Below are positions 1 to 64,000 of a DNA stretch of 64,000 nt, in pieces. The position numbers and the translations under genes were made by a program. Under the pieces are notes generated by a model. The model had not been told where the DNA came from and made no database searches. It saw nothing but the letters and a program-made list of their open reading frames with translations. Positions within the stretch are counted from its first letter, which is position 1; the number at the start of each line of letters is the position of its first letter. Origin of the DNA: Asanoa hainanensis (GTDB taxonomy: Bacteria; Actinomycetota; Actinomycetes; Mycobacteriales; Micromonosporaceae); contig NZ_FZPH01000012.1 of assembly GCF_900188485.1 (NCBI RefSeq), positions 124,001 to 188,000 on the forward strand, in the 5' to 3' direction.

Positions 1-25
1 CGGCCAGCTCGATCAGCAGTGCCAT
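1..25 (-). CDS. 5' end of an unidentified gene downstream of the sugar ABC operon (partial)
   Basis: Only the first eight codons (MALLIELA) lie in the window; the gene runs off the left edge. The ATG at 25 reading leftward is preceded by a good ribosome binding site (GAGGAG on the minus strand, about 5 bases upstream). It follows the binding-protein gene by 61 bases and is probably the fourth member of that operon. The product cannot be identified from eight residues. Confidence 0.5.
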
Positions 26-49
26 TGTTCTCCTCGGCGATGTGAGAGA

Positions 50-78
50 GGTGCGGCGGAGCAGGGCCCCGCCGCACC
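50..78 (-). terminator. Stem-loop between binding-protein gene and next gene
   Basis: A 10-bp perfect inverted repeat (GGTGCGGCGG at 50-59 with CCGCCGCACC at 69-78, 9-base loop) lies directly after the binding-protein stop codon and before the next ribosome binding site. There is no T tract. It could be a partial terminator or a 3' stabilising hairpin that raises binding-protein mRNA over its neighbour, as is common in sugar ABC operons. Confidence 0.5.
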
Positions 79-86
79 GGGTTGGG

Positions 87-1448
87 CTACTTGAAGAGCT
101 GGTTGACCTGGTCGTTGGCCTTCTTCATCGCGGAGGCCGAGTCGGTCTGGCCGAGCACGGCCGACTGGATGGCGTCCTGCACGATCTGGCTGACCTCGCT
201 GCCGTGGTCGGTGATCGGCAGGAAGAAGGTGCCGCCGGGTGCCGCGGCCTCGTCGATGAACGCCTGCACGTCGCGGCCCTTGCTCTTGTGGGCCTCCAAC
301 GCCTTCTCGCTGGCGTCCTTGATGGCCGGGAAGACCACCGCGTTGCCGCCGACGATGTTCTGGCAGTCGGGGGAGGCGAGGAACTTGACCCACTTCCAGG
401 CCTCGTCCTTGTGCTCGGTGCCCGTCCAGATCGCGTCCGAGAGGCCGTTGATCGCCGACTTGCGGCCCTGCGGACCGGCCGGCAGCGGCGCGAACGCGAA
501 CTTCAGCTTCGCGGTGTCACCGAGGTAGCTGTTGATCATCCAGGAGCCGGTGATCGTGATGGCGCCCTTGCCCGCGTTCATCAGCGCGTCGTTGGTGAGC
601 GTGGAGGCCTTGTCCAGCGCGGGGCTGTAGCCCTTGGCGATCAGTGACTTGTACCAGTCGATCACCTGGGCCAGCCGCGGGTCGTCGTACTTGTACTGCG
701 TGCCCCACGGGTTCTTGTCGAGGTACGTGAAGCCGAGCGAGGCGGCGAAGTTGCCCCAGCCGTTCTGGCCCTGCGAGCCGTCCTTGAACTCGGGCAGGAA
801 GCCGAACGTCTTGACCTTCGACTTGTCGAACGCGGGGTCCAGGCCGTTCTTGCCGTTGGCGTCCACCGTGGCCTTGGCGATGAGCTGCTCGAACGTACCC
901 CCGTCGGTGGGGTTCCAGGTCAGGTCCTTCAGGCTCGCCGCGTCGACGCCCTGCGCCTTGAGGTGCTCGGTGTTGAAGACCAGGGCCATGGTGTCCCAGT
1001 CCTTCGGGAGCCCGTAACGGGCGCCGTCCTTGGTGAACAGGTCAGCCAGGCCGCCCTGGTACTGGGACAGGTCGATCTTGTCGGCGTCGACGTACGGCTG
1101 GAGGTCGAGGATCTGGCCCGAGGTGACGAACTGCGGGTAGTACGAGCCCTGGTTGGTCCACACGTCGGGCGCCTCGCCGGCCGCGAGCTGGGTGGTCAGG
1201 TTCTGCCAGTACTGGTCCCAGGCCGACTGCGTGATCCGGATCGTGATGTTCGGGTTCGCGGTCTTGAACGCGTCGGCACAGGCCTGGTACGACGCCTTCT
1301 GGTTGTCGTCCCACAGCCAGTAGTCGAGCGTCACGGCGCCGCCGGCCTCGTCGCCGGAGTCGTCGCTGCTGCAGGCGGCCAGGCCGGCCAGGCCGGCGGC
1401 CATCGCCAAGGACAGCAGCGCTGTCCCGGCGCGTGATCTGCGGATCAT
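87..1448 (-). CDS. Sugar ABC transporter substrate-binding lipoprotein
   Basis: Extracellular solute-binding protein of the MalE-like (family 1) type, 453 aa. It should capture a sugar outside the membrane and deliver it to the two permeases encoded just upstream. The N-terminus is a lipoprotein signal: basic start, hydrophobic stretch and lipobox LAAC with the lipidated Cys at residue 26, followed by a Ser/Asp/Gly-rich linker. The mature part shows the usual family pattern (DYWLWDD near the start, APDVW, then ITGSWM). The minus-strand ATG at 1448 has AAGGA a few bases upstream. The gene is last of the three transport genes, 31 bases after the second permease. The substrate is not readable from sequence; the divergent secreted DUF4832-type proteins and GH4 suggest an oligosaccharide released by them (inference). 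Confidence 0.9.
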   Translation of the reverse strand: MIRRSRAGTALLSLAMAAGLAGLAACSSDDSGDEAGGAVTLDYWLWDDNQKASYQACADAFKTANPNITIRITQSAWDQYWQNLTTQLAAGEAPDVWTNQGSYYPQFVTSGQILDLQPYVDADKIDLSQYQGGLADLFTKDGARYGLPKDWDTMALVFNTEHLKAQGVDAASLKDLTWNPTDGGTFEQLIAKATVDANGKNGLDPAFDKSKVKTFGFLPEFKDGSQGQNGWGNFAASLGFTYLDKNPWGTQYKYDDPRLAQVIDWYKSLIAKGYSPALDKASTLTNDALMNAGKGAITITGSWMINSYLGDTAKLKFAFAPLPAGPQGRKSAINGLSDAIWTGTEHKDEAWKWVKFLASPDCQNIVGGNAVVFPAIKDASEKALEAHKSKGRDVQAFIDEAAAPGGTFFLPITDHGSEVSQIVQDAIQSAVLGQTDSASAMKKANDQVNQLFK

Positions 1449-1479
1449 CTCGTCCTTCTCTCTCTGCGGGGGAAAGGGG

Positions 1480-2367
1480 TTACTTGCTACCGGTGAAGTT
1501 CAGTGACTGGACCAGGCGCTTGCCCATGAAGATCAGCAGGATCAGGACCGGCAGGACCGACAACGTCGAGGCGGCCATCAGGCCGGTCCAGTCGGGTGTG
1601 GTGTTGGGCGACTGCTGGCGGAACACGCCGAGCGCCACGGTGACGAGCCGGTTCTCCTCGCCCCGGCCGACCAGCAGCGGCCAGAGGAAGTCCTTCCAGG
1701 CCCAGACGATCGTGGTGAGCCCGATGGTGATCAGGGGGCCGCGGCTCATCGGCAGCGCGATGCGCCAGAAGATGCCCCACGGGCCGTTGCCGTCGAGGAT
1801 CGCCGCCTCCTCCACGTCGCGGGGGAGCGACAGGAAGAACTGGCGCAGGAAGAACACCGCGAACGGCGTCATCAGGATCGTGGGAGCGACCATGCCGGCC
1901 ATCGTGTTGATCAGGCCGAGGTCCTTGACCAGGATGAAGTTGGGCAGCAGCGTGAAAATCGGCGGGACCATCAGGGCGGCGATCAGGATCGCGAAGACCG
2001 CGTCGCGGCCCGGGAAACGCAGCCGGGCGAAGGCGTATCCGGCCATCGCGCAGAACAGCGTCTGGCAGCCCGCGATCAGTCCGCAGTAGATGATCGAGTT
2101 GAGCAGGTAGCGGGCGAAGTCGATCTTCGCGCCGGAGCCGCCGGCGGCGCGGGCCTCGGCCTCGGTGGTCAGGCCCAGCACCCGCAGGAAGTTGATGAAC
2201 GTCGGGTCGTGCGGCAGCAGCGAGGAGTTGTCGGTGAAGAGGTCGGCGGCGGGGGTCAGCGCGGTGCGGACCATCCACCAGAACGGGAAGACCGTGACCA
2301 CGACGAACGTGATCATCGCGATCCAGGCGACGACCCGGCCGGTGGTGAGCTTTCGACGAGTACGCAT
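1480..2367 (-). CDS. Sugar ABC transporter permease (MalG type)
   Basis: Inner-membrane permease of a carbohydrate importer, 295 aa, with about six transmembrane segments. The MalG-type EAA loop that docks the ATPase is visible in the second half (EEAAILDGNGPWGIFWRIAL), followed by the typical hydrophobic C-terminus ending in LNFTGSK. It starts 9 bases after the stop of the MalF-type permease, so the two are probably coupled and form the heterodimeric channel. No ATPase gene is in the operon; many actinomycete sugar importers share a single MsiK-type ATPase encoded elsewhere (family knowledge). Confidence 0.9.
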   Translation of the reverse strand: MRTRRKLTTGRVVAWIAMITFVVVTVFPFWWMVRTALTPAADLFTDNSSLLPHDPTFINFLRVLGLTTEAEARAAGGSGAKIDFARYLLNSIIYCGLIAGCQTLFCAMAGYAFARLRFPGRDAVFAILIAALMVPPIFTLLPNFILVKDLGLINTMAGMVAPTILMTPFAVFFLRQFFLSLPRDVEEAAILDGNGPWGIFWRIALPMSRGPLITIGLTTIVWAWKDFLWPLLVGRGEENRLVTVALGVFRQQSPNTTPDWTGLMAASTLSVLPVLILLIFMGKRLVQSLNFTGSK

Positions 2368-2376
2368 GCCGGCCCC

Positions 2377-3258
2377 CTACGCCAGGTCCGAGCGGGACGC
2401 GCGGAGCAGGCGCATCTGGATCGCGGTGAGCACGCCGAGGATCAGCGCGAGGCAGATCGCCGCCGCGGCGGCATAGCCCATGTGGAAGTAGCGGAACGCC
2501 TGCTCGTAGATGAAGTAGTAGATGACCCGGGTCGCCGAGACCGGGCCGCCGAACGTGGTGACCGCGATCGTGTCGAAGATCTGGAACGACCCGATCAGCG
2601 AGACCACGAGCACCAGCGCCAGGACCGGGCGCAGCAGCGGCAGCGTGATCCGCCGGAACATCCGCCACTCGTTGGCGCCGTCGATCGCGGCGCTCTCGTA
2701 GAGGTACTGCGGTATCTGCAGCATCCCGGCGTAGAGCAGCAGCGCCGTGTACCCGGTGTAGGCCCAGGTGTTGATGGCCGCGACCGTCGGCATCGCCCAG
2801 GCCGCGTCGGTGAAGAACCCGACCGGGCCGACCCCGAGCGAGGTGAGCAGGTTGTTGACGAACCCGAGGTTGGTGTCCAACAGCCACATCCAGAGCAGGC
2901 CCACGGTGACGTTGGGTACGAGCCATGGCAGCAGCAACGCCGCCCGCAGCACCGTCGAGCGGGTCAGCCGGTGCATGAGCGACGCGACACCCAGCGCGAG
3001 CAGCGTCTGTGAGCCGATGTTGAGGACCACGTACCAGACGGTGACCAGCAGCGAGTGCCAGAACTGGCCGTCCTGGGCGAGCTCCGTGTAGTTGTCCGCG
3101 CCCACGAACGAGGGCTGGTTGAGCATCGTGTAGTCGGTGACCGAGTACCAGAGCCCGCGGATCGCCGGGTAGCCGTAGAAGACGGCGAAGCCCACCAGCA
3201 CCGGTAACAGGAACCACCACGCCGCACGACGGTCGTCGCGCCGTTTCGTCGTCTTCAT
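2377..3258 (-). CDS. Sugar ABC transporter permease (MalF type)
   Basis: First gene of the leftward transport operon, 293 aa, MalF/UgpA-like. After a basic cytoplasmic N-terminus (MKTTKRRDDRR) come about six membrane spans and the EAA-type loop (ESAAIDGANEWRMFRRITLP). The reading frame stays open far upstream, but the real start is the ATG at 3258, which has AGAGG 8 bases before it; the ATG six codons earlier (3276) lacks a site. It pairs with the MalG-type permease and the lipoprotein encoded after it. Confidence 0.9.
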   Translation of the reverse strand: MKTTKRRDDRRAAWWFLLPVLVGFAVFYGYPAIRGLWYSVTDYTMLNQPSFVGADNYTELAQDGQFWHSLLVTVWYVVLNIGSQTLLALGVASLMHRLTRSTVLRAALLLPWLVPNVTVGLLWMWLLDTNLGFVNNLLTSLGVGPVGFFTDAAWAMPTVAAINTWAYTGYTALLLYAGMLQIPQYLYESAAIDGANEWRMFRRITLPLLRPVLALVLVVSLIGSFQIFDTIAVTTFGGPVSATRVIYYFIYEQAFRYFHMGYAAAAAICLALILGVLTAIQMRLLRASRSDLA

Positions 3259-3317
3259 AGATCGCCTCTGATCCATCTCGGTTGGCTCTTGCCAGCCGCC
3301 CCGTTCTCGAATAATGA

Positions 3318-3343
3318 TGTAGACCTTCGAAATTTTGTCAACA
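3318..3343. promoter_or_regulatory. Divergent control region of importer and secreted-protein genes
   Basis: The 129 bases between the two divergent operons are strikingly AT-rich. An imperfect inverted repeat, TGTAGAC (3318-3324) and GTCAACA (3337-3343), spans it. Its right arm overlaps a consensus -35 hexamer TTGACA on the minus strand (3340-3335), which would serve the importer operon. I cannot place a convincing -10. The arrangement suggests one regulator controlling both directions; no regulator gene lies in this locus. Confidence 0.4.
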
Positions 3344-3387
3344 CCTCTTCGTATTACTTCAGAAACCGCCGAGGAGGCCGAGCGATC

Positions 3388-4755
3388 ATGATCCGCCGTG
3401 CCCTGCGCCTGTCGATAGCCCTGCTCGCGGCCCTGGTGGTCGCCTCGGGCACCCCCGCCGTGGCCCACCCGCCGTCGTCTCATCCACAGTGGACGCCGCT
3501 GGCCTACGCGCCCGCGCCAGCCGACAACCCGCTCAAGGGATTCCTGCCGTACGCCGGCAGCTACGAGACCTTCCCGTACAGCATGGAGTGGTTCTACCTG
3601 CCGCTGCGCGACGTGATGACCGGCCCGAAGCAGTTCAACTGGGCCGCCCTCGAACAGCAGCTCGACGACATCGCGTCGCGCGGCCACCAGGCCGTGTTCC
3701 GCTTCTACCTCGACTATCCGGGCAAGCCGACCGGCATCCCGCAGTACCTGCTCGACCAGGGCCTGCTCACCCGCCCGTACCCCGACTTCGGCAACAACGG
3801 CGTCAGCGTCTCGCCGGACTACACCGACCCGCGGCTGGTCTCCGCGCTGGAGAGCTTTATCGGCGCCCTGGGCCGGCGGTACGACGGTGACCCGCGGATC
3901 GGGTTCATCACGCTGGGCCTGGTCGGCTTCTGGGGCGAGTGGCACACCTGGCCGTACGACGGCTGGACCCAGCCGGAGAACTGGATGCCCGGCACCGACG
4001 TGCTGACCCGCGTCCTGAGCCGCTACGAGACCGCGTTCGACGAGACCCGGCTGCTGGCCCGCTATCCGAGCCCGGAGAACAAGACCCTCGGCATCGGCTA
4101 CCACGACGACTCGTTCGCCTTCGAGACCCTGCCCAACCAGTCCTGGCACTTCGTGCAGCGCCTGATCGACCAGGGCGTGACCGAGAAGTGGCGCGACGAG
4201 CCCATCGGCGGCGAGCTGAGGCCCGAGATCCAGTCGTGCCTGTGGGACCAGCCGGTCAGCTGCGGCCAGTACGAGGACTACGCCGAGTCCGTGGCCCAGA
4301 CCCACGCGTCCTGGCTCATCAACCACGCCGCGTTCGCCGGCGCCGGCTACTCGGGCGACAACAAGGCCCGCGCCCTGGCCGCGTCCCGCTCGTTGGGCTA
4401 CGAGCTGACCGTCACCGCGGCGGCGGTGTCCCGTGACCGCGTGTCCGTGAAGGTGGCCAACCGCGGCGCCGCGCCGTTCTACTACGACTGGCCCGCCGAG
4501 CTCGCCGCCCTCGACAGCCGGGGCCGCGTCGTCAAACGCTGGCACACCAACTGGTCGATGACGGGCATCCAGCCCGGCGGGGCCCCCACGCTGAAGTCGG
4601 CCCGGATCGACACCCGTGGCCTGCGCCGGGGCAGCTACGACATCGTCCTGCGCGTCCCCAACCCGCTGCGCGGCGGCATCCCGTTGCGCTTCGCGAACAC
4701 CAGCCAGGACAACGAGTCCGGCTGGCTCCACCTCGGTGCCGTCACGACCCGCTGA
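3388..4755 (+). CDS. Secreted DUF4874/DUF4832-type protein, single-domain paralogue
   Basis: 455-aa exported protein of unknown function, first of three tandem paralogues. The start is the ATG at 3388 with GAGGAGG 10 bases upstream; an Ala/Leu-rich signal peptide ends near AVAHP (about residue 29). The body matches what I know of DUF4874 followed by DUF4832: an NPLKGF motif near the mature N-terminus, then GFWGEWHTWPYDG with Glu184 and His186, RYPSPENK, GYHDDSF, and GGELRPEIQ. These acidic and aromatic motifs on an alternating alpha/beta pattern resemble a TIM-barrel glycosidase, but no catalytic role is established. The C-terminal 90 residues look like a beta-sandwich (NRGAAPFYYDW). It lacks the FN3 and binding domains of its two neighbours. 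A role in polysaccharide breakdown is inference from context. Confidence 0.8.
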   Translation: MIRRALRLSIALLAALVVASGTPAVAHPPSSHPQWTPLAYAPAPADNPLKGFLPYAGSYETFPYSMEWFYLPLRDVMTGPKQFNWAALEQQLDDIASRGHQAVFRFYLDYPGKPTGIPQYLLDQGLLTRPYPDFGNNGVSVSPDYTDPRLVSALESFIGALGRRYDGDPRIGFITLGLVGFWGEWHTWPYDGWTQPENWMPGTDVLTRVLSRYETAFDETRLLARYPSPENKTLGIGYHDDSFAFETLPNQSWHFVQRLIDQGVTEKWRDEPIGGELRPEIQSCLWDQPVSCGQYEDYAESVAQTHASWLINHAAFAGAGYSGDNKARALAASRSLGYELTVTAAAVSRDRVSVKVANRGAAPFYYDWPAELAALDSRGRVVKRWHTNWSMTGIQPGGAPTLKSARIDTRGLRRGSYDIVLRVPNPLRGGIPLRFANTSQDNESGWLHLGAVTTR

Positions 4756-4800
4756 CGGCACGCACCTGTTCCTAACTCCGTCCCGAAGGGAACACGGTTC

Positions 4801-7467
4801 ATGGCATCACTACGCAAGTTGTTCGTCACCAGCGCCGCGGTGCTCACCCTGGTGCTGGCGTCGAGCACCGCGGTCGCCGCGCCGGCGGGCCCACCGTCCC
4901 GCCCGCCGGCCGGCCCCGGACCCGACACGAGCCTGACCACCCACTCCTACACCTACGCCGACGCCCCGCTCGGGCAGCCGCTCAAGGGCTTCGCCCCCTA
5001 CCTGTTCCCGGGCGACAACCTGGGCGCGAAGTATCCCGGGGGCCTCGTCTGGAGCTACTTCGCACTCAACGAGGTGATGAAGGACCCCACGAGCTGCTCG
5101 GTCTTCGACTGGAGCGTCTTCGAGAAGGCGCTCGACGAGGCCGCCGTCTGGGGCCGGCAGGTCGCCTTCCGGTTCTACGTCGAGTATCCCGGCGGCAGCG
5201 GCACCCACCCCGGCAACGGCATCCCGCCGTGCCTGAACGGCAAGATGGCGTTGCGTACCAACGGTTTCTGGGGCACCGTCAGCCCGGACTACGACGACCC
5301 CGACGTCATCGCGGCGCTCACCAGCTTCATCAACGCCTTCGCGAACCGCTACGACCGGGCCGGCCCGGGTGGCACGGCGGACCCGCGCATCGGCTTCATG
5401 ACGATGGGCCTCGTCGGTCTCTGGGGTGAGTGGCACACCTGGCCCTACGACCGCGACACCGCTGACGGCTACCCCAACCTGATGCCGACCGACACCACCA
5501 TCCGCACCCTGATGGGCGCGTTCGACACCGCGTTCAACAACATCCAGCTCGAGGTCCGCTACCCGCTGGCCGGCACCGAGAACGCGAACATCGGCTTCCA
5601 CGACGACTCCTGGCCGTACAAGGAGTGGCGCGGCAACGCGCTGAAGGGGATGACCCTGCCCGTCTCGATGAACGGCTGGGACGACGCGTTCCTCCAGCTG
5701 CAGCTCAACACCGGCACCGAGAACCGGTGGGTCACCCAGTCGATCGGCGGCGAGGCCCGGCCCGAGATCCAGGGCAGCCTGTACGCCAACTGGCCGGGCG
5801 GCTCGGGCCAGGTCGACGACGTGCTCGCCGCGACCGAGCTCACCCACATCAGCTGGATGATCAACCAGACCGGCGCCGGCGGCTACAGCACCGGCGACGC
5901 GAACGTGGCCGCGGGCGTCCGCAAGATGGGCTACAACCTGCACATCCCGCAGGCCAACTTCAACAGCAGCGCCTCGGGCACGTTCAAGGTCGGCGTCACC
6001 ATGCAGAACAACGGCGTGGCGCCGTTCTACTACCCGTGGACGACGGTCATCGGCCTGCGCAACGCGTCCGGGGCGATCGTCAAGACCTGGGACACCAACT
6101 GGGACCTGCGGCAGGTGCAGCCGCTGCGGATCCGGGCGTTCCCCGACTGGAACGTGGGCGGCAACCCGACCTATCTCGACTTCGGCCGCCCGGTCAACTT
6201 CTCCGCGAACCTCAGCACGGCCGGCGTGCCCGCGGGCTCGTACAGCCTCGTGTTGAAGGTCCGCAACCCCCTCGAGACCGTGACACCCGAGGTGCTGCGG
6301 GCGCGGCCGGCCGCCAGCCGGCTGACCGACTGGATCATCGACCAGTGGCGCCCGGCCCTGCCGCTCTCGTTCGCCAACGCCAACCAGGGCACGGACGGCT
6401 GGGTCAACCTCGGCAACATGACCACCGGCGGGTGTACGGGTGACTGCACGGCGCCGTCGGTGCCGTCCGGGCTCGCGGTGACCGGGGTGACGAACACGAG
6501 CGTGTCCCTGTCGTGGTCGGCGTCCACGGACAACGTCGGTGTGACGGGCTACCAGGTGTTGCGCAACGGTGTGCTGGCCGGTTCGCCGACAGGCACGTCG
6601 TTCACCGACACCGGTCGTTCGCCGGGGCAGACGTATCAGTACCAGGTGCGGGCGGTCGACGCTGCGGGCAACCAGTCCGGTTTGTCTTCCACGGTGTCGG
6701 GGACCACGAGCGGCTGCTCGGGTGACTGCACCGCACCGAGTGCGCCCACCCTTTCGTCGCCCAGCAAGACGGACACCACGGTCTCGTTGTCGTGGACCGC
6801 GTCGACGGACAACGTTGGCGTGACGGGTTATGAGGTGTTCCGGGGTTCGACGTTGGTGGGCAGTCCGACGGGGACGTCGTTCACCGACACGGGATTGACG
6901 GCTTCGACGGCATATTCGTACACCGTGAAGGCGCGGGACGCGGCCGGGAACCGGTCCGCGGCCAGCAATACCGTCACGGTGACGACGAATGCCGGGACGC
7001 CACCGCCGACCGGCCTCGTGCTGGACAACTTCGACGGGACACCGGCGTACCCGTCGGCGGCCCTGAACGATCTGGGCAAGTGGACCGGCGGCAACTGCTT
7101 CCTCGACGGCGGTGGCTCGGGCGCGGTGTCCGGCGGGGCGTTGAGCCTGCGCTACAACAACTGCGGCTGGTTCGGCTCCGACGTCGGTGTGGACCTGAGC
7201 TCGCGGACGTATCTGGTCGTGCGGGTCAAGGGTGCTGCCGGTGGGGAGCAAACCCACTTCAACCTCGGTCTCGGTGGGTCGACGAAGGTGTTCGGCGACT
7301 TCACGTTGGACGGTGGTGCCCACCCGGTCATCACGACCAGCTATCAGGACATCCGCATCCCGATGGCGACCAACGGGATCAACCGCAACTCGCCGTCGCA
7401 GCTCGCGATGGGCTTCTGGTACGGCGGCAACTCCACCATCTCCATCGACCACATCAGCTTCGAGTAG
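4801..7467 (+). CDS. Secreted DUF4832-type protein with two FN3 domains and a C-terminal binding module
   Basis: 888 aa, exported, second of the three paralogues and 45 bases after the first. Order: signal peptide to about residue 29 (ending VAAPAG), DUF4874/DUF4832-type body to about 540 with GLWGEWHTWPYDR (Glu210, His212), VRYPLAG, GFHDDSW and GGEARPEIQ; two fibronectin type III domains at about 547-635 and 641-730, each introduced by a C-x-GDCTAPS linker; and a C-terminal domain of about 150 residues from LVLDNFDG to the end that looks like a beta-sandwich carbohydrate-binding module. FN3 plus binding module is typical of actinomycete enzymes that attack insoluble polysaccharides. GAAGGGAA upstream of the ATG serves as ribosome binding site. 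The C-terminal third is nearly identical to that of the next gene. The catalytic activity is unknown. Confidence 0.8.
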   Translation: MASLRKLFVTSAAVLTLVLASSTAVAAPAGPPSRPPAGPGPDTSLTTHSYTYADAPLGQPLKGFAPYLFPGDNLGAKYPGGLVWSYFALNEVMKDPTSCSVFDWSVFEKALDEAAVWGRQVAFRFYVEYPGGSGTHPGNGIPPCLNGKMALRTNGFWGTVSPDYDDPDVIAALTSFINAFANRYDRAGPGGTADPRIGFMTMGLVGLWGEWHTWPYDRDTADGYPNLMPTDTTIRTLMGAFDTAFNNIQLEVRYPLAGTENANIGFHDDSWPYKEWRGNALKGMTLPVSMNGWDDAFLQLQLNTGTENRWVTQSIGGEARPEIQGSLYANWPGGSGQVDDVLAATELTHISWMINQTGAGGYSTGDANVAAGVRKMGYNLHIPQANFNSSASGTFKVGVTMQNNGVAPFYYPWTTVIGLRNASGAIVKTWDTNWDLRQVQPLRIRAFPDWNVGGNPTYLDFGRPVNFSANLSTAGVPAGSYSLVLKVRNPLETVTPEVLRARPAASRLTDWIIDQWRPALPLSFANANQGTDGWVNLGNMTTGGCTGDCTAPSVPSGLAVTGVTNTSVSLSWSASTDNVGVTGYQVLRNGVLAGSPTGTSFTDTGRSPGQTYQYQVRAVDAAGNQSGLSSTVSGTTSGCSGDCTAPSAPTLSSPSKTDTTVSLSWTASTDNVGVTGYEVFRGSTLVGSPTGTSFTDTGLTASTAYSYTVKARDAAGNRSAASNTVTVTTNAGTPPPTGLVLDNFDGTPAYPSAALNDLGKWTGGNCFLDGGGSGAVSGGALSLRYNNCGWFGSDVGVDLSSRTYLVVRVKGAAGGEQTHFNLGLGGSTKVFGDFTLDGGAHPVITTSYQDIRIPMATNGINRNSPSQLAMGFWYGGNSTISIDHISFE
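6439..7467. repeat. Direct repeat copy 1: FN3-FN3-binding-module block
   Basis: About 1.03 kb encoding the C-terminal block of the second DUF4832-type gene. It is repeated 2522 bases downstream (8961-9983) with long runs of identical nucleotides and one net 6-base difference, seen in the proteins as PSAALNDLGKW here and PSTNDLGKW in copy 2. The two FN3 units inside each copy are also related to each other. Confidence 0.85.
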
Positions 7468-7478
7468 GGGAGAGCATC

Positions 7479-9983
7479 ATGTTCGCTCGCACCCTGCGGG
7501 TGCTGACCGTGGCGACCGTGGTCGCGGCGTCGGTGGCGGTCGGTGCCGCGCCGGCCCAGGCGGCCACCGTCACCTACCAGGCCGACCTGGCCACCGCGTT
7601 CGCCAACCCGGAGCGCGGCTACCACAACCGCTACGAGATCATCAACGACCCGGCGGTCAACGACTACGTCAACGCCTCCAGCATCCCCGGTTTCAACCCG
7701 GACCTGCTCGACCGGACGTTCACCCGGGCCAGGAACAACGGCAACACGCTGATCCACAGCTACGTCCACCTCGACAAGTACAAGACGCAGGCCCTGCCGC
7801 AGGCGCTGCTCGACAACCTGGCGTCGGGCCTCGCGGCGGTCCGGGCGGCCGGCATGAAGATCGTGCTGCGGCCCGCGTACACCTGGGACGGCTACGTCAG
7901 CGTCGACGAGGCGCAGATTCTCTCGCACATCAGCCAGCTCAACGCCGTCATCACCGCCAACGCCGACGTGGTCCTGCACCTGGAGACCGGCTACCTCGGC
8001 GCGTGGGGCGAGTGGCACACCGGCGGGCTGACCAACCCGTCGTCGGTCGAGGAGGCGCCGGCCCGCTACCGCATCATGAAGCGGATCGCCGACACCACCC
8101 CGGCCACGATCCCCCTCGCGATGCGCTATCCCATCTACATCAAGGAGGTGGTCGACCCCACGTCCTGCGTGGTGCCGGGCGGGTGCGACCTGACCCAGGC
8201 GCAGAAGGACCGGATCGGCTTCCACAACGACTGCTTCCTGGCCGACTACAACGACATGGGCACCTACGACAACCCGTCCTGGATGGGCTGGTACTACATC
8301 GAGCAGAAGAAGCAGTGGATGTACGACCTGGCCACCTCCGGCGGGCTCAACAAGATGGTCGGCGGCGAGACGTGCGGCGCCGACGGCTACAACGACGCCG
8401 CGTGCGTCAACGCGCAATCCGAGATGTTGAAGCTGAACTTCACGGAGATCAACGAGGACTACGCCGCCGTCAACACCGACAAGTGGAAGGCGGCCAACCT
8501 CGCGGCGAGCGGCAACGACCCGGCCGAGACCTGCTTCACGCGGATCAAGCGCAAGCTCGGCTATCGGCTCAGGCTGCTGGACGCGACGTTCCCGACCACG
8601 GTCGCGCTCGGTGCCGGCCTGAGCTTCACCGCGCACCTGTCCAACGACGGGTGGTCCGGGCTCGTCAAGACGCGGCCGGTCTATCTCGTGCTGGACAACG
8701 GTACGCAGCGCTACAACCTGCCGCTGACCGGCGTCGACCCGCGCACCTGGCTGGCCGGCGCGAGCACGGTCACCTCCAGCGTCACCGTTCCGGGTGGCGT
8801 GGTGGCCGGCTCGTACAAGTTGGCGCTGTGGCTGCCCGACCCCGTCGCCGCGTTGCAGAACCGGCCGGCCTACTCGGTGCGGCTGGCCAACACCGGCACC
8901 TGGGACGCGACCAAGGGCTACAACGTCCTGGCCAACGCGGTGACCGTCGGGTCGTGCACCGGTGACTGCACGGCGCCGTCGGTGCCGTCGGGGCTGGCGG
9001 TGTCGGGGGTGACGAACACGAGCGTGTCGCTGTCGTGGTCGGCGTCCACGGACAACGTGGGTGTGACGGGCTATCAGGTGTGGCGGAACGGTGTGCTGGC
9101 CGGTTCTCCGACGGGCACGTCGTTCACGGACACCGGTCGTTCGCCGGGGCAGACGTATCAGTACCAGGTGCGGGCGGTCGACGCGGCGGGCAATCAGTCC
9201 GGTTTGTCTTCCACGGTGTCGGGGACCACGAGCGGGTGTTCGGGTGACTGCACGGCGCCGAGTGCGCCCACCCTTTCGTCGCCCAGCAAGACGGACACCA
9301 CGGTGTCGTTGTCGTGGACGGCTTCCACGGACAACGTCGGCGTGACGGGCTATGAGGTGTTCCGGGGTTCGACGTTGGTGGGCAGTCCGACCGGGACGTC
9401 GTTCACCGACACGGGCCTGACCGCTTCGACGGCCTACTCGTACACCGTGAAGGCGCGGGACGCGGCCGGGAACCGGTCCGCGGCCAGCAACGCGGTCGCC
9501 GTCACCACCGATGCGACTCCACCACCGCCGACGGGGCTGGTGCTGGACAACTTCGACGGGACACCGGCGTACCCCTCCACCAATGATCTGGGTAAGTGGA
9601 CCGGTGGGAACTGCTTCCTGGACGGCGGTGGTGCCGGCGTGGTCACGGGTGGGGCGTTGAGCCTGCGGTACAACAACTGTGGCTGGTTCGGGTCCGACGT
9701 CGGTGTCGACCTGAGCTCGCGGACGTATCTGGTCGTGCGGGTCAAGGGCGCGGCCGGTGGGGAGCAAACCCACTTCAACCTCGGACTCGGCGGTTCCACC
9801 AAGGTGTTCGGTGACTTCACACTGGACGGTGGTGCCCACCCGGTCATCACGACCAGCTATCAGGACATCCGCATTCCCATGGCGGCCAACGGGATAAACC
9901 GCAACTCGCCGTCTCAGCTCGCCATGGGCTTCTGGTACGGCGGCAACTCGACCATTTCCATCGACCACATCTCGTTCCAGTAG
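7479..9983 (+). CDS. Secreted DUF4874/DUF4832 protein with two FN3 domains and a C-terminal binding module
   Basis: 834 aa, exported, third paralogue. The frame is open upstream, but the start is the ATG at 7479, preceded by GGGGAGAG and immediately followed by a signal peptide cut near AQAAT (about residue 28). The body (to about 490) has the most canonical DUF4874 opening (NPERGYHNRYE), then GAWGEWHTGG (Glu178, His180), MRYPIYIKE, GFHNDCF and GGETCG. It is clearly more diverged from the other two than they are from each other. Two FN3 domains (about 496-583 and 589-678) and the LVLDNFDG-type module (about 687-834) follow, almost the same as in the preceding protein. A similar target surface but a different specificity is a reasonable inference. 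Confidence 0.82.
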   Translation: MFARTLRVLTVATVVAASVAVGAAPAQAATVTYQADLATAFANPERGYHNRYEIINDPAVNDYVNASSIPGFNPDLLDRTFTRARNNGNTLIHSYVHLDKYKTQALPQALLDNLASGLAAVRAAGMKIVLRPAYTWDGYVSVDEAQILSHISQLNAVITANADVVLHLETGYLGAWGEWHTGGLTNPSSVEEAPARYRIMKRIADTTPATIPLAMRYPIYIKEVVDPTSCVVPGGCDLTQAQKDRIGFHNDCFLADYNDMGTYDNPSWMGWYYIEQKKQWMYDLATSGGLNKMVGGETCGADGYNDAACVNAQSEMLKLNFTEINEDYAAVNTDKWKAANLAASGNDPAETCFTRIKRKLGYRLRLLDATFPTTVALGAGLSFTAHLSNDGWSGLVKTRPVYLVLDNGTQRYNLPLTGVDPRTWLAGASTVTSSVTVPGGVVAGSYKLALWLPDPVAALQNRPAYSVRLANTGTWDATKGYNVLANAVTVGSCTGDCTAPSVPSGLAVSGVTNTSVSLSWSASTDNVGVTGYQVWRNGVLAGSPTGTSFTDTGRSPGQTYQYQVRAVDAAGNQSGLSSTVSGTTSGCSGDCTAPSAPTLSSPSKTDTTVSLSWTASTDNVGVTGYEVFRGSTLVGSPTGTSFTDTGLTASTAYSYTVKARDAAGNRSAASNAVAVTTDATPPPPTGLVLDNFDGTPAYPSTNDLGKWTGGNCFLDGGGAGVVTGGALSLRYNNCGWFGSDVGVDLSSRTYLVVRVKGAAGGEQTHFNLGLGGSTKVFGDFTLDGGAHPVITTSYQDIRIPMAANGINRNSPSQLAMGFWYGGNSTISIDHISFQ
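8961..9983. repeat. Direct repeat copy 2: FN3-FN3-binding-module block
   Basis: Second copy of the block at 6439-7467, encoding the C-terminus of the third DUF4832-type gene. The catalytic-type N-terminal halves of the two genes are diverged while these blocks are nearly the same. That pattern fits recent duplication of the module or gene conversion between the copies. Confidence 0.85.
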
Positions 9984-10022
9984 GCACATCAGGCGCTGCC
10001 CGCGTCGTTTCGGAGGACCTGA

Positions 10023-11309
10023 ATGACAACCATCGTTTTCCTCGGCGCGGGCAGCGTCGTCTTCACCCGCGAGCTGCTCGTCGACATCCTCGGCTTCCCC
10101 GAGCTCGCCGACGCGCGGATCGTGCTGCACGACATCGACCCCGAGCGGCTCGCGACCGCTTCGGCGTTGGCCGGCCGGGTCGCTTCCGCCTATGGAGTGC
10201 GGCCCTCGATCGTCGCCACGCTCGATCGCCGGGCCGCGCTCGACGGCGCCGACTTCGTCGTCAACTCCATCCAGGTCGGCATGTACGCGGCCACCCGCGT
10301 CGACTTCGACGTGCCGGCCCGGTTCGGCCTGCGCCAGACGATCGGCGACACCATCGGGATCGGCGGCATCTTTCGGGGCCTGCGGACGTTCCCGGTGCTG
10401 GCCGGCATCGCCGCCGACATGGCCGAGCTGTGTCCGGACGCGTGGCTGCTGAACTACACCAACCCGATGGCCATGAACGTCACGTACCTGGCCCGGATCG
10501 CACCGCGGCTGCGCGTCCTTGGCCTGTGCCACTCGGTCTACTGGACCGTGCGCGGCCTCTGCGAGATCGTCGACGTGCCGTTCGACGACGTCAGGTTCGA
10601 GAGCGCCGGCGTCAACCACCAGGCGTGGATCCTGCGCTGGGAACGGGACGGCGTCGACCTCTATCCCTTGCTCGACGCGGCCATCGACCGTGATCCCGAA
10701 CTGCGCCGGCGCGTACGCGTCGATATGTACCGCAGGCTCGGCTACTACCCGACCGAGACGAGCGAGCACTCGGCCGAGTATGTGCCCTGGTACCTGCACC
10801 ACGACGCGGAGATCGAGCGGCTGCGCATCCCGGTGGGGGAGTACCTGGCGGTCAGCGAGGCCAACCTGGCGGAGTACGCCGCGACCCGCGCCGGCACCGC
10901 CCCGATCGACCTCACGAAGTACACGACGGAGTACGCGCCCCAGGTCATCCACAGCATGGTCACGGGCACGCCGCGCCGGATCGTCGCCAACGTCGCCAAC
11001 GACGGCCTGATCGGCAACCTGCCGGCCGGGTTCGCGGTCGAGGTGCCGACCACTGTGGATGGTGCCGGTGCCCGCCCGTCGCCGGTCGGCTTGTTGCCGC
11101 CGCAGCTCGCCGCGGTCAACCGGCCCTACGTCAGTGTCGGCGAGCTCACGGTCGAGGCCGCCCTCAGGGGCGATCCGCGGCTCGTGCGCCAGGCCGCGAT
11201 GGTCGACCCGAACACGTCCGCGTCGCTGACCGTCGACGCGATCTGGGAGCTGTGCGACGCGTTGATCGCGGCGCACGGTGACCTCCTGCCCGAGGGGCTG
11301 CGGGCATGA
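10023..11309 (+). CDS. Glycoside hydrolase family 4 alpha-glycosidase (MelA/AglA-like)
   Basis: Cytoplasmic NAD- and metal-dependent glycosidase, 428 aa, the normal length for GH4. GH4 enzymes cleave by oxidation at C3, elimination and re-addition of water (family knowledge). The NAD loop is at the N-terminus (IVFLGAGSVVF, residues 4-14). The metal-site Cys lies in GLCHSV (Cys169), the metal-binding His in GVNHQAW (His199), and NPMAMN is also present. The sequence looks closer to the alpha-galactosidase/alpha-glucosidase branch than to the phospho-glycosidases, but this is by eye. The ATG at 10023 is preceded by CGGAGGACCTGA. It overlaps the next gene by 4 bases. It probably hydrolyses the sugar imported by the ABC system at the left of the window (inference). 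Confidence 0.88.
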   Translation: MTTIVFLGAGSVVFTRELLVDILGFPELADARIVLHDIDPERLATASALAGRVASAYGVRPSIVATLDRRAALDGADFVVNSIQVGMYAATRVDFDVPARFGLRQTIGDTIGIGGIFRGLRTFPVLAGIAADMAELCPDAWLLNYTNPMAMNVTYLARIAPRLRVLGLCHSVYWTVRGLCEIVDVPFDDVRFESAGVNHQAWILRWERDGVDLYPLLDAAIDRDPELRRRVRVDMYRRLGYYPTETSEHSAEYVPWYLHHDAEIERLRIPVGEYLAVSEANLAEYAATRAGTAPIDLTKYTTEYAPQVIHSMVTGTPRRIVANVANDGLIGNLPAGFAVEVPTTVDGAGARPSPVGLLPPQLAAVNRPYVSVGELTVEAALRGDPRLVRQAAMVDPNTSASLTVDAIWELCDALIAAHGDLLPEGLRA

Positions 11310-12346
11310 CGGAGCTGCGGCTGCGTGACTACACACCCGTGCCGGCCATCCGGCGTCCGTTGACCCACGTGCCGCGGGCGGCGGTGCCCGCCGTCGACGT
11401 GCACAACCACCTCGGCCGGTGGCTGGGCGACGGGGACTGGCTCGTGCGGGACGTGCCCGCGTTGGTCGACCTGATGGACGAGGTCAACGTCCGCACGATC
11501 GTCAACCTGGACGGCCGTTGGGACGGCGAGCTCTCCGCCAACGTCGCTCGCCTCGATGACGCGTACCCGAATCGGTTCGTGACCTTCTGCCACCTCGACT
11601 GGTCACTGCTGCGCGGCCCGGACCCGACCGGCGCGCTGATCGCCGCGTTGCGGCGCGCCCGCGACGCCGGCGCCCGCGGCGTCAAGGTGTGGAAGGACCT
11701 CGGGCTGACCGTGACCGACGCCAGCGGCGCGAAGGTGCTGCCCGACGACCCACGGCTGACCGACGTGTTCGCCGCGGCGGGGGAGCTGGGCCTGCCAGTG
11801 CTCATCCACACCGCGGACCCGATCGCGTTCTTCCAACCGCTCGACGAGCGCAACGAGCGGTTGGAGGAGCTCGCGGCGAACCCGTCGTGGTGGTTCGGGG
11901 CGCCCGGCTACCCCACGTTCGATCGCCTGATGACCGCCCTGGAGACGGTGGTGGCGGGCGCGCCGGGCACGACGTTCATCGGCGCCCACGTCGGCTGCGC
12001 GGCCGAGGACCTCGGCTGGGTCGACGGCATGCTGACCCGCCATCCCAACTTCCACGTCGACCTGGGCGGCCGGCTGGCCGAGCTGGGCCGCCAACCGCGC
12101 GCCACCCGCCGCCTGATCCTCGCCCACCCGGACCGCGTCCTGTTCGGCTCGGACGCCTTCCCACCCGGCCGGGAGGCGTACGAGGTCTACTGGCGCTTCC
12201 TCGAGACCGAGGACGAATGCTTCCCGTACGCCCCGGGCAGCCCGATCCCGCCGCAGGGCCGCTGGGACATCTCCGCCGTCGGACTGCCGCCGGACGTGCT
12301 GTCCCAGGTTTATGCCGGCAACGCGCGGCGGCTGCTTTCCGAATGA
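11306..12346 (+). CDS. Amidohydrolase-2 family metal-dependent hydrolase
   Basis: 346-aa TIM-barrel protein of the amidohydrolase_2 type (relatives act as decarboxylases, lactonases or hydrolases). Visible metal-site features are DVHNHLG near residue 31, VKVWKDLGL (second-strand Lys region), LIHTADP, GAHVG, and LFGSDAF near the C-terminus. The ATG overlaps the GH4 stop codon (ATGA), so translation is probably coupled and the two enzymes should act in one pathway. Hydrolysis of a sugar lactone or an acyl-sugar is possible but unproven. The gene ends the rightward operon and is followed by a strong hairpin. Confidence 0.8.
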   Translation: MTELRLRDYTPVPAIRRPLTHVPRAAVPAVDVHNHLGRWLGDGDWLVRDVPALVDLMDEVNVRTIVNLDGRWDGELSANVARLDDAYPNRFVTFCHLDWSLLRGPDPTGALIAALRRARDAGARGVKVWKDLGLTVTDASGAKVLPDDPRLTDVFAAAGELGLPVLIHTADPIAFFQPLDERNERLEELAANPSWWFGAPGYPTFDRLMTALETVVAGAPGTTFIGAHVGCAAEDLGWVDGMLTRHPNFHVDLGGRLAELGRQPRATRRLILAHPDRVLFGSDAFPPGREAYEVYWRFLETEDECFPYAPGSPIPPQGRWDISAVGLPPDVLSQVYAGNARRLLSE

Positions 12347-12347
12347 G

Positions 12348-12382
12348 GCTGGCCCGGTACGCGCGGGGCGCACCGGGCCAGC
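12348..12382. terminator. Bidirectional terminator hairpin
   Basis: An 11-bp perfect stem (GCTGGCCCGGT at 12348-12358 and ACCGGGCCAGC at 12372-12382) with a 13-base loop lies between two convergent genes, starting just after the amidohydrolase stop. It is followed by GGCCTTTC. It should stop transcription from both sides. Confidence 0.85.
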
Positions 12383-12393
12383 GGCCTTTCGGG

Positions 12394-12828
12394 TCAGGCG
12401 GCTCTGTTGCTCCGGGCCATGATGGGGATCAGCACCGCGCCGGTCGCGAGGTGCATCGCCAGCAGAGCCAGCTTGGCGCCCGCTCCGACCCCCGACCCGA
12501 TCGGGCCGAGCAGCGAGAACGCCAGGACGGTCGAGGCGATCAAGGTCCAGGTCCGCGTGCCGCCCTTGGTCCAGCGCTCGAGCACCGCCAGCAGGCCCCA
12601 CCCGGCCAGGCCGGCCAGGACGGTCACGAGGACGACGGCCACCGGCGTCACGGTGGTGGCGCCTGAGCCCTGGTCGACGATCAGGTCGACGCCGGCGATC
12701 GGGTCCGCGATCGTCCAGACCGTGAAGGTGGCCGCGGCGGCCGCCACCACGGCTAGGCCACGGGCCCGGCGGCGCTTACGGGCGCATTCGGCGGCGGTGT
12801 GGGCGGTGGCGTTGGTCGTGGCGGTCAT
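12394..12828 (-). CDS. Small integral membrane protein, DUF6069-like
   Basis: 144 aa with a short basic N-terminus (CARKRRRAR) and four hydrophobic segments: about residues 24-45, 62-84, 96-115 and 118-135. The pattern (AxVDLIV after the first span, GWGLLAVLER, a Gly-rich LLGPIGSGVGAGA turn, LLAMHLATGAVLIP) matches what I recall of the DUF6069 family of actinomycete membrane proteins of unknown function. The frame is open much further upstream; I place the start at the ATG at 12828 because GAGGAG lies 6 bases before it. The gene is divergent from the two-component system and may be its target (inference). Confidence 0.7.
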   Translation of the reverse strand: MTATTNATAHTAAECARKRRRARGLAVVAAAAATFTVWTIADPIAGVDLIVDQGSGATTVTPVAVVLVTVLAGLAGWGLLAVLERWTKGGTRTWTLIASTVLAFSLLGPIGSGVGAGAKLALLAMHLATGAVLIPIMARSNRAA

Positions 12829-12993
12829 GGTGTTCTCCTCGGATCGGTGCCGTTCGTTGTCTGGCACCACTGTCCGGGGTGCGGGCCTCATCCCGGATCG
12901 GGCGCGGGACGGGATCCGATCTCCGTCCGTGGACGGATGCGGGCGGGCGGCCGGGTCGGTCTCGCGGCCGATGAGCCGTCGCCGCCGGCCGCC

Positions 12994-12999
12994 TACGGT
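12994..12999 (+). promoter_or_regulatory. Candidate -10 element for a leaderless start of the sensor kinase
   Basis: TACGGT lies 7 bases before the ATG at 13007, while no Shine-Dalgarno sequence precedes that ATG. This spacing is expected when transcription begins at the start codon. No clear -35 is visible. Confidence 0.35.
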
Positions 13000-13006
13000 G
13001 AAACAC

Positions 13007-14116
13007 ATGAAGTCTTCCCGGGTTCCCCCGAGGGCGGTCGGCGCGGTGTGGGCCGGCGTGGTCGCGGTCGTGCTCACCGTGCTGATCCTGCTGGTGCCGG
13101 ACGGCCCGTCCACACCGCTGACGACGGCGGCGGCTCTGGCGTGCGGGCTCGCGCAGGCCGCGTCCGTGCTGCTGATCGGCCGGCGGCCCGAGTGGGCGAT
13201 CACCCTCGCGATCGCGGCGGGCATCGGCGTCGAGGCGTTCGCGCCGCAGGTCGGCTGGCTCGGCCTGGCCGCGGGCCCGCTGATCGCCTTCGCCCGGATC
13301 CGGCCACCGCGGGTCTCGCTGTGGGCGCTCGGCGTGATGGTCGCGCTGACCCCGTGGAAGCTGGTGGACGGCGGCGGCTGGCGTGAGGTGGTCATCGCCG
13401 TGTTCGCGTCGCTGCTCGGCTGGACGTGGGGCGAGCTGGACCGGTCCCGCTGCATCCGCCGCGAGCAGGAACGCCGGCGGATCGTCTCCGACGAGCGCGC
13501 CCGGCTGGCCCGGGAACTGCACGACGTGGTCGCGCACAACGTGTCGCTGATGGTCGTGCAGGCCGGCGCCGCCGCCGACGTCTTCGCCCGTCGGCCCGAG
13601 CAGGCCCTGGCCGCGCTCGACACCATCCAGGAGGCGGGCCGCTCCGCCCTCGGCGAGCTGCGGGCGATGCTGCAGACCCTGCGGCCGGACGGCACGGAGC
13701 CGCGGGCGCCGCAGCCGGGCCTCGACCAGCTCGACTCCCTCGCCGCCTCGCTGGGCGCGGTGGGGCTGCCGGTCGCGGTCAACCGGGACGGTCCCGCTCG
13801 CGAGGTGCCGGCCGACGTGAGCCTGTCGGTCTACCGCATCGTCCAGGAGTCGCTGACCAACACCCTGCGGCACGCCCGTGCGACCCGGGCCGAGGTGCGC
13901 CTGCGCTGGACCGACGCGGAGCTGCACCTCGAGATCACCGACGACGGCACGGCCGGCGCGTCCCGCGTACCGGCGGCGTTCACCGGCGGTTCCGGCGCGG
14001 GCCTGGCCGGCATGCGCGAACGCGCCCGACTGGTCGGCGGTAGCCTCGACGCCGGTCCGCTGCACGAGGGCGGGTTCCGTGTCTCGGCCAGCCTGCCCCT
14101 GGGAGCGTCCGCGTGA
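13007..14116 (+). CDS. NarL-type sensor histidine kinase
   Basis: 369-aa membrane sensor kinase. The first 130 residues hold four to five transmembrane helices and no large extracellular domain, so the stimulus is probably sensed in or at the membrane. The HisKA_3 dimerisation region follows, with phospho-acceptor His172 in ARELHDVVAHNVS, then a HATPase domain with the N box (QESLTNTLRHA) and the G box GSGAGLAGMRERA. The start at 13007 is chosen because the membrane region begins right after it; an ATG at 12971 would add 12 residues. The stop overlaps the GTG of the response-regulator gene (GTGA), and the two form a standard pair. Confidence 0.88.
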   Translation: MKSSRVPPRAVGAVWAGVVAVVLTVLILLVPDGPSTPLTTAAALACGLAQAASVLLIGRRPEWAITLAIAAGIGVEAFAPQVGWLGLAAGPLIAFARIRPPRVSLWALGVMVALTPWKLVDGGGWREVVIAVFASLLGWTWGELDRSRCIRREQERRRIVSDERARLARELHDVVAHNVSLMVVQAGAAADVFARRPEQALAALDTIQEAGRSALGELRAMLQTLRPDGTEPRAPQPGLDQLDSLAASLGAVGLPVAVNRDGPAREVPADVSLSVYRIVQESLTNTLRHARATRAEVRLRWTDAELHLEITDDGTAGASRVPAAFTGGSGAGLAGMRERARLVGGSLDAGPLHEGGFRVSASLPLGASA

Positions 14117-14772
14117 CCGTCACCGTCCTGCTCGCCGACGACCAGGAGCTGGTCCGCGCCGGCTTCGCGATGATCCTCGGCGCCCGCGACGACATCGAGG
14201 TGGTCGGCGAGGCCGGCGACGGCCTGGAAGCGGTGGCGCTCGCCGCCGAGACCAAGCCCGACGTGGTGCTGATGGACGTCCGGATGCCCCGGCTCGACGG
14301 CATCGAGGCGACCCGCCGGATCGTCGACTCGGGCAGCCCGGCCCGGGTGGTCATGCTCACCACGTTCGACCTCGACGAGCCCGTGTTCGCGGCGTTGCGG
14401 GCCGGGGCCAGCGGCTTCCTGCTCAAGGACATCCGCCCGGCCGACCTGGCGGACGCGGTGCGGGTGGTGGCCCGCGGCGAGGCCCTGCTCGCACCGACGG
14501 TGACCCGGCGCCTGCTCGACCGTTTCGCGACGGGCCTGCCGGCCCGGTCGGGGCCGGACCGGCGGCTCGAAGCGTTGACCGCCCGGGAGGTCGAGGTGCT
14601 GACGCTGGTCGCGCGGGCGATGACCAACGCCGAGATCGCCGAGCGCCTCTTCCTCACCCAGGCCACGGTCAAGACCCACATCTCGGCGATCCTGACGAAA
14701 CTCGACCTCCGCGACCGGGTCCAGGCGGCGGTGCTCGCCTACGAGACCGGCCTGGTGCGACCGGGCGCGTGA
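14113..14772 (+). CDS. NarL/FixJ-type response regulator
   Basis: 219-aa DNA-binding response regulator, partner of the kinase encoded immediately upstream. The receiver domain occupies residues 1-120: acidic pocket ADDQE, phospho-acceptor Asp55 in LMDVRMPRLDG, Thr in MLTTFD and Lys in FLLKDIRP. The LuxR-type helix-turn-helix is at about 152-212 (LTAREVEVLTLVARAMTNAEIAE and the following recognition helix). It starts with GTG and overlaps the kinase gene by 4 bases. The divergent DUF6069-like gene is a plausible target. Confidence 0.9.
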   Translation: MTVTVLLADDQELVRAGFAMILGARDDIEVVGEAGDGLEAVALAAETKPDVVLMDVRMPRLDGIEATRRIVDSGSPARVVMLTTFDLDEPVFAALRAGASGFLLKDIRPADLADAVRVVARGEALLAPTVTRRLLDRFATGLPARSGPDRRLEALTAREVEVLTLVARAMTNAEIAERLFLTQATVKTHISAILTKLDLRDRVQAAVLAYETGLVRPGA

Positions 14773-14775
14773 CCG

Positions 14776-15225
14776 CTACTCGACGCGGTTGTCGTCGAGG
14801 TCTTCGACCTCGTCACCCCAGTTCTTCATGATGTACGCGGTGTCCTCGTGCAGCCGTACCCGGTGGACCTGGCCGTCCTTGATCTCGAAGAAGAACGCGG
14901 TCCGGTTGTTGAGCTGCTTCCCGCCCGGGGTGGTGCCCGTGACGAAGACCTGGACGGCGACGTGGTCGCCTTCGGCGATCACCAGGCCGTAGGGGGTCTG
15001 GCGCACCGCACCCTCGCCGGTGCCCCAGATGGCGCGGGCGGTCTCCCCGAAGGACCGCAGGTTGGCCTTCGACAACGGCGGCATGCCGGCGCGGGGGAAG
15101 GTCCCGGGATCGTGCTCGTAGGACATCTCGAAGTCGTCGTGGACGTTGTCGAGGATCCACTGGTCGCTGGCCAGATGGTGCTGCAGGAAGTCCAGAGCGA
15201 GGGTCTTGCTGCTTTCCGTGGTCAT
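14776..15225 (-). CDS. SnoaL-like (NTF2-fold) protein
   Basis: 149-aa soluble protein with the cone-shaped NTF2/SnoaL pattern: N-terminal helices (ALDFLQHHL), DDFEMSYEHDPGTFP, a middle segment that would cover the pocket, and C-terminal strands GDHVAVQVFVTGTTPGGKQ and RTAFFFEIKDGQVHRVRLHED. Relatives are cyclases, isomerases or small-molecule binders; the exact reaction is unknown. Its ATG at 15225 has AAGGAGAG upstream and follows the DsbA-like gene by 15 bases, so the two are co-transcribed. It ends 3 bases from the convergent response-regulator gene. Confidence 0.75.
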   Translation of the reverse strand: MTTESSKTLALDFLQHHLASDQWILDNVHDDFEMSYEHDPGTFPRAGMPPLSKANLRSFGETARAIWGTGEGAVRQTPYGLVIAEGDHVAVQVFVTGTTPGGKQLNNRTAFFFEIKDGQVHRVRLHEDTAYIMKNWGDEVEDLDDNRVE

Positions 15226-15240
15226 CGCTGGTCTCTCTCC

Positions 15241-15870
15241 TTATGACTCGTCCCACGCCTGCTTGATCGCGCGCAGGAACGTGTCGATCTCTTGTGCGCC
15301 GTACAGGCCGTAGCGGTCGTCGACGACGGTGAACGGGACGCCACCCGCGCCGAGACGCAGAGCCGCCTGATGGTCCTGCCGCACGCGGTCGCGGTACCGC
15401 CGTTCGGTGAGCGCACGGCGCACCTCGGCCCCGTCGAAGCCGAGCTCGGCCGCGAACCCGACGACGCTGTCGACGCTGAACAGCGTGCGGCCCTTCCCGA
15501 AGTGGTCACGGAACGCACGGCGCCAAGCCACGGTGTTGCCGCCGTGGTCGGCGGCGAAGGCGAGAAACTCGTGGATCAGCTCGGTGTTGCCCATGTCACG
15601 GTCCATGACCTCGTAGGGCTGCAAGCCGTCGCGCTTGGCCAGGCGCTCGATGGGCCGGATGTAGTCCTCGGCGGCCTGGCCGACCTTCCCGACCCGGCGC
15701 AGCAGCTCCCGCTGGGTGATGCGCTCGGGCAGATCGGGTGCCATGACGAACGACCGGTGCACCACCTCGACCTGGTCCCGGTGGTCGAACCGCGCCAACG
15801 CCTCGTCGAGCCGGTAGTTCGCGAGTCCGCACCAGGGGCACACGATGTCCGACCAGATCTCGATCTTCAT
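15241..15870 (-). CDS. DsbA-family thiol oxidoreductase (FrnE-like)
   Basis: 209-aa cytoplasmic thioredoxin-fold protein with the redox motif CPWC at residues 11-14, an inserted helical domain, and a cis-Pro-type loop (GAGGVPFTVVDDRYGLYGAQ) near the C-terminus. This is the FrnE/2-hydroxychromene-2-carboxylate isomerase-like branch, which lacks a signal peptide and acts on cytoplasmic disulfides or small thiols (family knowledge). The start at 15870 has GGAGAG about 6 bases upstream; a further ATG at 15885 would add five residues. It is the first gene of a two-gene operon with the SnoaL-like protein. Confidence 0.85.
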   Translation of the reverse strand: MKIEIWSDIVCPWCGLANYRLDEALARFDHRDQVEVVHRSFVMAPDLPERITQRELLRRVGKVGQAAEDYIRPIERLAKRDGLQPYEVMDRDMGNTELIHEFLAFAADHGGNTVAWRRAFRDHFGKGRTLFSVDSVVGFAAELGFDGAEVRRALTERRYRDRVRQDHQAALRLGAGGVPFTVVDDRYGLYGAQEIDTFLRAIKQAWDES

Positions 15871-15885
15871 GAGTCTCTCCAACAC

Positions 15886-15956
15886 TTACGACATGTGCGT
15901 AACCACATCGTGCGTCAGCATCGGAGGGCCTACAAAAGGCACTTTCATGTGCGTAC
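15886..15956. promoter_or_regulatory. Repeated CATGTGCGTA motif upstream of the DsbA-like operon
   Basis: The 10-base sequence CATGTGCGTA occurs twice, at 15892-15901 and 15947-15956, in a 107-base gap between two leftward genes. The first copy lies in a TTACG-N7-CGTAA dyad (15886-15902). Both sit where the promoter of the DsbA-like gene must be, so they are candidate operator sites. No adjacent regulator is obvious. Confidence 0.35.
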
Positions 15957-15977
15957 GACGGCGTCGTGAGGCGCCGC

Positions 15978-16928
15978 TCAATAGACGTAGGGCCAGCCCG
16001 CGCTGTCGTATGCGATGCGGTTGATGCCCAGTAGCGCCGCGCCGTTGTTCGCGTAGTAGTGGTAGACGAGGATGTCGCCGTCTGTGTCCGCGAGGATCGC
16101 CTGGTGGCCTGGGCCGTGGATGGAGTCGTGGCCCGCCAGCACCTGCGTGCCGCCGCCCGCGGTCATCGCCACGCCGTTGCGGTCGGCATACGGGCCCGTG
16201 ACGTTGGTCGAGCGACCGACCATCACGCGGTACGTGCTCGACGCGCCCTGGCAGCAGCGGTCGAAGGACACCCAGAGGTAGTAGTACGCGCCGCGCCGCA
16301 CGATGAACGGCGCTTCGATCGCGCCGCCGCCCCGGCCGGCGACGCTCAATAAGCCGTTGTCCGAGCGCAGGCCCGTCGACGGGTTCAGCGCCACCATCTT
16401 GATCCCCGACCAGAACGAGCCGAAGCTCAACCACCATCGCCCGGCGGCGTCGACCACCAGGTTCGGGTCGATGGCGTTGAAATTGTCGGAGGTGCGGGAT
16501 TCGATAACCAGGCCCGCGTGCGTCCAGCTTCCCGAGGCGCCGGTGGTGCTCGTCGCCAGGAAGATGGCCGACCGGTTCGAGCCGAACGTCGACGCCGAGT
16601 AGTACATCCAGTAACGGCCGTTGCGGTACGTCAGATCCGGTGCCCACAGGTTGCGGCTGCCGGCCGTGTACGTGGTCGTCCAGGCGGCGCCGCCCGGGAA
16701 GGCCGAGCCGGCGTTGCGGAACGCGATGCGGTCCGACGAGGTCTTGAGGCTGATGCCGTCACCGGTGTGCGCGACCAGGTAGCCACCGCCCGGCCGCCGC
16801 ACGATCGCCGGGTCGTGCACGGCCACGTCGCCGGTCACCCGCCCCGGGCCGGGGTAGGCCGCGGTCACGCTGGTGGCAGCGACGACCGCGACGACGAACG
16901 AGCCGGCGAGGTGCGCGAGTGAGGCCAT
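15978..16928 (-). CDS. Secreted GH43 arabinanase (endo-1,5-alpha-L-arabinosidase-like)
   Basis: 316-aa exported five-bladed beta-propeller glycosidase. The signal peptide covers about residues 1-24 (ending TAAYP). The three catalytic acids of GH43 are visible: general base Asp39 in VHDPAIV, the pKa-modulating Asp in FNAIDPNLVV, and the general acid Glu in GGAIEAPFI. SRNLWAPDL and the closing HGPGHQAIL are also typical of arabinanases that cut the alpha-1,5-arabinan backbone of pectin. It has no binding module. It follows the VanW-type gene by 44 bases; an AT-rich stretch with TTGACA (16966-16961, minus) suggests its own promoter. Confidence 0.88.
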   Translation of the reverse strand: MASLAHLAGSFVVAVVAATSVTAAYPGPGRVTGDVAVHDPAIVRRPGGGYLVAHTGDGISLKTSSDRIAFRNAGSAFPGGAAWTTTYTAGSRNLWAPDLTYRNGRYWMYYSASTFGSNRSAIFLATSTTGASGSWTHAGLVIESRTSDNFNAIDPNLVVDAAGRWWLSFGSFWSGIKMVALNPSTGLRSDNGLLSVAGRGGGAIEAPFIVRRGAYYYLWVSFDRCCQGASSTYRVMVGRSTNVTGPYADRNGVAMTAGGGTQVLAGHDSIHGPGHQAILADTDGDILVYHYYANNGAALLGINRIAYDSAGWPYVY

Positions 16929-16972
16929 GAGGCCATGTTCGCGTTAACAATAGACGAATGTCAATGACTCGT

Positions 16973-18754
16973 TCACTCGCAGGTGAAGCGCGGCTCCGCC
17001 AGGTAGGTCCAGGTGAACTTCTCGCGCTTGACCTCTTTGCCGGCCTGCTTGAAGACCCGGAACGCGTCCTGGGTGAAGCCCGGGATGCCGTTGGTCGGGA
17101 TGCAGGTCGGACCCGCCGGCAGCCTCGTCACCTTCGGGCTGGTGATGTTCCGCCGCGGGCTGTACTGGGTCGTCACGCTGTCCCAGACCTTCGTGCTGTA
17201 CATCGAGACCGTGATCGAGTCGGCCGTCCACGAGGTGTCGATGACCACGCCGTAGTCGGTGTCGTTGCGGAACTTCAGGTCCAGGTTCGGCCAGAAGATC
17301 GTCGACTCGATGACCGCGGGATAACGGCTGAAATAGTACGAGTGCGGCTTGTGCTCGATGTCCTCGAGCCCCGCGTAGTACGCCGCGTTGAACAGGGTCG
17401 TCGTGAACTGCGACGTGCCGCCGCCGACGCCCGGCACGAGCTTGCCGTCCAGGATGACCGGCGCGTTCCGGTAGCCCTGCGCGTAGCCGCGCTCGCCCGT
17501 GCGGCCGTTGAGCGAGAACACGGCACCCGGTTTGACGAGCGCGCCGTCGACCTCCTTGGCGGCCTGGACGATGTTCTGGCTGCGCGGCGCGGACAGGCCG
17601 CCGGTGAACTTCGTGGTGAACGTCGAGACGCGTTCCTTGATGCCGAGCTTGGCGATGTCGGCCGCCGTCGTCGCGGGCTTGGCGGTCACGAGCTTGCCGG
17701 CGACCGTACGCCCGTCGTTCTTCGGCAGCACCTCCAGCAGCGCGGTGGCGAGCGCCCCGACGTCGACCTGGCGGCCATCGGCGCCCTCGGTCACCCGCGG
17801 CTTGCCACTCACAATCGAGACCTGCGCGTCTTTGGCCTTCACCTCGACCGCGCCGAGCGGGCCGGCGAGCGCGGCGCGCAGCTTCTTCGCGTCCAGGGCG
17901 GGCTCGATCCGGCCCTCCTTGTCCGCGACCAGGCGCAGGCTCTTGGCGATCGCGGTCGGGGGCACCGTCACGTCGCCCTCCGACGTCGTGACGGTGACCG
18001 GTGCCGCCACCGCGGGCCGGGCGAACTCGGCGATCAGCTTGTCGACGTCGTCCTTCGTCGTCGCGGGATGGATCTCGACGATCGGCACGACCACCGGTGC
18101 GCCACCGAGCCAGCCGGCGCGCACCGCGTCCGCCGACTTCTCGGCGTGCAGGCCGCGGCCCGGCGCCGGGTAGACCGCCTTCGGGGTCGTGCCCGAGAAC
18201 GTGATCGACGGCAGCTTCATCGCCCGCGCGTCCTTGCCGAGCGCCGCGCCCAGCACGTCGTGCAGCTTGCCCTCGTCGACGGTGACGACCGGGTCGAGCG
18301 CGTGCGAGCCGAACAGCAGGCTGACCGGGTCGGCGCTGCGCCCGATGGCGGCGTCCACGGTCGCCTCGACGTCGACCGCGAGGCCGACGTCGGCCGGGTT
18401 GACCTCGGCGGCCTGTTCGCCCAGGCGCACCGGCACCGGCGCTCCGAGCGTCTGCACCTTCCAGGCCAGCCCGGACTTGAGCGCGGCCACCGCCTCGGAC
18501 CGGCTCTTGCCGCCGAGGTCGATGCCGAGCACCGACGTGCCACGGGGCACTTCACCGGCGTACGCGTAGGCGCCCGCGCCACCGATCGCGCCCAGCACGG
18601 CCGCCGCGATCCCGCCGACCATGAAGAGCCGGCGCCGCGGCCGGGCGGGCGGCTCGATCTCGGGCACCGGCGCGAAGGTCGCCCGCGGCTCGCCCACGCG
18701 TTGCGCCGGGAACTGCACGGTCGGTGCGTCGTTGGCTTGCGGGTGCTGGCTCAC
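16973..18754 (-). CDS. VanW-family protein with peptidoglycan-binding repeats
   Basis: 593-aa membrane-anchored cell-wall protein. The N-terminal 40 residues are cytoplasmic and Pro/Arg-rich, one transmembrane helix follows (about 44-65), and the rest is extracellular. Two to three YoaR-type peptidoglycan-binding segments fill residues 70-390 (GTSVLGIDLGGKSRSEA and similar). The VanW domain follows (about 395-520: GLSAPRSQNIVQAA, PGAVFSLNGRTGERGYAQGY, GGGTSQFTTTLFNAAY). The family is linked to the cell wall, but its biochemistry is unsettled. The frame extends far upstream; I choose GTG at 18754 because GAGGTGG precedes it and it lies shortly before the membrane helix. Confidence 0.85.
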   Translation of the reverse strand: MSQHPQANDAPTVQFPAQRVGEPRATFAPVPEIEPPARPRRRLFMVGGIAAAVLGAIGGAGAYAYAGEVPRGTSVLGIDLGGKSRSEAVAALKSGLAWKVQTLGAPVPVRLGEQAAEVNPADVGLAVDVEATVDAAIGRSADPVSLLFGSHALDPVVTVDEGKLHDVLGAALGKDARAMKLPSITFSGTTPKAVYPAPGRGLHAEKSADAVRAGWLGGAPVVVPIVEIHPATTKDDVDKLIAEFARPAVAAPVTVTTSEGDVTVPPTAIAKSLRLVADKEGRIEPALDAKKLRAALAGPLGAVEVKAKDAQVSIVSGKPRVTEGADGRQVDVGALATALLEVLPKNDGRTVAGKLVTAKPATTAADIAKLGIKERVSTFTTKFTGGLSAPRSQNIVQAAKEVDGALVKPGAVFSLNGRTGERGYAQGYRNAPVILDGKLVPGVGGGTSQFTTTLFNAAYYAGLEDIEHKPHSYYFSRYPAVIESTIFWPNLDLKFRNDTDYGVVIDTSWTADSITVSMYSTKVWDSVTTQYSPRRNITSPKVTRLPAGPTCIPTNGIPGFTQDAFRVFKQAGKEVKREKFTWTYLAEPRFTCE

Positions 18755-18949
18755 GCGCCACCTCGAGCTAGGAACGGATCGGACGGCGGACGCCCGAACA
18801 AGCGCCCGCCGGGATGCTAGCGGGATTGCCGCTGGGCCGCCGCTCTCAGTTCCCTTGTTGCGGACCCGGCCTAGCCTGAGCCTGGCCTCGCGCTGATGTT
18901 GCCTGCGGTCGATGCGAGCCTCCCGAAACAGTTCCGGAGAGGACGAGCG

Positions 18950-19915
18950 ATGTTGCGTACGAAAACGACTCTGACCATGGCAACCGTGGCCGCGCTGGTG
19001 GGTTCGATGGCGGCTGCGCCCGCACAGGCCGGCGCGGCGAGGCCGTACCGGGTTGTCGATCTGGGCTTCGTCGGCCAGGCGGTAGCGATCAACGACAAGC
19101 GTCAGGTGGTCGGCAACAAGATCGACGGTGAGAACAGTGGCCCGGTCGTGTGGGAGCGCGGACGGCACGTCCGGCTGGACGTGCCTGCGGGCGGCGAGTA
19201 CCAGGCACAGGAGGCGATCGCGACCGACATCAACAACCGCGGCCAAGTGGTGGGGTACGTCCGGCTCGCCGGCGTGGCTACGCAGCACGCGGTCCTGTGG
19301 GAGCGCGGGGTGATGAGGGATCTCGGGACCCTCGGTGGACAGTTCAGCCACGCGTTCGCGATCAATGATCGTGGCCAGGTCGTCGGCACCAGCCAGAACG
19401 CGGACGGCGTCAACCACGGGTTCGTCTGGGAGGACGGCCGGATGACCTCTCTGGGCCTTTTCGTGCCCGACGACATCAACAATCGCGGCCAGATTTCGGG
19501 CTTCCAGAGGTACGGCGACGTCAACAGTACCGCCGCCTTGCTGCGTCGCGACCGGGTGACCCGGCTCGACCTTCGAACGACGTCCGCGATGGCCATCAAC
19601 AACGCCGGGACCGTGGTCGGCTACCTGACCGACTACGTGGCCGAGCGGAACACCGCGTACCTGTGGCGGGCAGGCCGGGCCGTCGCCATCGGGCCGTTCG
19701 ACTCGACCGCCTTCGACATCAACGACCGGGGCGAGGTCCTGATGGTCACGTCCAGCGGCGTGGAGTTGTGGCGCGACGGTCGGGTGACCTCGCTGTCCGA
19801 CCTCGGCGTGACGCCGCCGGTGGTCAACGTGGGTGCGCTCAACAACCGCGGTGACATCGTGGCCAGCCCTTACGACTCCTTCCCACGCGTCAACGCGACC
19901 GTCTACCTTCGCTGA
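18950..19915 (+). CDS. Secreted HAF-repeat protein
   Basis: 321-aa exported protein made almost wholly of HAF-type repeats. The signal peptide ends near AQAGA (residue 27). At least seven repeats of the form A-x-x-INxxGxVVG follow: AVAINDKRQVVG, ATDINNRGQVVG, AFAINDRGQVVG, PDDINNRGQISG, AMAINNAGTVVG, AFDINDRGEVL and VGALNNRGDIV. Between them are VLWERG-type strands, consistent with a beta-propeller. Function is unknown for the family. The ATG at 18950 has GGAGAGGA upstream; an earlier ATG at 18896 lacks one. A strong terminator follows, so the gene is monocistronic. Confidence 0.8.
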   Translation: MLRTKTTLTMATVAALVGSMAAAPAQAGAARPYRVVDLGFVGQAVAINDKRQVVGNKIDGENSGPVVWERGRHVRLDVPAGGEYQAQEAIATDINNRGQVVGYVRLAGVATQHAVLWERGVMRDLGTLGGQFSHAFAINDRGQVVGTSQNADGVNHGFVWEDGRMTSLGLFVPDDINNRGQISGFQRYGDVNSTAALLRRDRVTRLDLRTTSAMAINNAGTVVGYLTDYVAERNTAYLWRAGRAVAIGPFDSTAFDINDRGEVLMVTSSGVELWRDGRVTSLSDLGVTPPVVNVGALNNRGDIVASPYDSFPRVNATVYLR

Positions 19916-19919
19916 CGTC

Positions 19920-19954
19920 AGCGCGGGTGGCACCCTGCGCGAGCCACCCGCGCT
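19920..19954 (+). terminator. Rho-independent-type hairpin after the HAF-repeat gene
   Basis: A 12-bp perfect stem (AGCGCGGGTGGC at 19920-19931, GCCACCCGCGCT at 19943-19954) with an 11-base loop begins five bases after the stop codon. It has no T run, which is usual for high-GC actinomycetes. Confidence 0.85.
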
Positions 19955-20056
19955 GCCCCATCTGTGGCGAATCGTCGGAGATCGCTGAGGATCAACGCCC
20001 CTTTACTGGCTCGCGGCCCGCGGGGCACCATGGTCACGCGACCTGGGAGGACGACG

Positions 20057-21283
20057 ATGTCTTCGACCGAACGCGCAGACGGTCCCGCGGGAGGGACCGA
20101 AGAAGAGTTCGTCCAGGAATGGCGCAATGCCGCCTACAACTGCTACAGCTCCGGGCACAAGTTCTGCCGCGAGGTCTGTCCCGTGATGCAGGTGACCCGC
20201 AACGAGGTGCACACGCCCACGGCCTTCCACGCGAACGTCGTCGCCATGGAGAAGGGCCTGCTGTCCATTGCGGACGTGGCCCGCGACTACGTCCACTGCA
20301 CCGGCTGCGGCGCCTGCGAGCTGCGCTGCCCGAACACCCTGTTCACCGGCGACTTCTACCGCTTCCGCACCCGCACCGTGCAGCTCGTCAAGGCCGTCCG
20401 CGCCCTCGCCGTCGACCAGGGCATCCACCAGCCCGGGTGGCAGCGCTGGGTCGAGGAGACCAGCCGGCAGAAGTCCGAGCCCGTGCTCGGCGGCGAGGTC
20501 CCGGTCAGCCAGGAGCACGTCCGCGACTGGGCAGCCGGGCTCGACCTCCCGACAGGCGGCGAGACCATCCTGTTCTGCGACTGCGAGGGCGCCTTCCACC
20601 GCACGTCGGTGCCGCGCGCCGCGGCCAAGATCCTGAAAGCGGCGGGCGTCGAGTTCGGACTGATGCGCGAGCAGTGGTGTTGCGGCGGGCCGGCCGCCGA
20701 GATGGGCTACGTCGAGCGGGCCAAGGAGTTCGCCCGGCACAACGTCGACGACTGGCGGGCCGTCGGCGCCAAGCGGATCATCGTCTTCGACCCGCACGAC
20801 TACATCTCGTTCACCGAGGACTACCCGAACTACTTCGGCGACGAGTTCGACTTCGAGATCGTGCTCTTCGTCGAGCTGCTGGCCGAGCTGATCCGCGAGG
20901 GTCGGCTCCCGCTGACCAACCCGGTCGACCGGGTCGTCACATACCACGACGCCTGTCGCCTCAACAAACGCAAAGGCATCCACGCGGCGCCCAGGGAAGT
21001 GCTGCGGGCCATCCCGGGCCTCACGTTCAAGGACGTCGACCACGTCACGCAGTGGTCCTACTGTTCTGGCGCGGGCGGCGGCCTGCCGATCGAGCGACCC
21101 GACCTGACCGCGGAGATCAGCCGCCGCCGCGTCGAACGGGCCGCCGAACTCGACGTCGACACCCTGGTCAGTGCGTGCGTGTGGTCCGAGCGCCCGCTGA
21201 CCGAGCAGGGCGGCAAGCGGGCCGACCCGATCGAGGTGCTGGACCTGCTGGAAATCGTCGCGCTGAGCGCGGGCCTGGCATGA
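20057..21283 (+). CDS. GlcF-like Fe-S oxidoreductase subunit
   Basis: 408-aa cytoplasmic electron-transfer subunit. The N-terminal half carries ferredoxin-type cysteines: CREVCP near residue 45 and CTGCGACELRCP near residue 85, suggesting one or two 4Fe-4S clusters. The C-terminal half has CCG-domain motifs of the GlcF/HdrB/LutA group (CDCEGAF, WCCGGPAAEMG, HDACRLNK, YCSGAGGG). Such proteins accept electrons from an FAD-linked hydroxy-acid oxidase; that partner is the next gene, overlapping by 4 bases. The ATG at 20057 is preceded by GGGAGG; an open frame upstream from 19964 is not coding-like. The substrate could be glycolate, lactate or another 2-hydroxy acid. Confidence 0.85.
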   Translation: MSSTERADGPAGGTEEEFVQEWRNAAYNCYSSGHKFCREVCPVMQVTRNEVHTPTAFHANVVAMEKGLLSIADVARDYVHCTGCGACELRCPNTLFTGDFYRFRTRTVQLVKAVRALAVDQGIHQPGWQRWVEETSRQKSEPVLGGEVPVSQEHVRDWAAGLDLPTGGETILFCDCEGAFHRTSVPRAAAKILKAAGVEFGLMREQWCCGGPAAEMGYVERAKEFARHNVDDWRAVGAKRIIVFDPHDYISFTEDYPNYFGDEFDFEIVLFVELLAELIREGRLPLTNPVDRVVTYHDACRLNKRKGIHAAPREVLRAIPGLTFKDVDHVTQWSYCSGAGGGLPIERPDLTAEISRRRVERAAELDVDTLVSACVWSERPLTEQGGKRADPIEVLDLLEIVALSAGLA

Positions 21284-22791
21284 CCGCCACCCTGGTCACC
21301 GACCCGGTGATCGACGAGCTGATCGGCATCTGCGGCCCCGACAACGTGTTCGCCGACAAGTCGTCGCGAGTCAACCGGGCCCGCGTGCCGGCGCCGTTCC
21401 CGGTGCATCGGTGGGCGGAGCACGTACCCGATGTGGTCGTGCTCCCGACCACCGCCGAGCAGGTCTCCGAGGTCGTCAAGCTGGCCAACCGCCACCGCAT
21501 CCCGGTGGTGCCGCGGGCCGGCGGCACCGGGTTGACCGACGGCGCGGTGCCGTTGCGGCAAGGCATCGTCGTCGACGTCAAGCTGATGAACAAGATCCTG
21601 GAGCTCGACCTCGACGACCGCACGGTGACCGTGCAGCCCGGCATCAACATGCTCAAGCTCAACGAGGAGCTCCAGAAATACGGCGTGATCTACCCGGACG
21701 ACCCGGCGTCGTACCCGTGCTCCCTGGTCGGCGGGCGGATCGGCACGAGCGGCTGGTCGCTGATCGGCGGCCGCTACGGGCACACCCGCGACCTGGTGAT
21801 CAGCTTCCAGATCGTGCTGCCCACCGGCGAGCTGATCTGGGTCGGCGACGGCGGTGGCCGCAAGGTGCGCAAGTCCTCGACCGGCTACCAGCTCAAGCAC
21901 CTGTTCATGGGCCACCAAGGCACGCTGGGCATCGTCACCGAGGCCGTGCTCGAGCTGGTGCCGCGCCCCGAGGCGGAGTTCGCGGCATTCTTCTCCTATC
22001 CCGACTACGAGACCGCCTGGCGATCGACCGGCGCCCTCGCTCGCTCGGGGCTGGCCACCCTCGCCGGCGTCGTGCTCTTCGACGAGTGGAAGCTGGCCTA
22101 CCTGCGCCGCGACGACGAGGCCTACATCCCGCAGCCCGACGACGTGCGCTGCGTGGTCGCGACGGCCATGTACGGCACCACCGACGAGGTGCGCCCCGGC
22201 GCCAAGCGGCTGCTGCGGATCGGCAAGGACACCGGCGGCGCGTACCTCGGCGACGAGATCTCGCAGGGCGACTGGGCCTCGCGCCACGACCGCTACGCGA
22301 CGCCCCTGCACGGCCGGCTGCGCGACGGCCAGGTGGTGCCGATGAGCTGGCACTGCGAGGACGCGTCGATCAACTGGACCCAGCTGCCGGCGGTACGCGA
22401 GAAGTGGCACGACATCGTCGCCCGGCTCGGCGACCGCTTCCGGATCTTCGACGACTGGGGCATGTTCGCCTACACCAACGCGGCCTTCAAGCCGTGGGGC
22501 GACTACCTCACGGAGATCGACGTCGGCATCTGGGAGCAGGAGCTCGACGACGAGGCGTGGGACGCCTGGGTGACCGCCAAGCGCGACATCGCCGCGGTGT
22601 CGATCGCGCACGGCGGCTCGATCAGCGCGTGCCACGGCGCCTGCCGCGCGGGCGAGGTCGACCTCGTGCCGGAGGAGATGGGCGGCGGCTGGGACGTGAT
22701 GAAGAAGGTCAAGCGGGTGCTCGACCCGCTCAACATCATGAACCCCGGAAAATACCTGCTCGACCAGGCGTACGAGGACGGCCCGTCATGA
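21280..22791 (+). CDS. GlcD-like FAD-binding oxidoreductase
   Basis: 503-aa flavoprotein of the vanillyl-alcohol-oxidase fold. The PP-loop FAD site is VVPRAGGTGLTDGAVP at about residues 75-90; the second FAD contact is GGRIGTSGWSLIGGRYGHTRDLV at about 147-169, followed by GHQGTLGIVTEAVL. The C-terminal cap ends in KRVLDPLNIMNPGKYL, the typical end of D-lactate/glycolate dehydrogenases. It should oxidise a hydroxy acid or related alcohol and pass electrons to the Fe-S subunit. The ATG overlaps the Fe-S gene stop, and its own stop overlaps the next small gene, so stoichiometric coupling is likely. The true substrate is not evident. Confidence 0.87.
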   Translation: MTATLVTDPVIDELIGICGPDNVFADKSSRVNRARVPAPFPVHRWAEHVPDVVVLPTTAEQVSEVVKLANRHRIPVVPRAGGTGLTDGAVPLRQGIVVDVKLMNKILELDLDDRTVTVQPGINMLKLNEELQKYGVIYPDDPASYPCSLVGGRIGTSGWSLIGGRYGHTRDLVISFQIVLPTGELIWVGDGGGRKVRKSSTGYQLKHLFMGHQGTLGIVTEAVLELVPRPEAEFAAFFSYPDYETAWRSTGALARSGLATLAGVVLFDEWKLAYLRRDDEAYIPQPDDVRCVVATAMYGTTDEVRPGAKRLLRIGKDTGGAYLGDEISQGDWASRHDRYATPLHGRLRDGQVVPMSWHCEDASINWTQLPAVREKWHDIVARLGDRFRIFDDWGMFAYTNAAFKPWGDYLTEIDVGIWEQELDDEAWDAWVTAKRDIAAVSIAHGGSISACHGACRAGEVDLVPEEMGGGWDVMKKVKRVLDPLNIMNPGKYLLDQAYEDGPS

Positions 22792-23039
22792 TCGGTTTTC
22801 GCCTGTCCGCGCAGCGGCCACCGGACCCACGGCGGATCAACGACGTGGTGGTGCAACGGATCGAGCACGTGTACGAAGTGGACCCCGCGCTCATGCGTGA
22901 CCACTTCCAACAGCACGACTTCCCGGCGTGGGACACGCGCCGCATCGTCGACAGCCGGTGGGAGCACCTGGCGTGGATGCACGCCCACTGGGCCGACTCG
23001 GTGGTGTCCGGCGAGGAGCTGATGTCCACAGAAGAGTGA
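22788..23039 (+). CDS. 83-aa unknown protein of the redox operon
   Basis: Small cytoplasmic protein I do not recognise. The ATG overlaps the flavoprotein stop (ATGA) and the stop lies 7 bases before the LLM oxidoreductase, so it is clearly part of the operon. The sequence is rich in Arg, Asp, His and Trp, contains no Cys or membrane segment, and has a compact His/Trp cluster in its second half (FPAWDTRRIVDSRWEHLAWM). A small regulatory or assembly subunit of the oxidase is possible. Codon use is typical of the genome, supporting that it is real. Confidence 0.65.
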   Translation: MIGFRLSAQRPPDPRRINDVVVQRIEHVYEVDPALMRDHFQQHDFPAWDTRRIVDSRWEHLAWMHAHWADSVVSGEELMSTEE

Positions 23040-23046
23040 GGTCCCG

Positions 23047-24093
23047 ATGAGGTTCAGCTACGTGATGCTTCCCGACTATCCGCTCGCCGACTCGATGGAG
23101 TCCATCAAGAAGGCAGACGAGCTCGGCTTCTACGGCTGCTACGCGGCCGACGAGACGTGGCACAAGGACATGTGGCTGCTGTTTGCCGCCGCGGCCGACA
23201 AGACCACCAACATCCGGTTCGGGCCGTCGCTCTCGGGTGTCGTGCTGCGTGAGCCGACGCTGATCGCCCAGGCGGCGGCCACATTGGACGAACTGACCGG
23301 CGGCCGCGCCGAATGCGTCATCTCGTGCGGCAACTTCGGGCTGCTGGCCCAGTACCACATCGACTGGGCGCAGACCCGGCCGTTGTCGCGGACCCTGGAA
23401 GCCCACCAGGTGATGCGGACCCTGCTGGACGAGGGCGCCATCAACTTCGAGGGTGAGTTCTACAAGTACACGGGCCTGTTCACCTTCGCCAGGCCGGTGC
23501 AGGAACGGATGCCGCTGCTGCTCGGCGCGATGCGCGGCCCCCGTTCGTTCCGCAAGGCCGGCGAGCTCTCCGACGGGGTGCACCACGCGTTGAGCTACAC
23601 CCGGGAGGCGTACGACTATCTGGTCTCCAACGTCCGGCAGGGCGCGGAGAAGGCCGGCCGCGACTGGCGTTCGCTGGACATCGGCGCCTGGATCGTCTTC
23701 TCCATCGGCCGCGACTCGGCGGCGGCGAAGGAGGCCGCGCGCAGCATGGTCGGCCTGTACGCGTCGTCGATGCCGGACGAGCAGCTCCGGCGCAACGGCG
23801 TCGACCCGGCCGACCTGCAGCCGGTCATCGAGGCGCTCGGCAAGGGCGACCTGTCCGGCGCGATCGACCTCACCCCGCCAGAGGTCGCCGAGCGGCTGTC
23901 GGTGGCGGGCACGCCCGAGGAGTGCGTGGCCAAGCTGCGCAGCGAGATCGTCGACGCGGGCGTCAACCACCTGATCTTCGCGATCACCGACGCCGCGCTG
24001 GTGAAGGCCCTGATGGGCCGGGACCTCGACAACGTCGCGTCGGTCAACGAGCAGCTCCAGCTCATCCACGACGAGGTGATGCCGGCGTTCTGA
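23047..24093 (+). CDS. LLM-class flavin/F420-dependent oxidoreductase
   Basis: 348-aa TIM-barrel oxidoreductase of the bacterial luciferase-like superfamily, closest in pattern to methylene-tetrahydromethanopterin reductase-like F420 enzymes (VMLPDYPLADSMESIKKADELGF at the start, TNIRFGPSLSGVVLREPTLIAQ, a SCGNFG turn, LLGAMRGPRSFRKAGELSDG). It should transfer hydride between F420 (or FMN) and an unknown substrate in the cytoplasm. It is the last gene of the four-gene operon, suggesting that the oxidase substrate or product is also handled by F420 chemistry (inference). GGTCCCG upstream is a weak site, so coupling with the small gene may help translation. Confidence 0.85.
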   Translation: MRFSYVMLPDYPLADSMESIKKADELGFYGCYAADETWHKDMWLLFAAAADKTTNIRFGPSLSGVVLREPTLIAQAAATLDELTGGRAECVISCGNFGLLAQYHIDWAQTRPLSRTLEAHQVMRTLLDEGAINFEGEFYKYTGLFTFARPVQERMPLLLGAMRGPRSFRKAGELSDGVHHALSYTREAYDYLVSNVRQGAEKAGRDWRSLDIGAWIVFSIGRDSAAAKEAARSMVGLYASSMPDEQLRRNGVDPADLQPVIEALGKGDLSGAIDLTPPEVAERLSVAGTPEECVAKLRSEIVDAGVNHLIFAITDAALVKALMGRDLDNVASVNEQLQLIHDEVMPAF

Positions 24094-24109
24094 TTCAGCG
24101 CGGGTTCAG
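24094..24109 (+). promoter_or_regulatory. TTCAG-N6-TTCAG operator upstream of the OmpR-type regulator gene
   Basis: TTCAG at 24094-24098 and 24105-24109 form a direct repeat with an 11-base period (TTCAGCGCGGG then TTCAGCGTGGG). OmpR/PhoB-type regulators bind such head-to-tail repeats one helical turn apart. The same pattern precedes the PepSY gene at 26119, which supports autoregulation by the regulator encoded just downstream. Confidence 0.6.
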
Positions 24110-24159
24110 CGTGGGTACGGGAGGATGGTCTTTTGCCGGCCGCCCTTTCGGAGGACCTG

Positions 24160-24825
24160 ATGCGCGTGCTCGTCGTCGACGACGAGAAGCGGTTCGCCGC
24201 GTCGTTGCGGGCCGGGCTCGTGGCGGAGGGCTTCGCGGTCGACCTGGCCCACGACGGCACCGACGGGCTCTGGCTGGCGCGGGAGAACCCGTACGACGCG
24301 ATCGTCCTCGACCTGATGCTGCCGGGGCTGAACGGCTACCAGGTCTGCGCGACGCTGCGCGCCGAGCGCGACTGGACGCCGATCGTGATGCTCACCGCGA
24401 AGGACGGCGAGTGGGACCAGGTCGAAGGGCTCGACACGGGTGCGGACGACTACCTGACGAAGCCCTTCTCGTTCCCGGTGCTCGTGGCGCGCCTGCGGGC
24501 GGTGGCCCGGCGCGGTGCGCGGGAGCGGCCCGCGGTGATCGAGGTCGGCGACCTCCGACTCGACCCGGCTGCCCGGCGGGTGTGGCGGGCGGGAGTCGAG
24601 GTCGAGCTCACGGCGCGCGAGTTCTCGCTGCTGGCCTTCCTGGCCCGCCGCCCGGGCGACGTGGTGTCGAAACGGCAGATCCTGGACGGCGTGTGGGACG
24701 TCGACTTCGTCGGAGACCCGAACATCGTCGAGGTGTACGTCCGGCATCTGCGCAACAAGATCGGACGGGAGGCGATCGAGACCCTGCGCGGCGCGGGCTA
24801 CCGACTGCGGAGGGACGGTGGCTGA
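24160..24825 (+). CDS. OmpR/PhoB-type response regulator
   Basis: 221-aa transcription factor. The receiver domain (1-115) has the acidic pocket VVDDEKR, phospho-acceptor Asp51 in VLDLMLPGLNGY, Thr in MLTAKD and Lys in YLTKPFSF. The winged-helix DNA-binding domain (about 125-220) shows ELTAREFSLLAFL and the closing LRGAGYRLR. The ATG at 24160 is chosen because CGGAGGACCTG lies directly before it; an open frame from 24133 lacks a site. It overlaps the kinase gene by 8 bases. Confidence 0.9.
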   Translation: MRVLVVDDEKRFAASLRAGLVAEGFAVDLAHDGTDGLWLARENPYDAIVLDLMLPGLNGYQVCATLRAERDWTPIVMLTAKDGEWDQVEGLDTGADDYLTKPFSFPVLVARLRAVARRGARERPAVIEVGDLRLDPAARRVWRAGVEVELTAREFSLLAFLARRPGDVVSKRQILDGVWDVDFVGDPNIVEVYVRHLRNKIGREAIETLRGAGYRLRRDGG

Positions 24826-26161
24826 GAGCCGGACGTCGGTGCGCTTCCGCACGACAGCGGTGGCCGTGCTCGTGGTCGCCGCCGCCCTGCTGGTTGGGGC
24901 GGTCGTGCTGGTGGCGCTGGTGCGCGACTCGCTACGTGACGGGCTGGAGGCCACCGCCGAGCAGCGCGCCTCGGCCATCGCGGCGGAGATCCGCGTCTCG
25001 GGCCTGCCGGCGAGCGAGCCGTCGGGCGAGTGGGCGGAGGAGGCTCTGGACGAGGACGACGACGAGGATCTCGTTTGGCAGGTGGCCGACGCCGACGGCG
25101 CCGTCCTGCGCTCGTCCCGACCCCTGCGCTCGACGTTGGAGGAGGACGACCGCGGCTATCTCGTGGTCACCGAAGACGCCGACCCGTACACCGTCTTGGT
25201 CGGTGTCTCCCTGGAGGAGGTCGCCGACTCGACCGCCGCGCTGGTCACTCCGCTGATGGTCGGTGTGCCGTCGCTGCTGCTGCTGGTGGGCGGCACCGTG
25301 TGGGTGGTGGCGGGCCGGGCGCTCGCGCCGATCGAGCGCATCCGGCGCGAGGTCGAGGAGATCACCGGCGATCGGCTCGACCGGCGCGTGCCCGAACCGC
25401 GATCCCGCGACGAGGTCCACCGCATGGCCCGGACGATGAACCAGATGCTGGGCCGGCTGCAGGACTCGCGCGACCGGCAGCAGCAGTTCGTCGCCGACGC
25501 CTCGCACGAGCTCCGGTCGCCGCTGGCCTCCATCCGCCAGGCGGCCGAGGTGGCCCGCGACCACCCCGGAGCCCTGCCCGAGGGTGAGCTCACCGCTGCC
25601 GTGCTCGAGGAGTCGGCCCGCATGCAGCGGCTGGTCGAGCAGCTGCTGCTGCTCACTCGGGATGGGGTCGGCCGTGCCCCGCACGACGTCGACCTCGACG
25701 ACCTGGCGCTGGCGGAGGCCCGCCGCGTCGCCCGGTCCGGGCTGGAGGTCGACACCGCCGGAGTCGGGGCCGGACGGGTGCGGGGTGACCCGACCGCACT
25801 CGCCCAGATCGTGCGCAACCTGGTCGACAACGCCGCCCGGCACGCCACCGGCACCGTGGCCATCGCGGTCCGGGAGACCGGCGACGGAGTGGAGATCATC
25901 GTCGAGGACGACGGTGCGGGCGTCCCACCGGAACACCGGGAACGGATCTTCGAGCGGTTCGTGCGGCTCGACGAGGCCCGGACCAAGGACGCCGGCGGCA
26001 GCGGGCTCGGCCTGGCGATCGTCAAAGAGACCGTCACGGCCCACGGCGGCACCGTCACGGTCGCGACGTCCGCCCTGGGCGGTGCGCGCTTCGTCGTACG
26101 CCTCGCCGTGAACGGACTTTCAGGTGGGTTTCAGGCACGGACCCGCACGATCCACCCATGA
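24818..26161 (+). CDS. OmpR-family sensor histidine kinase
   Basis: 447-aa two-pass membrane kinase. Transmembrane helices at about residues 13-37 and 140-165 enclose an extracytoplasmic sensor of about 100 residues with an unusual acidic patch (EEALDEDDDEDLVW). A HAMP linker follows (RALAPIERIRREVEEIT), then the HisKA H box with His230 in ADASHELRSPL, and HATPase with N box NLVDNAARHA and G2 box GGSGLGLAIVKETV. It begins with GTG at 24818. Its stop overlaps the ATG of the PepSY gene. The acidic sensor patch might bind a cation or cationic peptide (inference). Confidence 0.9.
   Translation: MAESRTSVRFRTTAVAVLVVAAALLVGAVVLVALVRDSLRDGLEATAEQRASAIAAEIRVSGLPASEPSGEWAEEALDEDDDEDLVWQVADADGAVLRSSRPLRSTLEEDDRGYLVVTEDADPYTVLVGVSLEEVADSTAALVTPLMVGVPSLLLLVGGTVWVVAGRALAPIERIRREVEEITGDRLDRRVPEPRSRDEVHRMARTMNQMLGRLQDSRDRQQQFVADASHELRSPLASIRQAAEVARDHPGALPEGELTAAVLEESARMQRLVEQLLLLTRDGVGRAPHDVDLDDLALAEARRVARSGLEVDTAGVGAGRVRGDPTALAQIVRNLVDNAARHATGTVAIAVRETGDGVEIIVEDDGAGVPPEHRERIFERFVRLDEARTKDAGGSGLGLAIVKETVTAHGGTVTVATSALGGARFVVRLAVNGLSGGFQARTRTIHP
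26118..26134 (+). promoter_or_regulatory. TTTCAG-N5-TTTCAG operator upstream of the PepSY gene
   Basis: TTTCAG at 26118-26123 and again at 26129-26134 repeat with an 11-base period, inside the 3' end of the kinase gene and 24 bases before the PepSY ATG. It matches the site in front of the response-regulator gene, so the PepSY gene probably has its own regulated promoter besides operon read-through. Confidence 0.6.
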
Positions 26162-26640
26162 AGATTTCCAAGCGCGCCGTCGTCATCACCGCCGCGGCCG
26201 TCGTCGCACTCGGCACGGGCGGAGCGATCTGGGCCACCACCGCGAGCGCCGACGTCCAGGGCGGCGAGCGCGAGCGGGTCGCCAACGCGGCCACCCAGGC
26301 GGTCCCCGGGACGGTCCAGGACGTCGAGACCAGCGACGATCCCGGCGAGGCGTACGAGGTGGAGGTTCGCAAGGACGACGGCAGCGAGGTGGACGTCGCC
26401 CTGGACAAGGACCTCAAGGTGGTCGGCCAGGACAACTCCGACCGGGTGCTCACGGCCGCCGAGCGGGCGTCGGCCGAGCAGGCGGCGCTGGCCGCCGTCG
26501 GCGGTGGCACGGTCACCGCGGTGGAGGGCGGCGACGACGGGTCGGCCTACGAGGTCGACGTCCACGACGCAGCCGGCGCCGAATGGGACGTCGACCTCGA
26601 CGCCGGATTCACGGTGTTGAGCAAGACGGCCGACGACTGA
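26158..26640 (+). CDS. Secreted or membrane-anchored protein with two PepSY repeats
   Basis: 160-aa exported protein with a signal peptide or anchor at residues 1-31 (KISKRAVVITAAAVVALG, ending TASADV). Two PepSY-type repeats follow: ERVANAATQAVPG...AYEVEVRKDDGSEVDVALD and ERASAEQAALAAVGGG...AYEVDVHDAAGAEWDVDLD. PepSY proteins inhibit peptidases or modulate extracytoplasmic sensors. In actinomycetes they often sit with OmpR-type two-component systems, as here. A likely role is output or feedback for the upstream kinase. The ATG overlaps the kinase stop. Confidence 0.85.
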   Translation: MKISKRAVVITAAAVVALGTGGAIWATTASADVQGGERERVANAATQAVPGTVQDVETSDDPGEAYEVEVRKDDGSEVDVALDKDLKVVGQDNSDRVLTAAERASAEQAALAAVGGGTVTAVEGGDDGSAYEVDVHDAAGAEWDVDLDAGFTVLSKTADD

Positions 26641-26658
26641 CGGGGTGTGAGCAGGAGC

Positions 26659-26692
26659 GCGGTGGCGGCGGCCGGCTGGCCACCGCCACCGC
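26659..26692 (+). terminator. Hairpin after the PepSY gene
   Basis: A 10-bp inverted repeat (GCGGTGGCGG at 26659-26668, CCGCCACCGC at 26683-26692, 14-base spacer) lies 19 bases after the PepSY stop and before the promoter of the next gene. It is a probable terminator without a T tract. Confidence 0.6.
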
Positions 26693-26700
26693 CCGAGTCG

Positions 26701-26706
26701 TAGAGT
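26701..26706 (+). promoter_or_regulatory. Candidate -10 element for a leaderless EamA-like gene
   Basis: TAGAGT ends 8 bases before the GTG at 26715, and no Shine-Dalgarno sequence precedes that codon. The arrangement fits a leaderless transcript. Confidence 0.4.
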
Positions 26707-26714
26707 CCCGCGGC

Positions 26715-27608
26715 GTGACCTTGGCTGTTGGATTCGGCGTCCTGGCGGCGTTCCTGTTCGCCGCCGCCGCCTCGCTCCAGCAGCAGGCCGCGCAGCGGCA
26801 CCGGGCGGAGGACGGCCCGCACCGGCGCACGGACGTGTTCGTGGGGCTGCTGCGGCTGATCAGGCGACTGGTCCGCGAGCCGCTGTGGCTGGTCGGCTGG
26901 GTCACCAACCTCGGCGGTTTCGGCGCCCAGGCGATCGCGCTCCGGTTCGGGTCGGTCGCGCTGGTCCAGCCGCTGCTCGTCACCCAATTGCTGTTCGCGA
27001 TGCCGATGGCGGCGGCCTGGCAACGACGCCGCCCGGGCCGGCGCGACTGGCGGGCCGCGATCCTGATCTGCGGCGGCCTCGTGACGTTCTTCGCGGTGCG
27101 CGGCATCGCACCGCAGGACGGCCAGCCCAACCGGACCCACGTGCTGCTGGGCTGCCTCGTCGCGGTGGCCGCGGTCCTGCTGATCCTGCCGTTCAGCGAG
27201 GGCCGGCCGCGCCTGGTCCGGGCCACGATGATCGCGATCGCGGCCGGCATCTGCTACGCCATCAGCGCCGCGATGATCAAGCTCACCACCGACGACCTGC
27301 TGACCCGCGGCGCCCTGGCCACCGCCCGCGACTGGCCGGGCTACGTCCTGGCGGCGTCCACGCTGAGCGGCCTGGTCCTGGGCCAGGGTGCGCTGGCGGC
27401 GGGATCGTTGCCGTCGGCGGTCGCCGCCATGTCGATCACCAACCCGGTGGCCAGCTACCTGCTCGGCGTCTACGCGTTCGCGGTCGAACCGCCGAGCACC
27501 ACCAGCGCCCTGATCGGCCTGGCCGCCGCTGGCGCCCTGACCTCCCTCGGCGCGGTCGGCCTGGCGCACTCACCGCTGGTCCGCGCACCCCGACCAGTCC
27601 TGAGCTAG
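26715..27608 (+). CDS. EamA/DMT-like multispan transporter
   Basis: 297-aa integral membrane protein with nine to ten predicted helices in two similar halves, as in drug/metabolite transporters. It begins with a hydrophobic segment (LAVGFGVLAAFLFAAAASLQQQAA). The cytoplasmic loops are Arg-rich (RHRAEDGPHRRTD; RRRPGRRDWR). The substrate is unknown. The frame is open back to 26124, but the long Gly/Arg-rich extension is the shadow of the PepSY gene; I start at GTG 26715, where the first helix begins and a -10 element is correctly spaced. Confidence 0.75.
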   Translation: MTLAVGFGVLAAFLFAAAASLQQQAAQRHRAEDGPHRRTDVFVGLLRLIRRLVREPLWLVGWVTNLGGFGAQAIALRFGSVALVQPLLVTQLLFAMPMAAAWQRRRPGRRDWRAAILICGGLVTFFAVRGIAPQDGQPNRTHVLLGCLVAVAAVLLILPFSEGRPRLVRATMIAIAAGICYAISAAMIKLTTDDLLTRGALATARDWPGYVLAASTLSGLVLGQGALAAGSLPSAVAAMSITNPVASYLLGVYAFAVEPPSTTSALIGLAAAGALTSLGAVGLAHSPLVRAPRPVLS

Positions 27609-27624
27609 TGGACTAAATAGTCCA
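27609..27624. promoter_or_regulatory. TetR-type operator copy A
   Basis: TGGACTAAATAGTCCA has two perfect 7-base arms (TGGACTA / TAGTCCA) around AA. It lies in the 20-base gap between the convergent ends of the transporter gene and the tetR gene. The same design, TGGACGAAATGGTCCA, occurs at 28385, in front of the operon next to tetR. Two copies on either side of one regulator gene make it the likely ligand. Confidence 0.55.
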
Positions 27625-27628
27625 GCCT

Positions 27629-28273
27629 TTAGCGGGGCGGCTCCACGAGGAACGACTTGATGTGGTCCAGCGCCATGTCGAGGGCGACTTCCATCGGTGC
27701 GACGTCGTGTGCGGCGTTCGCCAGGAGGTAGCCGCCCTGCAGCGCGGCCATCAGGCCCGTGGCCAGCTTCTCCGGATCGGCGTCCGGGCGCAGCGCGCCG
27801 CTGTCACGCATCCGGTGCAGGCCGTCACTGATCAGTTTTTCCCATTGGTCGAAGGTCTCGGACAGCATCGAGCGGGACTGCTCGTCCTGGTCGGAGAGCT
27901 CGACGGCCATCGAACCGAGACCGCACCCGTACCTGCCGTTGTTGAGCGCGTTGGCTTGCACCAGCGCGTTGCGCCAGCGGACCAGCCCGGAGAAGGACCT
28001 CAGCCGCTCCAGCCTGCCGCGCTCGCGCTGGATCACCAGCGCGCCGCGGTACTTGACCAGCGCGCGCACGAGCTCCTGCTTGTCGGCGAAGTGGTGGTAG
28101 AGCTGGGACTTGCTCGTCTGGCTCGCCTCGCGGACGTCGTCGAGGGTCGTGGCGTTGACGCCACGCACGAGCATCAGCTGGTTGGCCGCGTCGAGGATCC
28201 GCTCGCGGGTCGCTATGCCCCGTTGGCTGATCCTCCGCGGCTTCGCCGGCGCGATCACCTGCTCGTCGCCCAT
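27629..28273 (-). CDS. TetR-family repressor
   Basis: 214-aa one-component regulator. The N-terminal helix-turn-helix spans about residues 20-65 (IATRERILDAANQLMLVRG, then TLDDVREASQTSKSQLYHHF). The rest is the helical ligand-binding and dimer domain, with the C-terminal pattern of the TetR_C group seen near oxidoreductase operons (YGCGLGSMAVELSDQDEQ). Start: ATG at 28273, chosen because a TACACT -10 lies 6 bases upstream; in-frame ATGs at 28300 and 28336 have no ribosome site. It is divergent from the SnoaL-oxidoreductase-SRPBCC operon and is flanked by two copies of a 16-bp palindrome. Confidence 0.85.
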   Translation of the reverse strand: MGDEQVIAPAKPRRISQRGIATRERILDAANQLMLVRGVNATTLDDVREASQTSKSQLYHHFADKQELVRALVKYRGALVIQRERGRLERLRSFSGLVRWRNALVQANALNNGRYGCGLGSMAVELSDQDEQSRSMLSETFDQWEKLISDGLHRMRDSGALRPDADPEKLATGLMAALQGGYLLANAAHDVAPMEVALDMALDHIKSFLVEPPR

Positions 28274-28279
28274 CCGTGC

Positions 28280-28285
28280 AGTGTA
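28280..28285 (-). promoter_or_regulatory. Candidate -10 element for leaderless tetR
   Basis: On the minus strand TACACT lies 6 bases before the ATG at 28273, with no Shine-Dalgarno sequence between. This decides the start chosen for tetR. Confidence 0.4.
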
Positions 28286-28384
28286 TCCACGGTCGGCCAT
28301 GAGTGACGGGACCTTGGGGTCCACCCGGCGAGGCATCTTGCGTAGCCAGGGTACGGATGGACGTCGGCTGTCATCGCGCTAGGC

Positions 28385-28400
28385 TGGACGAAATGGTCCA
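28385..28400. promoter_or_regulatory. TetR-type operator copy B over the target promoter
   Basis: TGGACGAAATGGTCCA matches copy A at 27609 in 14 of 16 positions. A plausible promoter, TGGACG (28358-28363), 16 bases, TAGGCT (28380-28385), places the transcription start inside this palindrome, so repressor binding would block initiation of the operon starting at 28420. Confidence 0.6.
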
Positions 28401-28419
28401 ATAAGAAGAGGAAGCCGTG

Positions 28420-28827
28420 ATGTCCGATTCCTTCTTGCTGCCCACTGATCCCGAACAGGTCGTACCGTCGCTGGTCGAGCGGTTCAACTCCGGCGAGGTG
28501 AGCGCGATGCTGCCCTTGTACGAGGCGGACGCCGTGCTCGTCATGCGCGACGGGAGCACCGTCACCGGTCACACCGCCATCGCCGGCCAGCTCGAACCTG
28601 ACCTGAAGCACGGCCTGCCGCTGGACGCCAAGGCCCGCCACGTGTTCGTCGCCGGAGACCTCGCGGAGATCGTGCTGGACTGGGCGATCGAGGGCACCGG
28701 CCGCGACGGCGAGCACGTGCAGTTCGGAGGCACGGCCTGTGACGTCCTGCGGCGCGGCGCGGACGGGTTCTGGCGGTACGTGATCGACAACAACCAGGGT
28801 ACGGCCATGCGGGGAGGTGCCCGATGA
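28420..28827 (+). CDS. SnoaL-like/DUF4440-type protein
   Basis: 135-aa NTF2-fold protein. The pattern is clear: EQVVPSLVERFNSGEVSAMLPLYEADAVLV, then a GSTVTGHTAIAGQL segment and C-terminal strands ending in GFWRYVIDNNQG. Relatives are detoxifying or ring-modifying enzymes and binders of small hydrophobic molecules. GAGGAA precedes the ATG at 28420 (a GTG at 28417 is the alternative). It is the first gene of a three-gene operon with an oxidoreductase and an SRPBCC protein, under a TetR-type operator. Confidence 0.78.
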   Translation: MSDSFLLPTDPEQVVPSLVERFNSGEVSAMLPLYEADAVLVMRDGSTVTGHTAIAGQLEPDLKHGLPLDAKARHVFVAGDLAEIVLDWAIEGTGRDGEHVQFGGTACDVLRRGADGFWRYVIDNNQGTAMRGGAR

Positions 28828-29741
28828 AGGCGATCGTCGCGCCGAACGAGGCTGCCGGGACGGCCGGGATGACGCTGGTCGAGCGTCCGGAACCGGAGCC
28901 CGCGATCAACGACGTACTCGTCGAGGTGCACGCCTCCGGGTTCACCGCCGGCGAGTTGACGTGGCCCTCGACCTGGGCCGATCGCGCCGGCCAGGACCGG
29001 ACGTCGCCGATTCCCGGGCACGAGCTGGCCGGTGTGGTCACTGCCCTCGGCTACGGCACGACCGGGCTGTCGGTGGGACAGCGGGTGTTCGGCCTCACCG
29101 ACTGGACCCGGGACGGCACTTTGGCGGAGTACGCGGCCGTCGAGGCCCGCAACCTCGCACCATTGCCCGGAGACGTCGACTTCACCGTCGGCGCGAGCCT
29201 GCCGATCTCCGGTCTGACGGCCTGGCAGGGACTGTTCGACCACGGTCGCGTGAAGTCGGGGCAGAGCGTGCTCGTGCACGGCGCGGCCGGCGGGGTCGGA
29301 TCGCTGGTCACCCAGCTCGCGCGCGAGGCCGGCGCCTACGTCATCGGCACCGGGCATGCCGCCGCTCGCCAAACGGCACTCGACTTCGGCGCGCGGGAGT
29401 TCGTCGACCTCGACAACGAGTCGCTGGAAGCCGTCGGCGCGGTCGATCTGGTCTTCGACGTGTTCGGCGGTGACATCGGGAAGCGGTCGGCCGGGCTGGT
29501 GCGCGCGGGCGGAACGCTGGTGTCGGTCACGGGTCCGCCGCCGGCACGACCCAAGGACGGCCTGGCGATCGACTTCGTCGTCGAGGCCGATCGCGCCCAA
29601 CTCGGTAAGATTGTCGAACGGGTGCGGGACGGACGTCTGCGGACGGTCATCGGCACCGTCGCAACCCTCGCTGACGCCGTTGCGGCGCTCAACCCCACCG
29701 AGCGGGTCAAGGGAAAGACGATCATCCGCGTGCGCGCATGA
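28824..29741 (+). CDS. NADP-dependent quinone oxidoreductase-like MDR enzyme
   Basis: 305-aa medium-chain dehydrogenase/reductase without the zinc cysteines, as in quinone or enone reductases. The N-terminal GroES-like part contains SPIPGHELAGVVTALG. The Rossmann part has the NADP loop VLVHGAAGGVGSLVTQLA near residue 150. The C-terminus closes with LNPTERVKGKTIIRV. It probably reduces a reactive alkene or quinone in the cytoplasm. The ATG overlaps the SnoaL-like stop (ATGA). With the TetR-type operator this resembles inducible detoxification modules. Confidence 0.85.
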   Translation: MKAIVAPNEAAGTAGMTLVERPEPEPAINDVLVEVHASGFTAGELTWPSTWADRAGQDRTSPIPGHELAGVVTALGYGTTGLSVGQRVFGLTDWTRDGTLAEYAAVEARNLAPLPGDVDFTVGASLPISGLTAWQGLFDHGRVKSGQSVLVHGAAGGVGSLVTQLAREAGAYVIGTGHAAARQTALDFGAREFVDLDNESLEAVGAVDLVFDVFGGDIGKRSAGLVRAGGTLVSVTGPPPARPKDGLAIDFVVEADRAQLGKIVERVRDGRLRTVIGTVATLADAVAALNPTERVKGKTIIRVRA

Positions 29742-29755
29742 CGGGAGGATCCGGC

Positions 29756-30202
29756 ATGACGACGATTCACCTTCAGCGGACGACGACCGCGACTCCCGAG
29801 GAGTTCGTCGCCGCGTTGACCGATTTCGGGCCTGGCCGGTCCGAGGTCTTCAGCCGCAGCGCCGACGGCTATCTCGAGGTGCACGAGAAGGGCACCGATC
29901 AGGCCGACGTCACCGAGGGCTCGGGCGGCATCTGGGAACGGATGCACTACGACTGGTCCGACGTGCACCACGTCGTGGTCACCACCACGGACTCCAACAC
30001 GTGGGGTGGCGGGTCGGGCTTCACGTACACGCTGAGCCCGCGACCCGACGGAACGACCACTGTGGACCTGGTCGAGGTGCGTGACGGCAAGACCCTGCGG
30101 GGGCGCGCACTCGGGTTCGCGATCGGTTTCATCGGCAACCGGGTGCTGGGCAAGGAGCTGGAGCACGCCATCGAGGCCATCGAGGCCCGCAACAACGCGT
30201 GA
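29756..30202 (+). CDS. SRPBCC-fold (START/polyketide-cyclase-like) protein
   Basis: 148-aa protein with the helix-grip pattern: an N-terminal strand and helix (IHLQRTTTATPEEFVAALTDF), several beta strands (WERMHYDWSDVHHVVVTTTD, GSGFTYTLSPRPDG) and a long C-terminal helix (LGKELEHAIEAIEA). Such proteins bind hydrophobic ligands. An ATG at 29738 overlaps the previous stop, but the ATG at 29756 has GGGAGGA seven bases upstream, and the fold begins right there, so I prefer it. Last gene of the TetR-controlled operon, followed by a very strong terminator. Confidence 0.72.
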   Translation: MTTIHLQRTTTATPEEFVAALTDFGPGRSEVFSRSADGYLEVHEKGTDQADVTEGSGGIWERMHYDWSDVHHVVVTTTDSNTWGGGSGFTYTLSPRPDGTTTVDLVEVRDGKTLRGRALGFAIGFIGNRVLGKELEHAIEAIEARNNA

Positions 30203-30238
30203 GGGCGCGTCCACCGCACGACAGCGGTGGACGCGCCC
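30203..30238. terminator. Strong bidirectional terminator hairpin
   Basis: A perfect 15-bp stem (GGGCGCGTCCACCGC at 30203-30217, its complement at 30224-30238) with a 6-base loop starts at the stop codon of the SRPBCC gene and ends 13 bases before the msrA stop on the other strand. Confidence 0.92.
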
Positions 30239-30251
30239 GTTCAGCCTGTCG

Positions 30252-30806
30252 TCAGGCCGAGGTCGCGGTGCGCCTGGGGAGCACCCAGTCCGGCCGCGGG
30301 AAGTGGCACGTGTAGCCGTTCGGGTAGTTGACCAGGTAGTCCTGGTGCTCGGGCTCGGCCTCCCAGAACGGGGCGGCCGGCTCGATCGTCGTGACGGCCT
30401 TGCCCGGCCACAACCCGGACGCGTCGACGTCCGCGATGGTGTCGCGGGCGACCCGCTCCTGCTCGTCGGTGAGCGGGAAGATCGCCGAGCGGTAGCTCGA
30501 GCCCATGTCGTTGCCCTGGCGGTTCAACGTCGACGGGTCGTGGATCTGGAAGAAGAACGCCAGGATGTCGCGGTACGTCGTCTGCGTCGGGTCGAAGACG
30601 ATCTCGACCGCCTCGGCGTGGCCGGGGTGGTTGCGGTAGGTCGCGTGATCGTTGTCGCCGCCGGTGTAGCCGACGCGCGTGTCCAACACGCCGGTCTGGC
30701 GACGAATGAGATCCTCCATGCCCCAGAAACACCCGCCGGCCAGGACGGCCGTCTCGGTGCCCGGCTCCTGGGTGACGCGTCCGGTGTCGTTGACTCCGCT
30801 GGTCAT
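30252..30806 (-). CDS. msrA: Peptide methionine-S-sulfoxide reductase MsrA
   Basis: 184-aa repair enzyme that reduces the S epimer of methionine sulfoxide using thioredoxin. The catalytic motif [10 protein letters not shown] holds Cys26. [24 protein letters not shown] and [24 protein letters not shown] are hallmark stretches. A second Cys lies in [10 protein letters not shown] near the end and could resolve the catalytic disulfide. It overlaps msrB by 4 bases (ATGA on the minus strand), so the two enzymes for both epimers are made together. Confidence 0.95.
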
Positions 30807-31273
30807 GATGCGTTCTCCTTCGTAACGTCCGGCTCGAACAGCGAGCGGTATTCTCCGTAGCCCTGCGCCTCGAGCTCCGAGACGGGGATGAACCGCAGCG
30901 CGGCCGAGTTCATGCAGTAACGCAATCCTCCCGCGTCGGCCGGTCCGTCATCGAACAGGTGGCCGAGGTGGCTGTCGGCGCCGGCAGACCGTACCTCGGT
31001 GCGGGTCATCCAGAGCGTTCTGTCGGTCTTTGTCCGGACAACGTCGCCGTCGATCGGCTTGGTGAAGCTGGGCCATCCGGTGCCACTGTCGTACTTGTCG
31101 GTCGACGAGAACAGCGGCTGCCCGGAGACCACGTCGACGTAGATCCCGCGCTCGTGGTTGTCCCAGTACTCGTTCCGGAACGGGGGCTCCGTCCCGTCCT
31201 GCTGGGTAACGCTGAACTGGGTGTCGGTGAGACGACCAACGGCGTCCGCGGTCTTGCGGTAGTCGTGTGACAC
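30803..31273 (-). CDS. msrB: Peptide methionine-R-sulfoxide reductase MsrB, zinc-free type
   Basis: 156-aa enzyme for the R epimer, first gene of the msrB-msrA operon. Typical motifs are GTGWPSF (about 64-70), [11 protein letters not shown] and [11 protein letters not shown] with catalytic Cys120. That is the only cysteine in the protein: both CxxC zinc pairs of the common form are absent, and so is a resolving Cys. Start: GTG at 31273, with GAGGAGAG five bases upstream; the open frame continues to 31318 without a site. Confidence 0.93.
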
Positions 31274-31396
31274 GATCTCTCCTCTTCTGCCGCCGCTGGC
31301 TGCGGCGTCACCTGTCACAACACCGCCGGGGGTGGTTTTGGTCCCGGGCTTCCTGAGAACTCCCTGTGACCGGGGTCTCGGGCGGAGCCGGCCAGG

Positions 31397-34111
31397 CTAG
31401 CGCGTGGGGAGGACCCGGGGGAGTTGGGTGCGCGACGTGATGCCGAGCTTCGTGAAGACCTTGCGCAGGTGGTACTGGACCGTGCGCGCGCTGATGAACA
31501 GGCGGGTCGCGATCTCCGGGTTCGAGAGGCCCTCGCTGGCCATGCGGGCGATTTGGGCCTCCTGTGTGGTCAGGTTGTGGTCCCGCGCCGGCGCGCGCGG
31601 GTGGGTGTTGCCGCCAGCCGCGCTGAGCTCGCGTCCCGCGCGTGCCGCGAACGCCGCCGCGCCGATCCCGGTGAACAGGTCGTACGCCGTCCGCAGCTCG
31701 GCCCGGGCGTCGGTGCGCCGCCGCCGGCGTCGCAGCCACTCGCCGTACAGGAGATGCGCCCGGGCCAGGTCCACCCGCATCCGGGTGCGGCCCAGGTGCG
31801 CCAGCGCCGATCGGTACAGCGGCTCGGCACCGTCGCCGTCGGTCAGCAGCGCCTGCGAGCGGGACTGGATGCCCAGCGCCCAGTCCGTGCCGCAGGCGTT
31901 ACGCATGTCGGACAGCAGCGCGAAGACCGGGCCCGCCGCCTCCGGCCGGCCGGTCCGGACCGCGGACTCGACCAGCTCCGGCGCCGCCCAGATCAACGAT
32001 CCCGGATCCTGCGGGTACGCCGTCGCCCGCTCGGCCGCCGCCAAGGCCTCGCCGTAGTTGCCCAAGCTGTTGTGCAGCAACGCGTACGCCCACTCGGCGA
32101 AGGTGAGCCCCACGCCCTCGCCCCGTCGGGCCACGTCCGCCTTCGTCGCCTCCACCAGCGTCGGGCCCGCGTCCGCGTCGCCGCGGAAGGCCGCCAACCC
32201 CAGCGCACCGTACGGCGCGACGCTCGTGCCGGTCGCCTCCGTGATCGCGGTCAGCTCGTCGGTCAGCGCCGCCGCGGCGGCCAGGTGGCCGCTGAACAGG
32301 TGCAGGTACGCCCGTGCCGTGAGCGCCAGCGGCAGGTGGCCGAGCGCGCCGGTCTCGCGGGCCAGCCGGACGTACCGGTCGGAGAGGGCGTCCCACCCGT
32401 CGTCGTCCCACACCCGCAGGGTCGACGTGATGGCCATCCACAGTAGATCGACGTCGCCGTCGAGGGAGCGCACGCCGGCCAGCGCCGACCGCAGCACCGG
32501 CAACCCCGCCGCGTAGCCCTCGTCGTACGCCAGCACCGTCCCGGACAGGAGCAGGTCCGCCGCGGACGGCGCCGAGGCCGGCGGCGCGCCCCGCGCCGCG
32601 TGCGCCACCGACCGCACGTCGGCGGACGGCGCCGCGAACCGTCCGGCGAAGATGGCGGCCGACAGCGCCTCCAGATAGGTGGCCCGGGACAGCGTGCCGT
32701 CGACCTGTTCGAGCCGCCGCGCCGCCTGCAACAGCAGCGGTGCGGCGTCGTGGCCCCGGTCGGTCACGAAGGCCAGCTCCGCGCGGGTGAGGTCGGCCTG
32801 GGCCTGCTGCTGCTCGGTCAGCGGCGCCGAGGCCGCGGTGGCCAACAGGTCCCGCGCCGCCTCGAAGCCACCCGCCCGCACCTCGGCCCGCGCCGCCGCC
32901 AGCGCCCGCACGCCCCGCTTCGCCGGCGCCGGGCTCAGCGCCGCCGCCCGCCGAAGGAACGCCGCCGCGGCGGCCGGACCGCCGCGGGCCTGCGCACGCC
33001 CGGCCGAGCGCTCCAGCTCGACCGCCACGTCCTCGTCCTCCGTGGCCGTCGCCTCGGCCCGGTGCCACGCCCGGCGGTCGGGATCGGTCCGGGCGTCGGT
33101 GGCGGCGGCCAGCGCCGCGTGCGCCGAGCGCCGTTCGTCGGCCGGCGCGGCCAGGTAGACCGCGGACCGCGCCAGCGGATGCCGGAACCGCCCGCCGTCG
33201 TCGACCAGCCCGGCGTCGGCGGCCGGCCCGGACGAGGACCGGTCGACGTCCCACCGTCGCGCGGCCCGGGCGACCAGGTCGGCGTCTCCCGACGGGTCGG
33301 CCGCCATCAGCAGCAACAGCCGCCGGGTCGGCGCGGGTAGCTGGTCCACCCGGCGCTGGAACTGCGACTCGATTCCGCCGGTCAGCGCCGCCGGCAGGCC
33401 GAAGCCGCCCGCCAGGTCGGTGGGGCCGATCCCGCGCGGCAGCTCCAGCAGCGCCAGGGGGTTGCCGTGCGCCTCGGCGACGATCTCGTCGCGTACCCGG
33501 GTGTCGATCGGACCCGCCAGCGCCTCGTCCAGCAGCGCGCGGGCCTCCTCTTCCGCCAGCGCGCCGACCGGCAGCGACGGCAGACCCGCCAGGGAAGGCG
33601 GAACGGAGCGGGCCGCGAGGACCAGGCCGACCGACTCCACCTCGAGCCGGCGGGCCACGAACGCGAGCACCTGCGCCGACTCGCGGTCGAGCCATTCCAG
33701 GTCGTCGACCAGGCAGACCAGCGGCCGCTCGGCGGCCACGGCGGACAACAGGCTCAACACGGCCAGGCCCACCAGGAACCGTTCAGGTGGCGGCCCGGCG
33801 TTGATGCCGAACGTGGTGCCCAGCGCCTCCCGCTGTGGTGCCGGCAGGCGGTCGAGCCGGTCGAGCAGCGGACCGCAGAGCTGGTGCACGCCCGCGTACG
33901 GCAGCTCCATCTCCGACTCGACCCCGGCGGCCCGGACGACCCGGCCCGGACTCACCACGGCGGCCAGGTGGTCCAGGAGGGCCGTCTTGCCCACACCGGC
34001 CTCACCGTGCAACACCAGCACCCGGCTCGCGCCCCCACGGACGGCCTTGACCATGTCGTCGAGCACCGCGCATTCGGTGCGACGGCCGGTGAGTCCGGCG
34101 GACCCGCGCAC
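31397..34111 (-). CDS. LAL-type ATP-binding LuxR transcriptional regulator
   Basis: 904-aa large regulator of the LuxR (LAL/MalT-like) group. An AAA-type ATPase fills the N-terminal part, with Walker A GEAGVGKTALL at about 34-44 and Walker B LVCLVDDLEWLD near 125. The middle is a long Ala-rich helical region of TPR-like repeats. The C-terminus is a LuxR helix-turn-helix (LTTQEAQIARMASEGLSNPE and on to about residue 898). Such proteins are usually pathway-specific activators gated by ATP and a ligand. It starts with GTG at 34111 and has a TAGCGT -10 six bases upstream. It is divergent from the SDR-DUF427-SDR operon, its most likely target (inference). Confidence 0.9.
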   Translation of the reverse strand: MRGSAGLTGRRTECAVLDDMVKAVRGGASRVLVLHGEAGVGKTALLDHLAAVVSPGRVVRAAGVESEMELPYAGVHQLCGPLLDRLDRLPAPQREALGTTFGINAGPPPERFLVGLAVLSLLSAVAAERPLVCLVDDLEWLDRESAQVLAFVARRLEVESVGLVLAARSVPPSLAGLPSLPVGALAEEEARALLDEALAGPIDTRVRDEIVAEAHGNPLALLELPRGIGPTDLAGGFGLPAALTGGIESQFQRRVDQLPAPTRRLLLLMAADPSGDADLVARAARRWDVDRSSSGPAADAGLVDDGGRFRHPLARSAVYLAAPADERRSAHAALAAATDARTDPDRRAWHRAEATATEDEDVAVELERSAGRAQARGGPAAAAAFLRRAAALSPAPAKRGVRALAAARAEVRAGGFEAARDLLATAASAPLTEQQQAQADLTRAELAFVTDRGHDAAPLLLQAARRLEQVDGTLSRATYLEALSAAIFAGRFAAPSADVRSVAHAARGAPPASAPSAADLLLSGTVLAYDEGYAAGLPVLRSALAGVRSLDGDVDLLWMAITSTLRVWDDDGWDALSDRYVRLARETGALGHLPLALTARAYLHLFSGHLAAAAALTDELTAITEATGTSVAPYGALGLAAFRGDADAGPTLVEATKADVARRGEGVGLTFAEWAYALLHNSLGNYGEALAAAERATAYPQDPGSLIWAAPELVESAVRTGRPEAAGPVFALLSDMRNACGTDWALGIQSRSQALLTDGDGAEPLYRSALAHLGRTRMRVDLARAHLLYGEWLRRRRRRTDARAELRTAYDLFTGIGAAAFAARAGRELSAAGGNTHPRAPARDHNLTTQEAQIARMASEGLSNPEIATRLFISARTVQYHLRKVFTKLGITSRTQLPRVLPTR

Positions 34112-34117
34112 AACCCC

Positions 34118-34123
34118 ACGCTA
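34118..34123 (-). promoter_or_regulatory. Candidate -10 element for the leaderless LAL regulator gene
   Basis: On the minus strand TAGCGT lies 6 bases before the GTG start at 34111 and no Shine-Dalgarno sequence is present, so the transcript is probably leaderless. Confidence 0.4.
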
Positions 34124-34210
34124 GCGGGGTCGGCTGGCCAGTGGCGGATGCGCGGCGCAAACGCCCGCGTGAAGGCTTTTCGCATTAGCCATCTGTCCCC
34201 GGGAGGAAAA

Positions 34211-34930
34211 ATGCCTGGGTTGCTCAAGGACCAGCGGGTGCTCGTCGTCGGGCGCGGCAGCGGGATCGCCCGCGCGGTCGCGGTCGTCGCCCGGGACGCC
34301 GGCGCCCGGGTCGTCGCCGCCGGGCGGGACGGTCCGGGACTGGCCGACGCGTACGCGGGAGAGCCGGACATCTCCACCGACACCGTCGACCTCACCGACG
34401 AGGACTCCATCGAGGCGCTCGCCGAGCGCCTGGAGACCGTCGACCACGTGGTCTCGACCGCCTCCGCGCGCGCCCGCGGGCACCTGGCCGACCTCGACCG
34501 CGCCGCGGTGCGAAAGTCGTTCGACACCAAGGTGATCGGCCCGCTCATGCTGGCCAAGCACCTCGCGCACCGGATCGACCCGGGCGGCTCGATCACCCTG
34601 TTCTCGGGCGTGGCCGCGGCCAAGATCGCGGTTGGCACGATGGCGGTCGCGATCACGAACGGCGCCGCCGACGTCCTGGCCCGCTCGCTCGCCCTGGAGC
34701 TGGCCCCGATCCGGGTCAACGCGATCTCGCCGGGCGTGATCGACAGCGGGGCCTGGGACGACCTGGGAGCCGAGGCCAAGCAGGCCTACATCGACACCAT
34801 CCGGCGCCGCAATCCCACCCGGAGCATCGGCACCACGGGTGACATCGCCGACGGCGTGCTGTTCGCGATGACCAGCCCCTTCCTGACGGGCACGACGCTG
34901 CACATCGACGGCGGCGAACCGCTGAGCTGA
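34211..34930 (+). CDS. SDR-fold protein lacking the catalytic YxxxK motif (paralogue 1)
   Basis: 239-aa short-chain dehydrogenase-like protein. The cofactor loop is present as VVGRGSGIARA (residues 12-22) and the acidic residue pattern SxDTVDLTDEDSIEAL follows. The Ser-Tyr-Lys triad is broken: after LFSG the place of YxxxK reads AVAITNGAADV, with no Tyr or Lys. The C-terminus keeps RVNAISPGVIDSGAW and GTTLHIDGGEPLS. The second SDR of the operon shows the same change, so it is inherited rather than accidental. It may use another acid/base or only bind NAD(P). ATG at 34211 follows GGGAGGAAAA. First gene of a four-gene operon. Confidence 0.85.
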   Translation: MPGLLKDQRVLVVGRGSGIARAVAVVARDAGARVVAAGRDGPGLADAYAGEPDISTDTVDLTDEDSIEALAERLETVDHVVSTASARARGHLADLDRAAVRKSFDTKVIGPLMLAKHLAHRIDPGGSITLFSGVAAAKIAVGTMAVAITNGAADVLARSLALELAPIRVNAISPGVIDSGAWDDLGAEAKQAYIDTIRRRNPTRSIGTTGDIADGVLFAMTSPFLTGTTLHIDGGEPLS

Positions 34931-34941
34931 AAGGATCGATC

Positions 34942-35802
34942 ATGGGACTCTCCTGGCAGCAGGGCCCACTGGCGGCGCACGCCGTCGGCCGCTTCCTGAC
35001 CCCCGATCCACTGCCCGAACGGCTGTTGTACGCGGAGCCGCTGCGCCGCCGCCTGCGGGTGCGGTTCGGCGGTGACTGGATCGCCGACAGCGAGGACGTC
35101 GTGCTGCTGCACGAGCCGGGCCGCTACCCGGTGGCGTACTTCCCGGACATCGCGATCGAGCCCGACGCGCTGCGAGAGACCGACCGTGTCACCAACCATG
35201 CCCAGCTCGGGCCGACGCGGTGGCTGACCGTCCAGCGTGGAGACCGGCACGCCGAGCGGGCCGCGTGGCGGTTCGCCGACCTGCCCGACTACGCCGACCC
35301 GCTGCGCGGCCGGACGGCCTTCGCCTGGCGGCCGATGGACGCGTTCTACGAGGAGGACGAGCGGATCCTCGGCCACGCCGCCGACAGCTACCACCGCATC
35401 GACATCCGCCGGACCTCGCGCCACCTGGTCGTCCGCGACGGCGACCGGGTCGTCGCCGATACCGTCCGGCCGCGTGTCCTCTACGAGTCGGGTTTCGCGC
35501 CGCGCTGGTACGTGCCGCGGGCGGACGTCGAAGCCGGCGCGCTGGCCCCGGTGGAGCAGCAGACGTTCTGCCCGTACAAGGGGCTCGCCAGCTACTACGA
35601 CATCGGCGAGCGGCCCCGCGCCGCCTGGTCGTACGAGGAGGCCTGGCCCGAGGTGCACCTCATCTCGAACTTCGTCTCGTTCGAGGCCGACAAGATCGCC
35701 GTCGACCTCGACGGGCGGCGGCTCGTCCTGGAGCCCGGGCAGTCCGTCGTCGCGCACGGCATCGACCGGGACTTCGACGAGGTCTTCACCACCAACCGAT
35801 AG
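34942..35802 (+). CDS. DUF427 protein with two tandem repeats
   Basis: 286 aa, soluble, made of two DUF427 units, about residues 30-125 (YAEPLRRRLRVRFGGDWIADSEDVVLLHEPGRYPVAYFP) and 145-275 (RTSRHLVVRDGDRVVADTVRPRVLYESGFAPRWYVP, ending GQSVVAHGIDRDFDEVF). DUF427 is a small beta-fold of unknown function, widespread in actinomycetes and often near oxidoreductases. The ATG at 34942 is 11 bases after the first SDR, and the second SDR starts 10 bases after its stop, so the DUF427 protein sits between two odd SDRs and may act with them. Confidence 0.83.
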   Translation: MGLSWQQGPLAAHAVGRFLTPDPLPERLLYAEPLRRRLRVRFGGDWIADSEDVVLLHEPGRYPVAYFPDIAIEPDALRETDRVTNHAQLGPTRWLTVQRGDRHAERAAWRFADLPDYADPLRGRTAFAWRPMDAFYEEDERILGHAADSYHRIDIRRTSRHLVVRDGDRVVADTVRPRVLYESGFAPRWYVPRADVEAGALAPVEQQTFCPYKGLASYYDIGERPRAAWSYEEAWPEVHLISNFVSFEADKIAVDLDGRRLVLEPGQSVVAHGIDRDFDEVFTTNR

Positions 35803-35812
35803 GAGCCGCAAC

Positions 35813-36526
35813 ATGTCCACCCTGCAGAACCGCACGGTCCTGGTCGTCGGCCGCGGCAGCGGCATCGCCCGGGCCACCACGCTGGCGGCCCGGGCGGCCG
35901 GCGCCACCGTGGTCGTCGCCAGCCGCGACGTCGCCGCGCTCGCCGATGCGTACGACGATCCCGGCATCACCGCGGAAAGCGTCGACATCACCGACGAGTC
36001 CAGTGTGGAGGCGCTGGCCGAGCGGATCGGCCACGTCGACCACGTCGTCTCCACCGCCTCCGCCCGGGCCCGCGGCACGGTCGACGCGCTCAAGCCGGAC
36101 GTCGTCATGGCGTCTCTCAACACCAAGGTGGTCGGCCCGATCCTGCTCGCCAAGCACTTCGCCAAGCGGATGCCGAAGGACGGCTCGTTCGTGCTGTTCT
36201 CCGGCGCGACCGCGGACAAGCCGACCGTCGGGATGCTCGCCGTCGCCGCGACCAACGGCGCCGTCGACGCCGTCGCCCGGTCGCTGTCGGTGGAGCTGGC
36301 GCCGATCAGAGTCAACTCCATCTCGCCGGGCACCATCGACACCGGCGCCTACGACGCGCTCGGCGACCAGAAGAAGGCCGAGCTCTACGAGCGGCGCCGT
36401 GCCGAGGTGCCCGCCCACCGGGTCGGCACCTCCGACGACGTCGCGGACGCCGTCGTCTTCGCCCTCACCAACACGTTCCTGACGGGTGTCCGCCTGCACG
36501 TCGACGGCGGCGAGACCCTGGTCTGA
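35813..36526 (+). CDS. SDR-fold protein lacking the catalytic YxxxK motif (paralogue 2)
   Basis: 237 aa, clearly paralogous to the SDR at 34211 (VVGRGSGIARA, STASARARG, LAPIRVNSISPG). The segment after LFSG reads AVAATNGAVDAV, again without the catalytic Tyr and Lys of SDRs. The cofactor-binding glycine pattern and the HVDGGETLV C-terminus are intact. The two paralogues may form a heteromer. AGGAG lies 7 bases before the ATG at 35813; the much longer open frame upstream is a shadow of the DUF427 gene. Confidence 0.85.
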   Translation: MSTLQNRTVLVVGRGSGIARATTLAARAAGATVVVASRDVAALADAYDDPGITAESVDITDESSVEALAERIGHVDHVVSTASARARGTVDALKPDVVMASLNTKVVGPILLAKHFAKRMPKDGSFVLFSGATADKPTVGMLAVAATNGAVDAVARSLSVELAPIRVNSISPGTIDTGAYDALGDQKKAELYERRRAEVPAHRVGTSDDVADAVVFALTNTFLTGVRLHVDGGETLV

Positions 36527-36540
36527 AGGAGGGGACAGTC

Positions 36541-37428
36541 GTGAACACCACCCATCACCGTTACGCAACCGTCCACGGTCGACAGTTGTTCTACCGGGAG
36601 GCCGGATCGACCGACGCACCGGCGATCGTGCTGCTGCACGGCTTCCCGGCCAGCTCGTACATGTTCCGCGACCTGATTCCGGCGCTGGCCGACCGCTACC
36701 ACGTGGTCGCGCCGGACCACATCGGGTTCGGCTTCTCGGACGCGCCGAGCGTGGACGAGTTCGACTACACGTTCGACAACCTGACCTCGCACACGACGGA
36801 GCTGTTGAACCAGCTGGGGATCGAGCGCTACGCGTTCTACGTGCACGACTACGGCGCACCGATCGGCTGGCGGCTCGCGTTGCAGAACCCCGACGCGGTC
36901 ACGGCGATCGTCACGCAGAACGGCAACGCGTACGACGCGGGCTTCGTCGAAGACTTCTGGAAGACCGTCTGGGCCTACCAGCGCGAGCAGACGCCCGACA
37001 CCGAGGCAGCGATCCGCCAGGCGCTGAGCCTCGACATGATCAAGTGGCAGTACCTGACAGGCACGCCCGACCCGACGCTGGTCAGCCCGGACACCTGGAA
37101 CCACGACTACGCGCTGGTCAGCCGGCCCGGCAACGACGTGGTGCAGCTGGCCCTGTTCCGGGACTACGCGACCAACCCGCCGATGTACCCGCGCCTGCAC
37201 GAGTACCTGCGGGACACCCAGGTGCCGGTGCTGGCCGCCTGGGGCCGCAACGACCCCATCTTCGGCCCGGACGGCGCACGCGCCTTCGCGGACGACGTCG
37301 CCGACGCGGAGATCCACCTGCTGGACGGCGGCCACTTCCTGCTGGAGTCCCACGGCGACGAGGTCGCGGGCCTGACCCACGACTTCCTCGACCGCCGGAC
37401 GGCCGCTATGCCGGCGCGGCCGCGGTGA
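36541..37428 (+). CDS. Alpha/beta hydrolase with Asp nucleophile (epoxide hydrolase/dehalogenase-like)
   Basis: 295-aa cytoplasmic hydrolase. The oxyanion-hole motif is LLHGFPASSYMF; the nucleophile elbow is VHDYGAPIG with Asp103, the hallmark of epoxide hydrolases and haloalkane dehalogenases rather than esterases; the acid Asp238 lies in GRNDPIFG and the catalytic His265 in GGHFLLE. It starts with GTG at 36541 after AAGGAGG and follows the second SDR by 14 bases, closing that operon. Its 3' end overlaps the convergent decarboxylase gene by 23 bases. Confidence 0.85.
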   Translation: MNTTHHRYATVHGRQLFYREAGSTDAPAIVLLHGFPASSYMFRDLIPALADRYHVVAPDHIGFGFSDAPSVDEFDYTFDNLTSHTTELLNQLGIERYAFYVHDYGAPIGWRLALQNPDAVTAIVTQNGNAYDAGFVEDFWKTVWAYQREQTPDTEAAIRQALSLDMIKWQYLTGTPDPTLVSPDTWNHDYALVSRPGNDVVQLALFRDYATNPPMYPRLHEYLRDTQVPVLAAWGRNDPIFGPDGARAFADDVADAEIHLLDGGHFLLESHGDEVAGLTHDFLDRRTAAMPARPR

Positions 37429-38824
37429 TCAACGCGATGGCCTCGTCCACCTGGGACGCGTGGGCGCGGTGGGCGACGACCGCTACCCGCAGCGTCTGCC
37501 GGCCGTCGACGACCGTGCTGGACAGGTAGACCCGACCGCTCGCGTTGACGTGCGCGAGGATCGCCCGGGTCGCCGCGTCCGCTTCCTCGACGTCGGCCGG
37601 GGACGCGGCCCGCACCCGGAAGGCGACCGTGCTCAGGTCCGGCGCCCAGGGCACCTCCAGCGAGGGCACCCGGTGCAGCGCCTCGTGGACCCGCTCGGCC
37701 AGGTCCAGCTTCTCGTCCAGGGCCGCCCGGAACGCGCCGACGCCGTGCAGGTGCAGCGGCAGCCAGACGCGCAGGCCGCGTACCTCGTGGCTGAGCTCCG
37801 GACCGAGGTGGGCGTAGTCCGGCAGTTCGAGCGAGCCCAGGTCCTGCAGGTAGTCGGCGGTGCCGTGGTGCGCCGCCGCCAGCTTGGCCGGGTCGCGCAC
37901 CACCAGCGCACCGGTGCCGAACGGCAGGAACAGGGTCTTGTGCGGGTCCAGCGTCACCGAGTCGGCGAGCTCCACGCCGGCCAGCCGCTCGCGGCCCCGC
38001 TCGGTCAGCCGGAAGAAGCCGCCGTACGCCGCGTCGACGTGGAACCACAGGTCCGTGCCGGCCGCGAGGGCGGCGATGGTCGGCAGCGGGTCGACCGTCC
38101 CGGTGTCGGTGGTGCCGGCCGATCCGACGATCAGGAACGGGCGCAGCCCGGCGGCCCGGTCTTCCTCGATCATGGCGGCCGCGGCCGGGACGTCCATGCG
38201 CAGGTCGGGTGTGCTGGGCACGACCCGGATCCGGTTGCTCGCGATGCCGGCGATGCGGGCGGCCTTGGCCACGGAGTGGTGCGCGTACGCCGTGACGTAC
38301 ATGGTCCCGTCCGCGATGTCCTCGCCGAGGCGGTCGTGCCGCGCTGCCACGACGGCGGACAGGTTGGCCAGCGACCCGCCCGTGGTCAGCAGGCCCCCGC
38401 TGCCGTCGGGGAGCCCGCACACGTCCTGGGCGATCCACCGCAGCACGCTGTCCTCGAGCGCGGTGAGCGCGGGCGCGGTCGCGGCGAGGCTGCCGTAGCG
38501 GTTGAGCACCTGGCCGTAGAACGCGGCGAGCGCCGAGCTGTAGAGCCCCCCACCCGGGATGTACGCGAAGTAGCCCGGCCCCGCGGTCTCCAGCGCGACG
38601 TCGGCGGCGCGGTCGACCAGCGCGAGCAGCTGGTCGAGCTCGCCAGCGTGCTCCGGCGGCGGGGCCAACAGCTCGTCGACGAGCTTGGGCAGCTCGGCCG
38701 AGCCGAGCACGGGGGTCAGGTCGGTGGCCGGGCGCTGCGGCAACCGGTCGACGAAGTCGGCCAGCCGGTTCAGCACCAGGTGGCCCTGGTCGAGCATCAG
38801 CGCGCGGTCCGGTTCGAACTCCAT
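37406..38824 (-). CDS. PLP-dependent group II amino acid decarboxylase
   Basis: 472-aa pyridoxal-phosphate enzyme of the aromatic/diaminobutyrate/glutamate decarboxylase family. The PLP-binding Lys lies in DPHKTLFLPFG at about residue 296, the cofactor Asp in WFHVDAAYGG, and the stacking His in YAHHSVAKA. It would remove CO2 from an amino acid to give an amine. It is divergent from an agmatinase-family gene, so the pair could belong to amine or guanidino-compound metabolism (inference). The ATG at 38824 has no good ribosome site. Its 3' end overlaps the hydrolase gene. Confidence 0.88.
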   Translation of the reverse strand: MEFEPDRALMLDQGHLVLNRLADFVDRLPQRPATDLTPVLGSAELPKLVDELLAPPPEHAGELDQLLALVDRAADVALETAGPGYFAYIPGGGLYSSALAAFYGQVLNRYGSLAATAPALTALEDSVLRWIAQDVCGLPDGSGGLLTTGGSLANLSAVVAARHDRLGEDIADGTMYVTAYAHHSVAKAARIAGIASNRIRVVPSTPDLRMDVPAAAAMIEEDRAAGLRPFLIVGSAGTTDTGTVDPLPTIAALAAGTDLWFHVDAAYGGFFRLTERGRERLAGVELADSVTLDPHKTLFLPFGTGALVVRDPAKLAAAHHGTADYLQDLGSLELPDYAHLGPELSHEVRGLRVWLPLHLHGVGAFRAALDEKLDLAERVHEALHRVPSLEVPWAPDLSTVAFRVRAASPADVEEADAATRAILAHVNASGRVYLSSTVVDGRQTLRVAVVAHRAHASQVDEAIALITAAAPA

Positions 38825-38896
38825 GACCCGAAGGCTGGCACTCCCGGACGGAGTTCGGCACGGTCCCGTCGCCACCGTCACATGGGGATTTGCGGC

Positions 38897-38902
38897 TATT
38901 GT
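38897..38902 (+). promoter_or_regulatory. Candidate -10 element for a leaderless agmatinase-family gene
   Basis: TATTGT ends 7 bases before the ATG at 38910; no ribosome binding site is visible. This points to a leaderless start. Confidence 0.45.
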
Positions 38903-38909
38903 CCCCGAG

Positions 38910-40067
38910 ATGACGCACTCGCACAGTGACGCCTTCGCCAACCGGGAAGGTCAGTGGGCGCAGCTCGCCGAGGAGCGGCTGTCGCTGTTCCGCCACGACG
39001 AGGAGATTCAGCGGGGACTGGCGTACGGGCTCCCGGGCTCGCCGACCCTGGTCGACCGGACGATCCCGACGTTCTCGCGGGGTGAGCTGCCGCACTTCGC
39101 GGGGGAGCGGGGCACGTTCCTCAACGCGCCCTTCCTGGAGGACGTCAACGACGTCGGCGATGCCGAGGTGGCCGTGTTCGGCGCGCCGCTGGACTCCGGC
39201 GCCACGTACCGGCCGGGCGCCCGGTTCGGCCCCCAAGGCATTCGGCGCTCGACGAACCTGTTCGGGACCTACTGCTACGAGCTCGGCGTCGACCTGCGCG
39301 AGCAGCTCAACCTGGTCGACATCGGCGACGTGTTCACGATCCCGGGCAACCTGGAGAAGAGCTTCGACCAGATCAGCCAGGCGATCTCCCACGTGTACGC
39401 GCGCGGCGTGCTGCCCGTCGTCCTGGGCGGCGACCACTCCATCGGCTACCCGACGATCCGGGGCATCGCGCCGCACGTCGACGGGAACATCGGCATCATC
39501 CACTTTGACCGGCATGTGGACACCCAGGAGACCGACCTGGACGAGCGCATGCACACCACCCCGTGGTTCCACGCCACGAACATCGGCAACGCGCCCGCCA
39601 CCAACCTGGTCCAGGTCGGCATCGGGGGCTGGCAGTCGCCGCGGGCCGGGGTCAAGGTCGGCCGGGAGCGGGGCACCACCGTGATCACCGTCGGCGACGT
39701 CGAGCGGGTCGGCGTCGAGAAGGTGGCCGAGGTGGCGCTGGAGACGGCGTGGCAGGGCGCGAAGGCGGTCTACCTGTCCTTCGACATCGACGTGGTCGAC
39801 GCCGGGTTCGTGCCGGGGACGGGGTGGCCGGAGCCGGGCGGGCTGTTGCCGCGCGAGGCGCTCAACCTGATCCGGGCGGTCGCCGCGCCGGGGCTCGCCG
39901 GCATCGAGGTGGTCGAGTGCGCGCCGCCGTACGACTGGGCGGAGCAGACCGCCCTGCTCAGCTCCCGGGTGGTCCTGGACGCGCTCGCGGTGCTGGTGCG
40001 TGAGGGCCGGCTCGGCAAGAAGGCCGCCCGCAAGGACCGGCATGCGTGGGGACCGCCCGCCGCCTGA
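38910..40067 (+). CDS. Agmatinase/guanidino-hydrolase family enzyme
   Basis: 385-aa ureohydrolase that would release urea from a guanidino compound using two Mn ions. All metal ligands are visible: His176 in GGDHSIGYP, His198/Asp200/His202/Asp204 in HFDRHVDTQ, and Asp292/Asp294 in SFDIDVVD. The usual Ala in the HxDAHxD motif is Arg here. An N-terminal extension of about 70 residues precedes the domain, making it longer than classical agmatinase and like the guanidinobutyrase/guanidinopropionase branch. Substrate not determined. Confidence 0.87.
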   Translation: MTHSHSDAFANREGQWAQLAEERLSLFRHDEEIQRGLAYGLPGSPTLVDRTIPTFSRGELPHFAGERGTFLNAPFLEDVNDVGDAEVAVFGAPLDSGATYRPGARFGPQGIRRSTNLFGTYCYELGVDLREQLNLVDIGDVFTIPGNLEKSFDQISQAISHVYARGVLPVVLGGDHSIGYPTIRGIAPHVDGNIGIIHFDRHVDTQETDLDERMHTTPWFHATNIGNAPATNLVQVGIGGWQSPRAGVKVGRERGTTVITVGDVERVGVEKVAEVALETAWQGAKAVYLSFDIDVVDAGFVPGTGWPEPGGLLPREALNLIRAVAAPGLAGIEVVECAPPYDWAEQTALLSSRVVLDALAVLVREGRLGKKAARKDRHAWGPPAA

Positions 40068-40086
40068 CAGATACCGCACTTTTACG

Positions 40087-40108
40087 GCGAAACCGCCGCG
40101 AAACCCCC
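40087..40108. promoter_or_regulatory. Possible Pho box upstream of pstS
   Basis: GCGAAACCGCC and GCGAAACCCCC form an 11-base direct repeat at 40087-40097 and 40098-40108, about 60 bases before the pstS start. On the other strand it reads GGTTTCGCGGC/GGTTTCGCC, similar to the GGTTCACC-type units bound by actinomycete PhoP. The location in front of a phosphate-transport operon supports this reading; the match is imperfect. Confidence 0.4.
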
Positions 40109-40163
40109 CTTAGGTGCACTTAACTCGTGCTTGGTGGTCGGTCGCGCGAAGGGAAATCGTCAG

Positions 40164-41267
40164 GTGAGACTCCGGCGGTACGGCATCATCGCGTCTCTCG
40201 CGGTGACGGCGGCGCTCGCGCTGAGCGCGTGTGGTGCGGACACGGATTCCGGTGCGACCGTGGCCGGCGCGGGGGTCGCCCAGGCGATCAACTGCGCCAC
40301 GGGCACCCTCAACGCGCAGGGCTCGTCCGCGCAGAAGAACGCGATGGACGAGTGGCGCAAGAACTACCAGCAGCAGTGCAACGGCTCGACGATCAACTAC
40401 GAGCCGTCCGGGTCCGGCGCGGGTGTGCAGGCGTTCATCGCCGGCACCGCGGACTTCGCCGGCTCGGACACGGCGCTGTCGGCGGACGAGCAGTCGCAGG
40501 CGAACTCACGGTGCAACGGCGGCCCGGCGGTCAACCTGCCCATGGTGATTGGGCCCATCGCGGTCGCGTACAACGTCTCGGGCGTCGACGACCTTCAGCT
40601 CAAGCCCGACGTGCTCGCCAAGATCTTCGCCGGCGAGATCACGCAGTGGGACGACGGCGCGATCAAGGCCGACAACCCGAACGCGTCGCTGCCGTCGACG
40701 ACGATCCAGACCGTGCACCGGTCGGACGAGTCGGGCACGACCGACAACTTCACCAGCTACCTGGCGGCCACCGCCGGCAGCAGTTGGACCTTCGGCGCGG
40801 GCAAGGCGTGGAAGGCGCCGGGCGGCACCGGCTCCAAGGGCTCCGACGGTGTGGCCAGCTCGGTGAAGAGCACTGACGGTTCGATCGGCTACATGGAGCT
40901 GTCGTTCGCGGAGAACTCCGGGCTGAACATGGCCAAGATCCAGAACGGCGCGGGGCAGTTCCAGGAGCTCACGCCCGAGGCGGCCAGCAAGACCATCGAG
41001 GGCGCCGCGGTCACGGGCAGCGGCAACGATGTGACGCTGGACATCGACTACGCCACCAAGACCGACGGTGCGTACCCGATCGTGTTGGCCACGTACGAGA
41101 TCGTCTGCAGCAAGGGCGCCCCGTCCGACAAGGTCGCGCTGTTGAAGGGCTTCCTGGGCTACACGGCGAGCTCCGAGGGGCAGGGCATCCTGAACGGCCT
41201 CGGCTACGCGCCGCTGCCGGGCAACGTCCAGTCCAGGGTCCAGACCTCGGTCAACGCGATCTCCTGA
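40164..41267 (+). CDS. pstS: Phosphate ABC transporter binding lipoprotein PstS
   Basis: 367-aa phosphate-binding lipoprotein. The signal ends in lipobox LSAC with the lipid-modified Cys at residue 23. Phosphate-site segments are plain: LNAQGSSAQKNAMDEW, YEPSGSGAGVQAFIAGTADFAGSDTAL and VHRSDESGTTDNFTSYL. GTG at 40164 is chosen because it gives a normal lipoprotein signal and has GAAGGGAAA upstream; an earlier GTG frame adds only a poor extension. It leads the pstSCAB operon, with pstC three bases downstream. Confidence 0.94.
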   Translation: MRLRRYGIIASLAVTAALALSACGADTDSGATVAGAGVAQAINCATGTLNAQGSSAQKNAMDEWRKNYQQQCNGSTINYEPSGSGAGVQAFIAGTADFAGSDTALSADEQSQANSRCNGGPAVNLPMVIGPIAVAYNVSGVDDLQLKPDVLAKIFAGEITQWDDGAIKADNPNASLPSTTIQTVHRSDESGTTDNFTSYLAATAGSSWTFGAGKAWKAPGGTGSKGSDGVASSVKSTDGSIGYMELSFAENSGLNMAKIQNGAGQFQELTPEAASKTIEGAAVTGSGNDVTLDIDYATKTDGAYPIVLATYEIVCSKGAPSDKVALLKGFLGYTASSEGQGILNGLGYAPLPGNVQSRVQTSVNAIS

Positions 41268-41270
41268 CCG

Positions 41271-42239
41271 GTGTCTTCTGACCCTCGTTCGGGCGGCGAC
41301 GCGCTGCCACGCCGCAAGGGTTTCGGTGCTGAGTCCGTCTTCCGCACCGGCACCTTTGCGGCGGGCGCGATGGTGCTGGTCATCATCGTCGCGATCACGG
41401 CCTTCCTCGTCGCGGAGGCCGTGCCGGCGTTGCAGGCCGACGACGCCAACTTCCTCACCGAGACCGAGTGGTTCCCCAACCAGACGCCACCCGAGTTCGG
41501 CATCGCGGCGCTCGCCTGGGGCACGCTGGTCACGTCGGTGATCGCGTTGGTGGTCGCCGTGCCGGTGGCGTTGGGGATCGCGCTCTACCTCTCCCACTAC
41601 GCGCCCCGGCGCATCGCCACCACGTTCGGCTTCGTGATCGACCTGCTGGCCGCGGTGCCCAGTGTCGTGTTCGGACTGTGGGGCTTCACCGTCTTCATCG
41701 AGCCGGTCCGCAGCTTCTCGGTCTGGCTCAACAAATATTTCGGCTGGATCCCGCTCTTCGGCGGTGACGGGCCGTTCGGCCGCTCGTTCATGCTGGGCGG
41801 CCTCGTGCTCGCCATCATGGTGCTGCCGATCATCACGGCGCTCTCCCGCGAGGTCTTCCGGCAGACCCCCACGGCCAACGAGGAGGCCGCGCTCTCGCTC
41901 GGCGCCACGCGGTGGGAGATGATCCGGACCGCGGTCCTGCCGTACGGGCGCCCGGGTGTGATCGCGTCGGTGATGCTCGGACTCGGCCGGGCGTTGGGCG
42001 AGACCATCGCGCTCGCGCTGACGCTCGGCTTCATCAACGAGATCACGGTCAACATCATCCAGAACGGCGGCAACTCGATCGCCGCGAACATCGCCAACGG
42101 CTTCGGCGAGGCCGGCGAGATCGGCCGGGGAGCGTTGATCGCCTCGGGCCTCGTGCTGTTCGCGATCACCCTGGTCGTCAACATGGCCGCCCGCGCGATC
42201 ATCTACCGCCGGCGCGAGTTCACGGAGTCGGCCGCATGA
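41271..42239 (+). CDS. pstC: Phosphate ABC transporter permease PstC
   Basis: 322-aa inner-membrane permease with six transmembrane helices and the EAA loop NEEAALSLGATRWEMIRTAVLP in the second half. AAVPSVVFGLWG is typical for PstC. The GTG start at 41271 follows pstS closely. Its stop overlaps the first ATG of an unusual 54-bp tandem repeat, instead of overlapping pstA directly. Confidence 0.94.
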   Translation: MSSDPRSGGDALPRRKGFGAESVFRTGTFAAGAMVLVIIVAITAFLVAEAVPALQADDANFLTETEWFPNQTPPEFGIAALAWGTLVTSVIALVVAVPVALGIALYLSHYAPRRIATTFGFVIDLLAAVPSVVFGLWGFTVFIEPVRSFSVWLNKYFGWIPLFGGDGPFGRSFMLGGLVLAIMVLPIITALSREVFRQTPTANEEAALSLGATRWEMIRTAVLPYGRPGVIASVMLGLGRALGETIALALTLGFINEITVNIIQNGGNSIAANIANGFGEAGEIGRGALIASGLVLFAITLVVNMAARAIIYRRREFTESAA

Positions 42240-42396
42240 CCGCGCGAGGCTCCGCACGCGGCCGCCGGCCGCGGGACGAGGTGGCGGGCATGACGGCGCG
42301 TGGCTCCGCACGCGGCCGCCGGCCGCGGGGCGAGGTGGCGGGCATGACGGCGCGTGGCTCCGCACGCGGCCGCCGGCCGCGGGGCGAGGTGCGGGC
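42236..42396. repeat. 54-bp tandem repeat, three copies, at the pstC/pstA junction
   Basis: Units start at 42236, 42290 and 42344 (54, 54 and 53 bases) and are nearly identical. Each begins with the intercistronic start sequence ATGACSGCGCG and contains a strong hairpin, CGCGGCC-GCC-GGCCGCG. The third unit has lost one base (GAGGTGCGGGC instead of GAGGTGGCGGGC), which shifts the frame so that the repeat ORF ends in the TGA overlapping the pstA ATG. pstA itself begins with the same ATGACCGCGC, so the unit looks like a duplicated start region. Confidence 0.92.
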
Positions 42397-42400
42397 ATGA
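42236..42400 (+). CDS. 54-aa ORF of three 18-residue repeats between pstC and pstA
   Basis: An uninterrupted reading frame exactly fills the pstC-pstA junction. Its ATG overlaps the pstC stop (ATGA) and its stop overlaps the pstA ATG (ATGA). It encodes MTARGSARGRRPR(D/G)EVAG three times, a highly basic product with no hydrophobic part. It may be only a translated relay that carries ribosomes from pstC to pstA, or a by-product of a DNA repeat. Whether the peptide accumulates cannot be said from sequence. Confidence 0.45.
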   Translation: MTARGSARGRRPRDEVAGMTARGSARGRRPRGEVAGMTARGSARGRRPRGEVRA

Positions 42401-43473
42401 CCGCGCCGGCGCAGACCGCTCCCGGGCGGGATCCTGGGTTGCGGGGGCGGCGCACGCCGTTGCTCGTGCTGGTCGGTGTCGCCGTGGTCGCGTTCGGGGT
42501 GTCGGCGGCGATCTGTTACGGCACCGGGTTCGGCAACTGGGTGCTCGTCCTGGTCATGGGCCTGATTCTCTACCTGGTCGGGTCGTTCTTCGCCATCAAC
42601 CGGTACGAGGGCCGCCGGGCCGCCCGCGACCGCACCTGGGGCGCGCTGATCCACTCGGCCTTCGTCCTCGCGCTGCTGCCGTTGGTCTCGGTGGTCTGGA
42701 CGCTGATCTCCAAGGGCACGGAGCGCCTGGACCTCAACTTCTTCAGCACGTCGATGAACAACATCGGTGCCCGCGACCCCGACGGCGGCGCCGTCCACGC
42801 GATCATCGGCACGCTGGAGCAGGTGGCCATCGCCGCGGCGATCACCGTCCCGCTGGGGGTGCTGGCGGCCGTGTACATCGTCGAGTACGGCCGCGGCCGG
42901 TTCACCCTCGCCATCCGGTTCTTCGTCGACGTGATGACCGGCATCCCGTCGATCGTCGCCGGCCTGTTCGTGCTGGCGTTCTGGGTGCTGATCGTGACGC
43001 CGTGGTTCAACAACGGCCAGCCGGCCTTCTCGGGCTTCGCGGCTGCCCTCGCCCTGAGCGTGCTGATGCTGCCGACCATTGTCCGCTCGACGGAGGAGAT
43101 GCTGCGCCTCGTCCCGGCACCCCTGCGCGAAGGCGCGTACGCGCTCGGCGTACCCAAATGGAAGACGATCGTCAGGGTTGTTATCCCGACGGCTCTTCCC
43201 GGCATCATCACGGGCATCATGTTGTCGATCGCACGCGCGGCGGGGGAGACCGCACCGGTACTTTTGGTAGCAGGCGGCAGCGATGCCGTCAACATCAACC
43301 CATTTGAAAACAACCAGACGTCGCTTTCGTTATTCGTCTTCCAGCAGGCGGGCGACGCATCCCGATTCGCGCCGGCGCGCGCCTGGACCGCGGCGCTCAC
43401 CCTGGTCGCGTTGGTGCTCATCCTCACCATCGCCGCCAAATTGCTCGCGGGGCGCAATCGGCTCCGCCGTTGA
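42397..43473 (+). CDS. pstA: Phosphate ABC transporter permease PstA
   Basis: 358-aa permease, partner of PstC. A Pro/Arg-rich cytoplasmic N-terminus leads into two extra N-terminal membrane spans (about 22-70), so it is longer than the common 280-300 aa form; the six core helices follow. The family motif FVDVMTGIPSIVAGLF and the EAA loop LREGAYALGVPKWKTIVRVVIP are present. The ATG overlaps the stop of the 54-aa repeat ORF. pstB follows 21 bases downstream. Confidence 0.93.
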   Translation: MTAPAQTAPGRDPGLRGRRTPLLVLVGVAVVAFGVSAAICYGTGFGNWVLVLVMGLILYLVGSFFAINRYEGRRAARDRTWGALIHSAFVLALLPLVSVVWTLISKGTERLDLNFFSTSMNNIGARDPDGGAVHAIIGTLEQVAIAAAITVPLGVLAAVYIVEYGRGRFTLAIRFFVDVMTGIPSIVAGLFVLAFWVLIVTPWFNNGQPAFSGFAAALALSVLMLPTIVRSTEEMLRLVPAPLREGAYALGVPKWKTIVRVVIPTALPGIITGIMLSIARAAGETAPVLLVAGGSDAVNINPFENNQTSLSLFVFQQAGDASRFAPARAWTAALTLVALVLILTIAAKLLAGRNRLRR

Positions 43474-43494
43474 CATCAGCAACGAGGACTGCAC

Positions 43495-44271
43495 ATGGCC
43501 AAGCGTGTAGAGGCGACCGGGGTCACCGCCTATTACGGTTCGTTCAAGGCGATCGACAGCATCAACCTGCGGGTGGAGCCGAAGACGGTGACGGCGTTGA
43601 TCGGTCCGTCGGGGTGTGGGAAGTCGACGTTCCTGCGTGCTGTCAACCGATTGCACGAGGTGTTGCCGGGAGCGCGGGTCGAGGGTTCGCTGACGGTCGA
43701 CGACGAGAACATCTACGACAAGGACGTCGACGTCACGGCTGTGCGCCGGATGATCGGCATGGTGTTCCAGCGGCCGAACCCGTTCCCGACGATGTCGATT
43801 TTCGACAACGTGGTGGCGGGTTTGAAGCTCAACGGCGTGCGGCGCAAGTCGGTGTTGCAGGACGCGGCGGAGAAGGCGCTGCGGTCGGCGAACCTGTGGG
43901 ACGAGGTCAAGGACCGGCTCGGCAAGCCGGGTGCGGGTCTGTCGGGTGGTCAGCAGCAGCGGTTGTGCATCGCGCGGACGATCGCGGTGGAGCCGCAGGT
44001 CGTGCTGATGGACGAGCCGTGCTCGGCCCTGGACCCGATCTCGACGCTGGCGATCGAAGAGCTGATGTTCCAACTCAAGGACCTATACACGATCATCATC
44101 GTGACCCACAACATGCAGCAGGCGGCCCGGGTGTCAGACCGGACCGCGTTCTTCTCGATCGAGAAGACCGGAGACCCGGGCCGGCTCATCGAGTACGACA
44201 ACACCCAGAAGATCTTCAACAACCCGAGCGAGCAGAAGACCGAGGACTACATCACCGGCCGCTTCGGCTAG
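43495..44271 (+). CDS. pstB: Phosphate ABC transporter ATPase PstB
   Basis: 258-aa cytoplasmic ATPase. Walker A is GPSGCGKST near residue 38, the Q-loop lies in [10 protein letters not shown], the signature is [16 protein letters not shown], and Walker B is [13 protein letters not shown]. It drives the PstCA channel. The stop codon at 44269-44271 directly abuts the stop of the convergent DUF417 gene (44272), with no room for a terminator between the two operons. No phoU gene follows. Confidence 0.95.
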
Positions 44272-44727
44272 CTAGCGGAAACCCGCAGCCCGCAACGCGT
44301 CCGCGGCCGTGAGGAGGCTGGCGCCCAGGAGGACGCCGTCCTTCAGGAGGGCCTCGCCCAGCACCGACAGCTGCGGCACCCCGTGTCCCTCCTGCCAGGC
44401 CTCGGGCGTGGTGACCAGGAAGCTGAGCGTGCCGACCATCATCCCCGCCGCACCGAGGCTGCCGAGTGCCGAAGCGCGTGGTGCCAACGGTTTCGCCGCG
44501 ATCAGTGCGCCGAGCGCGACCTGCGAGATGGCGACCATACGGCCCAGCTTGCGCGCGCCGAGCCGGCGGCGCAGCACCGAGGTGAGTGGACTGTGGGTCA
44601 CGAGGGGCTCCGCGTTCTGGATCTCGTACTCCGTGAACTTGAGCCCACCCACCCACACGAACACCGTCGCGAGGCCGTAGCGCATGACGGGGAATCCCAC
44701 GGACGTCAGGACTGCTCCTGTGCGCAT
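44272..44727 (-). CDS. DUF417/YkgB-like membrane protein
   Basis: 151-aa membrane protein with four hydrophobic segments. The opening pattern fits DUF417: FPVMRYGLATVFVWVGGLKFTEYEIQNAEPLVTHSPL. Function is unknown; relatives in other bacteria are associated with oxidative (chlorine) stress. ATG at 44727 is chosen because GGGAG lies 8 bases upstream; a GTG at 44754 is possible. It is the last gene of a seven-gene leftward operon and overlaps the hydrolase gene by 22 bases. Confidence 0.75.
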   Translation of the reverse strand: MRTGAVLTSVGFPVMRYGLATVFVWVGGLKFTEYEIQNAEPLVTHSPLTSVLRRRLGARKLGRMVAISQVALGALIAAKPLAPRASALGSLGAAGMMVGTLSFLVTTPEAWQEGHGVPQLSVLGEALLKDGVLLGASLLTAADALRAAGFR

Positions 44728-45716
44728 GGCTTGGCTCCCAGGGGTGGTTTCCACCCGGTCGTGCCGGCTTGACCGACTGCGGTCCGTCGCACCTTGAGCC
44801 TAGCGTCGAGGCCGGCCCGGATCAGGGCGATCACCGTCTCGGCGGTGTGGTCGAGGTGCGTGCGCCCGTCGGGCAGCGTGGCGGCCGGGCTGATGTAGCT
44901 GCGCTCGCCGATGTGGGTGGCCGGGTCGAGCCGGTGCACGCTCACCTTGCCCGCGCGTTCGGCCCGGTTCCACGGCCCTCGGGGGAACACCCGCCACCGC
45001 TGCGGGAAGATCCAGGCGCCGAGGCGCTCGATCCAGTCGGCGTCGCTGGTGAGGCGGTGGACGTGCCGCGCGTGGGTGAGGTCGTTGGCGCCGTTGTGGA
45101 ACCCGCCGAGGTTGACGAGCTCGAGCGGGCACCGCAGCTGCGTCCACAGCTCCTCGACCGCGCCCGTGGCGACCTGGGCACCGCCGCTGTAGCTGAGCAG
45201 CACCACCGGGATACCGCTCCCCCGCCGGTAGCCCGCCAGCCGCAGCTGCGTGGCGATCTGCGCGCCGACGGCCCGGTTGTAGAGCGGACGGTACCGGTGG
45301 TCGGCGGCGATGAAGATCTGCATCACGTTGTGCAGGAACAGCAGCAGCCCGACGTGCCGGCGCAGCCAGATCCACACTGGACGCTCGGCCAGGGCATAGG
45401 CCAAGGGGGAGTACGGCTGCACCTGGCCGAGCACCCGCAGCTCCGGCGCGCCGGCGATGATGGCCTTGACCAACCGGCCGCCGTCGCGGGTGTCGCGGTA
45501 GTGGCGTTTGCCGATGCCGTCCAGATAGACGAGGTACGCCGCCGGCGGCGCGTCGGGCTCCGCGCCTCTCGCGTGGGGGACGCGGGTGCGGAGCGCGCCG
45601 GTGGGGGCGCGCCAGCCGGCGGCGTAGGCCAGTACCTCGTGCCGGGCGAGCAGGGCCTCGGCCAGCAGGACCGGCCCGAGCACGCAGAGCAGCAGCAGGA
45701 GCGTCAGGCCGGCCAT
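44706..45716 (-). CDS. Membrane-anchored alpha/beta-hydrolase-like protein
   Basis: 336 aa. The first 25 residues are a transmembrane anchor or signal (LTLLLLLCVLGPVLLAEALLA). The body shows hydrolase-fold features: YLVYLDGIGKRHY, a nucleophile-elbow-like VVLLSYSGGAQVA with a candidate catalytic Ser, and ELVNLGGFHNGAND. I do not recognise a named family. GGGAGG precedes the ATG at 45716; the frame further upstream is the shadow of the next gene. It is in the operon with a patatin and a glycosyltransferase, so a lipid or glycolipid ester is a fair guess at the substrate. Confidence 0.65.
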   Translation of the reverse strand: MAGLTLLLLLCVLGPVLLAEALLARHEVLAYAAGWRAPTGALRTRVPHARGAEPDAPPAAYLVYLDGIGKRHYRDTRDGGRLVKAIIAGAPELRVLGQVQPYSPLAYALAERPVWIWLRRHVGLLLFLHNVMQIFIAADHRYRPLYNRAVGAQIATQLRLAGYRRGSGIPVVLLSYSGGAQVATGAVEELWTQLRCPLELVNLGGFHNGANDLTHARHVHRLTSDADWIERLGAWIFPQRWRVFPRGPWNRAERAGKVSVHRLDPATHIGERSYISPAATLPDGRTHLDHTAETVIALIRAGLDARLKVRRTAVGQAGTTGWKPPLGAKPCAQEQS

Positions 45717-46198
45717 CGCAGCGCCTCCCGGGCCGGTGCCGTGTTGAGCCAGGCCGCGATTCGGCGGACCACTTCGACGGTGACGCCGAGCCCGACTCCC
45801 GCGACGGCCACGCAGCCCGCGGCGGTCCACCACCCCAGGCCGGTCAGTGGCGCGAGTGCGGTGGTCAGGCCGGCGCCCACGCCGATGAACAGCGCCAGGT
45901 GCAGGAACGGCCCGAGCAACGGGAACGCGAGCACCGCGGCGAGCAGCAGCGGGGCGACGAGGCCGGGTTCCCAGGCCAACGGTTCCTGGCCTGCGGTTGG
46001 CTGGATCAGCATGGCCACGGCCCAGGCCGACAGCGGCCACAGCGCGAACACCGCCGCTTCGACGACCGCGCCGGCGCTGATCAGCCCGACCGCCCGGGTG
46101 CGGGACACGCCGGAGCGCGCCGCGACCACGGGCAGGACGCGCCCGACGGCCTCGGACAGCCCGGCGAGCAGGAGGAGGACGACGACGAGGGGTGACAT
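45704..46198 (-). CDS. Small multispan membrane protein of unknown function
   Basis: 164 aa with about five hydrophobic helices (LVVVLLLLAGLSEAVGRVLPV, VEAAVFALWPLSAWAVAML, LVAPLLLAAVLAFPLL, and others) and short loops. No family recognised. The ATG at 46198 lies 3 bases after the glycosyltransferase stop, and the stop overlaps the next gene by 13 bases, so it is an integral operon member. It could be a membrane partner for lipid export or modification. Confidence 0.65.
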   Translation of the reverse strand: MSPLVVVLLLLAGLSEAVGRVLPVVAARSGVSRTRAVGLISAGAVVEAAVFALWPLSAWAVAMLIQPTAGQEPLAWEPGLVAPLLLAAVLAFPLLGPFLHLALFIGVGAGLTTALAPLTGLGWWTAAGCVAVAGVGLGVTVEVVRRIAAWLNTAPAREALRWPA

Positions 46199-46201
46199 GG
46201 C

Positions 46202-47374
46202 TCAGCCCCACACCGACTCGAGCTCGTCGGCCGCGCGCTCAAAGCCGCCCGCCGCGCGCTGAGCCGCCCGCAGCTGGTCGGCGGCCGCCCGGAACCGGGG
46301 CTCGTAGAGCAGGCGCTGCGCGAGCTCGCGTACGACCAGCACCTCGACGTCCTCGGTCCGGATCGTCAGGCCGCCGCCGAGCTCGACGACGCGGGCCGCC
46401 ACCAGCGGCTGGTCGGCGCCCTGCGGGACGACCAGCATCGGGACCCCGGCGTGCATGGCCTCGTTGACGCTGTTCATGCCGCCGTGGGTGACGAACAGCG
46501 ACGCGCGTTCCAGCACCTCCAACTGCGGCACGGAGCGGCGGGCCAGCACGTTGGCCGGCAGCGGGCCGAGCGCGGCGGGATCGGTCTGCCCGGTGGCGAC
46601 GACCACGGTGCCGGCCAGGGGCGACAGGGCGCTGGCGAGAGCGCGCAGCAGGCGCGGCTCGGCGTTGAACACCGTGCCGAGCGACGCGTACACCACCGGC
46701 TCCTTGAGCTCGTCGATCGGGAACGAGGGATCGGCCGGGCGCGCGCCGATGCTCGGGCCGACGAACCGGAACGACGCGTCGAAGTTGTCGGCGCCGAGCT
46801 GGAACTCCCGCGACGTGTAGACCAGGTTGAGCGGCTCGGCGATGTTGCCCAGGTCGAGCAGCGGCAGGCCGCGCGCCGCGAAGCGCCGGTGCAGGTCCAC
46901 TTGGGACCTGACGAAGGAGCGCAGCGTACGGGGACGGGCAACCGCGGCGGCCAGCAGCTCCCACGAGCCGCGGGTGGGGCTCGGCACCTGCCGGTTGAAC
47001 GCGAACGTGGTGAACGAGGCCACCGCGGGCACGCCGAGCTCGCGGGCGGCGACCGCGCCCCACAGGCACGCCGCGTCGTGGACGATCAGGTCGGGCCGGG
47101 TGCGGCGCAGGTCGGCCAGCACCGTGGGCAGCACCGCGACGGCGGTCTGCGCCAAACCCGCCAGCAACGTGGCCGGCGTCGGTGGGTCGGGAAGCGGCTG
47201 GTCGCCGCCGGGGTAGAGGCACAGGGTCGCGCCGGCGGCCGTGACCTCCGCGCCGAAGGCGGGCGAGGTGTGGTACGTGACGGAGTGTCCACGTCGGACC
47301 AGCTCGGCCACGACGGGCAGCGTCGGGTTGACCCGACCGTGCATGGGGATGTTGACGAACGCGATGGTGCTCAC
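46202..47374 (-). CDS. GT1 family (MGT-type) glycosyltransferase
   Basis: 390-aa GT-B fold enzyme transferring sugar from a nucleotide donor. The N-terminal acceptor domain begins TIAFVNIPMHGRVNPTLPVV, the standard opening of macrolide-type glycosyltransferases. The C-terminal donor motif is HGGMNSVNEAMHAGVPMLV followed by PQGADQ. Start: GTG at 47374 with GAGGTGG upstream, overlapping the patatin stop (GTGA). Acceptor unknown; the lipid enzymes around it suggest a glycolipid or a hydrophobic secondary metabolite. Confidence 0.88.
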   Translation of the reverse strand: MSTIAFVNIPMHGRVNPTLPVVAELVRRGHSVTYHTSPAFGAEVTAAGATLCLYPGGDQPLPDPPTPATLLAGLAQTAVAVLPTVLADLRRTRPDLIVHDAACLWGAVAARELGVPAVASFTTFAFNRQVPSPTRGSWELLAAAVARPRTLRSFVRSQVDLHRRFAARGLPLLDLGNIAEPLNLVYTSREFQLGADNFDASFRFVGPSIGARPADPSFPIDELKEPVVYASLGTVFNAEPRLLRALASALSPLAGTVVVATGQTDPAALGPLPANVLARRSVPQLEVLERASLFVTHGGMNSVNEAMHAGVPMLVVPQGADQPLVAARVVELGGGLTIRTEDVEVLVVRELAQRLLYEPRFRAAADQLRAAQRAAGGFERAADELESVWG

Positions 47375-48249
47375 CGAACCACCTCTTTCGCTGGACTGTC
47401 CGTGCGGTACAGGCCGGGACCGCTGACCCGCAGCCGGTCCAGGAACCGTCCGGCCGTGGCGGCCGCGGTGTCGATCAGCCGCTGCGACTGGTCGAAGTCC
47501 CACGGCGCGGGCCAGGCGTCGACCCCGGTCGGCAGCACGACGGTCGGGATCTGTGCGGCCACCTCGAGCAGGTCGCGCTCGATCTGGTGGCGGATCATCA
47601 GCAGGCCGGCGCGGGCGGCGATCGCGTCCGCCCGGCGGCGCGGGGCGATGTGCGGCAGCGGGCCGCTCTCCGGACCGGTCGACAGCACCACCACGCTGGC
47701 CGCGCCGGCCTGGCGGGCGGCGCGCACCGGGACGTACGCCGTCACGCCGCCGTCGACCAGGATCCGGCCCTCGCGGGTGACCGGCGGCAGCACGCCCGGG
47801 ATGGCGGTGCTGGCCAGCAGCGCGGACTCGAGGTCACCTCGGTCGAGCAGCGCCTGCTCGCCGGTGACCAGGTCCATCGCGACCGCCGTGAAGCGGACCC
47901 GCAGCCGCTCGATCCGCGCAGGCAGGGCCGCCCGGGCGATCAGCCGGCGCAGGCCGCGGTCGGCGAAGACGCTGGCCCGCGAGGGCGGGTAGCCGAACGG
48001 GAAGACCTCCCGGCGCCGCAGCCGGGTCCACACCTGCTCCAGCCATGGCGCGGCGCTGTCGGGGTGGGCGGCGGCGATCGCTCCGGTGAGCGCACCCACC
48101 GAGGTCCCGACGATCAGGTCCGGGACGAAACCGCGCTGCTCCAACGCGTGCCCGACGCCGACGTGCGCGGCGCCGAGCACGCCACCGCCGCCGAGGGCGA
48201 CGGCCACGGGGCGGGGCAGGTCGTGCAGGCCCGCCGGCTCCGGTCCCAT
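47371..48249 (-). CDS. Patatin-like phospholipase
   Basis: 292-aa lipid acyl hydrolase with a Ser-Asp dyad. The oxyanion loop is LGGGGVLGAAHVG (about residues 18-30), the nucleophile elbow is GTSVGAL, and the catalytic Asp lies in the DGG motif of ILVDGGVTAYVP. It has no signal peptide and probably works at the inner membrane face. It begins 10 bases after the aldo/keto reductase and overlaps the glycosyltransferase by 4 bases. Confidence 0.87.
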   Translation of the reverse strand: MGPEPAGLHDLPRPVAVALGGGGVLGAAHVGVGHALEQRGFVPDLIVGTSVGALTGAIAAAHPDSAAPWLEQVWTRLRRREVFPFGYPPSRASVFADRGLRRLIARAALPARIERLRVRFTAVAMDLVTGEQALLDRGDLESALLASTAIPGVLPPVTREGRILVDGGVTAYVPVRAARQAGAASVVVLSTGPESGPLPHIAPRRRADAIAARAGLLMIRHQIERDLLEVAAQIPTVVLPTGVDAWPAPWDFDQSQRLIDTAAATAGRFLDRLRVSGPGLYRTDSPAKEVVR

Positions 48250-48259
48250 GCTCCGCCTC

Positions 48260-49111
48260 TCAGGTCATGTCGAGCTGGCTCAGGGCGCCCGCGGCGACGT
48301 TGGCCGCCAGGTGCTCGGCGTTGCCGGTGCCGGGGATGAGCAGCACGTTCGGGGAGTGCTGGAGCAGCCAGGCGAGGCCGACCTGGGCGGGGGTGGCACC
48401 CAGGTCGGCCGCCGTCTTCAGGACGCGCGGTTCCTCGGTCACCTTCGGCAGGCCGGGAGAGGCGCCGCCGAGGGGGTAGAAGGGCACCCACGCGATGCCC
48501 TCGGCCAGGCAGAGGTGCAGCAGGTCCTCGTGGTCGCGCTGCAGCAGGCTGTAGGAGTTCTGGACGGCCGCGATGCCGGCCGGGATCGCGCGCTTGAGCC
48601 CGTCGAGGTCGACGGCACTGAGCCCGATCGCCCCGATCGTGCCCTCGTCGCGCATCGCCACCAGCGCGGCGAGTTGGTCGTCGAGGTCGACCACCTGGCT
48701 GTCGTCGAGCGGCATCCGGGCGCCGACGTCGAACCGGCGCAGGTACACCACCGGCAGGTGGTCGACGCCAAGGCTGTGCAGGTTGTCCTGCACGCTGGCG
48801 CGCAGGTCGGCGGGCCGCTGGGCGGGACGCATCGGGAAACGACCGCCCGGGTCGGGGTCCATGCCGACCTTGGTCGCGACGACGACGCTGTCGGCGGGCC
48901 GCAGCGCGTCGCGGACGAGCCCGTTGACGAAGCCGGCGGCGTAGACGTGGGCGGTGTCGACGTGGTCGACGCCGAGCTCGAAGGCACGGCGCAACAACGC
49001 GACGGCGGCGGGGCGATCGTCGCGCAGGCGGGCGAGCTGCATGGCTCCGTACCCGATGCGGGAGACGTCGTGGGCGGCGAGGCGGCCGATGCCGCCGGGG
49101 CGGTTCTTCAT
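48260..49111 (-). CDS. Aldo/keto reductase lacking the tetrad His
   Basis: 283-aa NADPH-dependent TIM-barrel reductase. Catalytic residues Asp52 and Tyr57 (HVDTAHVYAAG) and Lys81 (VVATKVGM) are present. The fourth tetrad residue, normally His in a YLLH-type strand, is Arg (VVYLRRFD), as I recall in a known subgroup of oxidoreductases. AGGAG precedes the ATG at 49111. It follows the TetR gene by 13 bases and is followed by the patatin gene after 10, so it is the second gene of the operon. Confidence 0.87.
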   Translation of the reverse strand: MKNRPGGIGRLAAHDVSRIGYGAMQLARLRDDRPAAVALLRRAFELGVDHVDTAHVYAAGFVNGLVRDALRPADSVVVATKVGMDPDPGGRFPMRPAQRPADLRASVQDNLHSLGVDHLPVVYLRRFDVGARMPLDDSQVVDLDDQLAALVAMRDEGTIGAIGLSAVDLDGLKRAIPAGIAAVQNSYSLLQRDHEDLLHLCLAEGIAWVPFYPLGGASPGLPKVTEEPRVLKTAADLGATPAQVGLAWLLQHSPNVLLIPGTGNAEHLAANVAAGALSQLDMT

Positions 49112-49124
49112 TGTGTGCTCCTGG

Positions 49125-49700
49125 TCAACTGATGGCGTCGATGGCCGCGTCGTCGATGGCGGCCGGCGCGCCGAGCGCGGCGCGGACGAGGTGGGCCTGG
49201 TAGGCGGCGACGAGCTGGTCGGCGAGCCGTTCGGCCCGCGGGCCGGCGTCGGACGGTGCGAGGTCCTTCGTCGTGACGAGCCACTGCGCGCAGCTGTCCC
49301 GGAACAGACCCCGAATCCGGTCGATCATCGCCACCACGACGTCGTGTATGGCGGGATCGGTGGTGGCCTCACCCCAGGCCTGGAGGGCGACGCGCGCGTC
49401 GTCGCGCTCGGTCGCGGCGGCGAGGTGGGCGATCACCTGCGCGGGGCTCGGCGGCCGGGTGCCGGTGGCGTACGCGGCCAGGATCGCGGCCCGGCGATCC
49501 ATCACGTCCTGGACGACAGCGAGGACGATCTCGGCCTTGCTGCTGTAGTGCGCGTAGATCGAGCCGGCGGACAGCCCGGACTCCGCGGTGATGTCGGCGA
49601 CGGAGGTGCGCTCCATGCCGTTGCGCACGAAACACCGCCGAGCGGCCTCGACGATCTGGTCGCGCCGCAACCGACTACGCGCCTCGGTCAACTTGGGCAC
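49125..49700 (-). CDS. TetR-family regulator heading the lipid/glycosyl operon
   Basis: 191-aa repressor-type protein. The helix-turn-helix is at about residues 9-55 (RLRRDQIVEAARRCFVRNG, TSVADITAESGLSAGSIYAHY). The C-terminal ligand domain resembles the group with AWGEATTDPAIHDVVV. Start: GTG at 49700, with a perfect GAGGAGG five bases before it; the frame is open to 49763 but that extension is not coding-like. It is the first gene of a seven-gene operon and probably regulates itself and the enzymes after it. Confidence 0.85.
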   Translation of the reverse strand: MPKLTEARSRLRRDQIVEAARRCFVRNGMERTSVADITAESGLSAGSIYAHYSSKAEIVLAVVQDVMDRRAAILAAYATGTRPPSPAQVIAHLAAATERDDARVALQAWGEATTDPAIHDVVVAMIDRIRGLFRDSCAQWLVTTKDLAPSDAGPRAERLADQLVAAYQAHLVRAALGAPAAIDDAAIDAIS

Positions 49701-49845
49701 GGCGACCTCCTCAACCAAACAGAACGACCCCTCCGTTAGCGAGCATACAAACAGAAGGGCCATCTTGTTTAGTGGTGGTGGTCACACCTGGGGTCGAGTC
49801 CCGTCCAAGCGTGGCAAGGTAGAGCGTCGAATATGCTGTTGGTGC

Positions 49846-49851
49846 TATATT
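49846..49851 (+). promoter_or_regulatory. Candidate -10 element for a leaderless toxin gene
   Basis: TATATT lies 6 bases before the GTG start at 49858, with no ribosome binding site. The surrounding 50 bases are AT-rich relative to the window. Confidence 0.45.
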
Positions 49852-49857
49852 GGTTAG

Positions 49858-50253
49858 GTGCTGATCGACTGGTCGAGTGAGTTCAACACGTGGCTTACCC
49901 AGCTTGAGGGCCGAGCGAGCGATGGGGACGCGCGGGCGCTAGCTCAACTCGATCTTGTCAACGCGCAACTGGAATACCTGCAGGATCTCAAAGAGCCGCC
50001 AACTGATGACACGCCGACATTGCGACGGGTCCGACAATCCGGCAAGTACCTCGTCTGGCGGATCTCGCACCCGTTCCGAGAAGGCATCGCGATACGCCTG
50101 ATCGTCTGGTTCCCGCCCGACGCACCACCGATGATCGTCCTGTTTGCCAACGACAAGGCACAGATGGGCGACGTGTTCTACAGCAGCGTCGGCAGCCGCG
50201 CCGACCAGGTGATCGCGGCCTACCTCAGATTGACCGATGGAGGCGTCCGATGA
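49858..50253 (+). CDS. HigB/RelE-type toxin
   Basis: 131-aa protein of the phage-derived Gp49-like/HigB toxin family, which belongs to the RelE/ParE fold of ribosome-dependent mRNA interferases. Features: WLTQLEGRASDGDARALAQLDLVNAQLEYL (helices), PTLRRVRQSGKYLVWRISHP and IRLIVWFPPDAPPMIVLFANDKA (core strands with basic residues). The toxin gene precedes the antitoxin and overlaps it by 4 bases, the usual HigBA order. GC content and codon use are visibly lower than in the neighbours, consistent with horizontal acquisition. Confidence 0.82.
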   Translation: MLIDWSSEFNTWLTQLEGRASDGDARALAQLDLVNAQLEYLQDLKEPPTDDTPTLRRVRQSGKYLVWRISHPFREGIAIRLIVWFPPDAPPMIVLFANDKAQMGDVFYSSVGSRADQVIAAYLRLTDGGVR

Positions 50254-50627
50254 CTAGCCAGCCCACTGACCCTGAGGCCACCACGTTTGTTGGCACCGAA
50301 GCCACACAGGAACGAATCGCTCGCTTGCGATCACGACGTGGTGCAGCCGAGCGCGTCGACAGCATTCGCGTCGAGATGGCTGAAGCGGATAGGACCTATG
50401 CTGAGAACCTCGCTGCAGTGCGTAAGGCAGCGGATCTCACGCAGGTTGAGCTAGCAAGAGCCATGGGCGTTGCGCAGTCGGAGATCAGCCGCATCGAAAG
50501 CCGCCCGGACATGCTGCTATCCACGCTTGCCGGCTATCTGGCCGCGGCCGGCGACAATCCGAGGGTCGTCGTCACCATCGCCGGACACGACATCGAAATA
50601 AACCTCACGCCGTTAATTAGGCACTGA
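50250..50627 (+). CDS. HigA-type XRE antitoxin
   Basis: 125-aa antitoxin and likely repressor of its own operon. The helix-turn-helix lies in the centre at about residues 50-95 (NLAAVRKAADLTQVELARAMGV, then SEISRIESRPDMLLSTLAGYLAA), with an N-terminal helical part that should neutralise the toxin. The ATG overlaps the toxin stop (ATGA). Lower GC and more relaxed codon use than neighbouring genes. The convergent GH42 gene ends 7 bases after its stop. Confidence 0.83.
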   Translation: MTSQPTDPEATTFVGTEATQERIARLRSRRGAAERVDSIRVEMAEADRTYAENLAAVRKAADLTQVELARAMGVAQSEISRIESRPDMLLSTLAGYLAAAGDNPRVVVTIAGHDIEINLTPLIRH

Positions 50628-50634
50628 CGATTGG

Positions 50635-52614
50635 CTACGCCTCCACGTCCGGAAGCACGCGGCCCGAGCGGGCCGGGACCGTGACGGGGTCGCCGGCGAG
50701 GGTGGCTTTCTGGTCCTCGGCGGTCCAGTTGACGGCGACCACGACCCGCGTGCCCGACGGCAGGGTGAGGACGCGGTGGATCAGACCCGGTGTCGGGTCG
50801 GACCAGGTGAGAATCCGCTGGTGTGTCGGTGCGAGCAGCGCGGTCAGAGTCGACCTCGTGCTCGCGTCGCGGGTCTGGGCATACGCGAGCGACGGGTACG
50901 TCGCGACCAGCACCGCGCCTCCCCGGCGCACGATTCCCGGCGTGCCGTCGTCGAAGGTGGCCAGCACGTCGCCGCCAGCTACCGTCAGGGTTTCCCGTTG
51001 CCAGGCACCCCTCAGCCCACCCACCTCGACCTCGGTGGCGATGTCGGCGTCGACCTGCCGGGCGCCGAACAGCTCGGCCAGGCCCGCGCCCGGCACCGAG
51101 GGGCGGCGCCAGCCGAGGTCGTCGTGTTCGCCGGGCGCCGCCTCGGACAGCAGCGTCCCACCACGGTGGACGAACGCCTTGAGCTTTGCCGCCAGCGGCG
51201 AGCCGGCCACCGACGGCATAGGCCAGTAGAGGGACTCGATGTGGTCGGGAACACCGGCGTCGGCGATGCGGTCCGCGTGCAGCACCTCGACCGGCAGGTC
51301 GGCGTCGAGCAGCAGGCGGTAGGCGCCCAGGACCGCGTCGCGGTACAGGTTCATTGTGCGGTCCGTCGCGAACGCGTGCAGGGCCGAGGCCCGTGACACC
51401 AGTAGGCCGATCGAGCCGGGGGCCGCGACCGCACCCTCCAGCGACCGCGTGGCCGCGGCGAACGCCGACGCCGCCGCGACCCGCGGGGTCAGTGAGCCGT
51501 CGGGTGTGCACAGGCCGTAGCCCGGCGACTCCGGGCCCAGCAGCTCCGGACGCCACTGCCAGAAGACTACGCCCGATGCTCCGGAGGCCAGGGCGTTCCA
51601 CATCCACAGGGCGACCGTCGACGGGTCCGGGTGTGGTGTGCTGCGTGGGCCGTCCCGCCGGCCGCGGCCGCCCTGGAGCTCTGCCTGCCAGAACGGCTTG
51701 CCCACTGCCGCGCCGCGGGCCGTGTCGAGGTTGAAGAAGTGCTCGACGTGGTCGTCGCCCATCAGCCAGGTCGGGAAGCTCGACGTGCCGAAGATATCCA
51801 CAGTGGAGGCCAGTGCGTACTCGTCCAGGGTGTGCGTCGCGAGTTGGCCCGTGAAGCCGCTCAGCGCCACGTGCGTCATCACCGGGTGCTCCGGATCGGC
51901 GGCTCGGACGACCGCGCACCGTCGGTCCAGCCACGAGGTCAAAGTGCGGAACCAGTGCCCACGCCAGTCCAGCATGTCGGGCACGGCCTCGAAGACGCGG
52001 GGCGGCTCCGCCTGGTCCCACGACGAGAACCGCCGCGCCCACGCCGCGTTCAGTGCGTCCAGTGAGCCGTAGCGCTCCCGCAGCCCGGCCACGAACGCCG
52101 CCACCGAGGCGTCGCAGTAGCAGTAGAGCCGGTCCGGGAAATACGACGCGGGTTCGAGGTGCGGCTCGTTCCACACGTCCCAGACCCGCAGCGCCGGATG
52201 GTCGCGATAGCGCTCGACCACGGCCGTGAGGAACGCCGACGCGGCGTCAGCGACCCCGGGGTTGTCGAAGCACAACCCCGGCCAGCCCCCGCCGGGCGTG
52301 TTCATCGCGGCCGTCAGTCGTACCACCCGCTGATCTTGATCTTGGTAATGCGCCGACGGGTGTGCTGCGGCGAGCCAGTAGGGCGCGTTCTCCAGGATCG
52401 TGTTGACGACCACCCCGAGGCCCGCCCGGTGAGCGAGGTCGAAGAGCGTGTCGAGGTCGTCGAAGTCAATCGCTCCCGGGGTCGGCTGCATCCACGACCA
52501 GCACGCCCACAGCTTGACGGTGTCGAATCCCGCCTCCCGCATCCGCCGCAGGTCCCGCTCCCAGTCGTCGCGGGGCGGGTTCGGTGGACGGTAGTACTGC
52601 GCTCCGACGATCAT
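50635..52614 (-). CDS. GH42 beta-galactosidase-like glycosidase
   Basis: 659-aa cytoplasmic glycosidase of GH42, full family length. The TIM barrel begins at once (GAQYYRPPNPPRDDWERDL). The acid/base is Glu150 in VWDVWNEPH; the nucleophile is Glu312 in FWQAELQGG. A trimerisation domain (about 395-590) and a small C-terminal beta domain follow. There is no signal peptide, so it acts on imported oligosaccharide. The ATG overlaps the permease stop (ATGA). The substrate may be a beta-galactoside or beta-glycoside; the four dehydrogenases in the operon suggest a modified or unusual sugar. Confidence 0.9.
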   Translation of the reverse strand: MIVGAQYYRPPNPPRDDWERDLRRMREAGFDTVKLWACWSWMQPTPGAIDFDDLDTLFDLAHRAGLGVVVNTILENAPYWLAAAHPSAHYQDQDQRVVRLTAAMNTPGGGWPGLCFDNPGVADAASAFLTAVVERYRDHPALRVWDVWNEPHLEPASYFPDRLYCYCDASVAAFVAGLRERYGSLDALNAAWARRFSSWDQAEPPRVFEAVPDMLDWRGHWFRTLTSWLDRRCAVVRAADPEHPVMTHVALSGFTGQLATHTLDEYALASTVDIFGTSSFPTWLMGDDHVEHFFNLDTARGAAVGKPFWQAELQGGRGRRDGPRSTPHPDPSTVALWMWNALASGASGVVFWQWRPELLGPESPGYGLCTPDGSLTPRVAAASAFAAATRSLEGAVAAPGSIGLLVSRASALHAFATDRTMNLYRDAVLGAYRLLLDADLPVEVLHADRIADAGVPDHIESLYWPMPSVAGSPLAAKLKAFVHRGGTLLSEAAPGEHDDLGWRRPSVPGAGLAELFGARQVDADIATEVEVGGLRGAWQRETLTVAGGDVLATFDDGTPGIVRRGGAVLVATYPSLAYAQTRDASTRSTLTALLAPTHQRILTWSDPTPGLIHRVLTLPSGTRVVVAVNWTAEDQKATLAGDPVTVPARSGRVLPDVEA

Positions 52615-53426
52615 CCCTTCACCGCCCCGAAAGTGAGGCCCCGCACCAGGAAGCGCTGCGCGGCCAAGCCAAGAACAAAGACCGGGATCAGCGCGAGTAC
52701 GGCCGCCGCCGAGCTGCCGCCCCAGTCCACCGACACCGTGCCGATGAAGCTCGCGACGCCGATCGGCACCGTCTGGGTGTCGCGGCCCGAGAGCACCAGC
52801 GCGAACAGGAACTCGTTCCAGGAGAACAGCAGGCACAGCACCGCGGTCGCGGCCAGGCCCGGCGCGGTCAGCGGCAGGGCCACGCGCCAGAACGCGCCGA
52901 ACCGGCCCGAGCCGTCGACGAGCGCGGCCTCCTCCAGGTCCGGTGGCAGCTCCTCGAAGAACGACCGCATCATCCAGATGACGATCGGCAGGTTGAACGT
53001 GGTGTGCGCGGCGATCAGCGCGAAGTAGGTGCCCAGCAGGGAAGCGCGCTGGAAGATGACGTACATCGGCACGACGAGCGCGACCGCCGGCACCATGCGG
53101 GTGAACAGGATCCCGCCCGCCCACAGCTCGCGTCCGCGGATCGGCAGGCGGGCCAACGCGTACGCGGCCGGCACCCCGACCGCCAGCGACAGCGCGGTGC
53201 TGCCGAGCGCGACCAGCGTGCTGTTGACGAGGAACGACGAGAACTCCAGGTCGCCGAGCACCTTGGCGTAGTTGTCGAGCGTCGGCGTGAAGACGAGCTT
53301 CAAGGACGGGGTGAAGATGTCCGACGGCACCTTCAGGGAGTTGACGACCACGGCCGCGATCGGCACGAGGACGACGAGCAGGAACACGACGACGATGGCG
53401 TACGACGCGACCCTCCAGCGGTTCAC
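52611..53426 (-). CDS. Sugar ABC transporter permease (MalG type), GH42 operon
   Basis: 271-aa inner-membrane permease with six helices. The EAA motif is EEAALVDGSGRFGAFWRVALP. It starts with ATG at 53426 overlapping the MalF-type permease by 4 bases and ends overlapping GH42. Together with its partner it imports the substrate of the operon. Confidence 0.9.
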   Translation of the reverse strand: MNRWRVASYAIVVVFLLVVLVPIAAVVVNSLKVPSDIFTPSLKLVFTPTLDNYAKVLGDLEFSSFLVNSTLVALGSTALSLAVGVPAAYALARLPIRGRELWAGGILFTRMVPAVALVVPMYVIFQRASLLGTYFALIAAHTTFNLPIVIWMMRSFFEELPPDLEEAALVDGSGRFGAFWRVALPLTAPGLAATAVLCLLFSWNEFLFALVLSGRDTQTVPIGVASFIGTVSVDWGGSSAAAVLALIPVFVLGLAAQRFLVRGLTFGAVKG

Positions 53427-54352
53427 AACGCCTCCCGCCTACGCAACAGTCTGATGTAGATGCCAGAGATGACCAGGACCGTGACGAGGATGAAGACGCT
53501 CAGCGCCATCGCGTACCCCATGTCGAAGTAGGAGAATCCCGTCCGGTAGGTGTAGAGCCCGATCGTCTCCGTCGACAGGCCCGGGCCGCCCTTGGTCAGG
53601 ACGAAGACCGTGTCGAAGATGCGGTACGTGTCCATCGTGCGGAACAGCAGGATCAGCAGGATCTGCGGGACGATCGCGGGGATCACGATGCTGCGCAGGA
53701 TGCGCAGGTGGCCGGCGCCGTCGACGCGGGCCGCCTCGAACTGTTCCTCGTTGATGGCGAGCATTCCGGCGTGCATGATCAAGACGACGAACGGGGTCCA
53801 CTGCCAGACGTCGACCACGATCAGGGCCGGCAGTGCGAGACCCGACGAGCCGAACCAGCCGATCCCGCTGGGCAGCCCGACCGCGCCGCTGAACTGGGAC
53901 ACCAGGCCGAACTGCGGGTCGAGCAGGTAGCGCCAGAGCAGGGCGGTGACGACCGGTGCGATGATCATCGGGAGCAGGATCAGCGCGTTGGCCAGCTTTC
54001 GGCCGCGGGTCATCTCGAACAGCGCCGCCGCGACGACGAAGCCGAGGACGAGCTCGACGCCGATCGCACCGACCACGTAGATCACGGTGTTGACCAGGGC
54101 CCGGCCGACGACCGGGTCGTGCAGGAGGCGCGTGTAGTTGTCGAGGCCGACGAACGGCTTCGGCAGGTTGATCTCGGTGAGCTTCCAGGAGAAGAGCGAG
54201 AGGACCAGCGAGTACGCGAGCGGCAGGATGATCAGAATCGCCAGCACGACCAGCGACGGCGTGAGCATCCCGTACCCGAGTCCGCGTCCGGCCCGCCGGG
54301 GCCGGGCCCGAACCGGAGTCTCCACCGGTCCGGGCCGCGTCAGGGTTTCCAC
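53423..54352 (-). CDS. Sugar ABC transporter permease (MalF type), GH42 operon
   Basis: 309-aa permease. After a basic N-terminus (VRARPRRAGRGLGYG) come six helices, with the EAA loop EAARVDGAGHLRILRSIVIP. I choose the GTG at 54352, which has GGAGGA ten bases upstream at the end of the binding-protein gene; a TTG six codons earlier (54370) has none. No ATPase gene is in the operon. Confidence 0.88.
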   Translation of the reverse strand: METLTRPGPVETPVRARPRRAGRGLGYGMLTPSLVVLAILIILPLAYSLVLSLFSWKLTEINLPKPFVGLDNYTRLLHDPVVGRALVNTVIYVVGAIGVELVLGFVVAAALFEMTRGRKLANALILLPMIIAPVVTALLWRYLLDPQFGLVSQFSGAVGLPSGIGWFGSSGLALPALIVVDVWQWTPFVVLIMHAGMLAINEEQFEAARVDGAGHLRILRSIVIPAIVPQILLILLFRTMDTYRIFDTVFVLTKGGPGLSTETIGLYTYRTGFSYFDMGYAMALSVFILVTVLVISGIYIRLLRRREAL

Positions 54353-54359
54353 CCGAAGA

Positions 54360-55694
54360 TCATCCTCCAAGAGCCGCGGAAACCGCCTCGTACATCACGT
54401 CGGCGGCCTGCTCGGGCGACTTCTTGCCCTGGATCGCCTCCTGCACAGCGAGCTCGATCTGGTCCTGCGCCTTGGGCCAGGAAGCCAGGCTGGGCTGGGG
54501 GTTCGAGGTCGTCAGGGCCTTGTTCATCGCGTCGAGGAACGGCAGCTTCGCCGCGACGTCGGGGTTGGTATAGAAGTCCTTGGTCGCGCCCGCGGTCGCC
54601 GCCGCCACGGCCACCTTCGCCTGCTGGGCGCCGCTGGTGTACCACTGCAGGAACGAGTACGCCGCGTCCTGGTTCTGCGACTTCGCGGCGATGCACCAGT
54701 TCCAGTAGATGAGCTCGCCGGCCGGCTTGTCGGCGGTGAACGCGAGCGGGACGTAGCCCCACTTGCCCGCGGTCGACGACTTGGCCGGGTCTTCCAGGGC
54801 CTGCAACGACGGCGTCGTACTGATGATCATTGCGGACTTGCCCTGCGCCGCCGCGGTCGACGCCTCGTCGACGTGGAAGTTGAGCACGCCGCTGGGCGCG
54901 CTCTTGGCGGCCTTGACGTAGAAGTCGACGGCCTTCGCGGCGGCCGCCTTGTCGAGGGTGTTCCGGCCGTCGGTGCCGTACCACCAGTTGCCCTGCGCGG
55001 TCAGCAACGAGCCCATCACGTCGGCGACCGCTCCACCGCGCTTGCCGGGCAGGGCGATGCCGGCCATTCCGTCCTTGCCGTTGAGCGCGGCCGCGTCGGT
55101 CGCCACCTCGTCGAGCGTCGTCGGCGGCTTGAGGTTGGCCTTCTCGAAGACATCCTTGCGGTACGCGAGGACGATCGTCGAGACGAAGTCCGGCAGGCAG
55201 TACTGCTTGCCGTCGTACTTGCCCTGTTCCAGGACGTTCGGCAGGAACGAGGCGGCGGAGAAGTCGGCCGGGTTGCGCTTGGCGTCGGCGAGCTTGTCGT
55301 CGATCGGGGCGAGATAGCCGGCCTTGGCGAACTCGCCGAACCAGCTCGGGTGCACGTAGAGGATGTCGTACCCGCCGGCGCCCTGCAGCGTCAGCGCCTG
55401 CTTGTCGTGCAGGTTCTCGTAGGGCAGCGCATCGATCTCGAGCTTGCCACCGGTCGCGGTCGACCATTGCGCGGCGGCGTCCTTCTGCCCGCTGGTCCAC
55501 GGGTCTCCGGCCCAGCGCGACAGGACGAGCTTCGCGTCGGGGAACGTGCCCATGGGGCCGCCGGCGGTGGCCGGTGCGGCGTTCGGGTCACCCGAACCGC
55601 CGGAGCCGCCGTCGCCGCCTGAGTTGCACCCGGCCAGCGCGGTCGTGACGACCAGCGCTACCGCCCATCCGGACCATCGCTTTCGCCTTGCCAT
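54360..55694 (-). CDS. Sugar ABC transporter substrate-binding lipoprotein, GH42 operon
   Basis: 444-aa family 1 solute-binding protein. The lipoprotein signal ends in LAGC with Cys23, followed by a Gly/Ser linker (GGDGGSGGSGDP). The mature protein shows the expected features (LSRWAGDPW, YDILYVHPSWF, KSAMIISTTPS). AAGGAG lies about 10 bases before the ATG at 55694. Substrate unknown, presumably the glycoside processed by GH42 and the dehydrogenases. Confidence 0.9.
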   Translation of the reverse strand: MARRKRWSGWAVALVVTTALAGCNSGGDGGSGGSGDPNAAPATAGGPMGTFPDAKLVLSRWAGDPWTSGQKDAAAQWSTATGGKLEIDALPYENLHDKQALTLQGAGGYDILYVHPSWFGEFAKAGYLAPIDDKLADAKRNPADFSAASFLPNVLEQGKYDGKQYCLPDFVSTIVLAYRKDVFEKANLKPPTTLDEVATDAAALNGKDGMAGIALPGKRGGAVADVMGSLLTAQGNWWYGTDGRNTLDKAAAAKAVDFYVKAAKSAPSGVLNFHVDEASTAAAQGKSAMIISTTPSLQALEDPAKSSTAGKWGYVPLAFTADKPAGELIYWNWCIAAKSQNQDAAYSFLQWYTSGAQQAKVAVAAATAGATKDFYTNPDVAAKLPFLDAMNKALTTSNPQPSLASWPKAQDQIELAVQEAIQGKKSPEQAADVMYEAVSAALGG

Positions 55695-55734
55695 TATCCG
55701 AATCTCCTTCCGGGGCTGTGCGTTGTCAACAAGA

Positions 55735-56811
55735 TCACCGGGTGGGTACGGCGCCGCCCCCGTTCGCGGCTGACGCGTAGCCCGCTTCGATGACCCGCAG
55801 GCATTCCAGACCGTCGTCGAGCGTCGGACCGAACGGCCGCAGGCCCTCGCGTACCCGGTGGATGTAGGAAGCGACTTCACGCTTGTAGTGATGGGTGTGC
55901 GGCGGCCACGAGCCGTAGTCGTGGGGTTCCGCCGCGTCGGGTTCGATGTGCGGTGTGGTCCAGCCCCGGTAGAGCGGGTCGTCGCCCGACCGGTAGACCT
56001 CGACGCGGGGGAACGGGTCGGTCGCCCGCATCACCAGCGTCCCTTCGGTGCCGTAGAGCTCCAGGTTGTTGCGCATCCCGATGTCGGCGGCCAGGCTCCA
56101 GACCGTGCCGATCTCACCGAGAGCACCGTTCTCGTAGCGGAGCAGTGCTACCGCGATGTCCTCGCCGTCGAGATCGGGCTTGTGCCGGTTGGCGGTGAAC
56201 GCCGAGACCTCGGTGATGTCGTCGACCAGCCAGCGCAGCAGGTCGACGCCGTGCGAGCCCTCGTCGATCCAGGCGCCGCCACCACCGAGCGCCGGGTCGG
56301 ACATCCACGCGGTCATGTCGGGCGGGCAGCCGATCTCGGCGATGCCCGCGAGGCCGATGAAGCTGCGGGTCAGCAGGATCCGGCCGAGCACACCCGAGTC
56401 GACGATCTTCTTCGCCCGGTCGGCCTCCTTGGAGAACCGGCTGACGAACGCGGCGGTCCCGTCGACGCCCGCCTGCCTGACGGCCGCGGCCATCCGCGTC
56501 GCGTCGGCGACGGAGGTGGCGATCGGCTTCTCGCAGAAGACGTGCTTGCCGGCCTCGGCCGCGGCGACCACCTGGTCGGCGTGTCTCGCGTTCTCGGAGT
56601 GCACCATCACGATGTCGACGTCGTCGCGGGTCATCAGGTCGCGCCAGTCGTCGACGAACGTGTCGACGCCGTGCCGCTGCGCGGCGGCCTTGCCGCGGTC
56701 TTTGTCGTCGTCGGAGATCGCGGTGATCTGGACGCCAGGGAGCTCACTGAGCGCCTTGGCCCGGAACTCCGCGTGTACGTGGGCCCAACTGACCATTCCG
56801 ATCCGGATCAT
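55735..56811 (-). CDS. Gfo/Idh/MocA-family dehydrogenase (copy 4 of the operon)
   Basis: 358-aa NAD(P)-dependent sugar dehydrogenase. The Rossmann N-terminus is unusual, with IRIGMVSWAHVHAEF in place of the common GxGxxG. The catalytic Lys lies in HVFCEKPIA and the catalytic His in DEGSHGVDLLRWL. It overlaps the preceding family member by 4 bases and precedes the binding-protein gene by 40. Enzymes of this family oxidise sugars at ring hydroxyls, inositols or lactones. Four in one operon suggest sequential or alternative oxidation and reduction of one glycoside. Confidence 0.88.
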   Translation of the reverse strand: MIRIGMVSWAHVHAEFRAKALSELPGVQITAISDDDKDRGKAAAQRHGVDTFVDDWRDLMTRDDVDIVMVHSENARHADQVVAAAEAGKHVFCEKPIATSVADATRMAAAVRQAGVDGTAAFVSRFSKEADRAKKIVDSGVLGRILLTRSFIGLAGIAEIGCPPDMTAWMSDPALGGGGAWIDEGSHGVDLLRWLVDDITEVSAFTANRHKPDLDGEDIAVALLRYENGALGEIGTVWSLAADIGMRNNLELYGTEGTLVMRATDPFPRVEVYRSGDDPLYRGWTTPHIEPDAAEPHDYGSWPPHTHHYKREVASYIHRVREGLRPFGPTLDDGLECLRVIEAGYASAANGGGAVPTR

Positions 56812-57803
56812 CGGACTGTCTCCTTCTGTCCACTGGTGACGGACCGATAGGCGGCGTCGACGACGGCGAGGACGTCGCGCCCGACCTGGCCGTCGCTGAG
56901 CGAGGGTGCTCCGGTCCTCAGGCAGTCGAGGAAGTGGCCGAGCATCGCGAGATGCCCGTCGGCGACGAGACCTTCGATGGGCATGGGGTACGACCAGCCT
57001 TTCGTGCCGGTGACCACCTGGAGCGGTTGGCGGTGGAGGTTGTCGACGAGGATCCGGCCGCGGGTGCCGTAGACCTCGAACCGCGAGTCCATCGCGCCGA
57101 CCAGGCTCCAGCTGTCCTCACACTGGCCGATGACACCGTTGGCGAAGCGCAGGGTGAGCACCGCGGTGTCCTCGACGCCGGTGCGTCCGTTGTGGACGAA
57201 GGTGCCGGCTTCGGCGTACACACCGGTGATCGGCGCTCCGGCGAAGAAGCGGCAGAACTCGAGGCTGTGTACGGCCATGTCGAGGATGGCCCCGCCGCCC
57301 GACCGGGCGGGGTCGTAGAACCAGTCGGAGTGCGGCTCACCGATGCCCTCGCAGGCCTTGACCCGAAAGACGTCACCGATGCCGCCGGCGTCGACCACCT
57401 TCTTGGCCTCGTGCAGGGCAGGAATGAACGGCACGTTCTCGGCATAGAACAGCCGGGTGCCGGCCTGTCTTACGGCGGCAAGCATCCGGTCGGCCTCGTC
57501 GAGGTCGCGAGCGAGGGGCTTGATACAGATCGCGTGCTTCCCATGGGAAGCAGCGCTCTCGACCGCGAGCAGGTGCACGTCTGGGGGAGCGACGATGTCG
57601 AGCACGTCGGTGCCGGGATCAGCGGCGGCCTGCGCGATGTCGGTCAGCGCCCGGGCTCCGTAGGGTTCGGCGGCCCGCCGCGCGGACTCCTCGGTGGTAG
57701 CCACCACGCTGGTGATCTTCACGCCGGGAAGCCGAGCAAGCGCGGGCAGATGCATCTCCCGAGCCCAGAACCCCGCGCCGACGACGCTTACGCCGATAGT
57801 CAC
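56808..57803 (-). CDS. Gfo/Idh/MocA-family dehydrogenase (copy 3 of the operon)
   Basis: 331 aa. The cofactor loop is VVGAGFWAREMHLPAL (residues 7-22); the catalytic Lys lies in HAICIKPLA (Ile replaces the usual Glu before Lys) and the His in DMAVHSLEFCRFF. GTG at 57803 overlaps the previous gene (GTGA); the open frame further upstream is its shadow. The gene is translationally coupled on both sides. Confidence 0.88.
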   Translation of the reverse strand: MTIGVSVVGAGFWAREMHLPALARLPGVKITSVVATTEESARRAAEPYGARALTDIAQAAADPGTDVLDIVAPPDVHLLAVESAASHGKHAICIKPLARDLDEADRMLAAVRQAGTRLFYAENVPFIPALHEAKKVVDAGGIGDVFRVKACEGIGEPHSDWFYDPARSGGGAILDMAVHSLEFCRFFAGAPITGVYAEAGTFVHNGRTGVEDTAVLTLRFANGVIGQCEDSWSLVGAMDSRFEVYGTRGRILVDNLHRQPLQVVTGTKGWSYPMPIEGLVADGHLAMLGHFLDCLRTGAPSLSDGQVGRDVLAVVDAAYRSVTSGQKETVR

Positions 57804-58786
57804 GGCTTGACCACCCGGCCCTCGTCCAGGGAGCGTTGGGCGCCGAGGACCAGGGCGAGGGCGTCGCGGGCCTGTTGCGGGGTGGCGGCTTGGGCACCGT
57901 CGACGGTGCCGTTGACGCGGTCGACGAAGTACTGCTGCTCTCCGCGGTAGCCGTAGTCCCACACCAGGTCCGGGAAACCCCAGCCCGTGCCTCCCTTGGC
58001 GAACGTGCGCATCGCCTGCGCCTGGACCAGGTCGACGGTGGCGCTGCCGCCGCTGCCGTACGCCTCCAGGGTGAAGTTGCCGTGTCCGGCCGTCCAGGTG
58101 ACGTACATGCTGGTGACGACGCCGGTCTCGTGGGTGACCGTGACCGTCGCGTTGTCGGGGCTGTGGTGCCGCTTGGCCCCGTCGAGCACGTACGCGCCGC
58201 CGGCTGTGTAGATGCTCTCCGCCGGGCCGAACAGCCACTGCACCAGGTCGCCGAAGTGCACCAGGGTGTCGAGGATGACGCCGCCGCCCTGGGACGGGTC
58301 GTAGAACCAGTCGTTGGTGGGCTCCCAGCCGAAGACGGCGGCGCGCGACGCGATCGGGTCACCCAGGTCGCCGTCGACGATGCGTTGCTTGAGTTGGGGG
58401 AGTGGGGGCGTGAAGCGGAGCATGAAGCCGTGTTGGAGGATGCGGTCCGTGTTCCCCGCCGCTGCCACCACTCGGTCGGCGTCCTCGAGGGTGAGGCTGA
58501 TCGGCTTCTGGCAGAAGACGTGCTTGCCGGCGGCCAGCGCGGCGATGGTCTGGTCGGCGTGTACCGCGTTGGGAGAGGCGAGCAGCACCGCGTCGACATC
58601 GTCGTCGGCCAGGACGGCCTCGAAGTCTTCGCGAGTGTCGAGGCCGTAGTCCTCGGCGTAGCTCTTGGCGGCCGCCTCGACCGGATCGGTGCAGGTGGTG
58701 AGCCGACCGCCCGCGACGTGGCGGTAGGCCTCGGCGTGCACACGGGCGATGCGGCCCGTGCCGACGACGGCGATCCGGACGGTCAT
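57800..58786 (-). CDS. Gfo/Idh/MocA-family dehydrogenase (copy 2 of the operon)
   Basis: 328 aa with the most standard N-terminus of the four (IAVVGTGRIARVHAEAY). Catalytic Lys in HVFCQKPIS, His in DTLVHFGDLVQWL. The segment NDWFYDPSQGGGVILDTL matches the equivalent SDWFYDPARSGGGAILDMA of copy 3, suggesting copies 2 and 3 arose by duplication. Both ends overlap neighbours by 4 bases. Confidence 0.88.
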   Translation of the reverse strand: MTVRIAVVGTGRIARVHAEAYRHVAGGRLTTCTDPVEAAAKSYAEDYGLDTREDFEAVLADDDVDAVLLASPNAVHADQTIAALAAGKHVFCQKPISLTLEDADRVVAAAGNTDRILQHGFMLRFTPPLPQLKQRIVDGDLGDPIASRAAVFGWEPTNDWFYDPSQGGGVILDTLVHFGDLVQWLFGPAESIYTAGGAYVLDGAKRHHSPDNATVTVTHETGVVTSMYVTWTAGHGNFTLEAYGSGGSATVDLVQAQAMRTFAKGGTGWGFPDLVWDYGYRGEQQYFVDRVNGTVDGAQAATPQQARDALALVLGAQRSLDEGRVVKP

Positions 58787-59868
58787 GCCGCTGCCTCCGC
58801 CACGTTCTCGTCGAGCGGCAGCGTCACCCGGGCGCCGGTCTCGGCCGAGCGATACGCGCCCAGGATCATTTCAAGGGCTTTCAGGCCGTCGTACGCGGTC
58901 GGCAGCCCGTCGGGTTCCTCGCCGTTGACCCAGTCGCGGAAGGCGAGGAGCAGGTCGCGGTAGCAGGCCTCGTACCGCTCCTCGCCGACCAGGTCGAGGT
59001 AGCGCCGGCCGGTCCACGGCGGGTCGATTCCCTGGATCTCGGTCTGCGGGCTCTTCTGGTAGTGGAGCTCGATCTCGCCGCGGGTGCCGCTCAGCGAGGC
59101 GTGGTCGGGGGAGGAGAGCGGCCCGAAGTAGTCGGCGGCGTGCCACGTGCTCTCGACCGTCACGATGGCGCCACTGTCCAGTGTGTACGTGGCGATGCCG
59201 TAGTCCTCGACGCCGAGGTCCTTATAGGTCAGTGCGCCGACCTGGCCGGTCACGTTGACCGCGTCGGCGCCGAAGAACCAGCGGAAGAAGTCCGTGAAGT
59301 GCACGCCGTGGTCGAGGAAGCCGCCGCCACCGCCGCGCACGGGGTCCGCGTACCAACCCTGGGTCGTGGTCTTCGGTGAGTCGGTGATCGCGCCGACCGG
59401 GAAGCGGATGCTGTAGAAGCCCGAGACGAGGTCGCCGACCGCGCCGTCGCGCACCGCGTCGAGCACCTGGCGGTAGGCGGGGAGATAGCGCAGCAGGTAC
59501 GCCATCATGACCTTGACCTGCTCGGACGCGTCGACGATGCGGCGGGCGTCGGCCATCGTCGTGGCGATGGGCTTGTCGAGCAGCACGGGCTTGCCGGCTT
59601 CGGCGGCCAGTTCGACGTGGTCGGCGTGGGCGGAGGTGTACGAGGTGACGATCACCGCGTCGACGTCGTCGCGGCGGATGAGGTCGGCGTAGTCGGCGGT
59701 CCAGACGCCGTCGGTGTAGTCGGCGGCGAACTCCTTCGCCAGGTCGGCGCGCTCGTCGGCGACGCCCACCAGCCGCATGCCCGGCAGGCCCTTGCGCAGG
59801 TAGTCGGCGAACGGATAGGCGTGGTAGTGGTTGTGCAGGCCGACGATGCCGATGCCCAGGTCAGACAC
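58783..59868 (-). CDS. Gfo/Idh/MocA-family dehydrogenase (copy 1, first gene of the GH42 operon)
   Basis: 361 aa. The N-terminus has a His-rich variant cofactor loop (IGIVGLHNHYHAYPF), related to the odd loop of copy 4. Catalytic Lys in PVLLDKPIA, His in DHGVHFTDFFRWF; a Gly run (RGGGGGFLD) precedes the latter. GTG at 59868 is the start, with GGGAG eight bases upstream. The promoter region contains LacI-type palindromes at 59896-59924, so the whole eight-gene operon is probably repressed by the divergent LacI protein. Confidence 0.87.
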   Translation of the reverse strand: MSDLGIGIVGLHNHYHAYPFADYLRKGLPGMRLVGVADERADLAKEFAADYTDGVWTADYADLIRRDDVDAVIVTSYTSAHADHVELAAEAGKPVLLDKPIATTMADARRIVDASEQVKVMMAYLLRYLPAYRQVLDAVRDGAVGDLVSGFYSIRFPVGAITDSPKTTTQGWYADPVRGGGGGFLDHGVHFTDFFRWFFGADAVNVTGQVGALTYKDLGVEDYGIATYTLDSGAIVTVESTWHAADYFGPLSSPDHASLSGTRGEIELHYQKSPQTEIQGIDPPWTGRRYLDLVGEERYEACYRDLLLAFRDWVNGEEPDGLPTAYDGLKALEMILGAYRSAETGARVTLPLDENVAEAAA

Positions 59869-59895
59869 AGATGTTCTCCCTTGCCACTGGCAGGT

Positions 59896-59924
59896 ACGCA
59901 ACCGGTTTACGCAACCGGTTGCGT
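59896..59924. promoter_or_regulatory. Tandem LacI-type operators before the GH42 operon
   Basis: A perfect 16-bp palindrome ACGCAACCGGTTGCGT (59909-59924) overlaps an imperfect copy ACGCAACCGGTTTACG (59896-59911). The central CG and the half-site layout are typical of LacI/GalR operators. The copies start 28 bases upstream of the first operon gene. Confidence 0.8.
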
Positions 59925-60005
59925 TATCTTGGGCCTGCGCGTTGGATGGGCACAAGAGGTTACGAGAAGATTTCTGCTACCGACCTGCTACCGTTGCGCC
60001 GCAAC

Positions 60006-60023
60006 AACGCAACCGGTTGCGTT
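60006..60023. promoter_or_regulatory. LacI-type operator before the lacI-family gene
   Basis: AACGCAACCGGTTGCGTT is an 18-bp perfect palindrome, identical in its core to the sites at 59896-59924, and lies 20 bases before the GTG of the LacI-family gene. It suggests autoregulation; about 97 bases between the perfect sites would allow looping. Confidence 0.82.
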
Positions 60024-60043
60024 GACCTTGGGGGTCGAACGGC

Positions 60044-61066
60044 GTGACAGCCGCGAAGAACGACAAGCTGACGATCCGCGACATCGCGGCCCTGGCCGGC
60101 GTCTCGGCCGGCACGGTCTCGAGAGCGATGAACGGCCAGCCCGGCGTCGGTGCCTCGACCCGCGCCCGGATCGCCGAGATCATCGCGGAACACGGCTTCC
60201 GCGTCGACCCGACGGCCCGCCAACTCTCCACCGGCCGCAGCCGCACGCTCGGCGTCCTCTTCCCGCTGCACGCGTCGGAGGTCGTCCTCCATCCCGTGTA
60301 CCCGGCTTTACTCGGCGCTCTCGGTGACGCCGCCGAACGGGCCGGCTATGACCTGCTCCTGCTGACGATGTCGGGCCAGAAGTCGGCGCACGTGCTGGAC
60401 ACGGTCACCCGCCGGCGGGTCGACGGGGTGGTGCTGCCGGCGGCCGGCGCCCGGGACCCGATCATCAAGCAGTTGGTCGCTCTGGGTGCGCCGACGGTGC
60501 TGATCGGCCATCGCAGCACCCTGCCGGGGGTGGGTTGGGTCGACTGCACCCACGACGTGGCCGCGGCAGAGTTGACGCAGCTCATGCTCGACGCCGGGCG
60601 CCGGTCACTGGTGCTGCTCAACGGCCCGACCCACGTCTCGGCCTGCAAGCTACGGTCGGCGGGCTTCTGGTCGGCGATCAAGGCCGCAGGTGACATCAGC
60701 GCCCGGGAGACGTCGGTCCCGTTCGACACAGCGGCCGCGGCCGCCGCCGCCCTCGACCTGCTGCGCGGCGACAACCCGCCGGACGCGATCGTGTGCGCGT
60801 CGGACACCATCGCCGCCGGGGTGCTCGACGCCGCCCGGACGCTCGGGTTGTCGGTGCCGGACGACCTCGCGGTCAGCGGCTTCGACGACCGATCGTTCGC
60901 GGTGCACACGCACCCGGCCCTGACCACGGTACGGATGCCGCTGCACGACACAGGCCACGCGGCGGCCCACATGCTGTTCGCGATGCTCGGCGACGAGCCC
61001 CTGACCTCCCGCCGCATCATCCTGCCGACAGAGGTCGTCATCCGAGACTCGACGCCGCAGCCCTGA
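60044..61066 (+). CDS. LacI-family transcriptional repressor
   Basis: 340-aa sugar-responsive repressor. The helix-turn-helix is at residues 9-55 (TIRDIAALAGVSAGTVSRAMNG). The periplasmic-binding-protein-like sensor domain follows from about 66 (RTLGVLFPLHAS) to the end, with the family's closing segment SGFDDRSFAVHTHPALTTVRMP. GTG at 60044 follows a G-rich stretch (GGGGG). It is divergent from the eight-gene glycoside operon, with three operator-like palindromes between; the inducer is probably the imported sugar or its intracellular product. Confidence 0.92.
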   Translation: MTAAKNDKLTIRDIAALAGVSAGTVSRAMNGQPGVGASTRARIAEIIAEHGFRVDPTARQLSTGRSRTLGVLFPLHASEVVLHPVYPALLGALGDAAERAGYDLLLLTMSGQKSAHVLDTVTRRRVDGVVLPAAGARDPIIKQLVALGAPTVLIGHRSTLPGVGWVDCTHDVAAAELTQLMLDAGRRSLVLLNGPTHVSACKLRSAGFWSAIKAAGDISARETSVPFDTAAAAAAALDLLRGDNPPDAIVCASDTIAAGVLDAARTLGLSVPDDLAVSGFDDRSFAVHTHPALTTVRMPLHDTGHAAAHMLFAMLGDEPLTSRRIILPTEVVIRDSTPQP

Positions 61067-61189
61067 CCGTACCCCGGTGTCTTGCTGGGCTTGGAGGTTG
61101 TGCTCCGCCGTTTCGGACCATGTGCGGCCAAAGTAGAACGACGCCTGTCGCTTCCTGGTGGCATCATGTGCCTGTGGTTGGGCGGTGAT

Positions 61190-63436
61190 GTGACGGAGAT
61201 CGGCGCGGTCGTGCGCCAGCATCGGCGCAGGCTCGGGCTGAGCCAGCAGGAGCTGGCGGACCAGAGCGGCCTCACCGTCCGCGGCCTGCGCAAGATCGAA
61301 TCAGGTCGCAGCGGCGTGCCCAGGCCCATCACGGTGCGGCTGCTCGCCGACGCCTTCGGTCTCACCGGGGCCGACCGCGAAGAGTTCCTGGCGGCCGTAC
61401 ACGCGCCACCGCCGAAACCGAAACCAAAAGCGCCCGCCCAGCTGCCCGCCGACCTCGCCTTCACCGGGCGGGCGGCCGCACTGCGCCAACTCGACACCTT
61501 CCTCGACGACACCGGCCGCGGTGGCGCGGTGGGCGTCGCGGTGGTGTCCGGCACCGCAGGCGTGGGCAAGACCAGCCTCGCCGTGCACTGGGCGCACCGC
61601 GTCGCGGGCCGGTTCCCCGACGGCCAGCTCTACGTCAACCTGCGCGGCTTCGACGTCTCCGGCTCCGTGACGAACCCGGCCGACGCGCTCCGTGGTTTCC
61701 TCGACGCCCTGCGCGTGCAACCAGACCGGGTTCCCGAGGGCTTGAGCGAGCAATCGGCCCTGTTCCGCAGCGTCCTGGCCGGCAAGCGGGTCCTGATCGT
61801 GTTGGACAATGCCCGCGACGCCGAGCAGGTGCGGCCGTTGCTGCCCGGCACCGCCGGCTGCGTCGTCGTCGTGACCAGCCGCCGCCAGCTCACCAGCCTG
61901 GTCGCGGTGGAGGGCGCCCGGCCGCTCGAGCTCGACACGCTGCCCGCCGACGAGGCCAGACTGCTGCTGGCCAGCCGGCTTGGCGCCGACCGGATCAGCG
62001 CCGAGCCCGGGCCGGTCGACGACCTCGTCCAGCGCTGCGCCGGCCTGCCGCTCGCGCTGGTGGTGGTCGCCGCCCGGGCCGCCGTCGGCCCGCGGCCCTC
62101 GCTCGCCGCGCTGGCCGATGCCCTGCGCGATAGCCGGGACGCCCTCGACACGCTCGACGGCGGCGACGACGCGACCAACATCCGCGCCCTGTTCTCCTGC
62201 TCGTACGACGCCTTGAGCGAGCCCGCAGCCCGGTTGTTCCGGTCGCTCGGCCTGCACCCCGGCCCCGACGTCGGCGCCGAGGCGGCGGCGAGCATGGCCG
62301 GTCGGCCGCTCGCGGAGGTGCGGGGCCTGCTGGTCGAGCTGTCCCGCGCCCATCTCATCACCGAGCACGTCGCCGGCCGCTACAGCTTCCACGACCTGCT
62401 CCGCGGGTACGCCACCGAGCGGGCACACGCCGAAGACGACGACGCGCGCCGGCGGGAGGGCGCGCATCGGGTCCTCGACCACTACGTGCACACGGCGCGG
62501 GCCGCGGCCATGCTGATCAACCCGGGTCGCGACCCGATCACCATCCCGGCGCCGCTCCCCGGTGTGGTCGCCGAGCCGCTCGGGAAGCGGCAGGACGCGC
62601 TCACCTGGTTCGACAGCGAGAGCAGGGTGCTGGTCACGGCAACGACCCACGCCGCAGACACCGGTTTCGAGCGCCACGCTTGGCAGCTCGCCTGGGCCAC
62701 GGCCGACTACTTCGAGAACCGCGGGCAGTGGCGTGACTGGGAGGTCACGCTGGAGACGGCGCTCGACTGCGCCACCACACTCGGCGACGCGTCCGCGCAG
62801 GCGTTCGCGCACCGCTTCCTGGCCCGCCTGGCGGCACAGCGACGCAGGTACGACGACGCCGTCGAGCACTGCCACCGCGCGCTGGACGGCTACCGGTCCG
62901 TCGACGACATCGCCGGCCTGGCCCACGCCAACTTCCTGCTCGGGTGGATCTCCGACCTGCGGGGCCAGGACGACGACGCCCAGCGGTACGTGGAAACCGC
63001 GCTCGCCCTCGCCCGTGAGTGCGGACACCGCATCCTGCAGGCCGTCGCCCTCAACGCCATCGGCTGGCTCCACGCCCAGCGGGGCGACCTGGCGACCGCG
63101 CTGGAGAGCTGCCAGGGCGCGCTCGCGGTCCAGGAGGAGATCGGCGACCAGGCGGGCGCCGCTGCGACCCTCGACAGCATCGGCTACATCTGTCACAGTC
63201 TGTCGCGCTACCCGGAGGCCATCGAGCATTTCCACCGATCCCTCGACGTGTACGAGGGCCTCGGCGACCGCTACGTGGAAACGATCGTGTTGACGCACCT
63301 GGGCGACACCCACCAGGCGGCCGGCAACACCGACGCGGCCCACGGCGCGTGGCGACGGGCGCTCGCGACACTCGAGGAGATCGACCACCCGGACGCGGCC
63401 GACGTCCGGGCGCGGCTAGACGGCCCGGCGGGCTGA
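61190..63436 (+). CDS. XRE / NB-ARC / TPR regulatory protein
   Basis: 748-aa STAND-type regulator. An XRE helix-turn-helix lies at about residues 3-60 (VVRQHRRRLGLSQQELADQSG). A Pro/Lys linker leads to the NB-ARC ATPase with P-loop GTAGVGKTSLA near 122-132, Walker B-like VLIVLDNA, and GLPLAL. The C-terminal 250 residues are TPR repeats (RYDDAVEHCHRALDGYRSV, AVALNAIGWLHAQRGDLATA, RYPEAIEHFHRSLDVYEGL). Such proteins are ATP-gated regulators of secondary metabolism or development. I place the start at GTG 61190; an ATG at 61166 would add eight residues. It appears monocistronic. Confidence 0.85.
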   Translation: MTEIGAVVRQHRRRLGLSQQELADQSGLTVRGLRKIESGRSGVPRPITVRLLADAFGLTGADREEFLAAVHAPPPKPKPKAPAQLPADLAFTGRAAALRQLDTFLDDTGRGGAVGVAVVSGTAGVGKTSLAVHWAHRVAGRFPDGQLYVNLRGFDVSGSVTNPADALRGFLDALRVQPDRVPEGLSEQSALFRSVLAGKRVLIVLDNARDAEQVRPLLPGTAGCVVVVTSRRQLTSLVAVEGARPLELDTLPADEARLLLASRLGADRISAEPGPVDDLVQRCAGLPLALVVVAARAAVGPRPSLAALADALRDSRDALDTLDGGDDATNIRALFSCSYDALSEPAARLFRSLGLHPGPDVGAEAAASMAGRPLAEVRGLLVELSRAHLITEHVAGRYSFHDLLRGYATERAHAEDDDARRREGAHRVLDHYVHTARAAAMLINPGRDPITIPAPLPGVVAEPLGKRQDALTWFDSESRVLVTATTHAADTGFERHAWQLAWATADYFENRGQWRDWEVTLETALDCATTLGDASAQAFAHRFLARLAAQRRRYDDAVEHCHRALDGYRSVDDIAGLAHANFLLGWISDLRGQDDDAQRYVETALALARECGHRILQAVALNAIGWLHAQRGDLATALESCQGALAVQEEIGDQAGAAATLDSIGYICHSLSRYPEAIEHFHRSLDVYEGLGDRYVETIVLTHLGDTHQAAGNTDAAHGAWRRALATLEEIDHPDAADVRARLDGPAG

Positions 63437-63490
63437 CCCGAAGTTCCGGTCTAGTTCCTGTTCCGGCCCTCGCGGCGGCAGCTCGCATTT

Positions 63491-63661
63491 GTGACCCTGA
63501 TTGCACGGTCGCCGAGCGAGCGACGAACGGGGGAGGGCTCGACGAGAGCTCGGTCGCTGCTCGCCGCGGCTGCGGTGTCGGTCGTCATGGCCAGCGCTCC
63601 GGTGGCCATGACACCGGCGCCGGTTAGCGCCGGGCCAGGCCCGGTCCAAGGTGGACGGTAA
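63491..63661 (+). CDS. Possible 56-aa secreted peptide or signal-peptide relic
   Basis: An open frame from GTG 63491 to the TAA at 63659-63661 encodes a basic N-terminus (IARSPSERRTGEGSTRARS), a hydrophobic core (LLAAAAVSVVMASAPVAM) and a short Pro/Gly-rich tail. This looks like a Sec signal peptide with almost no mature protein. It could be a tiny secreted peptide, or the remnant of a lost secreted protein. The ribosome binding site is weak. It lies in the 267-base gap between the NB-ARC gene and the signal peptidase, which holds nothing else I can identify. Confidence 0.25.
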   Translation: MTLIARSPSERRTGEGSTRARSLLAAAAVSVVMASAPVAMTPAPVSAGPGPVQGGR

Positions 63662-63703
63662 ACCGGGCCCACGCGCGGCCGGGCGATCTGACAACATCCC
63701 TCG

Positions 63704-64000
63704 GATGAAGAGGCTGCTGTCGCTGTTGGTCGTTGGCACGGTGATCGGAACGAGCGGATGCGGCGACGCCGCGACGGCGGTGTCGGCCCAGCCCGAGCAG
63801 TTCACCCAGGGCGGCGTCAGCATGGAGCCGACGGTCAAGTCCGGACAGGTCATCACCGCACGCCCGGTCGACGACGGCTACCGCCCAGCGCACGGCGACA
63901 TCGTGCTGTTCCGCCCGAGCGGCGGCAAATGGGGTGACCGCGACACGACGTTCCTCAAGCGGGTCGTGGCGGTCGGCGGCGAGACCGTTGCCTGCTGCGA
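63704..64000 (+). CDS. Signal peptidase I-like protein with lipoprotein-type N-terminus (partial)
   Basis: First 99 codons of a gene that runs off the right edge. The S26 peptidase motifs are visible: catalytic Ser in GGVSMEPTVKSGQ and catalytic Lys in FLKRVVAVGGETV, with HGDIVLFRP between. Instead of the usual transmembrane anchor it has a short signal with a lipobox-like TSGC (Cys19), so it may be a lipoprotein. Leader-peptide cleavage of exported proteins is the family role; a special substrate is possible. No strong ribosome binding site precedes the ATG at 63704. Confidence 0.75.

Follow-up and report, generated by a model that had tools for sequence, protein, structure and literature searches.

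Gram-positive glycan utilisation loci whose importers consist of a solute-binding protein (SBP) and permeases are an established type. They combine exported hydrolases, a three-gene importer that lacks an ATPase of its own, glycosidases of the cytoplasm and a local regulator, and the locus described here is built likewise, whereas its lead enzyme family and its proposed substrate differ. The available passages of PMC12054363 describe galactosamine polymers as matrix components of fungi and bacteria, and the endo-alpha-1,4-galactosaminidases of families GH114, GH135, GH166 and GH191 as TIM-barrel enzymes acting on GalNAc/GalN polymers. According to parts of PMC11014887, the extracellular matrix of the tested cultures contained, on average, all of their galactosamine. 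No dedicated uptake-and-catabolism locus for galactosamine polymers was described in the literature searched, which was covered in part.

One DUF4832 protein, SIR_1591 of Streptococcus intermedius, has been reported to disperse GalNAc-rich Pel aggregates as a hydrolase; in the passages available, it was assayed by aggregate loss only, and deletion of its gene affected neither Pel production nor aggregation (PMC12345266). Since this activity has been published, the family can no longer be called one without an assigned activity, as the initial annotation had it, and no CAZy number for DUF4832 or DUF4874 was given in the passages of the papers naming them. Compared by its description in those passages, which mention no FN3 part, SIR_1591 lies in a pel synthesis operon, whereas here three DUF4832 paralogues are found in an uptake and catabolism locus. 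A DUF4874-DUF4832-dockerin protein was also listed as cellulosomal in the part of a rumen study that was available (PMC7480376).

The window analysed is a 64,000-nucleotide stretch of DNA from Asanoa hainanensis, an actinomycete of soil. ORF and profile searches found all of the genes named initially, and the observation of three tandem exported paralogues beside an ABC importer, a GH4 enzyme and an amidohydrolase was confirmed. The locus is larger than initially stated: the importer operon runs on past the window edge into a GH36 gene and then a ROK regulator gene. The features are as follows.

1-25, minus strand: 5' end of the gene for a GH36 alpha-galactosidase of 495 aa (Pfam Melibiase; best PDB match 6lcj); full span G000:C43:122541-124025, the remainder beyond the window edge
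After the GH36 gene, beyond the window: ROK/NagC-like regulator gene (Pfam ROK)
87-1448, minus strand: solute-binding protein of the carbohydrate ABC importer (SBP_bac_8/SBP_bac_1)
1480-2367, minus strand: ABC importer permease (BPD_transp_1; UgpE/MalG-like, under the cut-offs)
2377-3258, minus strand: ABC importer permease, heading the minus-strand operon (BPD_transp_1; UgpA-like, under the cut-off)
3310-3344, minus strand: promoter-like conserved element TTGACAAA...CATCATTATT between the divergent operons, with TTGACA at 3336-3341
3388-4755, plus strand: P1, exported DUF4832 protein (455 aa; without FN3; invariant pair Glu 184/Glu 276)
4801-7467, plus strand: P2, exported DUF4832 protein (888 aa; predicted catalytic domain with Glu 210 and Glu 318); tail of FN3-FN3 at about 6433-7014 and C-terminal module at about 7015-7464
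7479-9983, plus strand: P3, exported DUF4874-DUF4832 protein (834 aa; predicted catalytic domain with Glu 178 and Glu 297); tail of FN3-FN3 at about 8955-9536 and C-terminal module at about 9537-9980
10023-11309, plus strand: GH4 enzyme of the alpha-galactosidase type (PF02056, PF11975; PRK15076)
11306-12346, plus strand: Amidohydro_2 metal hydrolase, predicted cytoplasmic, overlapping the GH4 stop

Read from the sequence, the N-terminus of the SBP is lipoprotein-like and that of P1 signal-peptide-like, and no signal peptide was seen in the Amidohydro_2 protein. The SBP has a partial NCBIfam similarity to GanS, far under the cut-off. The window also holds a GH43 gene at 15978-16928.

The joint DUF4874/DUF4832 label given to all three paralogues was upheld in part. 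DUF4832 (PF16116) scored above the Pfam cut-off of 29.2 bits in P1, P2 and P3 (32, 34.7 and 168.1 bits), whereas DUF4874 (PF16173, cut-off 30.1) was reached by P3 alone, with 105.8 bits against 16.8 for P1 and 20.4 for P2. The FN3 pairs and C-terminal modules of P2 and P3 were found as proposed, but the supposed binding module has no Pfam match; in a Pfam search P1 had neither FN3 domains nor the module. P2 is 42% and P3 28% identical to P1, suggesting two subfamilies. The motifs WGEWH, RYP, G[FY]H[DN]D and GGE occur in all three proteins, and in 63 of 63 sequences the Trp, the Glu of strand 4, the Arg, the Asp and the Glu of strand 7 are each invariant. The first of these Glu residues, just after strand 4, is that of GEWH; the His of this motif, which had been put forward with it as a catalytic candidate, is replaced by Tyr in all five canonical DUF4832 sequences. 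The tree set comprised 26 of 78 related loci with the window, L047-L050, L143 and L144 (internal stops written as X), set A3 comprised 48 of the 78 loci and the window, and set A4 comprised 19 of the 25 listed P3 matches and the window.

Structure models of P2 (pLDDT 82.8, pTM 0.84) and P3 (pLDDT 84.0, pTM 0.88) matched TIM-barrel glycosidases with a Foldseek probability of 1.00 (best E values 2.6e-7 and 6e-9, respectively), although the model-normalised TM-scores were low, at 0.25-0.38 for P2 and 0.13-0.41 for P3 among the best 50 rows. The matches are clan GH-A-like or GH14 enzymes, which upholds the proposed fold class. The best are beta-amylase, GH35 beta-galactosidases, XynC, PslG and GH5 enzymes, of which beta-amylase belongs to GH14, XynC to GH30 and PslG to GH39; they share 7-14% identity with P2 and P3 and show no credible match at the sequence level. 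In both models one invariant Glu follows predicted strand 4 and the other lies on predicted strand 7, those of P2 (Glu 210 and Glu 318) being residues 161 and 269 of its model. P1-P3 are most likely glycosidases of the TIM-barrel type whose putative catalytic pair, Glu/Glu, would stand where strands 4 and 7 end, in contrast to the Asp/Glu pair that passages of PMC12054363 give for GH114, GH135, GH166 and GH191. P1-P3 had no match to these four families in Pfam, which may lack some of the models, and no credible solved-structure match. Sequence searches found no solved-structure relative of DUF4832, and profile matches to a protocadherin (E 0.48) and BolA (E 1.8) were rejected as being at chance level.

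The linkage of the genes was followed in the 78 related loci, 58 of which have full flanks, meaning a locus length of 21,200 bases or more. Their conserved core consists of DUF4832, the importer and GH36. GH36 was present in 64 of the 78 loci and in 54 of the 58 with full flanks; the permeases gave the same counts (64/78 and 54/58), in agreement with the expected co-occurrence of DUF4832 with sugar importers. The GH36-bearing loci represent 22 genera and several gene orders. GH4 (17/78) and the amidohydrolase (5/78), originally named as partners, are only accessory, and the constant partner is the GH36 beyond the window edge. The P1 and P2 types occur in all six genomes of the genus, the strain's own included, and in the other five the importer, GH36 and ROK genes adjoin them. 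A GH36 search covered 41 of 48 genomes, chosen after the loci were known; left out were five without such a GH36 seen in the locus, and G574 and G576, where it was seen. A match with E<=1e-30 was found in 40 of the 41 and was the sole such match in 36 of those 40, and in 40/40 the best match lay within contig range of the DUF4832 locus, positions being compared by hand. The linkage of the P1/P2 types, importer, GH36 and ROK is more than chance.

GH36 and GH4 enzymes free alpha-Gal-type units via two different chemistries. The GH36 protein scored 42.2 bits against PF02065 (Melibiase; cut-off 27), and its best PDB match is the alpha-galactosidase 6lcj (E 1.3e-103). KxDF, the GH36 nucleophile motif, is present in all of the 52 sequences (of 65) for which the motif was listed. 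At the site where 6lcj has Cys, all of the 61 sequences (of 65, window genome included) that yielded the motif in a regular-expression search have Ser. This residue was considered as a sign of an altered C2 substituent and is only a lead that decides nothing, because a galactosaminidase-like GH36 of Microbulbifer retains the Cys. The GH4 protein scored 548.4 bits against the PRK15076 alpha-galactosidase model, above the NCBIfam cut-off of 486, and the amidohydrolase 82.1 bits against PF04909 (cut-off 26.4). The DxHxH, H, GAH and D ligand-type motifs, which match the HxH/H/H/D metal-ligand pattern of the amidohydrolase superfamily, are kept in nine of nine sequences, the window's included. Of 65 sequences, again including the window, 61 carry exact TTGACAAA 5' of perm1, and the second block, CATCATTATT, has CATC at a level of at least 90% and tTAtt at at least 60%. 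Since no obviously shared palindrome was found among the 40 of 65 upstream regions listed, no ROK operator is named.

Several neighbourhoods suggest a link between DUF4832 and galactosamine. In the Microbulbifer locus L096, a DUF4832 protein 75% identical to P2 is accompanied, as in aga (GalNAc/GalN) clusters, by AgaR (313 bits, cut-off 260), AgaZ (610, cut-off 569) and an AgaS-family isomerase (493, under the cut-off of 529), together with a protein of the BadF/BadG ATPase family weakly similar to GlcNAc kinases, a TonB receptor, GH114, a Melibiase_2 (GH27-type) enzyme and Amidohydro_2. The top PDB matches of its GH36 are 8x1b, named an alpha-galactosidase, and 9awt, a blood-group A galactosaminidase (E 2e-81). 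The window locus, in contrast, has no AgaR, AgaZ or AgaS-type gene, nor any other gene of an amino-sugar pathway; in its genome, SIS and ROK kinase genes were found on another contig. Two Streptomyces loci, L101 and L117, have GH114, GH4 and an additional permease set next to the core. In L047 and L050, DUF4832 lies near GHL15 and a glycosyltransferase with DUF3492, the PelF domain; in L050, no other pel gene was found among three further ORFs scanned. Three further loci, L154-L156, in which no DUF4832 was found, carry the same amidohydrolase (65-66% identity) and GH4 (69-71%), accompanied by importer permeases, a SIS protein of the amino-sugar isomerase type and AgaR-like regulators (197-205 bits, under the cut-off of 260); L154 and L156 also have a class II ketose-bisphosphate aldolase. 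GH114 genes thus share loci with DUF4832 (L096, L101, L117) or occur without it (L155), and they lie near DUF4832 in only 3 of the 78 loci. PF03537 matches the window genome once, on another contig. In a search of the genomes of 47 of the 78 loci and the window genome, GH114 was present in 37 of 48, against 94 of 296 genomes of the class; because this background was matched for neither genome size nor taxon, the enrichment was not counted as proof. GFO/IDH/MocA genes close to the loci were weighed as candidates for NAD-dependent GalNAc-ases (23 loci were matched by two queries, both query loci included), and no such claim is made, because the best 60 of their 83 PDB matches are mostly named dehydrogenases or oxidoreductases.

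The gene set, the fold class, the invariant Glu pair and the conserved linkage are established by computation. From these, the neighbourhoods and the published dispersal of Pel aggregates by SIR_1591 we infer that the locus probably, though far from certainly, serves to utilise an alpha-linked polymer of Gal, GalNAc and GalN of the Pel or galactosaminogalactan type. The substrate would be an exopolysaccharide of alpha-1,4-linked Gal, GalNAc and GalN, either fungal galactosaminogalactan or a bacterial polymer of the Pel type. In the order of steps that seems plausible, P1-P3 would cleave it outside the cell, presumably by endo action, with the FN3 linkers and C-terminal module keeping P2 and P3 on the polymer. 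The importer would take up the oligosaccharides, and GH36 and GH4 would liberate alpha-Gal-type units inside. Judging from the neighbourhoods, the amidohydrolase most likely handles the amino-sugar part, e.g., by N-acetyl removal, and the ROK regulator and conserved promoter may govern the importer operon. The interpretation as an uncharacterised glycosidase is retained for the fold, the Glu and the importer linkage, and given up for the unassigned activity, the His and the role of GH4 and the amidohydrolase.

GH36 and GH4 both belong to alpha-galactosidase families, so the substrate may instead be a plain alpha-galactan or galactoside. On this account, which we find rather unlikely, DUF4832 proteins would act outside on another glycan, such as an alpha-galactose-only polymer or a galactosylated plant or fungal polysaccharide, GH36 and GH4 would be ordinary alpha-galactosidases, and the galactosamine link would be peripheral. 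The conserved GH36, with 6lcj as its nearest solved relative, and the recurrent GH4, above its model cut-off, fit it as inner enzymes, and an L049-type SIS gene turned up in just one of the 78 loci (L118), while L096 has the AgaS type. The GH43 gene of the window, the cellulosomal DUF4832 protein listed in the available part of PMC7480376 and the canonical DUF4832 gene L048, about 3-6 kb from GH43-CBM6 and GH10-CBM2 genes in a xylan context, also point to other glycans. However, in the neighbourhoods, which were annotated in part and may hold plant-wall enzymes elsewhere, these xylan neighbours belong to the canonical group and not to P2, the Microbulbifer P2 orthologue lies in an aga/GH114 locus, and the sole active DUF4832 protein found in the literature searched acts, in the passages available, on a GalNAc-rich polymer.

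It is less probable still that the locus remodels or recycles a Pel-like polymer of the strain itself and not foreign polymers. The same genome has a cluster of an Agd3-like deacetylase, a DUF3492 glycosyltransferase and GH114, and L047 and L050 have DUF4832 genes close to DUF3492 glycosyltransferases. Against this reading, the importer, two cytoplasmic glycosidases and ROK regulator fit uptake and catabolism, not matrix trimming, and the two loci of the strain are on separate contigs (C43 and C18). That P1-P3, on their TIM-barrel background, bind or act as scaffolds and have no catalytic role is very improbable: the low TM-scores to known enzymes and the FN3 and C-terminal modules would suit it, but five motif residues are invariant in 63/63 sequences and a purified family member was active in the passages available (PMC12345266).

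A more specific form of the utilisation hypothesis is put forward tentatively, as somewhat less likely than not. DUF4832 would be a new GH family with a beta-amylase-like Glu/Glu pair, whose P1, P2 and P3 subfamilies cut different parts of a heteropolymer; GH36 and GH4 would take Gal (or GalN), the PF04909 protein would be a new type of GalNAc deacetylase, and the whole would be a dedicated catabolism of galactosaminogalactan or Pel. If the utilisation reading is true, actinomycetes of 22 genera would carry ready enzyme sets for breaking the galactosamine matrix, and galactosaminogalactan consumers in soil would become directly testable by expressing three proteins of the locus.

Open reading frame calls combined with Pfam/NCBIfam profiles gave the following features for the studied locus:

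Minus strand: permease, permease and solute-binding protein, then a GH36 alpha-galactosidase and a ROK/NagC-like regulator, the last two past the window edge
3388-4755, plus strand: P1, exported DUF4832 paralogue
4801-7467, plus strand: P2, exported DUF4832 paralogue
7479-9983, plus strand: P3, exported DUF4832 paralogue
Plus strand, after P3: GH4, then Amidohydro_2, whose start overlaps the GH4 stop

All genes named in the initial annotation were present, but its extent of the locus was too short, as the GH36 and ROK genes continue beyond the window edge. The importer operon showed no ATPase gene; importers of this kind often share an ATPase. Upstream of the first permease, 61 of 65 sequences carry an exact TTGACAAA, after which a CATCATTATT-like block is conserved. 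The nearest named locus was that of Asanoa ishikariensis (L054), with a P2 98% identical to the window P2. A GH43 family gene at 15978-16928 (minus strand), 3.6 kb past the locus, is apparently separate.

Genome contigs were scanned once with the P2/P1 alignment; of 497 confirmed stretches, the 80 best were kept and represented 78 distinct loci, in which partner genes were counted from tblastn matches at ≥40% identity. GH36 was found in 64 loci (54 of the 58 with a full flank of at least 21,200 bases), the permeases in 64 and 64 (54 and 54), the solute-binding protein in 63 (53), ROK in 57 (48), P1 in 40 (31), P3 in 24 (21), GH4 in 17 (17) and the amidohydrolase in 5 (5). The proposed co-occurrence of DUF4832 with a sugar importer was thus borne out; of the proposed set of importer, GH4 and amidohydrolase, only the importer recurred as widely as GH36. 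By hand count, the 64 GH36-positive loci covered 22 genera, with varying gene order. The window-type GH36 was not found in four full-flank loci (L058, L060, L096 and L131), and L096 carries a different GH36. A GH36 search of 41 genomes (our own and 40 reached via the loci, most already known GH36 carriers) gave a match at E≤1e-30 in 40; the best match lay within the DUF4832 locus range in 40 of 40, and 36 of these had no further match at this threshold. Being mostly single per genome and inside the locus, this GH36 is no common neighbour.

P1 and P2 types occurred in all six Asanoa genomes. The five other Asanoa stretches all carry the importer, GH36 and ROK, three carry the amidohydrolase and two GH4 (two end before GH4, and one is without it). 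In the class, 7 of 394 genomes, among them our own, gave a match to the P2 query, at least one of them only weakly, and DUF4832 was found in 16 of 394 (8 over the cut-off); in the order, it was found in 12 of 200 (7 over the cut-off). GFO/IDH/MocA-type oxidoreductase genes recur near L043, L046, L079-L082, L098, L101, L104, L105, L111, L112, L122-L124, L127-L129 and L161 with a first query, and near L088, L103, L130 and L131 with a second. The Paenibacillus glycanilyticus locus (L131:9761-16207) encodes a protein of 2149 aa that combines two DUF4832 stretches with CBM11, Big_2 and three SLH repeats, a putative cell-surface double version of DUF4832.

AlphaFold2 models of P2 (49-sequence alignment, pLDDT 82.8, pTM 0.84) and P3 (20 sequences, pLDDT 84.0, pTM 0.88) matched TIM-barrel glycosidases in the PDB, as had been predicted. 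A structure search with P2 gave GH35 beta-galactosidases and beta-amylases (best E 2.6e-7), and P3 gave a beta-amylase (6e-9), then XynC, PslG, GH5 and other enzymes. Since the model-normalised TM-scores of the best 50 matches were low (0.25-0.38 for P2, 0.13-0.41 for P3), these matches are a fold-class statement only, by which P2 and P3 are predicted TIM-barrel glycosidases. The modelled folds agree with the description of SIR_1591, a Streptococcus intermedius DUF4832 protein, as beta-amylase and beta-galactosidase like in the available part of PMC12345266. The WGEWH Glu follows predicted strand 4 (E161 after strand 148-152 in P2, E146 after 133-137 in P3), and the GGE Glu lies on predicted strand 7 (E269 and E265, respectively). 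Catalytic residues of clan GH-A sit on strands 4 and 7. The Trp and Glu of WGEWH, the RYP Arg, the second Asp of GFHDD and the GGE Glu are kept in 63 of 63 sequences. Of the two GEWH residues suggested as catalytic, the Glu is among these invariant positions; the His is replaced by Tyr in all five canonical DUF4832 proteins.

Signal-peptide-like N-termini were read from the sequences of P1, P2 and P3. DUF4832 exceeded the Pfam cut-off in all three, whereas DUF4874, the other half of the original label, did so only in P3. The anticipated FN3-FN3-module tails were found on P2 and P3. The final 1.05 kb of these genes (6419-7467 and 8941-9983) are 90% identical in DNA while the catalytic parts are strongly divergent, which suggests that the tails were recently copied or homogenised (gene conversion). 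In the 63-sequence tree, P1 and P2 types group together (support 0.99) and P3 groups with the canonical proteins (1.0); support for the P1 group on its own is weak (0.19). Since each type recurs in several genera, the three genes are no fresh triplication.

The family had been considered to lack an assigned activity, a view that is now outdated: purified SIR_1591, from a pel operon, disrupts aggregates held by GalNAc-rich Pel, according to the accessible portion of PMC12345266. A Microbulbifer litoralis P2 orthologue (L096:9707-12238) is 75% identical to the window P2, shares a 9-member clade with it (support 1.0) and has a tail related to the actinomycete one (69%); for this gammaproteobacterial protein, such identity makes horizontal transfer possible. 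Its neighbours are AgaR, AgaZ, an AgaS-family protein just below cut-off, a BadF/BadG-family protein, a TonB receptor, GH114, Amidohydro_2, a Melibiase_2 enzyme and a GH36. Among solved structures, the best matches to this GH36 are 8x1b (named alpha-galactosidase) and 9awt (blood-group galactosaminidase). Two Streptomyces loci (L101 and L117) hold GH114, GH4 and a second permease pair inside the same 21 kb. Near DUF4832 in both L047 (P1 type, 54% identical to P1) and L050 (canonical) are a GHL15 gene and a DUF3492 glycosyltransferase (its two copies 59% identical), DUF3492 being presumably the PelF domain; no pel gene was found among three further L050 ORFs scanned. Elsewhere in the genome of the window (L170, G000:C18:425000-443999), positions 6391-16791 hold an Agd3-like deacetylase with CBM87, a DUF3492 glycosyltransferase, GH114, and nucleotidyl transferase and epimerase genes, a probable Pel/galactosaminogalactan-like synthesis cluster. 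Bacterial operons in which Agd3 homologues accompany genes for glycosyltransferases and GH114 have been reported (PMC7229062, in part).

Of the 394 class genomes, 11 encode a close amidohydrolase relative, our own being one of them. Three neighbourhoods (L154-L156), none among the 16 DUF4832 genomes, combine the amidohydrolase with a SIS protein of the amino-sugar isomerase/deaminase type, importer permeases, GH4 at 69-71% identity and an AgaR-like regulator below its cut-off; L154 and L156 add a class II ketose-bisphosphate aldolase, and L155 adds a GH114. L049 joins the amidohydrolase to a canonical DUF4832, importer and SIS; L161 has the same genes without the amidohydrolase. GH4 and the amidohydrolase thus accompany DUF4832 and also, in L155, the known endo-galactosaminidase family GH114. 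No such partners were found in four neighbourhoods of 16-20 kb around other relatives (L157-L159 and L164), nor within the ~4-kb loci of three more. L049 also has a FAD-dependent (DAO-type) oxidoreductase gene (6643-7854, plus strand), with the importer on one side and the amidohydrolase-DUF4832 pair on the other.

Several observations count against a galactosamine substrate. No amino-sugar gene was found in the window locus, and the genome's own SIS gene, together with a ROK kinase gene, sits on a different contig. By the queries used, with neighbours annotated in part, GH114 lay near 3 of 78 loci and an L049-type SIS near 1 of 78, besides the AgaS-type one of L096; at genome level, GH114 occurred in 37 of 48 locus genomes versus 94 of 296 class genomes, the sets being unmatched. 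SIR_1591 deletion left Pel production and aggregation unchanged (PMC12345266, available part). The canonical DUF4832 gene of L048 lies a few kb from GH43-CBM6 and GH10-CBM2 genes (14556-17505, minus strand), so some canonical members may act on other glycans, and the portion seen of PMC7480376 lists a DUF4874-DUF4832-dockerin protein from the rumen among cellulosomal ones; these xylan and cellulosome contexts slightly lower the odds for galactosamine-polymer readings. The substrate may instead be a plain alpha-galactan, as the inner enzymes GH36 and GH4 are alpha-galactosidases by family. A heteropolymer that contains Gal as well as GalNAc and GalN, as described for galactosaminogalactan (PMC12054363, in part), reconciles such enzymes with amino sugars. 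As a separate observation, the locus GH36 (L003:10542-12026, almost wholly outside the window) carries Ser at a position of a substrate-binding motif that is Cys in 6lcj, as do all 61 sequences giving the motif (of 65, own included); a Cys to Asn change there lowered kcat/Km ~200-fold in another GH36 (PMC6213131, partial text).

The locus is neither ordinary nor an artefact, and we lean towards a catabolic system for an alpha-linked Gal/GalNAc/GalN polymer of the Pel or galactosaminogalactan type. P1-P3, with a family member active in print (in the part available), would cut the polymer outside the cell while the FN3/tail of P2 and P3 binds it; the importer, assigned by protein family, would take up the products, GH36/GH4, likewise, would release alpha-galacto units, the linked amidohydrolase may serve an amino-sugar branch, and the ROK regulator would control the importer operon. 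A dedicated Pel/galactosaminogalactan system built on a new GH family, with PF04909 as a new-type GalNAc deacetylase, is a more tentative reading that we consider less likely than not. As the accessible literature gives DUF4832 one active member, SIR_1591, what is new is the catabolic system, along with the substrate on which it probably acts.
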